Assembly (NCBI GenBank): GCA_963422465.1
Contig: OY730169.1
Span: forward strand, 5,757,123-5,821,122
Length of the DNA: 64,000 nucleotides
Direction of reading: 5' to 3'
Origin: Lichina pygmaea
Taxonomy: Eukaryota; Ascomycota; Lichinomycetes; Lichinales; Lichinaceae
Part shown: positions 1-64,000 of the stretch, in pieces
Position numbering within the stretch: position 1 is the stretch's first letter
Layout: each line of letters starts with the position of its first letter
Translations under genes and position numbers: made by a program
Notes under the pieces: generated by a model
Seen by the model: only the letters and a program-made list of their open reading frames with translations
Told to the model about the DNA's origin: nothing
Databases searched by the model: none

Positions 1-698
1 TAAATTGGTCCAAATTCTGGCTCTGTCCCTGGTTGCAACTTGATCTCATGATCCCAAGGTTGGTGCTTAGGCAACACTGCTGTTGTTGTCTCTTCCTGAA
101 AGAGGTTATCATACTCAGGTCAGTACTCTTCAGGGATCTCTAGAGAGTTAACAACTTCCTCTCTCTTCATCTCTGACTGTTTGGCCACCTGGTTCTGGGG
201 TATGCCTGTCAAGGCAGACCTCTTCTCTTGAGAGTTGTCCTTTCTGTCAGTGAGGTTCCACTGAGGACTCCTTCCCTCATCTGTCCACGCCTTCTGCGGC
301 TGGTAACAGGTCTGAGCTGTGTTGTTAGTGCAGTTCCTAAACGTGAGTACTCCTGTCTTCCAGTTAACAACTGGGTTGTGCTTCTTTAGCCAAGGCATCC
401 CCAAATAGATATCCTGAGTGGCCAACTTGACAATATCAAGGTGGATCCTTTCAGTATGGTGTCCAGTAACTATTTCCATTGGCTGCGTCTCATGGCAGAC
501 TAGCTCTGTCTGTCTATTTGCCATCGCAAGCTGATAGGGCTGCTGCTTGTGTCTCCTTCCAGTGCTGAGGGTGTCATAAAGTTGTCTTGAGATGTAGTTT
601 CCGCTGGCTCCAGAGTCAACAAGTGCGTATGTCTGTACTGGCGTGTTGGTGTGTAGTGACACAGGCAATCGCAGGTGCTTTGTGTTGCTAGGGGTTAT
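1..698 (-). pseudogene. pol: A1 pol, N-terminal fragment (aspartic protease, start of RT)
   Basis: The start codon at 696-698 has become ATA (ATG in A2-A6). The fragment carries a retroviral-type aspartic protease with the active-site motif LVDSGASGNY near 600-630, then a linker and the run-up to reverse transcriptase ([11 protein letters not shown], about 35-75). A TGA near 117-119 separates the two; it is shared by all A copies. It is in the -1 frame relative to gag. The rest lies outside the window. Confidence 0.88.
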
Positions 699-736
699 AT
701 TGTTGAGCTCCTGATGTCACCCCTTGACAAGGGAGT

Positions 737-1280
737 TCAGTCTTTTCCTGATCGAAGTGTCTTTCCACTGACTGGGCAATGGGTCCAGCCATTCCCATCA
801 GTCCTGAGGAATCTGTTCATGAATTTGTCTTGCTGATGCTTGTCACATCCAGGCTTGAGGCAGTACTGCCAATTGTTGATGTAGCAGTTGTGGTTGTTGC
901 CTTGCTGTAGGAACATGAGGTGTTTGTGCCAATCATGTGTGTGCCCGGAGAATGCAGTGTGTTGGTGTTTGTCCCAAAGATGGATCTCACACACATCCTT
1001 CTCGCAATTGACCCAATGCTTGTGGCAGGTGGCGTGGTAGGGTGAATGTCCTCTGTACCTTCGTAGTTGTTCGTGGTAGGTGCAGTAGTGCTTCGTGCAA
1101 AACCTCCACTGTAGTTCGCCGTACTGTAGATTTTGTGGGTCCATGCTGTAAGCATAGCTTCCTTGTGGTATTTCTTCTTTGATAGATGCGGGTTTGTCTC
1201 AGTCCCCATCAGAGGTGGTTAAGGGCTCCTGTCCCTTGTCCTGACCTGTCAGTTCTGGTAGGTTCTTGCCTCCTGATGTT
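737..1280 (-). pseudogene. gag: A1 gag, C-terminal Cys/His-rich part
   Basis: Continuation of the A1 gag beyond the B1 insertion. It encodes a segment dense in Cys, His and Trp with repeated C-X4-C-X2-H units (for example CTKHYCTYH, CEKDVCEIH and CLKPGCDKH). Such a module lies downstream of the usual CCHC knuckle and is probably an additional nucleic-acid or zinc-binding part of the nucleocapsid; that role is inferred. The frame ends at the TGA 737-739. The TGA near 1205 is a shared lesion: A6 has CAA there, pointing to an ancestral CGA. Confidence 0.85.
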
Positions 1281-1285
1281 GCCAG

Positions 1286-1698
1286 TGTTAAGGCCCAGGC
1301 CGGAACGGCTGAGCTGACCGAAGCGAGTGTACAGAGGTACACGGAACAATGTTCACCCGACCCGGTGGACAAGGTGGACGATGTGTAACCAGCTCGTCCA
1401 GCTTGTCCACGGGAACAATGTTCACCCGACCTGGTGGACAAGGTGGACGATGTGTAACCAGCTCGTCCAGCTTGTCCACGCAGAAAGCTGATACCCCTCG
1501 GGAGGACCCCCCCCCCTCAGGCTCCTGTATATAAGAACCCAGATAGCCGGAGAGAATAGCTCTCCAGGCTGAACGCACATTACGAGCAACAATAGCAAGA
1601 GAGTTACCCCACTTGCTATTCATCTATTGAGTCCCTGCCCTCCTCGGTCGAAGACAGGACCACCCACATTCTGTGTGAACGTGGACTGGCCTTTAACA
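1286..1698 (+). repeat. B1 5' LTR
   Basis: 413 bp, TGTTAAGG to TTTAACA. It contains two copies of a 69-bp unit (about 1349-1486) with GTGGAC direct repeats facing GTCCAC inverted repeats; the 3' LTR has one copy, so the LTRs differ by exactly one unit. A run of nine or more C lies near 1507-1516 and a TATATAA box at 1528-1534. Confidence 0.93.
1528..1534 (+). promoter_or_regulatory. TATA box of the B1 5' LTR
   Basis: TATATAA just downstream of the C-rich run in the LTR; the same sequence is present in all four B LTRs. Start of transcription is presumably some 30 nt downstream, which would make the R region begin close to 1560. This is inferred from position only. Confidence 0.6.
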
Positions 1699-1736
1699 GT
1701 TTCAGCCTCTAACACATAGGACACCGGCTCAATACG

Positions 1737-3281
1737 ATGGCAGATCCACGCAGCCCTACCCCTTCGCAGGCAGGCCAAGCTTGGGCTGCACCTCAGGCGT
1801 AAGCCCAGGAACCACCTGTCCCTACCACCCTCACCTTACCTCCAAAGCTGTTGAAGGTAGGTACGCCGAAGAGGTACAATGGATCACGAGGGGGATTGGA
1901 ATTATTCTTCTCCCAGCTTGAGCTTTACTACAGATTCAACGCCGCACAATTCCCTATGGAACAGGAGAAGGTGCTGTTCACAGCTTCCTACCTGGACAGA
2001 CTGACATTTGCCTGGTTCAATGTCTACCTACAAGACTTCCTCGACAACAAGGAAGACCCCTCTAGCATGGAGACCATAACACGGCAGATCATTGGGAGAT
2101 TCTCTACCTTCAAGACCCAGATGAAGAAGACCTTCGGGGTCATTGATGAAGAACAAGATGCGGAACGAAAGCTCCAAGCACTACGGCAGACAGGGTCAGC
2201 ATCAGACTTTGCGGCGAAGTTCCAACAGTTGTCAGTGAAGACACAATAGGGAGACAGTGCCTTGACGGCACTATTCTACCAAGCTCTCAAGGAATGAGTC
2301 AAGGATGACATCGCACGAGGAGACTGACCCACCGACCTCGAGGATATGATCGACACAGCGGTACGCATTGACAACCGACAGTTCGAACAAGAACTCAAGA
2401 AGCGAGGCAAGCATGCAAGGCCATGGGGCAAAAAGACAGCGCCAGCACAAGACAAGTACGGCTTGACACCCATGGAGATCGATGCAACAACACCACAGGC
2501 AACAAAGAAGAAAGAAACATGGAAGTGTTACAATTGCCAGAAGGTAGGACACCTCGCAGCCAACTGCCAAAGCAAGAAGAAGAAGGAAGGCAAGGGTAAG
2601 CAGTTGAATGCCACCGGTGCCTGGAAAGGCAAGGGTATTCAGGAGCCACCGAGGGCTCCCAGAGGCATGCTACCCATGAACCGGTCAGAAGCAACACTCC
2701 TCGGACAGGAGGACAATCTCAGACAGCACATCGAAAGACTGGAGAACAATCTGCAGAGGTCACTGGAGGACCTGCACGCAATCCAAGACCAGATCGATAA
2801 GGTTCATTGGGAGGATGACCTGATCTCCGAATTCGACACAACAGACTACGAGATTGACATAACCGGCATGCCACCAGTTCCCGAGACACCACTACTCCGA
2901 CGACAGGATGCGACCTTGTCGGAGGACGGCGAAGCAAGAGTGACACGATGGGTGGACGACACCATCAGTATCTCACAGCCCCGAGACATCGCAGCGCAAG
3001 TGGACCTTCACCAGGCTACGACACCAGCCTGCGGACGTCCTTATTGGAAAGAATGCGAGGACCACCACTGCAAGGAACATCTCCTAGAGAAAAGGAGAAG
3101 GCACTACTTCCCTGGCCCAGAATACCACAAGAAAGCCTGGAGCATCAAGCACCAGCTAAGCCAGCAAGGGAAAGAACGTGATGATTGTGGAGAAGACGCA
3201 TGGGAGCTATACTTCACCGAAAAATGTGAAAGACACGCGGCAGAACGCCAGGCTCAGAGCCTTGGTTGTTCAAAAAACTAG
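1737..3281 (+). pseudogene. gag: B1 gag (capsid, CCHC knuckle, second Cys/His module)
   Basis: 515 codons from ATG 1737 (MADPRSPTPS), 38 nt after the LTR, to TAG 3279-3281; the same length as in B2. It holds a capsid domain (ELFFSQLELYYRF near 1905, later FSTFKTQMKKTF), the knuckle CYNCQKVGHLAANC near 2527-2568, a coiled segment and a Cys/His-rich end with CEDHHCKEH near 3055. Nonsense codons include TAA 1801 (B2 keeps CAA), TAG about 2247, TGA about 2295 and 2323. Expression of pol would need a -1 shift at the very end of this gene. It has no indels relative to B2. Confidence 0.92.
3272..3278 (+). promoter_or_regulatory. Probable -1 ribosomal frameshift site at the B1 gag-pol junction
   Basis: Heptamer A AAA AAC with the correct phase: gag reads TCA AAA AAC TAG, and sliding back one base gives AAA AAA CTA into the protease frame. 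The gag stop follows immediately. The pol frame has no ATG near its start, which fits expression only by frameshift. The identical heptamer is kept in B2. A downstream pseudoknot was not assessed. Confidence 0.75.
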
Positions 3282-6200
3282 CAGTGCTCTTCAAATCCGG
3301 AGTCGGAAGAGCAGGCAAGACAACACTCCGGAGAGAAGAGGTCAAGCAGAGCCTCGACGCGACAGCCTGCAGTCCGCATTTTCGCATCAGGATGAGAGTC
3401 AACAGGCACCTGACAAACACCATGATTGACTCTGGAGCTACTGGCAACTTCATGTCAGAAAGTTTCGCCAGGAAGCACAAGATCCCGACTCAGGAAAAGA
3501 GGAATCCATACCAACTAACAGTAGTGGACGGGACACCACTCTCCAACAACCAAGGACGAGTGACGAAGGAGACCAAGAACCTACGACTGTGTGTCGACAG
3601 TACGACAATCGGATCAGAAGAATTCGACTTGGTCCAGATACCACATGAAGTTATATTGGGTCTTCCGTGGTTGGAAAGTCAAAACCCAAGGATCGACTGG
3701 AAAAGAAGGCACCTAGTCTTTCCGAAGAGAAGTCTGGCAACTCAAGCAGAGCCAGAGAAAGTGAGAATCAAAGAGATCTCATATGCAGGGTGGAAGAAGC
3801 ACCACCGGCGAGGGCGAGCCTATGTGGCTTGGATGAAGCCCCGAAACCATCAACTTTGCACCACGCATGACGCCGTGGGCGAGACTCAGGCACCGCAGCT
3901 GCCAAGTGAGTATAAAGACTACCAGGAGATGTTTGGTGAGGAAGTGGTCGCGACGCTACCAGAACACCAAGAGTGGGATCACGAAATTCTGCTGGAAGAC
4001 AGAAAGAAACCCACACACAGCCCTATTTACGCCCTATCAGCAAAGGAGCTTGAGGCCTTAAGAGATTACCTGGACGAGAACCTAGCGAAAGGGTTCATAA
4101 GACCTTCAACATCACCGGCCGGATACCCGATATTGTTTGTGCCAAAGAAGGACAGCAAATTACGACTGTGTGTCAACTACCGGCAGCTTAATGCGATCAC
4201 GATTAAGAATCGCTACCCACTACTGTTAATATCGGAAATCCAGGACTGAATCCAAGGAGCCAAGTGGTTTACCAAGTTCGACATCCGAGGTGCTTTCAAC
4301 CTGGTTAGGATGAAAGATGGCGAAGAATGGAAGACAGCCTTTCGTACAAGGTACGGGCATTACGAGTATACTGTTATGCCATTCGGCCTTACGAATACAC
4401 CGGCGATGTTCCAATCACTCATTAACACCATCCTCCGACAATACCTGGATATATTTGTTACTGCTTATATTGATGATGTCTTGGTTTACACCAATGGAAC
4501 CCTGGAGGAGCACAGACAGCATGTCAAGAAGATCCTACATGCGCTCCAAGAAGCAGGAATGAGGTTACGCCTTGATAAGAGCGTCTTCCACGTGAAAGAA
4601 GTGGAATATTTGGGGTCGATCCTGACAACAGAAGGAATCTGTATGGACGATACAAAGATCACGGCAGTACGAGACTGGCCAACACCCAAAAACCTCAAAG
4701 AAGTCCAATCCTTCCTGGGATTTGCGAACTTCTACCGACAATTCATCAAGGAGTACTCGAGGACAGCAGCACCCTTGACTGAACTAACAAAGAAGGAAGA
4801 AACCTTCACATGGGGGAACAGCCAAGAGAGAGCGTTCCAGGAGCTGAAAGAGAAGTTCACCTCCGCACCTATACTGGCATCATTTGATCCCGGACGGTGG
4901 ATCATCATGGAGACAGATGCCTCGGACCAAGCACTTGGATCTTGCTTGTGTCAACCAGACGCCGAAAACCGCCTACACCCTGTCGCATACTGATCAAGAA
5001 AGTTCTCTGGCCCAGAACTCAGGTACGATGTCCACGACAAGGAGTTGTTAGCGATTGTCGACGCATTCCAGGAGTGGAGACCTTACCTGGAAGGAGCAAA
5101 GTACACAGTGGACGTGTACTCAGACCACAAGAATTTGGCTTACTTCACGACGACGAAGAAGCTAAACAGACGACAAGTCCGATGGGCAGAGCTTTTAGCT
5201 TCATACGACTTCCAGATCTTCTATCGAAAAGGATCAGAAAACGCACGAGCGGACGCGCTTAGCAGACGGCCTGATATGACGACAGACGACACGACAGAAG
5301 AGCGCCCAATCCTAGCGACAAAAGGACAAACTCTGGTCTATGCTCAACCTCAGTTAGCGAAAACTGAAGAAATGGGTGCACTCCTGACCCTAGGCCACAA
5401 CGTTGCGGCCACGAACAAGGAAGAAGTGCCAGAGAGCGCACAAGAGGACGTGATTTGACAACATCACGACAGACCTCTACACGGACATCCTGGGCAAGAC
5501 AAGACCCTGGAAAAGATCCGGAGACGTTACCACTTCAATGGAATGAAGCGGAAAGTGACGGAATTTATTCGCAACTGCGAAGAGTGTGCGAAAAACAAAC
5601 CGTCACGCCACAAACCCTATGGAGAGAGTCAACAAATAGACCTCCCAGAAGCAGCTTGGGATACCATCACAATGGATTTTGTGGTGAAGCTGCTGAGGTC
5701 AGAGGACCCGGTAACAAAGGTGAAATATGACAGTATCTTGGTGGTTGTTGACAAACTCACCAAATACGCTCACCTGATCCTGTGGCGAGAGACAGGAACA
5801 GCGAGCGAACTCACCAATGTCCTGCTCAAAGAATTGGTTAGCCAGCGAGGGCTACCCACGAAGATTATCTCAGATCGAGACAAACTCTTCACCTCAAAAT
5901 TCTGGAACACGTGGACAAGACAGCTAGGGATAGACACAAGGATGTCTACTGCCTACCATCCACAAACAGACGGACAAACTGAGAGAACAAACCAGACGAT
6001 GGAACAGTACCTACGCCACTACGTCAACCACTGACAGGACGATTGGGTAGAACTGCTACCAATGGCTCAGTTTGCGTACAACGATCAGCAACACAGCGTG
6101 ACGGGCATGACGCCGTTCTTTGCGAACTACGGCAGAAACCCCCGCTGGGAAGCGATGGTGGCTGGAAGTGGCACTTCAACAAACATCAAAAAACTCACTG

Positions 6201-6793
6201 CTATGCATGAGGAAATGAAGACTGCAATTGAATCCGCACAAAAGACAACAAGCCACTGCCTAAACAGCAAAAGGTTGAAGGGACCAACCCTGGAGAGGGG
6301 GGATAAGGTCTATTTGTCAACAAAAAACCTGCGCTTGAAGTGACCGAGCAAAAAGCTGGATCATGTACGAATCGGACTGTTTGAGATTGAGAAGCGCACT
6401 GGAGAAGTCAACTACCGACTGAGACTGCCAAAAAAGGCACGGATACACTGAGTATTCCATGTCTCGCTGCTTGAGCCAGCACCCAGCGACGCAGCAATCG
6501 AAACAGAATGGCACTTTGAGGACGACAAAGAAGAGTACGATGTTGAAAGGATTCTAGACAGCCGGAGAAGCGGACGGAAAATCGAATACCTGGTCAAGTG
6601 GTTAGGGTACAACAATGAGGAGAACTCGTGGGAACCCACCGAGAACTTCAGCCCTGCGACAAACAAGAAACTGCGGAGTTTCCACCGACAAAACCCGCAG
6701 AAGCCAGGATCGATGGAGACAAAGGCCTGAGAGAAGCCAAAGCCTCCGAAGAGAAGAAGTCCTCCAAAGGCGGTGGGGACTCCACACGCGTAG
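3272..6793 (+). pseudogene. pol: B1 pol (protease, RT, RNase H, integrase, chromodomain)
   Basis: 1,174 codons in the -1 frame relative to gag, the same length as B2. Domains in order: protease with [10 protein letters not shown] at 3422; RT with the catalytic YIDD at 4466-4477; RNase H near 4890-5270; integrase with a zinc-binding CEECAKNKP segment near 5578 and the DDE region with VVDKLTKYAH and ISDRDKLF; chromodomain with YDVERILDS and YLVKWLGY near 6540-6615. Stops include TGA about 4247 (shared with B2), TGA 4993, TGA 5456, TGA about 6032, TGA about 6343, TGA 6449 (shared) and TGA 6728 (CGA in B2). The end at TAG 6791-6793 overlaps the antisense ORF. Confidence 0.92.
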
Positions 6794-7178
6794 CCTCCTG
6801 CTCGAGATCCTCCTGATCCTCGATCGCAGCAAGCTCACGCTTGATGGCCTCACCCTCCTTCTTGGACAACACACCCAACTGACGACGGAGACGAAGTTTG
6901 CGAGGAAGGAGAACAGACTCCTGCTCCTCGATCTCCTTCAGTTGAGCCTCAAGCTGAGTGTGCTCAAGCTCCATCTTCTCCCACTCTGACTCCGCGAGAT
7001 GGAGATCGCAACGGCGACTCTTCTCAAGGTACCGACCGCAAAATGTGGACTCTGAACTGACGACACACTTGGCATGGTCACGACGACATGCGCTGCATGA
7101 AACTTTGGATACCTTGCCCATCTTGCCAACACGAGAACTGAGGACTCCACGACAATTAACACAAGATGTCCGGGTCAT
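6648..7178 (-). CDS. B1 antisense ORF: Zn(II)2Cys6-type cluster plus coiled coil
   Basis: An uninterrupted 176-aa frame on the strand opposite to gag-pol, ATG at 7178, 53 nt inside the 3' LTR. It encodes the same protein as the B2 copy: a basic N-terminus, CSACRRDHAKC (C-X2-C-X6-C), an 8-residue loop, then CGRYLEKSRRC, where the fifth zinc-ligand Cys (TGC in B2) has become Tyr (TAC). A Glu/Leu/Arg-rich segment predicted to be coiled coil and an acidic Pro-containing tail follow. The 3' part overlaps the end of pol tail to tail. The frame stayed open while pol on the other strand gained many stops. Likely a DNA-binding protein by family spacing; function is inferred and the Tyr change should disable the cluster. 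Confidence 0.75.
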   Translation of the reverse strand: MTRTSCVNCRGVLSSRVGKMGKVSKVSCSACRRDHAKCVVSSESTFCGRYLEKSRRCDLHLAESEWEKMELEHTQLEAQLKEIEEQESVLLPRKLRLRRQLGVLSKKEGEAIKRELAAIEDQEDLEQEATRVESPPPLEDFFSSEALASLRPLSPSILASAGFVGGNSAVSCLSQG

Positions 7179-7230
7179 GGTAAGAGAAGCGAGAGGATCT
7201 GGGGACAGAACCTTTGGAGGGAGGGGATGG

Positions 7231-7574
7231 TGTTAAGGCCCAGGCCGGAACGGCTGAGCTGACCGAAGCGAGTGTACAGAGGTACACAGAACAATGTTCA
7301 CCCGACCCGGTGGACAAGGTGGATGATGTGTAACCAGCTTGTCCAGCTCGTCCACGCAGAAAGCTGATACCCCTTGGGAGGACCCCCCCCCCTCAGGCTC
7401 CTGTATATAAGAACCCAGATAGCCGGAGAGAATAGCTCTCCAGGCTGAACGCACATTACAAGCAACAATAGCAAGAGAGTTACCCCACTTGCTATTCATC
7501 TATTGAGTCCCTGCCCTCCTCGGTCGAAGACAGGACCACCCACATTCTGTGTGAACGTGGACTGGCCTTTAACA
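7231..7574 (+). repeat. B1 3' LTR
   Basis: 344 bp, TGTTAAGG to TTTAACA, with a single 69-bp GTGGAC/GTCCAC unit against two in the 5' LTR. The purine-rich stretch GGAGGGAGGGGATGG just before it is the likely plus-strand primer (polypurine tract). Confidence 0.93.
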
Positions 7575-8530
7575 GCCAGTTGGTGGGCTGCTTCCAATGT
7601 CTGGTCGTAGTTGTCCCATTGTTCAAGGGATAGCTGAGCCTCTCCTGGTGGGTCCTCTGGCTCAATGACATTCCAGTCTCTGTTGAGCGTATTAAGTTGC
7701 TGTCAGTGCACCTTGTTCTTTGAACAACAGTCTTTCACCATGTGGCCTAGCTTGCCACAGGCATAGCACTTCAGTGCTTTCCTTTTTTTGTTGTTCCTTC
7801 CCTTCGTGAACCTTCCTTTGTGGTGGAATGCATCCAGTTCCATGGGTGCATAGCCATATGGATCATGTGGTGGTGCCTTGTTAGGCAGCTTGTAGTGGTT
7901 GCTCACATGCCATGTGGGGTGGCTGTATCCTCTGTTGTGGTGTTTCTCTATCGCTCGCTTGAATAGTTTGTCATCGATGTTGATTGCTTGTGTGATGAGT
8001 TCGTCCAGTGTGTTGACTGCTCGTCCGTCAAAGGTGATTTCATCCTTCATGTTTTCCTTGAGTCCACGTCAGTACATGACCATCAGGGTGTCATTGTCCC
8101 AGTCAGTCAGTACTGAGTATTGTTTGAACTGCATGGTGTACTCTGCGGCTGAGCGTTATTGTTTGATGTGCTGGATCATTCGTATAGCCACTTTGTCTTT
8201 GTTAGATAGTCCAAGGATCCTTTTGATCTTGTCCTTGAATTGTGTCTATTTTGTCATCCATTCTGTTGTGCTGTCGTGGTCTCTGTTTCCTGAGAGATGT
8301 TTGTTGACGTAGGGCTTGATCCATCGATAAGCATTGCCTCTCATGTAAGTGGTTGCAAAGAGGGGCCACTTTTCCTTAGGCAGCTTTGTCTCTGGTTGGA
8401 ATTGAAAGTAGACTTGGAGTTGCATAAGCCAGTCGTCAACCTTGTTCCTTTCGCCGTAGAACAGGTCTGGCTTGGCGACGCTAATCTTTCCATCTGGGAA
8501 GTTGGGGTTGGTTGCTCCTGAGGTACTCAT
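7575..8530 (-). pseudogene. gag: A1 gag, N-terminal part (capsid and CCHC zinc knuckle)
   Basis: Starts at the ATG at 8530 (MSTSGATNPNF), 18 nt inside the LTR. It encodes a capsid-like region and a zinc knuckle, CYACGKLGHMVKDC, close to 7740-7780. It is broken by TGA codons at positions that are also TGA in the other A copies (after VMY, and after NKVH beyond the knuckle), and by further TAA/TAG-type lesions. Element B1 then interrupts it with a GCCAG duplication (7575-7579 and 1281-1285). Joined across B1, the gag spans 1,500 nt, exactly the length in A2, A3, A4 and A6, so damage is by substitution and not by indels. Confidence 0.9.
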
Positions 8531-8548
8531 CCTTGAGGGTCTTCAAAG

Positions 8549-9149
8549 TGTTGCAGTCTGTACTGTACTGTCCTATCTGAGTATAGGATTAGGGTGAGAG
8601 GTGGAAGGCGGGTTGGTTCTCGCAGGAGAGGAGTGTCAAGGAGTGCGAAGGGGTTTGGTGGAACATGGTGGTGGTAACACCTGATCAACGGCTTCGTACA
8701 AAAGAATTGTATTGAAGTAGATCTAGTTGTCTGGATCACAACATGAGTTGAAGACGATTGTTCCATAAGGGAACTATCGCTGGACTATATAGTGCTGGCC
8801 TGTCAAGATGATCAAGATTGTCTTGACAGTCTTGACGTCAAGACAGGTGAGATTGTCTTGACAGTCCCACTATGTTATGCACCCTGTGTCAAGACTGGTG
8901 AGATTGTCTTGATGCTTCATGCATCCTGCGTTGAGACAGGTGAGATTGTCTTGATGCTTCATGCATCCTGTGTTGAGACTGGTGAGATTGTCTTGATGCT
9001 TCATGCATCCTGCGTCAAGACTCCTGTGTGTGTCTCGACAGTCACGTGACCCCTTGTTGGTTGGTCACTTGACTTCCATGGTGTCCTCTTGCCTGGCCCG
9101 CAGCCTGATTGCCTATAAATAAGTGGCTCCCATCCCCTGGGTCATAACA
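8549..9149 (-). repeat. A1 5' LTR (alpha type)
   Basis: 601 bp, begins TGTTGC and ends ATAACA on the plus strand, so TG...CA in its own sense. The U3 half holds a tandem array of about 40-50 bp units rich in CTTGA/TCAAG and GAGAC motifs (about 8800-9050). A TATATA box is present near 8790 in sense. It is homologous to both A3 LTRs, which are 599 bp. Confidence 0.92.
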
Positions 9150-12100
9150 AATCTGTGTTATTTCTCCAGAGATTTCCATAGCATCTTGGTTGCAGGCTTC
9201 ACTTGTGGGTGTGATGCTGAGCTGTGGATGGAACTCTTTGTTGGCAAAGAACAGTGACATACCAGAGGAATCAGACTGGGAGTTAATCTGCGTGAACTCT
9301 GCCAGAGGAAGCCATTGGACCCAGTCATCTTGGAGATAGTTGACATAGGATCTCAGGTAGTGTTCAAGCTCCTGATTCTCTTGTTCTGTCTGACTATCTG
9401 TCTCTGGGTGGTGTCCTGAGGATAGTTGTAGCATGATGTCAAGATGGGCACAGAGTACTTTCCAGAATAAGCTGACAAACTGACCTTCTCTGTCTGAGAC
9501 AATACTCCTGGGTAAGCCATGGGTACAGACAACAAACTGGATGAACATCTGGACAAGATGCGAGGTTGTTATCTCAGCACATAGCACAAAGTGGTGTTCT
9601 TTGGTGAGACAGTCAGTGATGACCCAGATGTGCTTGGCACCAGGGAAGCAGGCATCTCTTGACTTGGGCAAGTCAGTAATAAAATCCATAGCCAGATCCT
9701 GCCAACATTGCTGAGGCACAGGAAGAGACAGCAGCTCTCCTTGGCAATCATAGGCAGGCTTTGCTCAAGAGTAGACATGACAATTCCTGATGTACTGCTG
9801 TATGATGTTCACTATCTTTGGCTAATAGTACTAACAAGACAGAAGATTGTGGGTCTTGGCAATCCTAGTGTGGCCAGCTATTGCTTGGTCATGGGCTTCT
9901 TGGAACAGGTGTAGGTGTAGCTTATTGTTCTCAGGGATCCAGAGTTGGTTCTTGTAGAAAAGTCAGTCATTTTCCAAGCTGCAGTCTGAGAGAGACACTT
10001 CTTGACTGTGCCTGACACTATCCCTTAGCATCTGTGACACTGTTACCACTGGGTCACCTTCAGTAAGGTTGTTATAGGCAGCTTGGATGATATCTGAAAG
10101 AGGTGCAGCATCAGGTTCAGTGTCAACTGGTACAGCTTCTGAACATCTCAGGATCTGGATGGGCTTGACTTGAACCTCTGAGTGTGCAAGATTCTTGGGC
10201 TTAAGGATGACTTACTCCATGAAGTCTTGACAGAGATCACTGTCTGACAGGAGGTCTTGGGAATGTCAAGTGAGAGTGTCAGCCTTGCACTGACTGCCTG
10301 GACAGTAGCTGATCTTGAAATTGAAGTGTGACAAGAACTCACTCCAACAGGCTTGACAGTGGGAAAGGCACTTTGACAATATGAAGTACTCCAAGTTCTT
10401 GTGATCAGAGATCACTTTGACAGGTTCTGGAGATCCTTTAAGCTCTGCTCACTATTCTTCAAAGGCACAGACAATTGCCAGCAACTCTTTGTTGTAGATC
10501 TTGTAGTTGCATTCTGCTGGCAGGTGGTGGTGTGACAAGAAGGCAACAGGGTGTAGAACTTCTTCATGATCTGGCTGTGACAGGACAGCACCAGAGACAT
10601 AGTCAGAAGTGTCAGTCTTAACAACACACTCCTTCTCTGGATCAAAGTGCTGCAGGATAGATGCAGTGCTGAACACCTTCTTGATACTTTCAAACAAGCA
10701 CTGCTCTGGGGTTTCCCACTTGAAGGTAACATTCTTCTTGGTCAGAGCTGTGAGCAGGGATGCAAGCTTGGCAAAGTCTTTGATGAACTGGTGGTAGAAG
10801 TTTGCAAAGGTAATGAAGTTCTACACTTCCTTGAGACTGGCAGGAGGCTTCCACTCCTTGATGGTGTCAGTCTTGGCTAGGTCCATACTCACAGATCTGG
10901 GTCAGCTGTCTTCAGTGGCAGACTGAATGATGAGGCCAAGGTACTTGACTTGATGTACTTCAAAGTTGTACTTGGAGATGTCAACTTGCAGACTTGCATC
11001 TTGTAGTCGACTGAGAACAAGCTTGATGTACTTCTGGTGTTCCTTGAGTGTCTGACTGTAGACAAGGATGTCATCCACATAGGCAGTGCCAAAGACATCA
11101 AGGATGTCAGGTCCCAAAACATCATTGATGTAGTTCTGGAATGTGCTTGGAGTATTGGCAAGACTAAAGGGCATGACAAGGTATTCGTAGAGGCCTGAGT
11201 GTGTGCGGAACACAGTCTTCCATTCTTCACCTTCCTTCATCCAGATACAGTTGAAGGCACCAATAATGTTAAGCTTGGTGTACCACACAGTTTTGCAAAG
11301 CTAGTCCAACATCTTCTGGATCAGTGGTAGGGGGTAACAGTTCTTGATGGTGATGGTGTTGAGTGCTCTGTAGTCTACACAGAAACACAATCCACCTTCT
11401 GGCTTCTTGACAAAAAAGACTGGTGCAGCAGCAGGTGATGAAGATGCCTGAATAAAGTCTTTGTTCAGGTTCTCTGTCAGGTACTTCTTGAGAACTTCGA
11501 GTTCTTCTCTGCTCATGCTGTACAGAGGTCCAGAGGGTGCCTGGGTTCCTGGTTCTATCTTGATCTCATGGTCAACTCCTGGGTGTAGAGGAGGAAGCTT
11601 GTCAGTGTTATCCTTGCTGAAGACATCCAGGAACTTGTGGTACTGAGCAGGGAGAAGTGTGGCAGAATCCACACACTTCTTTAGCTTCAACACCTGCTCA
11701 ATATCTCTCAGAGAAACACTGAGCATCTGGTGATCTGGCTTGGCAGCAAGAAGAGAAAATGCAGCATCATTGATGGGGATTGGTGTGGCAGAAAGGGGCT
11801 TGGGATCCTGAGACTTTCCAGCAGACATCTTGGCTTCAAGATCCAAAGAGATTGGATAGCTATTATTAGACTTGAGGTATGTGGATTGGCAGTGATCTGA
11901 CTTGAACATGATTGAGGTGTTTGTTCAATCAATGTGTGGCCTGTGCTTCTGGAGCTATGGCATCCACAGAATCACATCATAGTGAAGACCAGGAGACACA
12001 AAGAGAGAGACTTGCTCCTGGTGCACACCATGTGCTGTGGTCATGATTGTCTTGGCAAGATATGTGGTTTGTGATGTCTTGCCATCAAATGATTGCAATG

Positions 12101-12319
12101 TGCGTGGGTAGGGGAGAGGTTCTTGGTGAAGAGATTACGTAAAGAAAGCACCAATGCAGCCAAATACTGAACAGCCAGAGTCAATAAGAGTATTGCACTT
12201 GAATTTCCCATCTAGGATACAAGGAAGAAACAAGCACTTACTGTCCAATTGCTGGTCTGGAGACAGATAGCCAACATGGAGATTCTTTTCATGTTCTTGG
12301 GTGTGACAATGACCAAGGA
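9150..12319 (-). pseudogene. pol: C1 pol (protease to integrase, truncated)
   Basis: In the -1 frame relative to gag. A protease remnant near 12180 is followed by RT with YVDD at 11070-11081 and [15 protein letters not shown] near 11340-11400, RNase H near 10450-10700, then integrase with MDFITDLPK near 9700, ITDCLTKEHHF, SDREGQF and the Glu-containing ETDSQTEQENQ segment. Stops are scattered (for example near 11298, 10900 and 10450). It ends at the A1 insertion, so the chromodomain is missing here. No canonical slippery heptamer was seen at its gag end. Confidence 0.88.
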
Positions 12320-13277
12320 CTACTTGTTTTCTGACTCTGGAGTAGTCTCAACAGTGGCAGACTTGGTGGTGGTTGTGGTGGTGGCAACAACAGGCATGCT
12401 TTTCACTGGACAGAAGGTTGAGACATAACCTTGGTTCCTACAGTAGAAGAAGAGGCCTTTGCTTTGGCGATGTTCTTGCTCTTCTGGTGTCAGCTTAGAG
12501 TGGCTGAGATCCATGGTAGGACTTGGTGGCTGTGGTGTGAAGACTGGCTTGATGAACCCTGGACATGGAACTGAAGCTCCTGACTGTGGAACTGAGGCTT
12601 GGGTGGGAGGTGCTTGATGTGGATGGCAAGAGTTGGCAGAAAGTGGCATGCAACTGGTTGTCCTGTAGCTGGCATTCCTCAACAAGCTTCTGATAGCTGA
12701 TATCCTTGAGGTTAATGCTGACAAGCTGCTTGGTAAGTTCTTCAGAGACAGTGTATTGAAGATGGCACTTCAAGGTCTTGTTGTTGAAGCCTGTGTGTAG
12801 AGCATACTGATTGAACTCTGTGAAGAACTCAGCAAAGAAATAGTTGGCCTGACGTAAGGCAATAAGCTTTCTCTGAGCTAGGAACTCTGGGTCTGGGTTG
12901 GAGAAGGTGTTCCAGAGATCTTGGATAATGTTGTGCCAGTCAATGTACTGGCCAGCTGTGATCTTAGCTGAGATGTAGGACTGCGCAGTACCAGTCATGC
13001 ATGAAAAGATGTACACAATCTGCGATGTTTCTGTGGGGTACCGGTCAGTGTTGAGTGTCATCTTGAGTGACAGTGACATGATGAAGCTCTCAAGCTTCTC
13101 ATGTATGATTTCTGTGTTTCCACTATCACCACTGAAGATCTCTGGGTCAGCAGTGTGTTCAGACTTGGACTTGGGAGTAGTGTTAGTAGCTTGAATTTGC
13201 ATGAACTCTGCAAACATGTTGTGAAGGAACTTATTATTTCCAGCAACTGGCATGGCTTGGTCTGGTTGTTGAGACAT
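12320..13277 (-). pseudogene. gag: C1 gag
   Basis: ATG at 13277 (MSQQPDQAMPVAG), 58 nt inside the LTR. The first 260 codons are open: a capsid-like domain (DPEIFSGDSGN, WNTFSNPDPEFLAQRKL). A single-base insertion around 12650 (compare C2, one base shorter there) shifts the frame; the end, read in the other frame, has a zinc knuckle degraded to CRNQGYVSTFC (His of CCHC to Tyr) and stops at TAG 12320-12322. C2 is 957 nt, this copy 958. Confidence 0.85.
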
Positions 13278-13335
13278 GACAAGGATGTGAACATGGCTTG
13301 GTGAAGTGTGTTATGGTTGGGTAGGTCTTTTGTAG

Positions 13336-13609
13336 TGTGACAAGGCAATAGCAGAGCAAAACTTAAGCCTAACTGATTTGGTAACCTTGACCTGACTTGG
13401 CTTGAGACTTGAGACTTGGATTGATGTACAAGACAAAAGACAAGGAAGGAAGAAAAAGAGAAAAGAAGAGAAGAAGCTGGGGGAGCAGGAGAAGTTCTTA
13501 TAGGCAGGGGATCAGGCAACAGCGGAGCAAACAGGCAACAGTGCAGATGGAACTTCCCAGCAAGGTGTGTGACTTGTGCCAGATATGCAACTGGGCCACA
13601 ACCGTGACA
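13336..13609 (-). repeat. C1 5' LTR
   Basis: 274 bp with TGTGACA at both ends, homologous to the 275-bp LTRs of C2. It contains a purine-rich AAG/GAA stretch. It lacks the long inverted-hexamer arrays found in the A and B LTRs. Confidence 0.9.
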
Positions 13610-14960
13610 CTAGCAACCTCAGCTCTTCAAGAGATAGACATTATTACACTTCAAGAACTCTGGAAAAACCTCCACCTGGAGACAAGCACTTTTACTGTTT
13701 TCTCTTCTTTTCTTTCTCTTTACTGTTCAGAGATTAGCAGAACACTTTTTCTTATTAATAAAAACCTGAAACTCTCTTCTCTTCATCCTACTTTCTAGAG
13801 TAGGGAAAAACAAAAGCCAACAGGACTCCTGATCTTCCCCTGGTCCCAGATTTGGAAACTCAAGAAAGACTAGCTAAAACCTTTGAGGAGAAGACAAAAG
13901 TATTCTCAGCCTAGTTCTTCCCCAAAGCACTTGTTCCAGAACCAAGTACAGAGAGTTCCCAGAGTACTCCAGAGATCCAGCTCTCTCAGAAAGTTACTGC
14001 TGAAGAAGTGGAACAAATCCTGAACAAGAAGAAATCTTTCACAGCAGGAGGAAAAGATAAGCTGCTAAATAGATTTCTGAAAGCTCTGGGTTCCAAGTTC
14101 TGCCAAGCTATGGCTGTTCTCACATCAACATGCTGGAGACTGGAATACTTTCCAGAGAGGTTTAAGAATGTAAAGACAGTCTGTCTAAGAAAACCTGGTA
14201 AAGAATACTATAACCAAGCTAAAGCCTGGTGCTCTATAGCTTTGCTAAACATAACTGGCAACCTGATAGAAGCTATTACAGCAACAAGGCTAAGCAAGGT
14301 AGTAGAAGAAGCTAGACTTTTACCAGAAATCCAGATAGACTTCAGGAAAGGAAGATCAACTGAATCAGCACTCTTCCTACTAACTTCCCAAGTGGAAAAA
14401 GTCTGGAAGAAAGGCATAGTTACATCTCTACTTTCTCTAGATATCTCAGAAGTCTATGACAGAGTTCTACCTAAGATCCTCCAACAAATCCTAGAGAGAA
14501 AAGGAATTCCTCTCTGGCTATCTTCCTAGATTCTCTCTTTCTGCACTAGTTATTCTACCACTCTTGTGTTTGATAACTCTAAGTTCTCTGCTATTCCTAT
14601 TCACTGTGGAGTTCCCTAAGGTTTCTCTTTATCTTCTATTCTATTTCTATTTTACATTTCTGAACTTCATGAAACTGTACACTCTCCTTCCACTAGTATT
14701 TCTACTCTGAGATTTGCAGATGATACAAATCTGCTTACATTTGGACACTCTCTAAAAAGCAACCTTCTGAAGTTGAAGAACACATATCTTAAATATCTAT
14801 TATAGACTGCAAGACATGGAATAGTCTTCTTTTCTGAGAAATATAAAATACTTTATTTTTCTAGAAGAAGATCAGACAATCTTCAGCTTAAGCTCAGACT
14901 GGGGAATGTGATTCTAAGACTAAAAGAAGAAGTGTGAGTATTAGGAGTGTACCTGGATGC
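13610..14960 (+). pseudogene. LINE (Tad-like non-LTR retrotransposon), 5' part: endonuclease remnant and reverse transcriptase
   Basis: Read on the plus strand. 13610-13798 resembles an apurinic-type endonuclease N-terminus (ALQEIDIITLQELW, then TLFLINKNLKLSS). Right after its stop the sequence jumps to the pre-RT region, so most of the endonuclease is deleted. RT is open from 14008 to 14529 (NKKKSFTAGGKDKLLNRF, FRKGRSTESALFLLTSQVEK), has TAG 14530 and TAA near 14618, and carries GVP*GFSLSSILFLFY and the FADD catalytic motif at about 14713-14724. It breaks at LGVYLD where C2 entered. C1 cut its 5' side. No ORF1 is visible. Confidence 0.85.
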
Positions 14961-15235
14961 TGTGACAAGGCAATGGCAGAGCGGAACTCAAGTCTAACTG
15001 ATTCAGTAACCTTGACCTGACTTGGCTTGAGACTTGAGACTTGGATTGATGTACAAGATGAAAGACAAGGAAGGAAAAGAGAAAAGAAGAAGAGAAGAAG
15101 AGAAGAAGCTGGAGGAGCAGGAGAAGTTCTTATAGGCAGAGGATACAGTGGAGCAAGCAGGCAACAGTGCAGATGGAACTTCCTGGTAAGGTGTGTGATT
15201 TGTGCCAGATATGCAACTGGGCCAGAACTGTGACA
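14961..15235 (-). repeat. C2 3' LTR
   Basis: 275 bp, TGTGACA at both ends. The internal polypurine tract reads GAAGGAGGGGGG in sense directly before the pol stop and the LTR. Confidence 0.93.
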
Positions 15236-18200
15236 TTACCCCCCTCCTTCACATAGCAAACTCCTGTGAGCCTCAGGCTGCTTGTGGGTGTAGTTCTGTG
15301 GCTGTGGTTTCCTTGGGTATTTCTCATGGAAGTTGTAGATAGTGTCTTTGGTGTTGTTAAGATGCTCAATAGACTCTTCAGTGGCATCTTCAATTGGCTA
15401 TCCGGACTATTTGACCAGGTACTTGAACTTCTGTTGAGACATTGCTGGCTTGGAGTCAAGGATTTCTTCAACCTGGAACTCTTCATCTATGTCTTGACTA
15501 ATGACAGGGCCAGGGTGTTTATTTGATTGGCTAGAGATAGGATTAGCAGGTGTCAGACATAGAAGGGAAACATGAAAGATAGGGTGGATCTTGAGAGTGT
15601 GTGGAAGCTCCAGATAGCAGGCACAGCTTCCGACTGTCTTCAACACCTTGAATAGTCCAATCCACTTGTTGTCAAGCTTTTTGCATAGGTGGCGTGTCCT
15701 GATGTTCTTGGTATTCAGCCAAACAAGATCTCTAGTTTGATAGGACAGTGACAGGACTTGATGTAAATTAGTGGTGTGAGCTTGAGCTTCCTGGGATAGT
15801 CAGAGTTCAGCTTGCAACTGTTCCAGAATCTGTGTCATTTCTCTAGAGATTTCCATAGCATCTTGGTTACAGGCTTCACTTGTGGGTGTGATGCTGAGCT
15901 GTGGATGGAACCTTTTGTTGGCAAAGAACAGTAACATGCCAGAGGAATCAGACTGGGAGTTGTTCTGCGTGAACTCTGCCAGAGAAAGACATTGGACCCA
16001 GTCATCTTGGAGATAGTTAACATAGGATCTCAGGTAGTGTTCAAGCTCCTGATTCTCTTGTTCTGTCTGACTATCTATCTCTGGGTGGTGTTCTGAGGAT
16101 AGTTGTAGTATGACATCAAGATGGGTACAGAGTGCTTTCCAGAATAAGCTGACAAACTGACCTCCTCTGTCTGAGACAATGCTTCTGGGTAAGCCATGGG
16201 TACAGACAACAAACTGGATGAACATCTGGACAAGATACAAGGTTGTTATCTCAGCACATAGCACAAAGTGGTGTTCTTTGGTAAGACAGTCAGTGATAAC
16301 CCAGATGTGCTTGGCACCAGGGAAGCAGGCATCTCTTGACTTGGGCAAGTCAGTAATGAAATCCATAGCCAGATCCTGCCAACATTGCTGAGGCACAGGA
16401 AGAAACAGCAGCTCTCCTTGGCAATCATAGGCAGGCTTTGCTCAAGAGTAGACATGACAATTCCTGATGTACTGCTGTATGATGTTCACTATCTTTGGCC
16501 AATAGTACCAACAAGACAGAAGATTGTGGGTCTTGGCAATCCCAGTGTGGCTAGCTATTGCTTGGTTATGGGCTTCTTGGAACAGGTGTAGGTGTAGCTC
16601 ATTATTCTCAGGGATCCAGAGTCAGTTCTTGTAGAAGAGACAGTTATTTTCCAAGCTGCAGTCTGAGAGAGACACTTCTTGACTGTGCCTGACACTATCC
16701 CTTAGCATCTGTGACACTGTTACCACTGGGTCACCTTCAGTAAGGTTGTTATAGGCAGCTTGGATAATGTCTGAAAGAGGTGTAGCATCAGGTTCAGTGT
16801 CAACTGGTACAGTTTCTGAACATCTCAGGATCTGGATAGACTTGACTTAAACCTCTGAATGTGCAAGATTCTTGGGCTTGAGGATAACTTACTCCATGAA
16901 GTCTTGACAGGGATCACTGTCTGACAGGAGATCTTGGGAATGTCAAGTGAGGGTGTCAGCCTTGCACTGACTGCCTGGACAGTAGCTGATCTTGAAATTG
17001 AAGTGTGACAAGAACTTGCTCTAACAGACTTGACAGTGGGAAAGGCACTTTGATGACATGAAGTACTCCAAGTTCTTGTGATCAGAGATCACCTTGACAG
17101 GTTCTGGAGATTCTTTAAGCTCTGCTCACTATTCTTCAAAGACATGGACAATTGCCAGCAACTCTTTGTTGTAGATCTTGTAGTTGTATTCTGCTGGCAG
17201 GTGGTGGTGTGACAAGAAGGCAACAGGGTGTAGAACTCCTTCATGATCTGGCTGTGACAGGACAGTACCAGAGATGTAGTCAGAAGTGTCAGTCTCAACA
17301 ACACACTTCTTCTCTGGATCAAAGTACTGCAGGATAGATGCAGTACTGAACATCTTCTTGATACTTTCAAACAAGTGCTACTCTGGGGTTTCCCACTTGA
17401 AGGCAACATTCTTCTTGGTCAGAGCTGTGAGTGGGGATACAAGTTTGGCAAAGTCTTTGATGAACCAGTGGTAGAAGTTTGCAAAGGCAATGAAGCTCTG
17501 CACTTCCTTGAGACTGGCAGGAGGATTCCACTTCTTGATGGTGTCAGTCTTGGCTGGGTCTATGCTCACAGATCTGGGTCAGCTATCTTCAGTGGCAGAC
17601 TGAATGATAAGGCCAAGGTACTTGACTTGATGTACTTCAAAGTCACACTTGGAGATGTCAACTTGCAGGCTTGCATCTTGTAGTTGACTGAGAACAAGCT
17701 TGACATGCTTCTGGTGTTCCTTGAGTGTCTGACTGTAGATAAGGATGTCATCCACATAGGCAGTGTTAAAGACATCAAGGATGTCAGGTCCCAAAACATC
17801 ATTGATGTAGTTCTGGAACATGCTTGGAGTATTGGCAAGACCAAAGGGTATGACAAGGTATTCGTAGAGGCCTGAGTGTGTGCGGAACGCAGTCTTCCAT
17901 TCTTCACCTTCCTTCATCTGGATACAGTTAAAGGCACTAATAATGTCAAGCTTGGTGTACCACACAGTTTTGCAAAGCTGGTCCAACATCTCCCAGATCA
18001 GTGGTAGGGTAACAGTTCTTGATGGTGATAGTGTTGAGTGCTCTGTAGTCTACACAGAAACACAATCCACCTTCTGGCTTCTTGACAAAAAAGACTGGTG
18101 TAGCAGCAGATGATAAAGATGCTTGAATGAAGCTCTTGTTCAGGTTCTCTGTCAGGTACTTCTTAAGAACTTCAAGTTCTTCTCTGCTCATACTTTACAG

Positions 18201-18996
18201 AGGTCCAGAGAGTGCCTGGGTTCCTGGTTCCATCTTAATCTCATAGTCAACTTCTGGGTGTAGAGGAGGAAGCTTGTCAGCATCATCCTTGCTGAAGATG
18301 TCCAGGAACTTGTGGTACTGAGCAGGGAGAAGTGTGGCAGGATCCACACACTTCTTTAGCTTCAACATCTGCTCAATGTCTCTCAGAGAAACACTGAACA
18401 CCTGGTGATCTGGCTTGGCAGCAAGGAGAGAAAATACAGTAGTATTGATAGGGATTGGTGTGGCAGAAAAAAGCTTGGGATTCTGAGGCTTTCCAGCAGA
18501 TGTCTTAGCTTCAAGATCCAAAGAGATTGGATAGCCATTGTTAGACTTAAGGCATGTAGATCAGCAGTGATCTGACTTGAACATGATTGAGGTGTTTGTT
18601 CAATCAATGTGTGGCCTGTGCTTCTGGAGCTATAGCATCCCCAGAATCACATCATAGTGAAGACCAGGAGACACAAACAGAGAGACTTGCTTCTGGTGCA
18701 CGCCATGTGCTGTGGTCATGATTGTCTTGGCAAGATGCATGGTTTGTGATGTCTTGCCATCAAACAATCGCAATGTGTGTGGGTAGGGGAGAGGTTCTTG
18801 GTGAAGAGATTGCGCAAAGGAAGCACCAATGCAGCCAAAAATGCTGAACAGCCAGAGTCAATAAGAGTATTGCACTTGAATTTCCCATCTAGGATACAAG
18901 GAAGAAACAAGCACTTACTGTCTAATTGCTGGTCTGGAGACAGATAGCCAACATGGAGATCTTTTTCATGTCCTTGGGTGTGACGATAACCAAAGA
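15236..18996 (-). pseudogene. pol: C2 pol (protease, RT, RNase H, integrase, chromodomain)
   Basis: Protease with TLIDSGCSAF at about 18840-18865; RT with YVDD at 17747-17758; RNase H 17129-17374; integrase 15800-16396 (MDFITDLPK, ITDCLTKEHHF, VSDRGGQF), which is an open 198-codon stretch; chromodomain at about 15400-15500 (FQVEEILDS, KFKYLVK) cut by TAG 15407 where TGG is expected. The terminal TAA is at 15236-15238, immediately next to the LTR. A 2-nt deletion near 18008 relative to C1 and another small indel between protease and RT shift the frame. The element is dead. Confidence 0.9.
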
Positions 18997-19953
18997 CTAC
19001 TTGTTTTCTGACTCTGGAGTAGTCTCAACAGTGGCAGACTTGGTGGTGGTTGTGGTGGTGGCAACAACAGGCATGCTTTTCACTGGACAGAAGGTTGAGA
19101 CATGACCTTGGTTCCCACAGTAGAAGGAGAGGCCTTTGCTTTGGTGATGTTCTCACTCTTCTGGTGTCAGCTTAGAGTGGCTGAGATCCATGGTAGGACT
19201 TGGTGGCTGTGGCGTGAAGGCTGGCTTGATGAACCCTGGACACAGAACTGAAGCTTCTGACTGTGGAACTGAGGCTTGGGTGGGAGGTGCTTGACATAGA
19301 TGGTGAGAGTTAGCAGAAGTGGTACACAACTGGTTGTCCTGCAGCTGGTATTCCTCAACAAGCTTCTGATAGCTGATGTCCTTGAGGTTGATACTGACAA
19401 GCTGCTTGGCAAGCTCTTCAGAGACAGTACATCAAAGATAGCACTTCAAGGCCTTGTCATTGAAGCCTGTGTGTGGAGTATACTGATTGGACTCTGTGAA
19501 GAACTCGGCAAAGGAATGGTTGGCCTGACACAAGGTGATGAGCTTCCTCTGAGCTAGGAACTCTGGGTCTGGGTCAGAGAAGGTGTTCCAGAGATCTTGG
19601 ATGATGTCGTGCCAGTCAATGTACTGGCCAGCCATGATCTTAGCTGAGATGTAGGACTGTGTAGTGCCAGTCATGCGTGAAAAGACATACGCAATCTGTG
19701 ATGTTTCCGTGGGGTACCAGTCAGTGTTGAGTGTCATCTTGAGTGACAGTGACATGATAAAGCTCTCAAGCTTCTCATGCGTGATTTCCGTGTTTCTGCC
19801 ATCACCACTGAAGATCTCTGGGTCAGCAGTGTGTTCAGACTTGGACTTGGGAGTAGTGTTAGTAGCTTGAATTCACATGAACTCTGCAAACATGTTGTGA
19901 AGAAACTTGTTATTTCCAGCAACTGGCATGGCTTGGTCTGGTTGTTGAGATAT
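18997..19953 (-). pseudogene. gag: C2 gag
   Basis: 957 nt, 319 codons including the stop TAG 18997-18999. The start codon is ATA (ATG in C1). The capsid domain is open from 19432 to 19755 (MSLSLKMTLNTDWYPTETSQ) and broken by a TGA next to it. The zinc knuckle near 19110 keeps its Cys and His better than C1. Pol follows in the -1 frame. Confidence 0.85.
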
Positions 19954-20011
19954 GACAAGGACATAAACATGGCTTGGTGAAGTGTGTTATAGTTGGGTAG
20001 GTCTTTTGTAG

Positions 20012-20286
20012 TGTGACAAGGTAATAGCAGAGCAGAACTCAAGTCTAACTGATTCAGTAACCTTGACCTGACTTGGCTTGAGACTTGAGACTTGGATTGA
20101 TGTACAAGACAAAAGACAAGGAAGGAAAAGAGAAAAGAAGAAGAGAAGAAGAGAAGAAGCTGGGGGAGCAGGAGAAGTTCTTATAGGCAGAGGATACAGC
20201 AGAGCAAGCAGGCAACAGTGCAGATGGAACTTCCTGGTAAGGTGTGTGATTTGTGCCAGATATGCAACTGGGCCAGAACTGTGACA
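20012..20286 (-). repeat. C2 5' LTR
   Basis: 275 bp, same ends as its partner. The gag start lies 58 nt inside. As in A and B, no TGG-initial tRNA primer-binding sequence is obvious right after the LTR. Confidence 0.93.
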
Positions 20287-21426
20287 GATGCAAAACTCCA
20301 CTGGCATAAGCACCAGAGAATTATTCTTCAAAAAGCTCAGAAAACACTTTCCTTTTTTTCTAGAACTTTATATTCTACTTGGGGTTTCCCAGTCCTCACA
20401 TCACATCTTGTGTATACTGCAATACTCAGATCTTTACTGAGTTATGCTGTAGGGATCTGGTTCAATCCTCTAAGAAATCTTCTAATATCTCTTCTTTTAG
20501 CACATTCCAGAACAAATACCTGAAACTTATTGGAGATGTCTTCAAAGCCACTCTATCTTTCTTATTAGAGAGTGAGCTTTTTCTTTTACTTCTAGATCTG
20601 TATTTCAAATTTTGCACAGCCTGTTTTCTCTCTTCTATTCAAACCTCCTCTCTGAAAACACTTCTGGACAATATCTTTTCCAATATCTCCCACTATGCCT
20701 CTTCTGTGAAGAAACCTTTAAAGAAATCCTCAACTATCTCTCCCTATTGGAAGTTCACTTGGTTAAACTAATTAACTACTAACCAGGCTAGTTCAAAGAA
20801 AGAACTACAGAAACTCTTTGTTAAAGAGTGGAAAAACTAATAGGAGGTGAAGAAAAAAAAAGCTACTCTGGGTGGTAGGTGTTTTGTCAAAAGCCTCACC
20901 ACAACAACCTGAAGCTCTACAAAGAGCTACAGAAAGCTGAGGCAAGTCTACTACTACAAACCAGAACTGGGAGAATTGACCTGGTAAGTTTTCTATTCAG
21001 AGCTGGAGTTCCAGATTTTCCTACCCCTTTATATATCTGTGGTCAAGTAGAAAAGACAGTGAAACATATCACCTCTTCATACTCTCTTTATTCAAGTCAA
21101 AGACAGTAAACTCCTTTCAATTCTCAAGATTTCACTTCTATTATTTTAAACCCAGAGTTTCTACAGAAGTTTCTATACTGGTTCATGTTTTTGAAAAGAC
21201 TGAACCAGTTTAATCTAGCTTTCAAACTCCACTATTCACACTCTAATATCTAGAAGTTTTCTTTCTACTAGTCACTACAAGATTTTCTTTTGCTACATCC
21301 TCTAGTCACCCCCAGTCTTCAGTCTTTATTTCTCTAAAGATTTTCTGAAGAAAATCACTCTTAGCTAGAAGATCTGCATGGCTGAAAAGCTACTATCAGT
21401 GTAAGAATCAAATAAAATAAAATAAA
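20287..21426 (+). pseudogene. LINE, 3' part: end of RT, C-terminal zinc-finger region and AAATA tail
   Basis: Continuation of the LINE beyond C2: the codon frame joins LGVYLD to KLHWHKHQ, the usual motif after the RT palm. Next come LVYTAILRSLLSYAVGIW and, at 20879-21109, a C-terminal part typical of Tad-like elements (LYKELQKAEASLLLQTRTG, then PLYICGQVEKTVKHI with Cys and His). The rest is AT-rich 3' UTR. The end is a short AAATA/AAAATA repeat at about 21408-21426, as expected for target-primed insertion. Many stops; inactive. Confidence 0.85.
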
Positions 21427-21598
21427 ACTGTCAAGTCTGTCAAGCTGTACTTGAAAGACTTGATGTATATATATACTGTGTCAAGCTTGTCAAGCTGTGC
21501 TCACAAGTCTTGCCACATGCACACTGTGTCAAGCTGGTCAAGTTGGGCTTGCCATACTTGATGTATATACACACTATGTCAAGCAACTTCTGGTCAGT
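21427..21598 (-). repeat. Old U3 fragment (type D), left part
   Basis: About 170 bp of roughly 58-60 bp imperfect tandem units with GTCAAGC and CTTG motifs and (TA)n stretches. Its other part lies at 34825-34933 beyond A2, which inserted here with a TCAGT duplication (21594-21598 and 34820-34824). It looks like the U3 of an A-related LTR; the R/U5 half is missing. Confidence 0.7.
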
Positions 21599-22242
21599 TG
21601 TTACGACCCAGGAGGAACAAAGTCTTTATATACTCACAGAAAGCAGCAGACAGGATACTGGACAGAAGTACCAGACAGCGTGACACGGGAACCGGTCATG
21701 TGACTGGCAAGACAAACCAGGGGGTGCTTGCCGCAGCATGCATATGCACGAACAAGTGAGCAAAGTGAGCAGAGCTCACCCAGCTCGCCACAGCGTGCAT
21801 GAAAAGTGAGCAAAGTGAGCAGAGCTCACCCAGCTCGCCGCAGCGTGCATGAAAAGTGAGCAAAGTGAGCAGAGCTCACCCAGCTTGCCGCAGCGTGCAT
21901 GAAAAGTGAGCAAAGTGAGCAGAGCTCACCCAGCTCACTGCAGTGTGCATGAAAAGTGAGCAAAGTGAGCAGAGCTCACTCTGCTCACAAACTGGGCACT
22001 ATATAGTCTGGCGATAGTTCCCCTATAGAATGATTGTCTTCAACTCATGTTGTGATCCAGACAACTAGATCTACTTCAATATAATCCTTTTGTACAAAGC
22101 TGTTGATCAGGTGTCACCACCACCACATTCCACCAAACCCCTTCGCACTCCTTGACACTCCTCTCCTGCAAGAACCAACCCGCCTTCCACCTCTCACCCT
22201 AATCCTATACTCGGATAGGACAGTACAGTACAGACTGCAACA
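21599..22242 (+). repeat. A2 5' LTR (beta type)
   Basis: 644 bp. U3 has a 50-bp tandem unit (about 21740-21990) containing GTGAGC-AGA-GCTCAC, a perfect short palindrome. Sense TATATA near 22012. The U5-side half (after the TATA box) is shared with alpha LTRs, the U3 half is not. The 3' LTR has one more 50-bp unit (694 bp). Confidence 0.93.
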
Positions 22243-22260
22243 CTTTGAAAACCCTCAAGG

Positions 22261-23760
22261 ATGAGTACCTCAGGAGTAACCAACCCCAACTTCCCAGATG
22301 GAAAGATTAGCGTCACCAAGCCAGACCTGTTCTACAGTGAAAGAAACAAGGTTGATGACTGGCTCATGCAACTCCAAGTCTACTTTCAATTCCAACCAGA
22401 GACAAAGCTGCCTAAGGAGAAGTGGCCCCTCTTCGCAACCACTTACATGAGAGGCAATACTTATTGATAGATCAAGCCCTATGTCAACAAACATCTCTCA
22501 GGAAATGGAGACTATGACAGCACAACAGAATGGATGACAAAATAGACACAATTCAAGGACAAGATCAAAAGAATCCTTGGACTATCTAACAAAGACAAAG
22601 TGGCTATACAAATAATCCAGCACATCAAACAACAACGCTCAGCTGCAGAGTACACCACGCAGTTCAAACAATACTCAGTACTGACTGACTGGGACAACAA
22701 CACCCTGATAGTCATGTACTGACGTGGACTCAAGGAAAACATGAAGGATGAAATCACCTTCGACAGATGAGCAGTCAACACACTGGACGAACTCATCGCA
22801 CAAGCAATCAATATTGATGACAAGCTATTCGAGTGAGTGATGGAGAAACACCACAACAGAGGATACAGCTGCCCTGCATAGCATGTGAGCAACCACTACA
22901 AGCTGCCTAACAAGGCACCACCACATGACCCATATAGCTATGCACCCATAGAACTGGATGCAGTCCACCACAAGAGAAGGTTTACGAAGGGAAGGAATAA
23001 CAAAAAGAAGAAAGCACTGAAGTGCTATGCCTGTGGCAAGCTAGACTACATGGCGAAAGACTGTTGTTCAAAGAACAAGGTGCACTGACAGCAACTTAAT
23101 ACACTCAACAGAGACTGGAATGTCATCAAGCCAGAGAACCCACCAGGAGAGGCTCAGCTATCCCTTGAACAATAGGACAACTACGATCAGATATTGGAAG
23201 TAGCCCACCAACTGGCAACATCAGGAGGCAAGGACCTACCAGAACAGATAGGTCAGGACAAGGGACAGGAGCCCTTAACCACCTCTGATGGGGACTGAGA
23301 CAAACCCACATCTATCAAAGAAGAAATACCACAAGGAAGCTATGCTTACAGCATGGACCCACGAAATCTACAGCATGGTGAACTACAGTGGAGGTTTTGC
23401 ACAAAGCACTACTGCACCTACCACAAACAACTACAAAGGTACAGAGGACATTCACCCTACCACACCACCTGCCACAAGCATTGGGTCAATTGTGAGAAGG
23501 ATGTGTGTGAGATCCATCTTTGGGACAAACACCAACACACCGCATTCCCCGGGCACACACATGATTGGCACAAACACCTCATGTTCCTACAGCAAGGCAA
23601 CAACTACAACTGCTATGTTGACAATTGGCAGTACTGCCTCAAGCCTGGATGTGACAAGCATCAGCAAGACAAATTCATGAACAGATTCCTCAGAACTGAT
23701 GGGAATAGCTGGACCCATTGCCCAGTCAGTGGTAAGACACTTTGATCAGGAAAAGACTGA
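22261..23760 (+). pseudogene. gag: A2 gag
   Basis: 500 codons from ATG 22261, 18 nt after the LTR, to TGA 23758-23760. Capsid part (KPDLFYSERNKVDDWLMQL), zinc knuckle near 23024-23066 where the His-preceding Gly has changed (CYACGKLDYMAKDC, His to Tyr), then the C-X4-C-X2-H rich end at 23353-23745. Stops include TGA 22465, TAG 22544, TGA 22721, TGA 22768, TGA about 22834, TAG about 22880 and TGA 23086. Several are common to all A copies. Confidence 0.9.
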
Positions 23761-23798
23761 ACTCCCTTGTCAAGGGGTGACATCAGGAGCTCAACAAC

Positions 23799-26252
23799 AT
23801 GACCCCTAGCAACACAAAGCACCTGTGATTGCCTGTGTCACTACACACCAACACGCCAGTACAGACATACACACTTGTTGACTCTGGAGCCAGTGGAAAC
23901 TACATCTTGAGACAACTTTACGATACCCTCAGCACTGGAAGAAGACGCAAGCAGTAGCTCTATCAGCTCGCGATGGTAAATAGACAGACAGAGCTAGTCT
24001 GCCATGAGACACAGCCAATGGAAATGGTTACCAGACACCATGCTGAAAGGATCCACCTTGATATTGTTGAGTTGGCCACTCAGGATATCTATTTGGGGAT
24101 GCCTTAGCTAAAGAAGTACAACCCAGTTGTTAACTGGAAGACAGAAGTACTCACATTTAGGAACTGCACTAACAACACAGCTCAGACCTGTTACCAGCCG
24201 CAGAAGGCATGGACAGATGAGGGAAGGAGTCCTCAGTGGAACCTCACCAACAGAAAGGACAACTCTCAAGAGAAGAGGTCTGCCTTGACAGGCACACCCC
24301 AGAACCAGGTGGCCAAACAGTCAGAGATGAAGAGAGAGGAAGTTGTTAACCCTCTGGAGATCTCTGAAGAGTACTGACCTGAGTATGATAACCTCTTTCA
24401 GGAAGAGACAACAACAGCAGTGTTGCCTAAGCACCAACCTTGGGATCATGAGATCAAGTTGCAACCAGGGACAGAGCCAGGATTTGGACCAATTTACCAG
24501 TTATCAGAGAAAGAGCTCCAAGTACTTCGCGAGTACCTGGAGGAAAACCTGAAAAAGGGTTTCATTCAAGAATCTCAATCGCCAGCAGGATACCCAATAC
24601 TATTTGCACCAAAGAAAGACAGAAGTCTTCAACTTTGTGTGGATTACAGGAAACTCAACAACATTACCATCAAGAACTGATATCTGTTGCCAAATGTGAA
24701 CAAATTGCGAGACAGGATCAGCCAAGCTACAATCTTTACCAAGCTGGACTTGAAAGGAGTATACAACCTGATACGCATGAAAGAAGGAGAAGAATGGAAG
24801 ACAGCCTTCAGAACCTGATACAGACACTACAAGTATCTGGTTATGCTATTCGGACTCACAAACACACCAGCAACATGTCAAGCATTAATCAACAACATCA
24901 TCAGAGCACACCTGGACCAAACAGCTATCACCTACCTGGACAACATTCTTGTCTACTCGAAAACACAACAGGAACATACCAAACATGTGAAGGATATTCT
25001 ACAATGCCTACAACAGGCAGGGCTCAAGCTCAACCCAAAGAAATGCGAGTTCAACAAACTGGAAGTTGAATTCCTTGGATATGTCATAGAGATTGAAGGG
25101 ATCAAGATTGACCCTGAGAAAATCAAAGTGATTCAGCAATAGCCAACACTGATGTCAGTTAAGGAAGTACAAGCCTTCCTAGGATTTGCCAACTTCAACT
25201 GACAATTTATTAAGAACTACTCACAGATAGCAACACCACTAACAGAACTCACAAAGAAGGACGTGGAGTACTGGTGGACGGAGAGACAACAAAAAGTATT
25301 CCAACAGCTCAAGGACGCTTGCGCCAAGGAACCAGTTCTCCTCAACTTCAAGACAGGCCAACCAACACGAATCAAGACAGACACTTCAGATCAGGCAGTG
25401 GGAGCATGTCTATACCAACAGGCAGATGGCAAGTGGCACCCAGTTGCCTACTACTCACGAAAAATGACACAAGCAGAACAAAACTATGATATCCACGATA
25501 AAGAGCTACTGGCAGTTGTCAACACACTTGAACACTGGAGAGTGTACGTGGAAAGCAGTTCTGAACTCACTGTTCTTACAGACCACAAGAATCTGACAAC
25601 ATTCACAATAACCAAGAAGCTGAACAGATGGCAAGTCAGATAGGCTGAACTCCTAGGGCAACACAAGTTCAAGATCTTGTACATCCCTGGACAAGACAAC
25701 AGGAGAGCAGACACACTAAGCTGACGAAAAGACCACATGGAAGATGATGAACGTCAAGGAACAATCTTACAGCAGGACCAGCAAAGAAACCTGGTGCCTC
25801 AACCACAGATCAACAAGCTCACGGCAGAAGACACTGAAGAACTAATAAGAAACTACCACAATAATCCAGCACATAGTCACCCAGGAATCTCCAAGACCAC
25901 AGACCTTATCCAACAGGCAGGGAACAATATCATTAACCTCTGACAACATGTCACAAACTACATCAGCAAGTGTCTACTATGCCAGAAAAACAAACATGGA
26001 AGACACAAGCTATACAGAGAAGGACACCTGAACACGATACCAAGAGGCTTGTGGGAAGATGTGTCAATAGACTTTATCACAAAGCTACCCAAGTCCAAAG
26101 ACCCAGTCACAGGAATCACCTACAACTTGATTATGGTGATAGTGGACAGATTCACAAAATATCTAATAGTGGTACTATTCTAGGAGACCCACACAGCAGA
26201 ACAGTTGGGACACCTTTTACTGGACAGATTGGTCAGAGACTACGGAGTTCTG
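23799..26252 (+). pseudogene. pol: A2 pol, first part (protease, RT, RNase H, start of integrase)
   Basis: From ATG 23799 to the A3 insertion. Protease motif LVDSGASGNY near 23875; RT domain 24420-25142 with the catalytic YLDD changed to YLDN (GAC to AAC, a C-to-T change on the other strand); RNase H 25263-25643; integrase zinc region near 25860-25990. Many TGA and TAG codons. The A3 insertion falls after VRDYGVL in the integrase core. Confidence 0.9.
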
Positions 26253-26851
26253 TGTTACGACCCAGGGATGGGAGCCACTCATTTATAGGCAATCAGGCCG
26301 CGGGCCAGGCAAGAGGACACCATGGAAGTCAAGTGACCAACCAACAAGGGGTCACGTGACTGTCAAGACACACACAGGAGTCTCGACACATGATGCATGA
26401 AGCATCAAGACAATCTCACCAGTCTTGACGCAGGGTGCATGAAGCATCAAGACAATCTCACCCGTCTCGACGCAGGATGCATGAAGCATCAAGACAATCT
26501 CACCCGTCTCGACGCAGGGTGCATAACATGGTGGGACTGTCGAGACAATCTCACCCGTCTCGACGTCAAGACTGTCGAGACAATCTTGATCATCTCGACA
26601 GGCCAGCACTATATAGTCTGGTAATAGTTCCCTTATAGAACAATTGTCTTCAACTCATGTTGTGATCCAGACAACTAGATCTACTTCAATACAATCCTTT
26701 GTACAAAGCTGTTGATCAGGTGTCACCACCACCACATTCCACCAAACCCCTTCGCGCTCCTTGACACTCCTCTCCTGCGAGAACCAACCCACCTTCCACC
26801 TCTCGCCCTAATCCTATACTCGGATAGGACAGTACGGTACGGACCGCAACA
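26253..26851 (+). repeat. A3 5' LTR (alpha type)
   Basis: 599 bp, TGTTACGACC to CGCAACA. The U3 array at about 26350-26605 consists of units in which GAGACAATCTCACC is framed by TCGAGAC and GTCTCGA, inverted to each other. The LTR end is only 18 nt from the gag ATG. Confidence 0.95.
26610..26615 (+). promoter_or_regulatory. Sense TATA box of the A3 5' LTR
   Basis: TATATA in the sequence GCACTATATAGTCTGG, identical in position and context in alpha and beta LTRs, immediately downstream of the U3 tandem array. It is the probable promoter for gag-pol RNA. Confidence 0.65.
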
Positions 26852-26869
26852 CTTTAAAGACCCTCAAGG

Positions 26870-28369
26870 ATGAGTACCTCAGGAGCAACCAACCCCAACT
26901 TCCCAGATGGAAAGATTAGTGTCGCCAAGCCAGACCTGTTCTACGGTGAAAGGAACAAGGTCGACGATTGGCTCATGCAACTCCAAGTCTACTTTCAATT
27001 CCAACCAGAGACGAAGCTGCCTAAAGAAAAGTGGCCACTCTTTGCAACCACTTACATGAGAGGCAATACCTATTGATGGATCAAGCCCTACGTCAACAAA
27101 CATCTCTCAGGAAACGGAGACCACGACAGCACATCAGAATAGATGACGAAATGGACGCAATTCAAGGACAAGATCAAAAGGATCCTTGGACCATCTAACA
27201 AAGACAAAGTGGCTATACGAATGATCCAGCACATCAAGCAACAACGCTCAGCCGCAGAGTACACCACGCAGTTCAAACAATACTCAGTACTGACTGATTG
27301 GGACAACAACGCCCTGATGGTCATGTACTGACGTGGACTCAAGGAAAACATGAAGGATGAAATTACCTTCAACGGACAAGCGGTCAACACACTGGACGAG
27401 CTCATCACACAAGCAATCAACATTGATGACAAACTATTCGAGCGAGTGATGGAGAAACACCACGACGGAGGATACAGCCACCCCGCATGGCATGTGAGCA
27501 ACCACTACAAGCCGCCTAACAAGGCACCACCACATGACCCATATGGCTATGCACCCATGGAACTGGATGCAGTCCACCACAAGGGAAGGTTCACGAAGGG
27601 AAGGAACAACAAAAAGGGGAAAGCACTGAAGTGCTATGCCTGTGGCAAGCTAGGCCACATGGCGAAAGACTGTTGTTCAAAGAACAAGGTGCACTGACAG
27701 CAACTTAATACACTCGACGGAGACTGGAATGTCATCAAGCCAGAGGACCCACCAGGAGAGGCTCAGCTATCCCTCGAACAATGGGACGACTACGATCAGA
27801 TATTGGAAGCAGCCCACCAACTGGCAACATCAGGAGGCAAGGACCTACCAGAACTAATAGGTCAGGACAAGGGACAGGAGCCCTTAACCACCTCTGATGG
27901 GGACTGAGACGAACCCACGTCTATCAAAGAAGAAATACCACAAGGAAGCTATGCTTACAGCATGGACCCACGAAATCTACGGCACGGTGAACTACAGTGG
28001 AGGTTTTGCACAAGGCACTACTGCACCTACCACGAACAACTACAAAGGTACGGAGGACATTCACCCTACCACGCCACCTGCCACAAGCATTGGGTCAATT
28101 GCGAGAAGGATGCGTGTGAGATCCATCTTTGGGACAAACGCCAACACACCGCATTCCCCGGGCACACACATGATTAGCACAAACACCTCATGTTCCTACA
28201 GCAAGGCAACAACTACAACTGCTACGTCGACAATTGGCAGTACTGCCTCAAGCCTGGATGTGACAAGCATCAGCAAGACAAATTCATGAACAGATTCCTC
28301 AGGACTGATGGGAATGGCTGGACCCATTGCCCAGTCAGTGGAAAGACACTTCAACCGGGAAAAGACTGA
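26870..28369 (+). pseudogene. gag: A3 gag
   Basis: 500 codons, ATG 26870 to TGA 28367-28369. Capsid region, then PPNKAPPHDPYGYAPMELDA, zinc knuckle CYACGKLGHMAKDC starting at residue 255 (27632), then a C-terminal module with C-X4-C-X2-H units CTRHYCTYH, CEKDACEIH and CLKPGCDKH. Interrupted by TGA 27074, TAG about 27139, TGA about 27329, TGA 27695, TGA about 27904 and a TAG in HD*HKH near 28175. The TGA after VMY and after NKVH occur in every A copy. It would have been the Gag polyprotein. Confidence 0.92.
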
Positions 28370-28407
28370 ACTTCCTTGTCAAGGGGTGACATCAGGAGCT
28401 CAACAAC

Positions 28408-31400
28408 ATGACCCCTAGCAACACAAAGCACCTGCGATTGCCTGTGTCACTATACGCCAACACGCCGATACGGACATACACACTTGTTGACTCTGGAGCC
28501 AGTGGGAACTACATTTCAAGACAACTTTACGACACCCTCGGCACTGGAAGGAGACGCAAGCAGCAGCCCTATCAGCTTGCGATGGTAAATGGACAGACAG
28601 AGCTAGTCTGCCATGAGACGCAGCCAATGGAAATGGTTACCGGACACCATGCTGAAAGGATCCACCTTGATATTGTTGAGTTGGCCACTCAGGATATCTA
28701 TTTGGGGATGCCTTGGCTAAAGAAGCACAACCCAGTTGTTAACTGGAAGACAGGAGTACTCACGTTTAGGAACTGCACTAACAACACAGCTTGGACCTGT
28801 TACCAGCCGCAGAAGGCGTGGACAGATGAGGGAAGGAGTCCTCAGTGGAACCTCACCGACAGAAAGGACAACTCTCAAAAGAAGAGGTCTGCCTTAACAG
28901 GCACACCCCAGAACCAGGTGGCCAAACAGTCAGAGATGAAGAGAGAGGAAGTTGTTAACCCTCTGGAGATCCCTGAAGAGTACTGACCTGGGTATGATAA
29001 CCTCTTTCAGGAAGAGACAATGACAGCAGTGTTGCCTAAGCACCAACCTTGGGATCATGAGATCAAGTTGCAACCAGGGACAGAGCCAGGATTTGGACCA
29101 ATTTACCAGTTATCAGAGAAAGAGCTCCAAGTACTTCGCGAGTACCTGGAGGAAAACCTGAAAAAGGGTTTTATTCAAGAATCTCAATCGCCAGCAGGAT
29201 ACCCAATACTATTTGCACCAAAGAAAGACGGAAGTCTTCGACTTTGTGTGGATTACAGGAAACTCAACGACATTACCATCAAGAACTGATATCCATTGCC
29301 AAATGCGAACAAATTGCGAGACAGGATCAGCCAAGCTACAATCTTTACCAAGCTGGACTTGAAAGGAGCATACAACCTGATACGCATGAAAAAAGGAGAA
29401 GAATGGAAGACAGCCTTCAGAACCTGATACAGACACTACAAGTATCTGGTTATGCCATTCGGACTCACAAACGCACCAGCAACATGTCAAGCATTGATCA
29501 ACAACGTCATCAGAGCACACCTGGACCAAACAGCTATCACCTACCTGGACGACATTCTTGTCTACTCGAACACGCAACAAGAACATACCAAACATGTGAA
29601 GGATGTTCTACGATGCCTACAAGAGGCAGGGCTCAAGCTCAACCCGAAGAAATGCGAGTTCAACAAACCGGAAGTTGAATTCCTCGGATACATCATAGGG
29701 ATTGAAGGGATCAAGATTGACCCTGAGAAAATCAAAGCAATTCAGCAATGGCCAACACTGACATCAGTTAAGGAAGTACAAGCCTTCCTGGGATTTGCCA
29801 ACTTCAACCGACAGTTCATCAAGAACTACTCACAGATGGCAACTCCACTGACAGAACTCACGAAGAAGGACGTGGAGTACTGGTGGACGGAGAGACAACA
29901 AAAAGCATTCCAACAGCTCAAGGACACTTGCGCCAAGGAACCAGTTCTCCTCAACTTCAAGACAGGCCAACCGACACGAATCGAGACAGACGCTTCAGAT
30001 CAAGCAGTGGGAGCATGTCTATGCCAACAGGCAGACGGCAAGTGGCACCCAGTTGCCTACTACTCACGCAAAATGTCACAAGCGGAACGAAACTATGATA
30101 TCCACGACAAAGAGCTACTGGCAGTCGTCAACGCACTCGAACACTGGAGAGTGTACGCGGAAAGCAGTTCCGAACTCACCATTCTCACAGACCACAAGAA
30201 TCTGACAACGTTCACGACAACCAAGAAGCTGAACAGACGGCAAGTCAGATGGGCTGAACTCCTAGGGCAACACAAGTTCAAGATCTTGTACACCCCTGGA
30301 TAAGACAATGGGAGAGCAGACACACTAAGCCAAAAAGACCACATGGAAGATGATGAACACCAAGGAACGATCTTACAGCAGGACCAGCAAGGAAACCTGG
30401 TGCCTCAACCACAGATCAACGAGCTCACAGCAGAAGACACTGAAGAACTAATAAGGAACTACCACGATAACCCAGCACATGGTCACCCAGGAATCACCAA
30501 AACCACAGACCTGATCCAACAGGCAGGGAACAATGTCATCAATCTCTGACAACACGTCACAAGCTACATCAACAAATGTCTACTATGCCAGAAAAACAAG
30601 CATGGAAGACATAAGCCATATGGAGAAGGACACCCAAACACGATACTGAGAGGCCTGTGGGAAGATGTGTCAATGGACTTCATCACAAAGCTACCCAAGT
30701 CCAAAGACCCAGTCACAGGAATCACCTACGACTTAATTATGGTGATTGTGGACAGATTCACAAAATACCTAATAGCGGTACCATTCAAGGAAACCCACAC
30801 AGCAGAGCAGTTGGGACACCTCCTACTGGACAGATTGGTCAGGGACCACGGAGTTCCAATCACGGTCATTACTGACAGAGACAAACTCTTCACATCCAAC
30901 TACTAGAAAACAATCAGTGCAGCCATGGGAACAAAACCCAAGATGTCTACAGCCTACCACCCACGAACTGACAGCCAGACAGAGCAAGCAAACCAAGTCC
31001 TGGAGACTTATTTGCGGCATTACATCAACCAGACCCACAGCAATTGGGTACAATTATTACCAGTGGCACAGCTGGCAATCAACCAGCACAGATCAGACTC
31101 AACAAAGGAATCACCATTCTTTGCCAATTTTGGACAACACGCAAACATCGGAATGCCAAGCAGAGCTTCACCAAACACAGAGAAAGCACTCCAACATGAC
31201 AAGCTCCTACGACAAACGCACACGATGATGAGGTATTACCTTCAAGAGACCTCAGAAAAGATGCAACGCCAAATGGACAAAAAATCGAAAATGGCACCTC
31301 AGCTGAAGAAGGGGGATAAAGTCTACCTCCTCACAAAAAATTGGAAAGTCAAGAAACCAAGAACAAAGAAACTGGACCATGTCAAGGTCGGACTATTTTC

Positions 31401-31704
31401 AGTCGAAGAAAAAACCGGACCAGTCAACGTCAGACTGCGACTACTGAGAGACGCTCGGGTACACCCAAACTTTCACATCTCAATGATTGAATTAGCCGAC
31501 CAGAGCACACCCTTGCAGGAAACATTTCATTACCAACCAGAGGAAGAACAGGAATTCGAGGCTGAACAGATCCTGAAGAGAAAAGGTCAGCGATACCTTG
31601 TCAAGTGGAAAGACTACCCAGACTCAGAAAATACCTGGGAGCCACTCAGGAACCTCGCGAACTGCCAGCTCCTCCTGCAGCAGTTCTGGCAGGAGCAGGA
31701 CTGA
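28408..31704 (+). pseudogene. pol: A3 pol (protease, RT, RNase H, integrase, chromodomain)
   Basis: 1,099 codons with stop, -1 frame relative to gag, ATG 28408. Protease DSGAS at 28489; RT with YLDD at 29542-29553 inside an uninterrupted 283-codon stretch 29452-30303 that also holds RNase H (ETDASDQAVGA, AVVNALEHW, LTDHKNL); integrase with HHCC (HDNPAHGHPG, CLLC) and core (VDRFTKY, ITDRDKLF, TEQANQVLETY); chromodomain at 31558-31690 ([18 protein letters not shown]). Stops: TGA 28984, TGA 29287, TGA 29425, TAA 30301, TGA 30547, TAG 30904. A codon is lost near 30335 relative to A4. The final TGA may itself be mutated: A6 reads CAA there. Confidence 0.93.
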
Positions 31705-32146
31705 ACAGCTCGGCCTGCAGCGCGGACGCATCAATGACTGTCGCCGACAAGTCTTCACCATCCGCCTCCATTTCAGCAACAAGGCACTGGAGCTTCTTCT
31801 TTGCTCGACCCTCAGCACCCTCAAGAACCTTTCGCTTTCGGGACACACGAGCCTGCAGCTCGGCAAGCTGCTTGACAAGAGCATCCTGCTTGGCCTCATC
31901 GACAGCCAAATCCTCACGAAGGTTATCCCGAGTCATGTTCAGCGACTCCCAAGAAAGTGACACACAGGACTTTCCCTGACAAGTGCACTCAGCGCACTTC
32001 AACTTATCGTTGTCGTCAGACATTCAGAAGCAGGGCTTGTGGTTCAAAACACAGAAGTCACACGGAGCAAGCGACACGAAGTTATGATCACAGATCTGGG
32101 CTGCCAGTTGGTTTTGGTAAGCAGAGGCACGTGATTTTGCAGACAT
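31646..32146 (-). pseudogene. A3 antisense ORF: Zn(II)2Cys6-type cluster plus coiled coil (one nonsense codon)
   Basis: 167 codons on the strand opposite gag-pol, ATG 32146, 45 nt inside the 3' LTR. Layout: MSAKSRASAYQNQ, then CDFCVLNHKPC (C29, C32, C39), an 11-residue loop, CAECTCQGKSC (C51, C54, C61), then about 90 residues of Leu/Glu/Lys/Arg-rich probable coiled coil and an Ala/Gly/Ser tail. All six Cys are in place with Zn(II)2Cys6 spacing. Codon 41 is TGA (32024-32026); A6 has CGA there. Codon 105 is still CGA here but TGA in A2, A4, A5 and A6. It overlaps the last 57 bp of pol. Confidence 0.75.
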
Positions 32147-32190
32147 ACTCAAGAATTCATCGGGACGATGAATGAAGGAGAGGAGGGTAG

Positions 32191-32789
32191 TGTTACGACC
32201 CAGGGATGGGAGCCACTCATTTATAGGCAATCAGGCTGCGGGCCAGGCAAGAGGACACCATGGAAGTCAAGTGACCAACCAACAAGGGGTCACGTGACTG
32301 TCAAGACACACACGGGAGTCTTGACGCATGATGCATGAAGCATCAAGACAATCTCACCAGTCTCGACGCAGGGTGCATGAAGCATCAAGACAATCTCACC
32401 CGTCTCGACGCAGGATGCATGAAGCATCAAGACAATCTCACCTGTCTCGACGCAGGGTGCATAACATGGTGGGACCGTCAAGACAATCTCACCCGTCTTG
32501 ACATCAAGACTATCAAGACAATCTCGATCGTCTCGACAGGCCAGCACTATATAGTCTGGCGATAGTTCCCTTATGGAACAATCGTCTTCAACTCATGTTG
32601 TGATCCAGACAACTAGATCTACTTCAATACAATCCTTTGTACAAAGCCGTTGATCAGGTGTCACCACCACCACGTTCCACCAAACCCCTTCGCACTCCTT
32701 GACACTCCTCTCCTGCGAGAACCAACCCACCTTCCACCTCTCGCCCTAATCCTATACTCGGATAGGACGGTACAGTACGGACCGCAACA
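32191..32789 (+). repeat. A3 3' LTR (alpha type)
   Basis: 599 bp with the same array structure as its partner. The purine tract GAAGGAGAGGAGGGTAG lies just before it. Confidence 0.95.
32220..32225 (-). promoter_or_regulatory. Antisense TATA box in the A3 3' LTR
   Basis: Read on the minus strand this is TATAAA in CCTATAAATGAG, about 30 bp before the LTR edge (32191) and about 75 bp before the ATG of the antisense ORF (32146). The distance is right for transcription starting at the LTR edge and entering the antisense ORF. The matching element in A6 is at 62318-62323. Functional role is inferred. Confidence 0.55.
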
Positions 32790-32794
32790 TTCTG

Positions 32795-33640
32795 ATCACG
32801 ATCATTACAGACAGAGACAAACTCTTCACATCCAACTACTGGAAGACAATCAGTGCAGCCATGGGAACAAAACCCAAAATGTCTACAGCCTATCACCCAT
32901 GAACTGACAGCCAGACAGAGCAAGCAAACCAAGTCCTGGAGACTTACTTACAGCATTACATCAACCAGACCCACAGCAATTAGGTACAGTTATTACCAGT
33001 GGCACAGCTGGCAATCAACCAGCACAGATCAGACTCAACAAAGGAATCGCTATTTTTTGCCAATTTTGGATGACATGCGAATATCAGGATGCCAAGCAGA
33101 GCTTCACCAAACACGGAGAAAGCACTCCAACATGACAAGCTCCTACGACAAACACACACGATGATGAGGCACTACCTTCAAAAGACCTCAGAAAGAATGC
33201 AACATCAAATAGACAAGAAATTGAAAATGGCACCTCAGCTAAAGAAGGGGGATAAAGTCTACCTCCTTACAAGAAATTGGAAAACAAAGAAACCAAAAAC
33301 AAAGAAACTTGACAACATCAAGGTCAGACTATTTTCAGTCGAAGAAAAAACAGGACCAGTCAACATCAAGATATGACTACCAAGGGATACCAGAGTCCAT
33401 CCAAACTTTCATATATCAATGATTGAACCAGCCGACCAGAGCACACCCTTGCAGGAAACATTCCATTACCAACCTGAAGAAGAACAAGAGTTTGAGGTTG
33501 AACAGATCCTGGCTAGAAAAGGTCAGCAATACCTTGTCAAGTGGAAAAGATACCCAGACTCAGAAAATACCTGGGAACCACTCAAGAACCTTGCGAACTG
33601 CCAGCTTCTTCTGCGACAGTTTTGGCAGGAGCAGGACTGA
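32795..33640 (+). pseudogene. pol: A2 pol, second part (integrase core end, chromodomain)
   Basis: Resumes after A3 with ITIITDRDKLF, then the Glu-containing segment TEQANQVLETY, a C-terminal GKDKVY-like part (LKKGDKVYLLTRNW near 33235) and the chromodomain ([29 protein letters not shown] near 33490-33585). Both parts together make 3,300 nt. Stops include TGA near 32902, TAG near 32982, TGA near 33070 and TGA near 33375. It ends at TGA 33638-33640. Confidence 0.9.
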
Positions 33641-34082
33641 ACAGCTCAGCCTGCAGGAGGGACATGTCAATGACTGATCAAGTCAAATCCTTGCCATCTG
33701 ACTCCATCTCTTTCACCAAGCACTGAAGCTTCTGCCTTGCACAGACCTTGGCGCCCTCCAACACCTTTCACTTCCAAGACAGACAAGCCTGCACTGTGGC
33801 AAGTTGTTCAAAGAGTACATCACGTGTTGCCTTGTCAGCGGCAACATCCTCACAGAGGTTGTCCCGGGACATGTTCAAAGATTCCCAGGACACAGAGACA
33901 CAAGACCTTCCGCGCCGAGTGCACACAGCACATTTCAACTTATCGTCTTCTCCCAGCATCTGGAAGCACAGACAACTACAGAGAACACAAAAGTCGCAGG
34001 GTGTACGCGAAACAAAACCCCGATCGCGGATTTGAGCAGCTAGCTGAGTTCAGCTAACAGTCACACGTGACTTTGGAGGCAT
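33582..34082 (-). pseudogene. A2 antisense ORF, beta type
   Basis: Also 167 codons. It begins MPPKSRVTVS and keeps six Cys in Zn(II)2Cys6 spacing (CDFCVLCSCLC and CAVCTRRGRSC). Broken by TGA at codon 11 and TGA at codon 105, with a further TGA downstream. The protein differs clearly from the alpha version outside the cluster core, while the neighbouring pol is nearly the same in alpha and beta elements. Confidence 0.72.
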
Positions 34083-34125
34083 GACCAGATTTCATCAAGA
34101 TGATGAAAGATGGAGAGGAGGATAG

Positions 34126-34819
34126 TGTTACAACCCAGAAGGAACACAGTCTTTATATACTCACAGAAAGCAGCAGACAGGATACTGGACAGAAGTACCA
34201 GACAGCGTGACACGGGAACCAGTCACGTGACCGGCGAGACAAACCAGGGGGTGCTTGCCGCAGCATGCATATGCACGAACAAGTGAGCAAAGTGAGCAGA
34301 GCTCACCCAGCTCACCACAGCGTGCATGAAAAGTGAGCAAAGTGAGCAGAGCTCACCCAGCTCACCGCAGCGTGCATGAAAAGTGAGCAAAGTGAGCAGA
34401 GCTCACCCAGCTCGCCGCAGTGTGCATGAAAAGTGAGCAAAGTGAGCAGAGCTCACCCAGCTCGCCGCAGCGTGCATGAAAAGTGAGCAAAGTGAGCAGA
34501 GCTCACCCAGCTCACTGCAGCGTGCATGAAAAGTGAGCAAAGTGAGCAGAGCTCACTCTGCTCACGAACTGGGCACTATATAGTCCAGTGATAGTTCCCC
34601 TATGGAACGATCATCTTCAACTTATGTTGTGATCCAGACAACTAGATCTACTTCAATACAATCCTTTTGTACGAAGCTGTTGATCAGGTGTCACCACCAC
34701 CACGTTCCACCAAACCCCTTCGCACTCCTTGACACTCCTCTCCTGCGAGAACCAACCCGCCTTCCACCTCTCGCCCTAATCCTATACTCGGATAGGACAG
34801 TACGGTACGGACCGCAACA
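34126..34819 (+). repeat. A2 3' LTR (beta type)
   Basis: 694 bp. The 50-bp array at about 34285-34560 has one unit more than the 5' LTR. Each unit contains GTGAGC-AGA-GCTCAC. Confidence 0.94.
34152..34159 (-). promoter_or_regulatory. Antisense TATA box in the A2 3' LTR
   Basis: TATATAAA on the minus strand, 26-33 bp before the LTR edge at 34126 and about 70 bp before the antisense ATG at 34082. Equivalent boxes are at 45760-45767 (A4, minus strand) and 46751-46758 (A5, plus strand). Confidence 0.55.
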
Positions 34820-34824
34820 TCAGT

Positions 34825-34933
34825 CTTGACGGTTATGTGACTTTTTCCTGTGTTGTGCTGTTTACTACTTCTGATCAGTATCCTGTCTGTTGCTCTTTGT
34901 GAGTATAAAGACTGTGTTTCTCCTGGGTTGTAA
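34825..34933 (-). repeat. Old U3 fragment (type D), right part
   Basis: Reads, on the minus strand, as the start of an A-like LTR (TGTTACAACCCAGGAG) with a TATAAAG on the plus strand about 30 bp from its edge. It belongs with 21427-21598. The sequence next to its edge is LINE, not an element interior, so it is a truncated solo remnant. Confidence 0.68.
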
Positions 34934-35150
34934 CAATCTTCTTCTGGAAAAATAAAGTATTTTATATTTCTCAGAAAAGAAGACTATTCTGTCTTGAAGT
35001 CCATGATAGATATTTGATGTGTGTGTTCTTCAACTTCAGAAGGTTGCTTTTTAGAGTGTCCAAATGTAAGCAGATTTGTATCATCTGCAAATCCCAGAGC
35101 AGAAACACCAGTGGAAGGAGAATGTACAGTCTTATGAAGTTCAGAAATAG
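34934..35150 (-). pseudogene. LINE reverse transcriptase fragment, minus strand
   Basis: Reverse complement of the same region as 14645-14870 in the first LINE, including the FADD-region sequence (GATTTGCAGATGATACAAAT on the minus strand). It is a second, separate copy with small deletions, only about 215 bp long and in the opposite direction. Not functional. Confidence 0.8.
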
Positions 35151-35597
35151 ATCACAGACTTAAGATAGGAAAGGTGTGGCTGTGGCCAGCCTCAGAGAAA
35201 GTATTTAGTGAAGTGGCAAAACTACTACAGACAAACCTGGGAGCCAGAACAGTTCATGGAGAAAACAGCTGTGATAGATCACTTTATCACAGTCTATTTG
35301 GAGAAGCCACACCCACCACCAGCCTGATGCAAACAAGACTTGCAGAAACTCAGTGATGAAGAAGGGGGGAGTGCTGTCACAGGGTAGACTGAGCACCACC
35401 AAGTCATGTGGCCACACAGCAAGTCAGCTGACTTCACACCACTTTTTCATGTTTTTACCTATCTGCACTGCATTTCTCTTCTGCAGCTTTACCTTCTTGT
35501 ACAATAGGAATCAATTGATTGTCATCAACATCTACCCCTTGACAATAATGCACAGTCCCAGTTTAGTGTCTTTCTCTTATTTGTATTTGATACATTA
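35151..35597. other. Gene-free stretch with a possible LTR-element 3' end
   Basis: Between the LINE fragment and the host gene. A purine tract (about 35359-35370, AAGAAGGGGGGA) is followed at 35375 by TGTCACAGGG, which looks like the 3' end of an LTR element and the first bases of an LTR of none of families A-C. An exact end could not be fixed (TTGACA near 35541 is a candidate). Otherwise I see nothing; it will contain the 3' UTR of the gene to the right. Confidence 0.4.
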
Positions 35598-38345
35598 TTA
35601 CCTATCTTCATCACACTCCTCAACTGGTGCAGGTGTTCTTCTCTCTGTTCTTCTTTTTGGTCTCCGCACTCGACTGGTACTGACATTGCTTGCAGAGTCG
35701 TCTGGCCACAACTCACTCACAGTATCTGCATCCTTTGATGACCATCTTATATCATCTTCACTTTCCCAAAGCACTCCACCTCCTATAGCAGGAGAGTCGC
35801 ATGGCCGACCAACACCAGGTGGGCCACTTGCTGTATCAAAGGACGGTCTGGTCCCCGACCACAGCGGCCGTCTCGACTGTGCTGCCAGGCTGAGCCCTGC
35901 CCCTCGTTCTCGTAAAGCAAGTCGGACCATCTCGGCTTGTTTGTGCAGTGTCTCGAACGCGTCTTCTAGAGCTTCCATACTGAGATAGATGTCACGTTCG
36001 ACTTCGGCCAATACAGCGATCTCGGTCTCTTCGTCGTGGGAAACTGGAGGACCTGGGCCTGGCCCCGGACCCGACAAAGGCGAACCGACGTTTATCCGAG
36101 AAGGGGTAGCGTTGCGGGGGACATCGGCCGGTGACATTGTCGTTGACCTGACCCTGTCTGAGGGTGATGGACTCCGTAAGCCGGTCAAATCATGAGACCA
36201 GGGTGTCGCGGCGCTCGACCTGGGAGGTGAGACAATGCCGGCACAGTCGTCCGCCCCACCCCACAAGAACCCATCGAACCGCCCGGAAGTCAGAATGTCC
36301 CACTCGGATGCATTCACAGCAGCAAGCGTCGCCAAGACTTGATGCATCGCAGGGTACTTGACCAGGTAAGCGGCACTCTCAGGATCGCGCGGGGCGACCG
36401 CCAGCCGGTAAAGCCGTTGCAGCGCCAGTGCTGTCTGTGATAACAGCGGGACCGCCTCTTCTTCTGTCGACCGATTGGACGTGGAGCTGGCTGCCGAGGA
36501 GGATTGGAGGCCAAGAAGCTCGCTGAAGCCGTCTCTCTCGGTTTGCTTGAGGTGTGTCAGGATCGCAAACGTCAAGGTCTCGTCATCGATCCCTTGAGGC
36601 GGAGAGGTCGGGTTGACCAGTTGACGGGCAAGCCAGCGGTCGACAGCTTCTTTCTTCTTCTTCGTCTGCCGTCGGTAGTGGTCGCGAAACTCGGAAGGAA
36701 CGTCGGCATCGACCGATGCCGGTCTCGGTTGCAGCTTTGGGTCTGAAACTGCGCCGGCAGCGGTGTCAGGATCGTCCCCGGACGTAGAGGGTCTCCCCAT
36801 CCCTTCAAAGTTGAAGGGAGGCCAAGGCGGCAACGACTTGCGCCCGCTGACCCATTCCAGCACATCTCCCCAGCCCAAGCCATGATGGAACTCGTCGACG
36901 GCATCGGAGTGCTGACAAAAGGGACAACTGCAGAGCTCCGACGAGATGTCCCGTGCGAAAACGGCCTCGAGGCGGTCGAGGAGCCTTCTGGCAATCGAGC
37001 GGTAGCCGGTAGCCACGGCAAGAGAACCGTTGCGCGCGATGACGGTCTCGTAGTGCCGGAGGAGGGCGTTGTAGGGCGCGAAGGCGTGCTCGACTAGGCC
37101 CGCAGGGGCCGTTCCCGGTGAGTTTGCTGTCGTGCCGTCGTGGCGTGCAACGGCTGGGGGATAGGGCGAGGGCAGTGGCCGACCCACTTCCAGAAACCGT
37201 CGAGGAACAGGATGAGGTAGCCCTCCGTGATGCAGGAGGTAATCCACTCGTGGGGCGTTCACCGGGAGCGTAGGTGGTGGGGGTGGAGGCGGGGGTTGGG
37301 GTGATCGTCCTGGACCGTACAGAAAGTCCGACAGCTTCCCTTCAGCGGCATGGTCGGCCAGGCGAGTCGAGCCGTGCTCGTGCGGCGTCTGGGGCGCTGC
37401 ATCTGTCGTCTCCGTTGTGCCAACGCTGTAGACGGACGACGTGGCGGCACGGGCCGCCTCAAGCGCGGTGGGTCTTCGGCTCCTCGGCAGCACTTCGGTG
37501 ACAGACGTTCCCTCCGAACCAAGGACCGACGCGTCTTCGAACGAAGAAAACGATCAGTCTCGCGTCGCAAGGATACCCGTTACCAGAAAGGAACTAGGAG
37601 CTCGACGCTCCATTCGCAGAGTGATCGTGGGCGTACCTTCCACCTTGGCTCTGGCCGCCGCGTTCGCCGCAGGGCCAGCAACGTCCTCCGAGCCCCGCTT
37701 GGTGTCGCGTCGAGGCTGCTGCGGCGTGTCGGCAGTAGCCTCCTTGTCGGGAGTGGGCTCGGCAGGCTCGTGACATGCTGGAACGGCTGCTCCGCTGGGA
37801 TCAGAGCTCGAATTCCCGCTCGTATGCTCAGTCCCGGCAGCGTCTGGGGAATCTGCGGTTGGCTCTCGACCATCTCGACTCGCGCCCTGGTGACGGAGTT
37901 GTTCGGATAGCGAAGTCAGGGGCGGACTAGGGGGACTCGCGCCAGCGACGCGAACAGCAGCCTTCCCCTTTCCCGCTGCGCTTCTTTTCTGGTCCGGAGA
38001 TGTTCTCGCCTTGTTCGCGCGACGTGAGGTGACATCGGTCGGATTCGGCGTGAAAGGACTGGCGGGAATATCTTTGGCGACGGACTCCTTGGAATGCGCC
38101 TTTGAGAATGCTGGGTAGGGCAGCGAGGTCTTGCTTGACGCCGGCGACGACCTGTGGAGGGATGATCGAGTCCTGGACGGGTCCGAGGTGGTACTCCTCT
38201 TCCGTCGACTCGTCGAGCCGCTGGGTGATGGCGGACCTCGCTCGGGCGATCTGGAGCCTACTCGGCGCGACCGATTCGACTTGCGCCGGCTGCCTGACTC
38301 GGCGTCCTTGGTCACATCCTTCTGTCTGGCTTGCTTCCCAGGCAT
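35598..38345 (-). pseudogene. Host conserved fungal protein gene, interrupted by one in-frame TGA
   Basis: A single frame of 916 codons on the minus strand, ATG 38345 (MPGKQARQKD) to the stop at 35598, cut only by TGA at 37554-37556. The first 263 codons are Ser/Arg/Pro-rich, probably disordered. The conserved part follows the stop: LEAARAATSSVYSVG, a run of seven prolines, VDYLLHHGGLPHPVP, GSLAVATGYRSIARRLLDRLE, a CSCPFCQH cluster (36909-36932), GLGWGDVLEWVSGRKSLPPW, DDETLTFAILTHL. There is no ATG between the TGA and the conserved block, so the second half is not a separate gene. No phase-compatible intron with good borders (C/TAG acceptor) was found around the TGA; a 42-nt GT-AAG alternative is poor. 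CGA to TGA mutation is the simplest reading. From memory it resembles a fungus-specific family often auto-named 5-methylcytosine G/T mismatch glycosylase-like; I see no glycosylase motif and do not assert activity. Confidence 0.7.
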
Positions 38346-39848
38346 GATGAGTTAAGACTCGTGGCAAGGAGGATCTCTCAAGATGAGGCAGGCAGGTAAT
38401 TAGTTGACGTTCATTCGCATCGCCTCTCTACCGGTCGGGCAGCTGGACTTGCTAATGCGGTCTTTGACCCGGCGCGACACTAAATCTGGGGGCGTTGCGC
38501 AATCATGAAAGGAGTGTTACCGACGATCGATAGAATGAGATGAACCTTCCTCGACATATATTGCTAGAGCGTGGAGTAAATTGAGGAGGTGGAGCTGCGC
38601 CTCAGAACTCCAATGCAGGTGGTGGGGGTTGGTGCAACATCTCCTCATGTGTTCGTATCTTATTCGTCAGGGACCAACCAGGCTTGCCATCACAGACAGC
38701 TGTGTCAATTACTTACAAGTAGTACAGTACATATCGTACTGAGATCATCTCCAGCTGCAGCTCATGTACGGAGTAGGACTCGGCGTTCTGACTACTTCCG
38801 TACGGAGTACGGAGTACGGAGTACATAAGTACATGGAAAGTACATATGTTACTTACATAAGTATTTTGAGATGAGCTGGTAATTGACCTTCAGTCTGCAT
38901 ACGTACTTCTGTACGGTACTTACGTAAGGAGGTACGTTACGTACCCCCTCGTAGCCAAAAGTCACCAAGCAGCAAGTCAGACAGCTACTGAAATTGACAA
39001 AGCCAAGCTGATGATGTAGTATCGTCACACCTCTTCATCATGATATATCTTATTCAACAAAGCAGGCCTATATCTAAGCTTGGTGTACGGAAGTGTCTCC
39101 AACAACGATGTGGTCCAACTAAACTGAATATGTAGCAGTCAGATGTACCCGTGTTAAGCCGCCAACTCTTCCCAGTACCACATCGTCAAAGGACCATCAC
39201 TTTTGACAATCAGCGAATTTGGTCATAAGTCCTGGAAACCAGTCGTGAAGCTTGCTGAAACCACCCACTTCCCAAGAGTGAAAACCCATCACTTTTCTGA
39301 ATCAGGCCTATTGGTCAAAAGTTGTGATCCCAGAACTCACGTCTTCTTGCTTCAACTACCAACCACCCAGCCACAACAAGAGTGAGAAGGACCAGAGGTA
39401 TTCTGAAGGACTGGGCAAAGCCCTACCTACCTTGGAACAATCAGCCCTGAGACTAAAACTCAGAATTAAGCCAGCACTCCCAGTCTATCAGAGATAAAAC
39501 ACCAAACCTCTCCTAAAAGTGAGAAACATCTACCAACAAGAAGATCAGGGCTCCCAGGATAAGAGGAATAGTTTAGAGCTTGCCTCTAGTGCTGGTAGAG
39601 TTGAAAAACTCTAGGAAAGCTCAGGCAGGGGGTGTGGTCCCTAGCTTGAGTTAATACAACCAGATTTCCCTAGAGTCTAGTTGGAAAAGACTGCCCAGGA
39701 AAGTACAGTCTTGGGGAGTGGTCCCAGGATTGTGCAACTACTGCTAGGAACCAGGTGACCCTTTGCGAACAACTGGAAGAAGTCTCCAAAAGAGCCTCAC
39801 CAATCCCAGTCAAAAAGAACTGCTGGAAGACACCCAAAATCACATAAT
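38346..39848. other. Intergenic region with TACGGAGTA repeats and unassigned repeat-like DNA
   Basis: 38346-38600 is probably the promoter and 5' leader of the gene on the left. 38765-38950 is rich in GTAC: TACGGAGTA occurs three times overlapping at 38801-38824, with further TACGTAC-type palindromes near 38925-38945. 39170-39420 has related short blocks (CATCACTTTTGACA and CATCACTTTTCTGA) that may be an old repeat. 39420-39848 is CT/AG-rich with fragments that read like degraded element coding sequence, but I cannot assign it. No gene recognised. Confidence 0.5.
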
Positions 39849-40392
39849 TGTTACGACCCAGGAGGAACACAGTCTTTATATACTCACAGAAAGCAGCAGA
39901 CAGGATACTGGACGGAAGTACCAGACAGTGTGACACGGGAACCGGTCACGTGACCGGCAAGACAAACCAGGGGGTGCTCGCCGCAGCATGCATATGCACG
40001 AACAAGTGAGCAAAGTGAGCAGAGCTTACCCAGCTCACCGCAGCGTGCATGAAAAGTGAGCAAAGTGAGCAGAGCTCACCCAGCTCACCGCAGCGTGCAT
40101 GAAAAGTGAGCAAAGTGAGCAGAGCTCACTCTGCTCACGAACTGGACACTATATAGCCAGGTGATAGTTCCCCTATGGAACAATTGTCTTCAACTCATGT
40201 TGTGATCCAGACAACTAGATCTACTTCAATACAATCCTTTTGTACGAAGCCATTGATCAGGTGTCACCACCACCACATTCCACCAAACCCCTTCGCACTC
40301 CTTGACACTTCTCTCCTGCGAGAACCAACCTGCCTTCCACCTCTTGCCCTAATCCTATACTCGGATAGGACAGTACAGTACAGACCGCAACA
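39849..40392 (+). repeat. A4 5' LTR (beta type)
   Basis: 544 bp; it holds one 50-bp unit more than the 3' LTR (494 bp). Contains the GTGAGC/GCTCAC array at about 40005-40140. Confidence 0.94.
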
Positions 40393-40410
40393 CTTTGAAG
40401 ACTCTCAAGG

Positions 40411-41910
40411 ATGAGTACCTCAGGAGCAACCAACCCCAACTTCCCAGATGGAAAGATTAGCATCGCCAAGCCAGACCTGTTCTACGGTGAAAGGAACAAG
40501 GTCAACGACTGGCTCATGCAACTCCAAGTCTACTTTCAATTCCAACCAGAGACAAAGCTGCCTAAGGAAAAGTGGCCCCTCTTCGCAACCACTTACATGA
40601 GAGGCAATACTTATCGATGGATCAAGCCCTACGTCAACAAACATCTCTCAGGAAACAGAGACCACGATGGCACAACAGAATGGATGACGAAATGGACACA
40701 ATTCAAGGACAAGATCAAAAGGATCCTTAGACTATCTAACAAAGACAAAGTGGCTATACGAATGATCCAGCACATCAAACAACAACGCTCAGCCGCAGAG
40801 TACACCACGCAGTTCAAACAATACTCAGTACTGACTGACTGGGACAACAACACCCTGATGGTCATGTACTGATGTGGACTCAAGGAAAACATGAAGGATG
40901 AAATCACCTTTGACAGACAAGCAGTCGACACACTGGACAAACTCATCGCACAAGCAATCAACATTGATAACAAGCTATTCGAGTGAGCGATGGAGAAACG
41001 CCACAACAGAGGATACAGCCACCCCGCATGGCATGTGAGCAACCACTACAAGCCGCCTAACAAGACACCACCACATGACCCATATGGCTATACACCCATG
41101 GAACTGGATGCAGTCCACCACAAGGGAAGGTTCACGAAGGGAAGGAACAACAAAAAGAGGAAAGCACTGAAGTGCTATGCCTGTGGCAAGCTAGGCCACA
41201 TGGTGAAAGACTGTTGTTCAAAGAACAAGGTGCACTGACAGCAACTTAATACGCTTGACGGAGACTGGAATGTCATCAAGCCAGAGGACCCACCAGGAGA
41301 GGCTCAGCTATCCCTCGAACAATAGGACAACTACGATCAGACATTGGAAGCAGTCCACCAACTGGCAACATCAGGAGGCAAGGACCTACCAGAACAGACA
41401 GGTCAGGACAAGGGACAGGAGCCCTTAACCACCTCTGATGGGGACTGAGATGAACCCACGTCTATCAAAGAAGAAATACCACAAGGAAGCTATGCTTACA
41501 GCATGGACCCACGAAATCTACAGCATGGTGAACTACAGTGGAGGTTTTGCACAAAGCACTACTGCACCTACCACAAACAACTACGAAGGTATGGAGGACA
41601 TTCACCCTACCACACCACCTGCCACAAACATTGGGTCAACTGCGAGAAGGATGTGTGTGAGATCCATCTTTGGGACAAACACCAACACACCGCATTCCCC
41701 AGGCACACACATGATTGGCACAAACACCTCATGTTCCTACAGCAAGGCAACAACTACAACTGCTACATCAACAATTGGCAGTACTGCCTCAAGCCTGGAT
41801 GTGACAAGCATCAGCAAGACAAATTCATGAACGGATTCCTCAGAACTGATGGGAATGGCTGGACCCATTGCCCAGTCAGTGGTAAGACACTTCAATCAGG
41901 AAAAGACTGA
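40411..41910 (+). pseudogene. gag: A4 gag
   Basis: 500 codons, ATG 40411 to TGA 41908-41910. The first 153 codons are open, one of the best preserved capsid regions here (MSTSGATNPNFPDG to NNTLMVMY). Then TGA 40870 (present in all copies), TGA about 40984, TGA 41236, TAG about 41323 and TGA about 41445. Knuckle CYACGKLGHMVKDC near 41177; Cys/His-rich end 41503-41910 open. Confidence 0.92.
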
Positions 41911-41948
41911 ACTCCCTTGTCAAGGGGTGACATCGGGAGCTCAACAAC

Positions 41949-44900
41949 ATGACCCCTAGCAACGCAAAGCACCTGCGATTGCCTGTGTCACTACACGCCA
42001 ACACGCCAGTACAGACATACACACTTGTTGACTCTGGAGCCAGTGGAAACTACATCTCAAGACAACTTTACGATACCCTCAGCACTGGATGGAGACACAA
42101 GCAGCAGCCCTATCAGCTTGCGATGGCAAATGGACAGACAGAGCTAGTCTGCCATAAGACACAGCCAATGGAAATAGTTACCAGACACCATGCTGAAAGA
42201 ATCCACCTTGATATTGTCAAGTTGGCTACTCCAGATATCTATTTGGGGATGCCTTGGCTAAAGAAGTACAACCCAGTTGTTAACTGGAAGACAGGAGTAC
42301 TCATGTTTAGGAACTGCACTAACAACACAGCTCAGACCTGTTACCAGCCGCAGAAGGCGTGGACAGATGAGGGAAGGAGTCCTCAGTAGAACCTCACTGA
42401 CAGAAAAGACAACTCTCAAGAGAAGAGGTCTGCCTTGACAGGCACACCCCAGAACCAGGTGGCCAAACAGTCAGAGATGAAAAGAGAGAAAGTTGTTAAC
42501 CCTCTGGAGATCCCTGAAAAGTACTGACCTGGGTATGATAACCTCTTTCAGGAAGAGACAATGACAGCAGCATTGCCTAAGCACCAACCTTGGGATCATG
42601 AGATCAAGTTGCAACCAGGGACAGAGCCAGAATTTGGACCAATTTACCAGTTATCAGAGAAAGAGCTCCAAGTACTTTGCGAGTACCTGGAGGAAAACCT
42701 GAAAAAGAGTTTCATTCGAGAATCTCAATTGCCAGCAGGATACCCAATACTATTTGCACCAAAGAAAGACAGAAGTCTTCGACTTTGTGTGGATTACAGG
42801 AAACTCAATGACATTACCATCAAGAACTGATATCTGTTGCCAAATGCGAACAAATTGCGAGACAGGATCAGCCAAGCTACAATCTTTACCAAGCTGGACT
42901 TGAAAGGAGTATACAACCTGATACGCATGAAAGAAGGAGAAGAATGGAAGACAGCTTTCAGAACCTGATACAGACACTACAAGTATCTGGTTATGCCATT
43001 CAGACTCACGAACACACCAGCAACATGTCAAGCATTGATCAACAACATCATCAGAGCACACCTGGACCAAACAGCTATCACCTACCTGGATGACATTCTT
43101 GTCTACTCGAACACGTAACAGGAACATACCAAACATGTGAAGGATGTTCTACGATACCTACAAGAGGTAGGGCTCAAGCTCAACCCAAAGAAATGCAAGT
43201 TCAACAAACTGGAAGTTGAATTCCTCAGATACATCATAGGGATTAAAGAGATCAAGATTGACTCTGAGAAAATCAAAGTGATTCAGCAATAGCCAACACC
43301 GACATCAGTTAAGGAAGTACAAGTCTTCCTAGGATTTGCCAACTTCAACTGACAGTTCATAAAGAACTACTCACAGATGGCAACACCACTGACAGAACTC
43401 ACAAAGAAGAATGTGGAGTACCGGTGGACAGAGAGATAACAAAAAGCATTCCAACAGCTCAAGGACACTTGCGCCAAGGAACCAGTTCTCCTCAACTTCA
43501 AGACAGGCCAACCAACACAAATCAAAACAGACACTTCAGATCAGGCAGTAGGAGCATGTCTATGCCAACAGGCAGACAGCAAGTGGCACCCAGTTGCCTA
43601 CTACTCACGAAAAATGACACAAGCGGAACAAAACTATGATATCCACGACAAAGAGCTATTGGCAGTCGTCAACGTACTCGAACACTGGAGAGTGTATACG
43701 GAAAGCAGTTCTGAACTCACTGTTCTCACAGACTACAAGAATCTGACAACATTCACGACAACCAAGAAGCTGAACAGACAGCAAGTCAGATAGGCTGAAC
43801 TCCTAGGGCAACACAAGTTCAAGATCTTGTACACCCCTGGACAAGACAATGGGAGAGCAGACGCACTAAGCCGACAAAAAAACCACATGGAAGATGATGA
43901 ATGCCAAGGAATGATCTTACAGCAGGACCAGCAAAGAAACCTGGTACCTCAACCACAGATCAACAAGCTCACGGCAGAAGACACTGAAGAACTAATAAAG
44001 AACTACCATGACAATCCAGCACATAGTCACCCAGGAATCTCCAAGACCACAGACCTTATCCAACAGGCAGGGAACAATGTCATTAACCTCTGACAACATG
44101 TCACAAACTACATGAGCAAGTGTCTACTATGCCAGAAAAACAAACATGGAAGACACAAGCCATACGGAGAAGGACACCCGAACATGATACTGAGAGGCCT
44201 GTGGGAAGATATGTCAATAGACTTCATCACAAAGCTACCCAAGTCCAAAGACCCAGTCACAGGAATCACCTACAACTTGATTATGGTGATAGTGGACAGA
44301 TTCACAAAATATCTAATAGTAGTACTATTCAAGGAGACCCACACAGCAGAACAGTTGGGACACCTCTTACTGGACAGATTGGTCAGAGACCACGGAGTTC
44401 TGATCATGATCATTACAGACAGAGATAAACTCTTCACATCTAACTACTGGAAGACAATCAGTGCAGCCATGGGAACAAAACCCAAAATGTCTACAGCCTA
44501 TCACCCACGAACTGATGGCCAGACAGAGTGAGCAAACCAAGTCCTGGAGACTTACTTACAGCATTACATCAACCAGACCCACAGCAATTGGGTACAGTTA
44601 TTACTGGTGGCACAGCTGGCAATCAACCAGCACAGATCAGACTCAACAAAGGAATCACTATTTTTTGCCAATTTTGGACAACATGCGAACATCGGGATGC
44701 CAAGCAGAGCTTCACCAAACACGGAGAAAGCACTCCAACATGACAAGCTCCTACGACAAACACACACGATGATGAGGCACTACCTTCAAGAGACCTCAGA
44801 AAGAATACAACATCAAATAGACAAGAAATCGAAAATGGCACCTCAGCTAAAGAAGGGGGATAAAGTCTACCTCCTTACAAGAAATTGGAAAATAAAGAAA

Positions 44901-45248
44901 CCAAAGACAAAGAAACTTGACAACATCAAGGTCAGACTATTTTCAGTCGAAGAAAAAACAGGACTAGTCAACATCAAGATATGACTACCAAGGGATGCCA
45001 GAGTCTATCCAAACTTTCATATATCAATGATTGAACCAGCCGACCAGAGCACACTCTTGCAGGAAATATTCCATTACCAACCCGAAGAAGAACAAGAGTT
45101 CAAGGTTGAACAGATCCAGGCTAGAAAAGGTCAGCAATACCTTGTCAAGTGGAAAGGATACCCAGACTTGGAAAATACCTGGGAACCACTCAAGAACCTC
45201 GCAAACTGCCAGCTTCTTCTGTGACAGTTTCAGCAGGAGCAGGACTGA
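41949..45248 (+). pseudogene. pol: A4 pol
   Basis: 1,100 codons in the -1 frame relative to gag. Protease (LVDSGASGNY near 42030), RT with YLDD near 43090 but a TAA four codons after NT, RNase H near 43500-43780, integrase 44112-44531 open (CLLCQKNKHG, MDFITKLPK-like core with SIDFITK, ITDRDKLF), chromodomain near 45110-45210 ([18 protein letters not shown]). At least a dozen TGA/TAG/TAA codons. Chromodomain integrases of this class are known to steer insertion to modified histone H3, which fits accumulation in subtelomeric DNA. Confidence 0.92.
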
Positions 45249-45690
45249 ACAGCTCAGCCTGCAGGAGGGATGTGTCAATGACTGATCAAGTCAAATCCTC
45301 ACCATCCAACTCCATCTCTTTCACCAAGCACTGAAGCTTCTGCCTCACACAGACCTCAGCGCCCTCCAACACCTTTCACTTCCGAGACAGACAAGCCTGC
45401 ACTGTGGCAAGTTGTTCAAAGAGTGCATCGCGTGTTGCCTTGTCAGCGGCAACATCCTCACAGAGGTTGTCCCGGGACATGTTCAAAGATTCCCAGGACA
45501 CAGAGACACAAGACCTTCTGCGCCGAGTGCACACAGCACATTTCAACTTATTGTCTTCTCCCAGCATCTGGAAGTATGGATGACCACAGAGAACACAAAA
45601 GTCGTAGGGCATACATAAAACAAAACTCCGATCGCGGATTTGAGCAGCCAGCTGAGTTTGGCTAACAGTCACACGTGACTTTGGAGGCAT
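45190..45690 (-). pseudogene. A4 antisense ORF, beta type
   Basis: 167 codons, ATG 45690, 44 nt inside the LTR. Open for 104 codons, then TGA at codon 105 (45376-45378). Two of six cluster Cys have become Tyr (C29 and C39, TGC to TAC), the others remain (C32, C51, C54, C61). Same position and length as in A2, A3, A5 and A6. Confidence 0.7.
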
Positions 45691-45733
45691 GACCAGATTT
45701 CATCAAGATGATGAAAGATGGAGAGGAGGATAG

Positions 45734-46227
45734 TGTTACAATCCAGGAGGAACACAGTCTTTATATACTCACAGAAAGCAGCAGACAGGATACTGGACAG
45801 AAGTACCAGACAGTGTGACACAGGAACCAGTCACGTGACTGGCGAGACAAACCAGAGGGTGCTCGCTGCAGCATGCATATGCACAAACAAGTGAGCAAAG
45901 TGAGCAGAGCTCACCCAGCTCGCCGCAGCGTGCATGAAAAGTGAGCAAAGTGAGCAGAGCTCACTCTGCTCACAAACTGGGCACTATATAGCCAGGTGAT
46001 AGTTCCTCTATGGAACAATTGTCTTCAACTCATGTTGTGATCCAGACAACTAGATCTACTTCAATACAATCCTTTTGTACAAAGCCATTGATCAGGTGTC
46101 ACCACCACCACGTTCCACCAAACTCCTTCACACTCCTTGACACTCCTCTCCTGCAAGAACCAACCCACCTTCCACCTCTCGCCCTAATCCTATACTCAGA
46201 TAGGATGGTACAGTACAGACCGCAACA
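45734..46227 (+). repeat. A4 3' LTR (beta type)
   Basis: 494 bp, TGTTACAATCC to CGCAACA, the shortest A LTR in the window. Tail to tail with the A5 3' LTR. Confidence 0.94.
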
Positions 46228-46254
46228 ATAATGTCAAAGAAAACACCAGAGAAA

Positions 46255-46784
46255 TGTTGCAGTCTGTACTGTACTGTCCTATCCGAGTATAGCATTAGGG
46301 CGAGAGGTGGAAGGCGGGTTGGTTCTCGCACGAGAGGAGTGTCAAGGAGTGCGAAGGGGTTTGGTGGAATATGGTGGTGGTGACACCTGATCAACAGCTT
46401 TGTACAAAAGGATTGTATTGAAGTAGATCTAGTTGTCTGGATCACAACATGAGTTGAAGATGATTGTTCCATAGGGGAACTATCACCAGACTATATAGTG
46501 CTCAGTTCGTGAGCACAGTGAGCTCTGCTCACTTTGCTCACTTGGTGAGATCAGTGAGCTCTGCTCACTTTGCTCATGGTTCATGCACACTGCAGCGAGA
46601 TCAGTGAGCTCTGCTCACTTTGCTCACTTGTTCATGCATATGCATGCTGTGGCAAGCACTCCCTGGTTTGTCTCACCAGTCACGTGACTGGTTCCTGTGT
46701 CACACTGCCTGGTACTTCCGTCCAGTATCCAGTCTGCTGCTTTCTGTGAGTATATAAAGACTGTGTTCCTCCTGGGTCGTAACA
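46255..46784 (-). repeat. A5 3' LTR (beta type)
   Basis: 530 bp in inverted orientation to the A4 LTR. U3 array with GAGCTCTGCTCAC motifs near 46500-46640 in a slightly different arrangement from A2 and A4. TATATAAA at 46751-46758 on the plus strand is the antisense promoter candidate of this element. Confidence 0.93.
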
Positions 46785-46827
46785 CTATCCTCCTCTCCAT
46801 CTTTCATCATCTTGATGAAATCTGGTC

Positions 46828-47328
46828 ATGCCTCCAAAGTCATGTGCGACTGTTAGCTGAACTTAGCTTGCTGCTCAAATCTGCGATCAGGGTTTTGTTT
46901 CACGTACACCCTGCGACTTTTGTGTTCTCCGTGGTCATCTGTGCTTCCAGATGCTGGGAGAAGACAATAAGTTGAAATGTGCTACGTGCACTCAGCGCAG
47001 AAGGTCTTGTGTCTCTGTATCCTGGGAATCTCTGAACATGTCCCGGGACAACCTCCGTGAGGATGTGGCCGCTGACAAGGCAACATGCGATGCACTCTTT
47101 GAACAACTTACCACAGTGCAGGCTTGTCTGTCTCAGAAGTGAAAGGTGTTGGAGAGCGCTGAGGTCTGTGCAAAGCAGAAGCTTCAGTGCTTGGTGAAAG
47201 AGATGGAGTCAGATGGTGAGGATTTGACTTGATCAGTTATTGACATGTCTCTCTTGCAGGCTGAGCTGTTCAGTCCTGCTCCTGCTGAAACTGTTGCAGA
47301 AGAAGCTGGCAGTTCATGAGGTTCTTGA
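46828..47328 (+). pseudogene. A5 antisense ORF, beta type
   Basis: 167 codons on the plus strand, opposite to A5 gag-pol. All six cluster Cys are kept (C29, C32, C39, C51, C54, C61: CDFCVLRGHLC and CATCTQRRRSC). Broken by stops at codons 11, 13 and 105. It is followed by the probable coiled coil and ends with TGA 47326-47328. Confidence 0.72.
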
Positions 47329-48019
47329 GTGGTTCCCAGGTATTTTCCGAGTCTGGGTATCCTTTCCACTTGACAAGGTATTGCTAACTTTTTCTAGCCA
47401 GGATCTGTTCAACTTCAAACTCTTGTTCTTCTTCAGGTTGATAATGGAATATTTCCTGCAAGGGTGTGCTCTGGTCAGCTGGTTCAATCATCAATATATG
47501 AAAGTTTGGATGGACTCTGGCATCCCTTGGTAGTTGTATCTTGATGTTGACTGGTCCTGTTTTTTCTTTGACTGAAAATAGTCTGACCTTGATGTTGTCA
47601 AGTTTCTTTGTCTTTGGTTTCTTCGTTTTCCAATTTCTTGTGAGGAGGTAGACTTTATCCCCCTTCTTTAGCTGAGGTGCCATTTTCGATTTCTTGTCCA
47701 TTTGACATTGCATTCTTTCTGAGGTCTCTTGAAGGTAGTGCCTCATCATCGTGTGTGTTTGTTGTAGGAGCTTGTCATGTTGGAGTGCTTTCTCCATGTT
47801 TGGTGAAGCTCTGCTTGATATCCTGATGTCTACATGTTGTCCAAAATTGGCAAAAAATAGTGATTCCTTTGTTGAGTCTGATCTGTGCTGGTTGATTGCC
47901 AGCTGTGCCACCAGTAATAACTGTACCCAATTACTGTGGGTCTTGTTGATGTAATGCCGTAAGTAAGTCTCCAGGACTTGGTTTGCTCACTCTGTCTGGC
48001 TGTCAGTTCATGGGTGATA
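47270..48019 (-). pseudogene. pol: A5 pol, C-terminal piece (integrase end and chromodomain)
   Basis: Open for 175 codons at 47384-47911 (MAQLAINQHRSDSTKESLFF, LKKGDKVYLLTRNW, FEVEQILARKS), then the chromodomain to TGA 47270-47272. The B2 insertion follows on the upstream side (TGATA duplication). Confidence 0.9.
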
Positions 48020-48431
48020 TGTTAAAGGCCAGTCCACGTTCACACAGAATATGGGTGGTCCTGTCTTCGACCGAGGAGGGCAGGGACTCAATAGATGAAT
48101 AGCAAGTGGGGTAACTCTCTTGCTATTGTCGCTCGTAATGTGCGTTCAGCCTGGAGAGCTATTCTCTCCGGCTATCTGGGTTCTTATATACAGGAGCCTG
48201 AGGGGGGGGGTCCTCCCGAGGGGTATCAGCTTTCTGCGTGGACAAGCTGGACAAGCTGGTTACACATCGTCCACCTTGTCCACCGGGTCGGGTGAACATT
48301 GTTCCCGTGGACGAGCTGGACGAGCTGGTTACACATCGTCCACCTCGTCCACCGGGTCGGGTGAACATTGCTCCGTGTACCTCTGTACACTCACTTCGGT
48401 CAGCTCAGCCGTTCCGGCCTGGGCCTTAACA
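48020..48431 (-). repeat. B2 3' LTR
   Basis: 412 bp with two copies of the 69-bp GTGGAC/GTCCAC unit. The purine tract of B2 (CCCTCCCTCC on the plus strand, 48436-48447) follows its inner edge. Confidence 0.94.
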
Positions 48432-48483
48432 CCATCCCCTCCCTCCAAAGGTTCTGTCCCCAGATCCTCTCGCTTCTCTTACC

Positions 48484-49014
48484 ATGACCCGGACATCTCG
48501 TGTTAATCGTCGTGGAGTCCTCGGTTCTCGTGTTGGCAAGATGGGCAAGGTATCCAAAGTTTCATGCAGCGCATGTCGTCGTGACCGTGCCAAGTGTGTT
48601 GTCAGTTCAGAGTCCACATCTTGCGGTCAGTGCCTTGAGAAGAGTCGCCGTTGCGATCTCCATCTTGCGGAGTCGGAGTGGGAGAAGATGGAGCTTGAGC
48701 GCACTCAGCTCAAGGCTCAACTGAAGGAGATCGAGGAGCAGGAGTCCGTTCTCCTTCCTCGCAAACTTCGTCTCCGTCGTCAGTTGGGTGTGTTGTCCAA
48801 GAAGGAGGGTGAGGCCATCAAGCGTGAGCTTGCTGCGATCGAGGATCAGGAGGATCTCGAGCAGGAGGCTACGCGTGTGGAGTCCCCGCCGCCTTTGGAG
48901 GACTTCTTCTCTTCGGAGGCTTTGGCTTCTCTCGGGCCTTTGTCTCCATCGATCCTGGCTTCTGCGGGTTTTGTCGGTGGAAACTCCGCAGTTTCTTGTT
49001 TGTCGCAGGGCTGA
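48484..49014 (+). CDS. B2 antisense ORF: intact Zn(II)2Cys6-type protein with coiled coil
   Basis: 176 aa, ATG 48484 preceded by a CT-rich leader, 53 nt inside the LTR. Residues 1-27 are basic (MTRTSRVNRRGV). Cluster: CSACRRDRAKC (C28, C31, C38), 8-residue loop, CGQCLEKSRRC (C47, C50, C57), exactly C-X2-C-X6-C twice, with basic residues between the first Cys pairs as in Gal4-type domains. About residues 62-125 alternate Glu/Lys/Arg with Leu and should form a coiled coil suited to dimerisation. The tail contains PPPLEDFFSSEAL, acidic and aromatic, like an activation segment. It overlaps the end of B2 pol (48869) tail to tail. Nuclear DNA binding is inferred from spacing; no homologue could be searched. 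An alternative is a zinc-binding RNA chaperone. Confidence 0.8.
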   Translation: MTRTSRVNRRGVLGSRVGKMGKVSKVSCSACRRDRAKCVVSSESTSCGQCLEKSRRCDLHLAESEWEKMELERTQLKAQLKEIEEQESVLLPRKLRLRRQLGVLSKKEGEAIKRELAAIEDQEDLEQEATRVESPPPLEDFFSSEALASLGPLSPSILASAGFVGGNSAVSCLSQG

Positions 49015-52000
49015 AGTTCTCGGTGGGTTCCCGCGAGTTCTCCTCATTGTCATACCCTAACCACTTGACCAGGTATTCGATTTTCCGTCCGCTTCTCCGG
49101 CTGTCTAGGATCCTTTCGACATCGTACTCTTCTTCGTCGTCCTCGAAGTGCCATTCTGTTTCGATTGCTGCGTCACTGGGTGCTGGCTTGAGCAGCGAGA
49201 CATGGAATACTCAGTGTATCCGTGCCTTTTTCAGCAGTCTCAGTCGGTAGTTGACTTCTCCAGTGCGCTTCTCAATCTCAAACGGTCTGATTCGTACATG
49301 ATCCAGCTTTTTGCTCGGTCGCCTCGAGCGCAGGTTTTTTGTTGACAAATAGACCTTATCCCCCCTCTCTAGGGTTGGTCCCTTCAACCTTTTGCTGTTT
49401 AGGCGGTGGCTTGTTGTCTTTTGTGCAGATTCAATTGCAGTCTTCATTTCCTCATGCATAGCAGTGAGTTTTTCGACGTTCGTTGAAGTGCCACTTCCAG
49501 CCGCCATCGCTTCCCAGTGGGGGTTTCTGCCGTAGTTCGCAAAGAACGGCGTCATGCCCGTCACGCTGTGTTGCTGATCGTTGTACGCAAACTGAGCCAT
49601 TGGTAGCAGTTCTACCCAATCGTCCTGTCGGTGGTTGACGTAGTGGCGTAGGTACTGTTCCATCGTCTGGTTTGTTCTCTCAGTTTGTCTGTCTGTTTGT
49701 GGATGGTAGGCAGTAGACATCCTCGTGTCTATCCCTAGCTGTCTTGTCCACGTGTTCCAGAATTTCGAGGTGAAGAGTTTGTCTCGATCTGAGATAATCT
49801 TCGTGGGTAGCCCTCGCTGGCTAACCAATTCTTTGAGCAGGACATTGGCGAGTTCGCTCGCTGTTCCTGTCTCTCGCCACGGGATCAGGTGAGCGTATTT
49901 GGTGAGTTTGTCAACAACCACCAAGATACTGTCATATTTCACCTTTGTTACCGGGTCCTCTGACCTCGGCAGCTTCACCACAAAATCCATTGTGATGGTA
50001 TCCCAAGCCGCTTCTGGGAGGTCCATTTGTTGACTCTCTCCATAGGGTTTGTGGCGTGACGGTTTGTTTTTCGCACACTCTTCGCAGTTGCGAATAAATT
50101 CCGTCACTTTCCGCTTCATTCTGTTGAAGTGGTAACGTCTCCGGATCTTTTCCAGGGTCTTGTCTCGCCCAGGATGTCCGTGTAGAGGTCCATCGTGATG
50201 TTGTCGAATCACGTCCTCTTGTGCGCTCTCTGGCACTTCTTCCTTGTTCGTGGCCGCAACGTTGTGGCCTAGGGTCAGGAGTGCACCCATTTCTTCAGTT
50301 TTCGCTAACTGAGGTTGAGCATAGACCAGAGTTTGTCCTTTTGTCGCTAGGATTGGGCGCTCTTCTGTCGTGTCGTCTGTCGTCATATCAGGCCGCCTGC
50401 TAAGCGCGTCCGCTCGTGCGTTTTCTGATCCTTTTCGATAGAAGATCTGGAAGTCGTATGAAGCTAAAAGCTCCGCCCATCGGACTTGTCGTCTGTTTAG
50501 CTTCTTCGTCGTCGTGAAGTAAGCCAAATTCTTGTGGTCTGAGTACACGTCCACTGTGTACTTTGCTCCTTCCAGGTAAGGTCTCCACTCCTGGAATGCG
50601 TCGACAATCGCTAACAACTCCTTGTCGTGAACATCGTACCTGAGTTCTGGGCCAGAGAACTTTCTCGATCGGTATGCGACAGGGTGTAGGCGGTTTTCGG
50701 TGTCTGGTTGACACAAGCAAGATCCAAGTGCTTGGTCCGAGGCATCCGTCTCCATGATGATCCGCCGTCCGGGATCAAATGATGCCAGTATGGGTGCGGA
50801 GGTGAACTTCTCTTTCAGCTCCTGGAACACTCTCTCTTGGCTGTTCCCCCATGTGAAGGTTTCTTCCTTCTTTGTTAGTTCAGTCAAGGGTGCTGCTGTC
50901 CTCAAGTACTCCTTGATGAATTGTCGGTAGAAGTTCGCAAATCCCAGGAAGGATTGGACTTCTTTGAGGTTTTTGGGTGTTGGCCAGTCTTGTACTGCCG
51001 TGATCTTTGTATCGTCCATACGGATTCCTTCCGTTGTCAGGATCGACCCCAAATATTCCACTTCTTTCACGTGGAAGACACTCTTATCAAGGCGTAACCT
51101 CATTCCTGCTTCTTGGAGCGCATGTAGGATCTTCTTGACATGCTGTCTGTGCTCCTCCAGGGTTCCATTGGTGTAAACCAAGACATCGTCAATATAAGCG
51201 GTAACAAATATATCCAGGTATTGTCGGAGGATGGCGTTAATGAGTGATTGGAACGTCGCCGGTGCATTCGTAAGGCCGAATGGCATAATGGTATACTCGT
51301 AATGCCCGTACCTCGTACGAAAGGCTGTCTTCCATTCTTCGCCATCTTTCATCCTAACCAGGTTGAAAGCGCCTCGGATGTCGAATTTGGTAAACCACTT
51401 GGCTCCTTGGATTCAGTCCTGGATTTCCGATATTAACGGTAGCGGGTAGCGATTCTTAATCGTGATCGCATTGAGCTGCCGGTAGTCGACACACAGTTGT
51501 AATTTGCCGTCTTTCTTTGGCACAAACAATATCGGGTATCCGGCCGGTGATGTTGAAGGTCTTATGAACCCTTTCGCTAGGTTCTCGTCCAGGTAATCTC
51601 TTAAGGCCTCAAGCTCCTTTGCTGATAGAGCGTAAATAGGGCCATGTGTGGGTTTCTTTCCGTCTTCCAGCGGAATTTCGTGATCCCACTCTTGGTGTTC
51701 TGGTAGCGTCGCGACCGCTTCCTCACCAAACATCTCCTGGTAGTCTTTATACTCACTTGGCAGCTGCGGTGCCTGAGTCTCGCCCACAGCGTCATGCGTG
51801 GTGCAAAGTTGATGGTTTCGGGGCTTCATCCAAGCCACATAGGCTCGCCCTCACCGGTGGTGCTTCTTCCACCCTGCATATGAGATCTCTTTGATTCTCA
51901 CTTTCTCTGGCTCTGCTCGAGTTGCCAGACTCCTCTTCGGAAAGACTAGGTGCCTTCTTTTCCAGTCGATCCTTGGGTTTTGACTTTCCAACCACAGAAG

Positions 52001-52390
52001 ACCCAATATAACTTCATGTGGTATCTGGACCAAGTCGAATTCTTCTGATCCGATTGTCGTACCGTCGACACACAGTCGTAGGTTCTTGGTCTCCTTCGTC
52101 ACTCGTCCTTGGTCGTTGGAGAGTGGTGTCCCGTCCACTACTGTTAGTTGGTATGGATTCCTCTTTTCCTGAGTCGGGATGCTGTGCTTCCTGGCGAAAC
52201 TTTCTGACATGAAGTTGCCAGTAGCTCCAGAGTCGATCATGGTGTTTGTCAGATGCCTGTTGACTCTCATCTTGATGCGAAAATGCGGACTGCAGGCTGT
52301 CGCGTCGAGGCTCTGCTCGACCCCTTCTCTCTGGAGTGTTGTCTTGCCTGCTCTTCCGACTCCGGATTTGAAGAGCACTGCTAGTTTTTT
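48869..52390 (-). pseudogene. pol: B2 pol (protease, RT, RNase H, integrase, chromodomain)
   Basis: 1,174 codons from the frameshift site (52384-52390) to TAG 48869-48871. Protease [10 protein letters not shown] near 52240; RT with YIDD at 51185-51196; RNase H; integrase with CEECAKNKP, VVDKLTKYAH, ISDRDKLF and TDRQTERTNQ; all from 51352 to 49211 in one open frame of 713 codons. Only three stops break it: TGA about 51848 (CGA in B1), TGA about 51413 and TGA 49211 (both shared with B1, in D*IQGAKW and IH*VFHVSLL). The chromodomain (YLVKWLGY) lies after the last one. Very nearly complete. Confidence 0.93.
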
Positions 52391-53925
52391 GAACAACCAA
52401 GGCCCTGAGCCTGGCGTTCTGCCACGTGTCTTTCGCATTTTTCAGTGAAGCATAGCTCCCATGCGTCTTCTCCGCAATCATCATGTTCTTTCCCTTGCTG
52501 GCTTAGCTGGTGCTTGATGCTCCAGGCTTTCTTGTGGTATTCTGGGCCAGGGAAGTAGTGCCTTCTCCTTTTCTCTAGGAGATGTTCCTTGCAGTGGTGG
52601 TCCTCGCATCCTTTCCAATAAGGATGTCCGCAGGCTGGTGTTGTAGCCTGGTGAAGGTCCACTTGCGCTGCGATGTCTCGGGGCTGTGAGATGCTGATGG
52701 TGTCGTCCACCCATCGCGTCACTCTTGCTTCGCCGTCCTCCGACAAGGTCGCATCCTGTCGTCGGAGTAGTGGTGTCTCGGGAACTGGTGGCATGCCGGT
52801 TATGTCAATCTCGTAGTCTGTTGTGTCGAATTCGGAGATCAGGTCATCCTCCCAATGAACCTTATCGATCTGGTCTTGGATTGTGTGCAGGTCCTCCAGT
52901 GACCTCTGCAGATCGTTCTCCAGTCTTTCAATGTGCTGTCTGAGATTGTCCTCCTGTCCGAGGAGTGTTGCTTCTGACCGGTTCATGGGTAGCGTGCCTC
53001 TGGGAGCCCTCGGTGGCTCCTGAATACCCTTGCCTTTCCAGGCACCGGTGGCATTCAACTGCTTACCCTTGCCTTCTTTCTTCTTCTTGCTTTGGCAGTT
53101 GGCTGCGAGGTGTCCTACCTTCTGGCAATTGTAACACTTCTGTGTTTCTTTCTTCTTTGTTGCCTGTGGTGTTGTTGCATCGATCTCCATGGGTGTCAAG
53201 CCGTACTTGTCTTGTGCTGGCACTGTCTTTTTGCCCCATGGCCTTGCATGCTTGCCTCACTTCTCGAGTTCTCGTTCGAACTGTCGGTCGTCGATGCGTA
53301 CTGCCGTGTCAATCATATCCTCGAGGTCGGTGGGTCGGTCTCCTCGTGCGATGTCATCCTTGACTCGTTCCTTGAGAGCTTGGTAGAATAGTGCCGTCAA
53401 GGCACTGTCTCCCCATTGTGTCCTCACTGACAGCTGTTGGAACTTCGCCGTGAAGTCTGATGCTGACCCTGTCTGCCGTAGTGCTTGGAGCTTTCATTCC
53501 GCGTCTTGTTCTTCATCAATGACCCCGAAGGTCTTCTTCATCTGGGTCTTGAAGGTAGAGAATCTCCCAATGATCTGCCGTGTCATGGTCTCCATACTAG
53601 AGGGATCTTCCTTGTTGTCGAGGAAGTCTCGTAGGTAGACATTGAACCAGGCAAATGTCGGTCCGTCCAGGTAGGAAGCTGCGAACAGCACCTTCTCCTG
53701 TTCCGTAGGGAATTGTGCGGCGTTGAATCTGTAGTAAAGCTCAAGCTGAGAGAAGAATAATTCCAATCCCCCTCGTGATCCATCGTACCTCTTCGGCGTA
53801 CCTACCTTCAACGGCTTTGGAGGTAAGGTGAGGGTGGTAGGGACAGGTGGTTCCTGGGCTTGCGCCTGAGGCGCAGCCCGAGGTTGGCCTGCCTGCGAAG
53901 GGGTAGGGCTGCGTGGATCTGCCAT
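52381..53925 (-). pseudogene. gag: B2 gag
   Basis: 515 codons from ATG 53925 (MADPRSPTPS), 38 nt inside the 5' LTR, to TAG 52381. Capsid open for 143 codons to TGA 53494 (CGA in B1), a second TGA near 53259 (CGA in B1), then 280 open codons from 53223: knuckle CYNCQKVGHLAANC near 53090-53130, a coiled segment, and the Cys/His module with CEDHHCKEH and FPGPEYHKKAW near 52540-52600. Confidence 0.92.
52384..52390 (-). promoter_or_regulatory. Probable -1 frameshift site at the B2 gag-pol junction
   Basis: A AAA AAC read on the minus strand, directly before the gag stop TAG (52381-52383), identical to the B1 site at 3272-3278. Gag and pol frames overlap here as in B1. Confidence 0.75.
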
Positions 53926-53963
53926 CGTATTGAGCCGGTGTCCTATGTGTTAGAGGCTGAAAC

Positions 53964-54377
53964 TGTTAAAGGCCAGTCCACGTTCACACAGAATATGGGT
54001 GGTCCTGTCTTCGACTGAGGAGGGCAGGGACTCAATAGATGAATAGCAAGTGGGGTAACTCTCTTGCTATTATCGCTCGTAATGTGCGTTCAGCCTGGAG
54101 AGCTATTCTCTCCGGCTATCTGGGTTCTTATATACAGGAGCCTGAGGGGGGGGGGGTCCTCCCGAGGGGTATCAGCTTTCTGCGTGGACGAGCTGGACGA
54201 GCTGGTTACACATCGTCCACCTCGTCCACCGGGTCGGGTGAACATTGTTCCCGTGGACGAGCTGGACGAGCTGGTTACACATCGTCCACCTCGTCCACCG
54301 GGTCGGGTGAACATTGCTCCGTGTACCTCTGTACACTCGCTTCGGTCGGCTCAGCCGTTCCGGCCTGGGCCTTAACA
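53964..54377 (-). repeat. B2 5' LTR
   Basis: 414 bp with two 69-bp units in which GTGGACGAGCTGGACGAG faces CGTCCACCTCGTCCAC; sense TATATAA near 54129-54135. Two bp longer than its partner, the difference lying in the G/C homopolymer run. Confidence 0.94.
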
Positions 54378-56293
54378 TGATAGGCCGTAGACATTTTGGG
54401 TTTTGTTCCCATGGCTGCACTGATTGTTTTCCAGTAGTTAGACATGAAGAGTTTGTCTCTGTCTGTAATGATCATGATCAGAACTCTGTGGTCTCTGACC
54501 AATCTGTCCAGTAAGAGGTGTCCCAACTGTTCTGCTGTGTGGGTCTCCTTGAATAGTACTGCTATTAGATATTTTGTGAATCTGTCCACTATCACCATAA
54601 TCAAGTTGTAGGTGATTCCTGTGACTGGGTCTTTGGACTTGGGTAGCTTTGTGATAAAGTCTATTGACACGTCTTCCTACAGGCCTCTCGGTATCATGTT
54701 CGGGTGTCTTTCTCCGTATGGCTTATGTCTTCTATGTTTGTTTTTCTGGCATAGTAGACACTTGCTGATGTAGTTTGTGACATGTTGTCAGAGGTTAATA
54801 ACATTGTTCCCTGCCTGTTGGATAAGGTCTGTGGTCTTGGAGATTCCTGGGTGACCATGTGCTGGATTATCATAGTAGTTCCTTATTAGTTCTTCAGTGT
54901 CTTCTGCCGTGAGCTTGTTGATCTGCGGTTGAGGTACCAGGTTTCCTTGCTGGTCCTGCTGTAAGATTGTTCCTTGGTGTTCATCATCTTCCATGTGGTC
55001 TTTTTGTCAGCTTAGTGTGTCTGCTCTCCTATTGTCTTTGGCCAGGGGTGTACAAGATCTTGAACTTGTGTTGCCCTAGGAGTTCAGCCCATCTGACTTG
55101 CTTTCTGTTCAGCTTCTTGGTTGTCGTGAATGTTGTCAGATTCTTGTGGTCTGTAAGAACAGTGAGTTCAGAACTGCTTTCCATGTACACTCTCCAGTGT
55201 TCAAGTGCGTTGACGACTGCCAGTAGCTCTTTATCATGGATATCATAGTTTTGTTCCACTTGTGTTATTTTTCGTGAGTAGTAGGCAACTGGGTGCCACT
55301 TGCCATCTGCCTGTTGGCATAGACATGCTCCCACTACCTGATCTGAAGTGTCTGTCTTGATTTGTGTTGGTTGGCCTGTCTTGAAGTTGAGGAGAACTGG
55401 TTCCTTGGCGCAAGCATCCTTGAGCTGTTGGAATACTTTTTGTTGTCTCTCCATCTACCAGTACTCCATGTTCTTCTTTGTGACTTCTGTCAGTGGTGTT
55501 GCCATCTGTGAGTAGTTCTTTATAAACTGTCAGTTGAAGTTGGCAAATCCTAGGAAGGCTTGTACTTCCTTAACTGACATTGGTGTTGGCTATTGCTGAA
55601 TCACTTTGATTTTCTCAGAGTCAATCTTGATCTCTTTGATCCCTATGACATATCCGAGGAATTCAACTTCCAGTTTGTTCAACTTGCATTTCTTTGGGTT
55701 GAGCTTGAGCCCTGCCTGTTGTAGGCATCATAGAACATCCTTCACATGTTTGGTATGTTCCTGTTACATGTTTGAGTAGACAAGAATGTTGTCCAGGTAG
55801 GCAATAGCTGTTTGGTCCAGGTGTGCTCTGATGATGTTGTTGATCAATGCTTGACATGTTGCTGGTGTGTTCGTGAGTCTGAATAGCATAACCAGATACT
55901 CGTAGTGTCTGTATCAGGTTCTGAAGGCTGTCTTCCATTCTTCTTCTTCTTTCATGCATATCAGGTTGTATACTCCTTTCAAGTCCAGCTTGGTAAAGAT
56001 TGTAGCTTGGCTGATCCTGTCTCGCAATTTGTTCGCATTTGGCAACAGATATCAGTTCTTGATAGTAATATTGTTGAGTTTCCTGTAATCCACACAAAGT
56101 TGAAGACTTCTGTCTTTCTTTGGTGCAAATAGTATTGGGTATCCTGCTGGCAATTGAGATTCTTGAATGAAACTCTTTTTCAGGTTTTCCTCCAGGTACT
56201 CGCAAAGTACTTGGAGCTTTTTCTCTGATAACTGGTAAATTGGTCCAAATCCTGGCTCTGTCCCTGGTTGCAACTTGATCTCATGATCCCAAG
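54378..56293 (-). pseudogene. pol: A5 pol, middle piece (RT, RNase H, integrase N-terminal half)
   Basis: Between B2 and A6. Integrase core 54383-54670 (MSIDFITKLPKSKD, VDRFTKY, ITDRDKLF), zinc region, RNase H 55029-55454 (open), RT with YLDN instead of YLDD near 55790. An extra base near 55043 (TTTGG for TTG) shifts the frame between RNase H and integrase. Many stops. It meets A6 at the CCAAG duplication (56289-56293). Confidence 0.88.
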
Positions 56294-56945
56294 TGTTATG
56301 ACCCAGAGGATGGGAGCCACTTATTTATAGGCAATCAGGCTGCGGGCCAGGCAAGAGGACACCATGGAAGTCAAGTGACCAACCAACAAAGGGTCACGTG
56401 ACTGTCGAGACATACACGGGAGTCTTGACGCAGCATGCATGAAGTATCAAGACAATCTCACCAGTCTTGACATAGGATGCATGAAGCATCAAGACAATCT
56501 CACCAGTCTTGACACAGGATGCATGAAGCATCAAGACAATCTCACCAGTCTTGACACAGGGTGCATAACATGGTGAGACTATCAAGACAATCTCACCTGT
56601 CTTGACACAGAGTGAATAACATGGTGGGACTGTCAAGACAATCTCACCTGTCTTGACATCAAGACTGTCAAGACAATCTCAATCATCTTGACAGGCCAGC
56701 ACTATATAGTCTGGTGATAGTTCCCTTATGGAATGATCATCTTCAACTCATGTTGTGATCCAGACAACTAGATCTACTTCAATACAATCCTTTTGTACAA
56801 AGCTGTTGATCAGGTGTCACCACCACCACATTCCACCAAACCCCTTCACACTCCTTGACACTCCTCTCCTGCGAGAACCAACCTGCCTTCCACCTCTCAC
56901 CCTAATCCTATACTCAGATAGGACAGTACAGTACAGACCACAATA
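56294..56945 (+). repeat. A6 5' LTR (alpha type)
   Basis: 652 bp; its last bases are ACAATA instead of GCAACA, so the terminal CA is lost by mutation. The array is one 51-bp unit shorter than that of the 3' LTR (703 bp). Confidence 0.92.
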
Positions 56946-56963
56946 CTTTGAAGACTCTCAAGG

Positions 56964-58463
56964 ATGAGTACCTCAGGAGCAACCAACCCCAACTTCCCAG
57001 ATGGAAAGATTAGTGTTGCCAAGCCAGACCTGTTCTACAGTGAAAGGAACAAGGTCAACGACTGGCTCATGCAACTCCAAGTCTACTTTCAATTCCAACC
57101 AGAGACAAAGCTGCCTAAGGAGAAGTGGCCCCTCTTCGCAACCACTTACATGAGAGGTAATGCTTATCGATAGATCAAGCCCTACATCAACAAACATCTC
57201 TCAGGAAACAGAGACCATGACAGCACAACAGAATGGATGACAAAATAGACACAATTCAAGGACAAGATCAAAAGGATTCTTGGACCATCTAACAAAGACA
57301 AAGTGACTATACAAATAATCCAGCACATCAAACAACAACACTCAGCCGCAGAGTACACCACGCAGTTCAAACAATACTCAGTACTGACTGACTGGGATGA
57401 CAACACCCTGATGGTCATGTACTGACATGGACTCAAGGAAAACATGAAGGATGAAATCACCTTTGATGGATAAGCAGTCAACACACTGGACAAACTCATC
57501 ACACAAGCAATCAACATTGATGACAAGCTATACAAGTGAGCGATGGAGAAACACCACGACAGAGGATACAGCCACCCCGTATAGCATGTGAGCAACCACT
57601 ACAAGCCGCCTAACAAGGCACTGCCACATGACCTATATGGCTATGCACCCATGGAACTGGATGCAGTCCACCACAAGAAAAAGTTCACGAAGAGAAGAAA
57701 CAACAAAAAAAGGAAAGCACTGAAGTGCTATGCCTGTGGCAAGCTAGGCCACATGGTGAAAGACTGTTGTTCAAAGAACAAGGTGCACTGACAGCAACTT
57801 AATACACTTGACAGAGACTGGAATGTTATCAAGCCAGAGGACCCACCAGGAGAGTCTCAGCTATCCCTTGAACAATAGGATAACTACGATCAGACATTGG
57901 AAGCAGCCCACCAACTGGCAACATCAGGAGGCAAGGACCTACCAGAACAGACAGGTCAGGACAAGAGACAGGAGCCCTTAACCACCTCTGATAGGGACCA
58001 AGATGAACCCGTGTCTATCAAAGAAGAAATACCACAAGGAAGCTATGCTTACAGCATGGACCCACAAAATCTACGGCACAGCAAACTACAGTGGAGGTTT
58101 TGCACACAGCACTACTACACCTACCACAAACAACTACGAAAGTACAGAGGATATTCACCCTACCACACCACCTGCCACAAGCATTGAGTCAACTGCAAGA
58201 AGGATGCGTGTGAGATCCATCTTTGGGACAAACACCAACACACCACATTCCCCGGGCACACACATGATTAGCACGAACACCTTATGTTCCTACAGCAAGG
58301 CAACAACTACAACTGCTACGTTGACAATTGGCAGTACTGCCTCAAGCCTGGATGTGACAAGCATCAGCAAGACAAATTCATGAACGGATTCCTCAGAACT
58401 GATGGGAATGGCTGGACCTATTGCCCAGTCAGTGGTAAGACACTTCGATCAGGAAAAAACTGA
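56964..58463 (+). pseudogene. gag: A6 gag
   Basis: 500 codons, ATG 56964 to TGA 58461-58463. Stops at TAG 57171, TAG about 57245, TGA 57422, TAA about 57470, TGA about 57536, TAG about 57583 and TGA 57789. It is the only copy without the TGA near the start of the Cys/His end: it reads GAC CAA GAT GAA where the others read GAC TGA GAC/GAT GAA. Ancestral CGA explains both. Knuckle CYACGKLGHMVKDC near 57727. Confidence 0.9.
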
Positions 58464-58501
58464 ACTCCCTTGTCAAGGGGTGACATCGGAAGCTCAACAA
58501 C

Positions 58502-61500
58502 ATGACCCCTAGCAACGCAAAGCACCTGCGATTACCTGTGTCACTACACGCCAACACGCCAGTACAGACATATGCACTTGTGGACTCTGGAGCCAGTGGA
58601 AACTACATCTCAAGACAACTTTATGATACCCTCAGCACTGGAAGGAGACACAAGCAGCAGCCCTATCAGCTCATGATGGCAAATGGACAGACAGAGCTAG
58701 TCTGCCATTAGATGCAGCCAATGGAAATAGTTACCAGACACCATGCTGAAAGAATCCACCTTGATATTGTTAAGTTGGCCACTCAGGATATCTATTTGGG
58801 GATGCCTTGGCTAAAGAAGCACAACCCAGTTGTTAACTGGAAGACAGGAGTACTCACATTTAGGAACTGCACTAACAACACAGCTCAGACCTGTTACCAG
58901 CTGCAGAAGGCGTGGACAGATGAGGGAAGGAGTCCTCAGTGGAACCTCACCAACAGAAAGGACAACTCTCAAGAGAAGAGGTCTGCCTTGACAGGCACAC
59001 CCCGGAACCAGGTGGCCAAACAGTCAGAGATGAAGAGAGAGGAAGTTGTTAACCCTCTGGAGATCCCTGAAGAGTACTGACCTGAGTATGATAACCTCTT
59101 TCAGGAAGAGACAACAACAGCAGCATTGCCTAAGCACCAACCTTGGGATCATGAGATCAAGTTGCAACCAGGGATGGAGCCAGGATTTGGACCAATTTAC
59201 CAGTTATCAGAGAAAGAGCTCCAAGTACTTCGTGAGTACCTGGAGGAAAACCTGAAAAAGAGTTTTATTCAAGAATCTCAATTGCCAGCAGTATACCTGA
59301 TACTATTTGCACCAAAGAAAGACAGAAGTTCTCAACTTTGTGTGGATTACAGGAAACTCAACAACATTACCATCAAGAACTGATATCTGTTACCAAATGC
59401 GAACGAATTGCAAGATAGGATCAGCCAAGCTACAATCTTTACCAAGCTGGACTTGAAAGGAGCATACAACCTGATACACATGAAAGAAGAAGAAGAATAG
59501 AAGACAGCCTTCAGAACCTGATACAGACACTACAAGTATCTGGTTATGCTATTCAGACTCACGAACACACTAGCAATATGTCAAGCATTGATCAACAATG
59601 TCATCAGAGCACACCTGGACCAAACAGCTATCACCTACCTGGACAACATTCTTGTCTACTTGAACACACAACAGGAACATACCAAACATGTGAAGGATGT
59701 TCTACGATACCTACAACAGGCAGGGCTCAAGCTCAACCCAAAGAAATGCAAGTTCAACAAACCAGAAGTTGAATTCCTCAGATACATCATAGGGATTGAA
59801 GAGATCAAGATTGACCCTGAGAAGATCAAAGCAATTCAGCAATAGCCAACACTGATGTCAGTTAAGGTAGTACAAGCCTTTCTAGGATTTGCCAACTTCA
59901 ACTGACAGTTCATAAAGAACTACTCACAGATGGTGACACCACTGACAGAACTCACAAAGAAGGACATGGAGTACTGGTAGACAGAGAGACAACAAAAAGC
60001 ATTCCAACAGCTCAAGGACACTTGCACCAAGGAACCAGTTCTCCTCAACTTCAAGACAGGCCAACCAACACAAATCAAGACAGACACTTCAGATCAGGCA
60101 GTAGGAGCATGTCTATGCCAACACGCAGATGGCAAGTGGCACCCAGTTGCCTACTACTCACAAAAAATAACACAAGCGGAATGAAACTATGATATCCACA
60201 ACAAAGAGCTATTGGCAGTTGTCAACACACTCAAACACTGGAGAGTGTACACGGAAAGCAGTTCTGAACTCACTGTTCTCACAGACCACAAGAATCTGAC
60301 AATGTTCATGACAACCAAGAAGCTGAACAGATAGCAAGTCAGATGGGCTGAACTCCTAGGGCAACACAAGTTCAAGATCTTGTACACCCCTGGACAAGAC
60401 AACAGGAGAGCAGACACACTAAGCTGATGAAAAGACCACATGGAAGATGATGAACACCAAGGAACAATCTTACAGCAGGACCAGCAAGGAAACCTGGTGC
60501 CTCAGCCACAGATCAACAAGCTTACAGCAGAAGACACTGAAGAACTAATAAGGAACTACCACGATAATCCAGCACATAGTCACCCAGGAATCTCCAAGAC
60601 CACAGACCTTATCCAACAGGCAGGGAACAATGTCATTAACCTCTGACAACATGTCACAAACTACATCAGCAAGTGTCTACTATGCCAGAAAAACAAACAT
60701 GGAAGACACAAGCTATACGGAGAAGGACATCTGAACACAATACTGAGAGGCCTGTGGGAAGACATGTCAATGGACTTCATCACAAAGCTACCCAAGTCCA
60801 AAGACCCAGTCACAGGAATCACCTACAACTTGATTATGGTGATAGTGGACAGATTCACAAAATACCTAATAGTGGTACTATTCAAGGAGACCCACACAGC
60901 AGAACAGTTGGGACACCTTTTACTGGACAGATTGGTCAGAGACCACAGAGTTCTGATCATGATCATTACAGACAAAGACAAACTCTTCACATCCAACTAC
61001 TGGAAGACAATCAGTGCAGCCATGGGAACAAAACCTAAAATGTCTACAGCCTATCACCCACAAACTGATGGCCAGACAGAGTGAGCAAACCAAGTCCTGG
61101 AGACTTACTTACAGTATTACATCAACCAGACCCAGAGCAATTGGGTACAGTTATTACCGGTGGCACAGCTGGCAATCAACCAGCACAGATCAGACTCAAC
61201 AAAGAAATCACTATTTTTTGCTAATTTTGGACAACATGCAAACATCAGGATGCCAAGCAGAGCTTCACCAAACACGGAGAAAGCACTCCAACATGACAAG
61301 CTCCTACGACAAACACACACAATGATGAGGCACTACTTTCAAGAGACCTCAGAAAGAATGCAATGTCAAATAGACAAGAAATCAAAAATAGCACCTCAGC
61401 TAAAGAAGGGGGATAAAGTCTACCTTCTCACAAGAAATTGGAAAACAAAGAAACCAAGAACAAAGAAACTGGACTATGTCAAGGTCAGACTATTTTCAGT

Positions 61501-61795
61501 TGAAGAAAAAACTGGACCAGTCAACATCAGACTGTGACTACTGAGAGACACTCAGGTACACCCAAACTTTCACATCTCAATGATTGAATTAGCTGACCAG
61601 AGCACACCCTTGCAGGAAACATTTCATTACCAACCAGAGGAAGAACAGGAATTCAAGGCTGAACAGATCCTGAAGAGAAAAGGTCAGCGATACCTTGTCA
61701 AGTGGAAAAACTACCCAGACTTGGAAAATACCTGGGAACCACTCAGGAACCTCGCAAACTGCCAGCTTCTCCTGCAGCAGTTCTGGCAGAGGTAG
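58502..61795 (+). pseudogene. pol: A6 pol
   Basis: From ATG 58502; protease near 58580-58610 (LVDSGASGNY), RT with YLDN near 59640, RNase H near 60060-60330 with several stops, integrase 60764-61084 open, chromodomain near 61650-61740 (YLVKWKNYPDLENTWEPL). It ends at a TAG (61793) earlier than the others; the usual terminal TGA reads CAA here, so the true end of family A pol may be about a dozen codons further on. Twelve or more nonsense codons. Confidence 0.9.
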
Positions 61796-62243
61796 GACCA
61801 AACAGCTTGGCCTGCAGTGCAGACATGTCAATAACTGTTGCTGACAAGTCTTCACCATCCGCCTCTATTTTGGCAACAAGGCACTGGAGCTTCTTCTTTG
61901 CTTGAACTTCAGCACCTTCAAGAACCTTTCACTTTTGGGACACATGAGCCTGCAGCTTGGCAAGCTGCTCAACAAGAGCATCCCACTTGGCCTCATCAAC
62001 AGCCAAATCCTCGCGAAGGTTATCCCAAGTCATGTTCAGCAACTCCCAAGAAAGTGACACACAGGACTTCCCACGATGAGTACATTCAGCGCACTTCAAT
62101 TTATTGTTGTTGTCAGACATTCGGAAGCAGGGCTTGTGGTTCAAAACACAGAAGTCACATGGAGCAAGCGACACAAAGTTATGATCACAGATCTGGGCTG
62201 CCAGTTGGTTTTGGTAAGCAGAGGCATATGATTTTGCAGACAT
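61743..62243 (-). pseudogene. A6 antisense ORF, alpha type
   Basis: 167 codons, ATG 62243, 44 nt inside the LTR. Codons 1-104 are open and keep all six Cys: CDFCVLNHKPC (C29, C32, C39), then FRMSDNNNKLK, then CAECTHRGKSC (C51, C54, C61). Codon 41 is CGA (TGA in A3). TGA at codon 105 (61929-61931) cuts the coiled coil. Confidence 0.74.
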
Positions 62244-62287
62244 ACTCAAGAATTCATCAGGATGATGAATGAAGAAGAGGAGGGTAG

Positions 62288-62990
62288 TGTTACAACCCAG
62301 AGGATGGGAGCCACTCATTTATAGGCAATCAGGCCACAGGCCAGGCAAGAGGACACCATGGAAGTCAAGTGACCAACCAACAAAGAGTCACGTGACTGTC
62401 GAGACATACACGGGAGTCTTGACACAGCATGCATGAAGTATTGAGACAATCTCACCAGTCTTGACACAGGATGCATGAAGCATCAAGACAATCTCACCAG
62501 TCTCAACACAGGATGCATGAAGCATCAAGACAATCTCACCAGTCTTGACGCAGGGTGCATAACATGGTGGGACTGTCAAGACAATCTCACCCGTCTCGAC
62601 GCAGAGTGCATAACATGGTGGGACTGTCAAGACAATCTCACCTATCTTGACGCAGGGTGCATAACATGGTGGGACTGTCAAGACAATCTCACCTGTCTTG
62701 ACGTCAAGACTGTCAAGACAATCTTGATCATCTCGACAGGCCAGCACTATATAGTCTGGCAATAGTTCCCTTATGGAACAATTGTCTTCAACTTATGTTG
62801 TGATCCAGACAACTAGATCTACTTCAATACAATCCTTTTGTATGAAGCTGTTGATCAGGTGTCACCACCACCACATTCCACCAAACCCCTTCACACTCCT
62901 TGACACTCCTCTCCTGCGAGAACCAACCTGTCTTCCACCTCTCGCCCTAATCCTATACTCAGATAGGACAGTACAGTACAGACCGCAACA
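62288..62990 (+). repeat. A6 3' LTR (alpha type)
   Basis: 703 bp, the longest LTR here, with extra 51-bp units at about 62540-62700 (GCATAACATGG followed by TCAAGACAATCTCACC). Antisense TATAAA at 62318-62323. Confidence 0.94.
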
Positions 62991-63635
62991 CCAAGGTTGG
63001 TGCTTAGGCAACACTGCTGTTGTTGTCTCTTCCTGAAAAAGGTTATCATACTCAGGTCAGTACTCTTCAGGGATCTCCAGAGAGTTAACAACTTCCTCTC
63101 TCTTCATCTCTGACTGTTTGGCCACCTGGTTCCAGGGTGTGCCTGTCAAGGTGGACCTCTTCTCTTGAGAGTTGTCCTTTCTGTTGGTGAGGTTCCACTG
63201 AGGACTTCTTCCCTTATCTGTCTACACTTTCTGCAGCTGGTAACAGGTCTGAGCTGTGTTGTTAGTGCAGTTTCTAAATTTAAGTACTCCTGTCCTCCAG
63301 TTAACAACTGGGTTGTGCTTCTTTAGCCAAGGCATCCCCAAATAGATATCCTGAGTGGCCAACTTAACAATATCAAGGTAGATCCTTTCAGTATGGTGTC
63401 TGGTAACCATTTCCATTGGCTGCGTCTCATGGCAGACTAGCTCTGTCTGTCTATTTGCCATCGTGAGCTGATAGGGCTGCTGCTTGTGTCTCCTTCCAGT
63501 GCTGAGGGTGTCGTAAAGTTGCCTCAAGATGTAGTTTCCACTGGCTCCAGAGTCAACAAGTGTGTATGTCTGTACTGGCGTGTTGGTGTGTAGTGACACA
63601 GGCAATCACAGGTGCTTTGCATTGCTAGGGGTCAT
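62991..63635 (-). pseudogene. pol: A5 pol, N-terminal piece (protease)
   Basis: ATG at 63635. The first 127 codons hold the aspartic protease with LVDSGASGNY near 63550 and YLGMPWLKKHNPVVNW near 63320-63365. Stops follow (near 63221 and 63060). It joins the middle piece across A6. Confidence 0.9.
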
Positions 63636-63673
63636 GTTGTTGAGCTCCTGATGTCACCCCTTGACAAGGGTGT

Positions 63674-63842
63674 TGAGTCTTTTCCTGATTGAAGTGTCTT
63701 TCCACTGACTGGGCAATGGGTCCAGCCATTCCCATCAGTCCTGAGGAATCTGTTCATGAATTTGTCTTGCTGATGCTTGTCACATCCAGGCTTGAGGCAG
63801 TACTGCCAATTGTTGATGTAGCAGTTGTAGTTGTTGCCTTGC
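63674..63842 (-). pseudogene. gag: A5 gag, last 56 codons, cut by the telomere
   Basis: The C-terminal Cys/His part (CLKPGCDKH near 63780-63805). The normal gag stop TGA reads TCA here. The sequence agrees with A1 (around 895-905) until GCCTTGC and is then replaced by TTAGGG repeats; the other copies continue TGTAGGAAC. Confidence 0.85.
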
Positions 63843-64000
63843 TTAGGGTTAGGGTTAGGGTTAGGGTTAGGGTTAGGGTTAGGGTTAGGGTTAGGGTTAG
63901 GGTTAGGGTTAGGGTTAGGGTTAGGGTTAGGGTTAGGGTTAGGGTTAGGGTTAGGGTTAGGGTTAGGGTTAGGGTTAGGGTTAGGGTTAGGGTTAGGGTT
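63843..64000. repeat. Telomere, (TTAGGG)n
   Basis: 158 bp: 26 perfect TTAGGG units and a partial TT at the window end, without variant repeats. The G-rich strand points outward at the right end, so this is a true right telomere. No subtelomeric gene such as a RecQ-type helicase lies next to it; the cap sits directly on element A5. Confidence 0.98.

Follow-up and report, generated by a model that had tools for sequence, protein, structure and literature searches.

Human T-cell leukemia virus type 1 (HTLV-1) carries an antisense gene, HBZ, that is expressed from the 3′ LTR and encodes a dimerizing bZIP transcription factor acting on the sense promoter. The available text of one source likewise assigns HTLV antisense transcription to a promoter within the 3′ LTR and lists antisense open reading frames (aORFs) in plant retrotransposons (gene23 of Grande, RIRE2, Retand, and PvRetro13), whose function it gives as unknown; the Grande product is nuclear, and no clear similarity of the products to known proteins is reported there except an SMC domain in PvRetro13 (PMC7264820). 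Closest in placement is Boty, a Ty3/gypsy element of Botrytis and Sclerotinia, in which an antisense gene, brtn, lies between pol and the 3′ LTR (PMC7264820, PMC8365987, and PMC4227169, citing Zhao et al. 2011; partial texts).

Here, we analyzed a gene of a fungal Ty3/gypsy element that is placed as brtn is, between pol and the 3′ LTR, with its 3′ end overlapping the pol tail. The element, B2, lies in the window (the whole 64-kb stretch of DNA under study), with gag-pol on the minus strand and the antisense ORF on the plus strand. Its features are as follows:

48484..49014, plus strand: B2 antisense ORF, 176 amino acids, with a six-cysteine cluster, a long predicted helix, and an acidic, Ser-rich C terminus
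48565..48654, plus strand: B2 six-cysteine cluster, residues 28 to 57, C-X2-C-X6-C-X8-C-X2-C-X6-C
48655..48879, plus strand: B2 predicted continuous helix, residues 58 to 132, with a hydrophobic periodicity of 3.5
48020..48431, minus strand: 3′ LTR of B2
53964..54377, minus strand: 5′ LTR of B2
48237..48374, no strand: B2 U3 tandem array, 69 bp × 2
48185..48190, minus strand: B2 sense TATA box in the LTR, the left border of the divergent cassette
48180..49060, no strand: divergent cassette, comprising U3, the polypurine-side leader, and the antisense gene as far as the pol chromodomain
48974..49126, minus strand: B2 pol chromodomain (PF00385, 47.3 bits)
49214..51352, minus strand: B2 pol fragment with reverse transcriptase (RT), RNase H, and integrase (PF17917, PF00078, PF17921, PF00665)

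The combination of RT, RNase H, and integrase with a C-terminal chromodomain, every Pfam score being above its cut-off, identifies B2 as a chromovirus (Ty3/gypsy). Its two LTRs are 97.8% identical. The pol frame is interrupted by a TGA at 49211 to 49213, upstream of the chromodomain, and ends at about 48869 to 48871, past the chromodomain. An intact ORF of 176 amino acids opposite pol, as reported in the initial annotation, was found again at 48484 to 49014; its placement between the end of pol and the 3′ LTR held for most of its length, but the final ∼48 codons overlap the pol tail. The cysteines are residues 28, 31, 38, 47, 50, and 57, plus 172.

Like Boty, B2 is a fungal Ty3/gypsy element whose gag-pol has a chromodomain at its end and which carries an extra antisense gene before the 3′ LTR; the likeness is one of layout, and the accessible parts of the Boty sources do not mention a linked U3 site array. 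No Botrytis-named record appeared among the database matches to the antisense proteins, nearly all of which are unnamed. The plant aORFs are antisense genes, as here, and neither a Zn2Cys6 domain nor a swapped cis-array is mentioned for them in the available text (PMC7264820). As in HTLV-1 HBZ, the gene is associated with the 3′ LTR, and a regulatory action would be a further likeness; unlike HBZ, the product has Zn2Cys6 spacing rather than a bZIP, and the host element is a fungal retrotransposon rather than a human retrovirus. In the literature covered, which takes in few subscription journals, no fungal antisense Zn2Cys6 gene was found, and the terms antisense, zinc, and the like are absent from a paper on Blastomyces LTR elements (PMC11540331). 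The proposal that such an accessory gene is undescribed in Ty3/gypsy elements therefore stands, within that literature, for the Zn2Cys6 type but not for the antisense gene itself, which partial accounts of brtn already document.

All seven antisense copies previously noted in the window were recovered: B1, B2, two of type A1, and three of type A2. B2 was not alone in being intact, since B1 is likewise an open frame of 176 codons; each of the five A-type copies contains at least one stop. The copies other than B2 are as follows:

6648..7178, minus strand: B1 antisense ORF, open, 176 codons, 94% identical to B2, with Cys50 changed to Tyr
31631..32140, minus strand: A1-type antisense copy, with a stop
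33567..34076, minus strand: A2-type antisense copy, with stops
45175..45684, minus strand: A2-type antisense copy, with stops
46834..47343, plus strand: A2-type antisense copy, with stops
61728..62237, minus strand: A1-type antisense copy, with a stop

The window forms the terminal part of contig C1 and finishes in a telomere repeat, (TTAGGG)26, at 63843 to 64000; the nested elements are therefore subtelomeric. It also holds another group of direct repeats, LTR-like and ∼275 bp long (13336 to 13609, 14961 to 15235, and 20012 to 20286; span, 13336 to 20286) with AGAAGAGA tracts, and the GC content is 0.63 at 36001 to 38000 compared to 0.41 to 0.53 in the remaining 2-kb steps.

The genome (32.5 Mb, 8 contigs) was searched with B, A1, and A2 queries. 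At least 150 matches were scored per query, drawn from 309 (B), 504 (A1), and 495 (A2) candidates in lists that may overlap, and the loci studied below are chiefly the stop-free matches among the best 150 listed per query. Many of the copies among the B-query matches listed are open across the whole gene. Differences among copies are mostly of CpG type (Arg to Cys or His, and TGA stops), with CpG observed/expected ratios from 0.35 to 0.98 across open frames.

The exact Zn2Cys6 spacing first noted in both families was confirmed: C-X2-C-X6-C-X5-12-C-X2-C-X6-8-C is present in 69 of the 74 open frames of at least 100 amino acids (20/22 B, 20/23 C, 12/12 A1, and 17/17 A2). Shuffling of residues reproduced it in 0 of 200,000 trials for the 194-amino-acid B2 open frame and in 1 of 200,000 for one A1 frame. 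Across the full-length frames, 61 in all (22 B, 23 C, 10 A1, and 6 A2), cysteine occupies every one of the 366 cluster positions apart from 5 that are Tyr. The assignment to the Gal4-type domain fared less evenly, with the spacing in its favor and the Pfam scores against it. In the search that the initial annotation had proposed, every protein tested fell below the PF00172 (Zn_clus) gathering cut-off of 21, at 14.7 bits for B2 and 20.0 bits for the best protein (L057). At E values up to 0.5, no match was obtained for two of five B/C proteins (L036 and L040, C type) or for any of three A-type proteins (L064, L075, and P0029); at E values up to 1, 7 of 17 members matched. A residue pattern of the PROSITE PS00463 type, stricter than spacing alone, fits 16/22 B and 20/23 C frames but 0/12 A1 and 0/17 A2. 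Against solved structures, a combined A and B profile ranked GAL4 (1d66) best (E = 0.019), with HAP1 at 0.077 and coiled-coil and RING chains comparable; the B/C profile favored LEU3 (E = 0.71) and the single B2 sequence GAL4 (E = 0.73), in both cases with coiled-coil and RING chains at similar E values. A PHD-like zinc finger was considered for the A type and rejected (PF15446, 16.0 bits for L064 versus a cut-off of 27; 4 of 17 members at E values up to 1).

AlphaFold models built from 13-row alignments gave moderate confidence for the cysteine cluster of the B protein (block means of ∼61 to 75) and low confidence for that of the A protein (35 to 52). The probable coiled coil past the cluster was borne out at the level of prediction: the models contain a long, heptad-like helix at residues 58 to 132 in B (pLDDT mostly 86 to 98) and 66 to 128 in A, and its hydrophobic periodicity was strongest at 3.5 among the seven periods tried. 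The C terminus of the B/C proteins is acidic and Ser/Leu-rich, a composition that would suit activation. Similarity between the A and B proteins is weak (hhalign probability, 9.7%; E = 0.0033), and judged from sequence their shared ancestry is plausible. Nearly all of the relatives in databases are ENA proteins without a name. The only named one (P0089) is a partial protein from a metagenome-assembled genome of Watsoniomyces obsoletus (Lichinomycetes), which begins at the fourth cysteine. A search for relatives in viral contigs gave 54 pattern matches, none of which was confirmed. By eye, the database protein P0063 is mostly A1-like with an A2-like C-terminal end and is possibly recombinant inside the antisense gene.

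The strongest feature here, one that the initial annotation does not mention, is the joint divergence of the antisense gene with the U3 repeat array. Between B2 and a C-type element (L091), identity is 95 to 100% along gag-pol and 97% over the initial 150 bp of LTR sequence (R-U5); it is 67 to 74% across U3 and the greater part of the antisense gene, and 81% at the antisense 3′ end. In 40-bp steps along the B2 LTR against a C element, identity is 90 to 100% at 48020 to 48179 (the R-U5 side) and 54 to 85% at 48180 to 48419 (U3). The same arrangement is seen between an A1 element (L094) and an A2 element (L093), with 60 to 77% for U3 and the antisense gene versus 89 to 99% for gag-pol; another pair, compared over 80 bp of R-U5, is 95 to 100% identical there. 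In both families, fine-step identity profiles place the left border of the divergent segment at the sense TATA box. Synonymous divergence follows the same division (B versus C, dS of 1.06 for the antisense gene and 0.11 for pol; A1 versus A2, 1.78 and 0.41). The antisense gene and U3 thus behave as one divergent cassette with its own history, apart from the gag-pol/R-U5 chassis.

The U3 tandem array beside the antisense gene has units of 69 bp in B, 35 bp in C and C2, 42 bp in A1, and 50 bp in A2; the D type yielded a 47-bp array at 2 of the 13 loci. Units of B, D, and A2 share one design, consisting of two 6-mers at 9-bp spacing plus two inverted 6-mers at 9-bp spacing, with sequences that differ among the three types. 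In B2, these candidate half-sites are of GGACGA type. The pair statistic was devised with B and A2 already in view, and D came later; no shuffle equaled the pair design at any spacing from 6 to 20 (0/400 each for the B unit, the A2 unit, and two D units). With at most one mismatch allowed per half-site, direct and inverted pairs at spacing 9 occur together in 22/22 B, 14/14 A2, and 7/13 D copies, and at least one pair in 11/13 D. No copy has both pairs at spacing 7, 8, 10, 11, or 12, and single pairs elsewhere were seen at spacing 11 in 15/22 B and 7/18 C and at spacing 7 in 4/14 A2. The same pair tests revealed no 9-bp design in the C and A1 arrays. Counts of repeated and inverted 6-mers exceeded shuffles for B and A2 only (P = 0.0005; 0/2000), and the longest inverted arms in array units were not above shuffles (P = 0.07 to 0.90).

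Half-site sequence changes with cassette type. The array core of three D copies (L096, L097, and L098) aligns without gaps to that of B, and the half-sites differ together. The GGACGAG type, including decay forms, dominates in 22/22 B copies (two with one foreign half-site) and 2/13 D copies, and the GGCAGAG type dominates in the other 11/13 D copies. In two D cassettes (L100 and L102), all half-sites but one D-type copy are mainly of the B type, a pattern that would fit ongoing homogenization of the array from one type to the other. HAP1 sites are direct repeats with a start-to-start spacing of 9 bp, the same direct spacing as that of the candidate U3 half-sites. As in GAL4, HAP1, and LEU3, the cysteines have Zn2Cys6 spacing and are followed by a coiled coil, here predicted; unlike those proteins, the present ones have a much longer coil, are borne by a retroelement, score below the Pfam cut-off, and in A2 and D would be paired with candidate half-sites that lack CGG.

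Regions upstream of the antisense ATG were read for the open frames with recognized start residues (12/12 A1, 14/17 A2, 22/22 B, and 18/23 C). An antisense TATA box lies 75 to 80 nt before the ATG in 26/26 A copies and CACGTG in 24/26, in 23 of them at 145 to 151. In the A-family LTRs (e.g., L064 and L075), A1 and A2 share CACGTG at about −147/−150 and TATA at −75/−80 despite strong divergence of the U3 sequence around them. Among the copies read for B (22) and C (18), neither motif was present near the gene. The distance from the sense-side TATA box to the antisense ATG varies from 231 to 374 nt in B and from 250 to 408 nt in A, as if array copy number had changed (L011 to L032 and L058 to L085).

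Taken together, we favor the reading, with a probability of about 0.62, that the antisense gene encodes a Gal4-type transcription factor acting on the element's own LTR through the U3 array, so that regulator and sites form a cassette. The gene would be transcribed from the 3′ LTR toward pol, and its small Zn2Cys6 product would dimerize through the long coiled coil and bind its own family's U3 tandem array at the half-sites. Since the array lies between the sense TATA box and the antisense gene, the protein could control both the sense promoter, in the 5′ LTR copy, and its own promoter; the direction of regulation may be either activating or repressing. Points against this reading are the PF00172 scores below the cut-off, the misfit of the A type to the PS00463-type pattern, the low model confidence for the A cluster, the C and A1 arrays without the 9-bp design, the lack of an antisense TATA box near the gene in B and C, and the A2 and D half-sites without CGG. 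It is unlikely, in our estimation, that the protein is real and selected but serves another role, such as guiding where integration occurs, bringing the cDNA complex into the nucleus, or blocking host silencing, with a host factor reading the U3 arrays. Such a role would accommodate the failure of all 29 A-type frames to fit the PS00463-type pattern, the three A-type proteins without a Zn_clus match, and the C and A1 arrays without the 9-bp design; against it stand the joint divergence of gene and U3 as one cassette in two families and the concerted change of half-sites between B and D.

A broader proposal is that fungal LTR elements carry an exchangeable cassette, an antisense Zn2Cys6 factor plus its cognate U3 sites, and that a gag-pol chassis can trade one cassette type for another whose half-sites have changed, so that elements gain private, switchable promoter control. 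We hold this tentatively, at slightly under an even chance. In LTR-element replication, a single U3 source is copied into both LTRs. The simplest route for moving the cassette would be a template switch close to the 3′ terminus of the element RNA: U3 and the antisense gene are adjacent there, so one switch during reverse transcription would move both, after which the new U3 would be copied into both LTRs. Rather than being exchanged, the cassette may have evolved very fast in place, as in an arms race, leaving gag-pol behind, and trees of pol and the antisense gene bear on this alternative. Three clades are always compatible when unrooted, and the topology test therefore needed a fourth group. 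P1_B and P1_C denote B and C cassettes on near-identical pol, P2 a second pol lineage, and P3 a third, with cassette D. The four-group trees had 34 rows, including 10 of the 15 loci fetched for the fourth group and 8 of the 10 P2 loci; L104 and L105 (no antisense match), L095, L098, and L100 (partial pol match), and L047 (a long branch in the three-group tree) together with L049 were left out. The antisense tree separated P1_C plus P2_C from P1_B plus P3_D at 100/100, and the antisense data rejected a grouping of P1_B with P1_C (p-AU = 2.9 × 10−5). Pol, with almost no differences between P1_B and P1_C, rejected neither that grouping (p-AU = 0.40) nor the cassette grouping of P1_C with P2_C (p-AU = 0.37), which leaves room for evolution in place; the mosaic therefore rests on the divergence contrast and the sharp borders, not on conflicting resolved trees. 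That contrast is about tenfold between adjacent segments for P1_B/P1_C (dS of 0.12 in pol and 1.10 in the antisense gene), and its order is reversed for P1_C/P2_C (0.55 and 0.27). In addition, R-U5 beyond U3 is again nearly identical. Together with the antisense topology, these results make evolution in place improbable.

The remaining alternatives turn on selection on the antisense frame. We calculated dN/dS (Nei-Gojobori; means over pairs) between subfamilies rather than recent copies, in the part outside the pol overlap, using 8/22 B, 6/23 C (plus L049 and L057 as C2), 5/10 A1, and 6/6 A2 full-length frames; those for B and A1 were the frames with the least CpG decay. Values were 0.198 for B versus C, 0.187 for B versus C2, 0.217 for C versus C2, and 0.115 for A1 versus A2. 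Other frames of the same region gave 0.83 to 2.04, except the sense frame that shares wobble positions (0.21 to 0.40), which contains stops in B2. Differences at codon positions 1, 2, and 3 numbered 28.8, 21.6, and 54.6 for B/C and 33, 24, and 76 for A1/A2. The third position holds about half of the differences (P = 5 × 10−4 to 7 × 10−8 in four single pairs), and the excess persisted when CpG-explained changes were removed (P = 3 × 10−4 to 3 × 10−7 in three pairs). The most constrained section is the cysteine cluster in B/C and the coil in A1/A2 (pN/pS of 0.18 in each case). Within the pol overlap, dN/dS was 0.46 for the antisense frame, 1.07 for the pol frame, and 0.36 for the wobble-sharing sense frame; given the last value, the overlap region alone is uninformative. 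Conservation as a by-product of pol was considered and rejected, the pol frame being at 1.07 there. These data uphold the earlier suggestion of past selection, here purifying, on the antisense protein, and the dN/dS test outside the overlap that was called for has thus been carried out between subfamilies of the host genome. We conclude that the antisense ORF is a real protein-coding accessory gene of these chromoviruses under purifying selection.

It is accordingly very improbable that the antisense transcript alone matters, through double-stranded RNA control of the element, with the ORF incidental. Convergent overlap with pol would fit such control, and the available text of PMC7264820 raises the possibility that antisense RNAs from LTR elements trigger silencing, but selection acts on residues, most strongly in the cluster (B/C) and the coil (A1/A2). 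A chance ORF or dead passenger can be dismissed: recent copies within family B (all 22 frames), with CpG-type decay, do differ mainly at first codon positions (8.0, 3.6, and 4.3 differences at positions 1, 2, and 3; pN/pS of 0.92), but the between-subfamily dN/dS of 0.12 to 0.22, the third-position excess, and the cysteine spacing common to A and B reject it.

The plant aORFs are without known function in the accessible part of PMC7264820, and the antisense gene described here points, by its sequence, to a DNA-binding fold. The encoded protein shows selection, and the candidate sites in the neighboring array vary along with the gene. If the proposed reading is correct, the exchangeable cassette would be the retrotransposon counterpart of HBZ, and retroelements, not retroviruses alone, would encode an antisense transcription factor, traded with its sites as a module.
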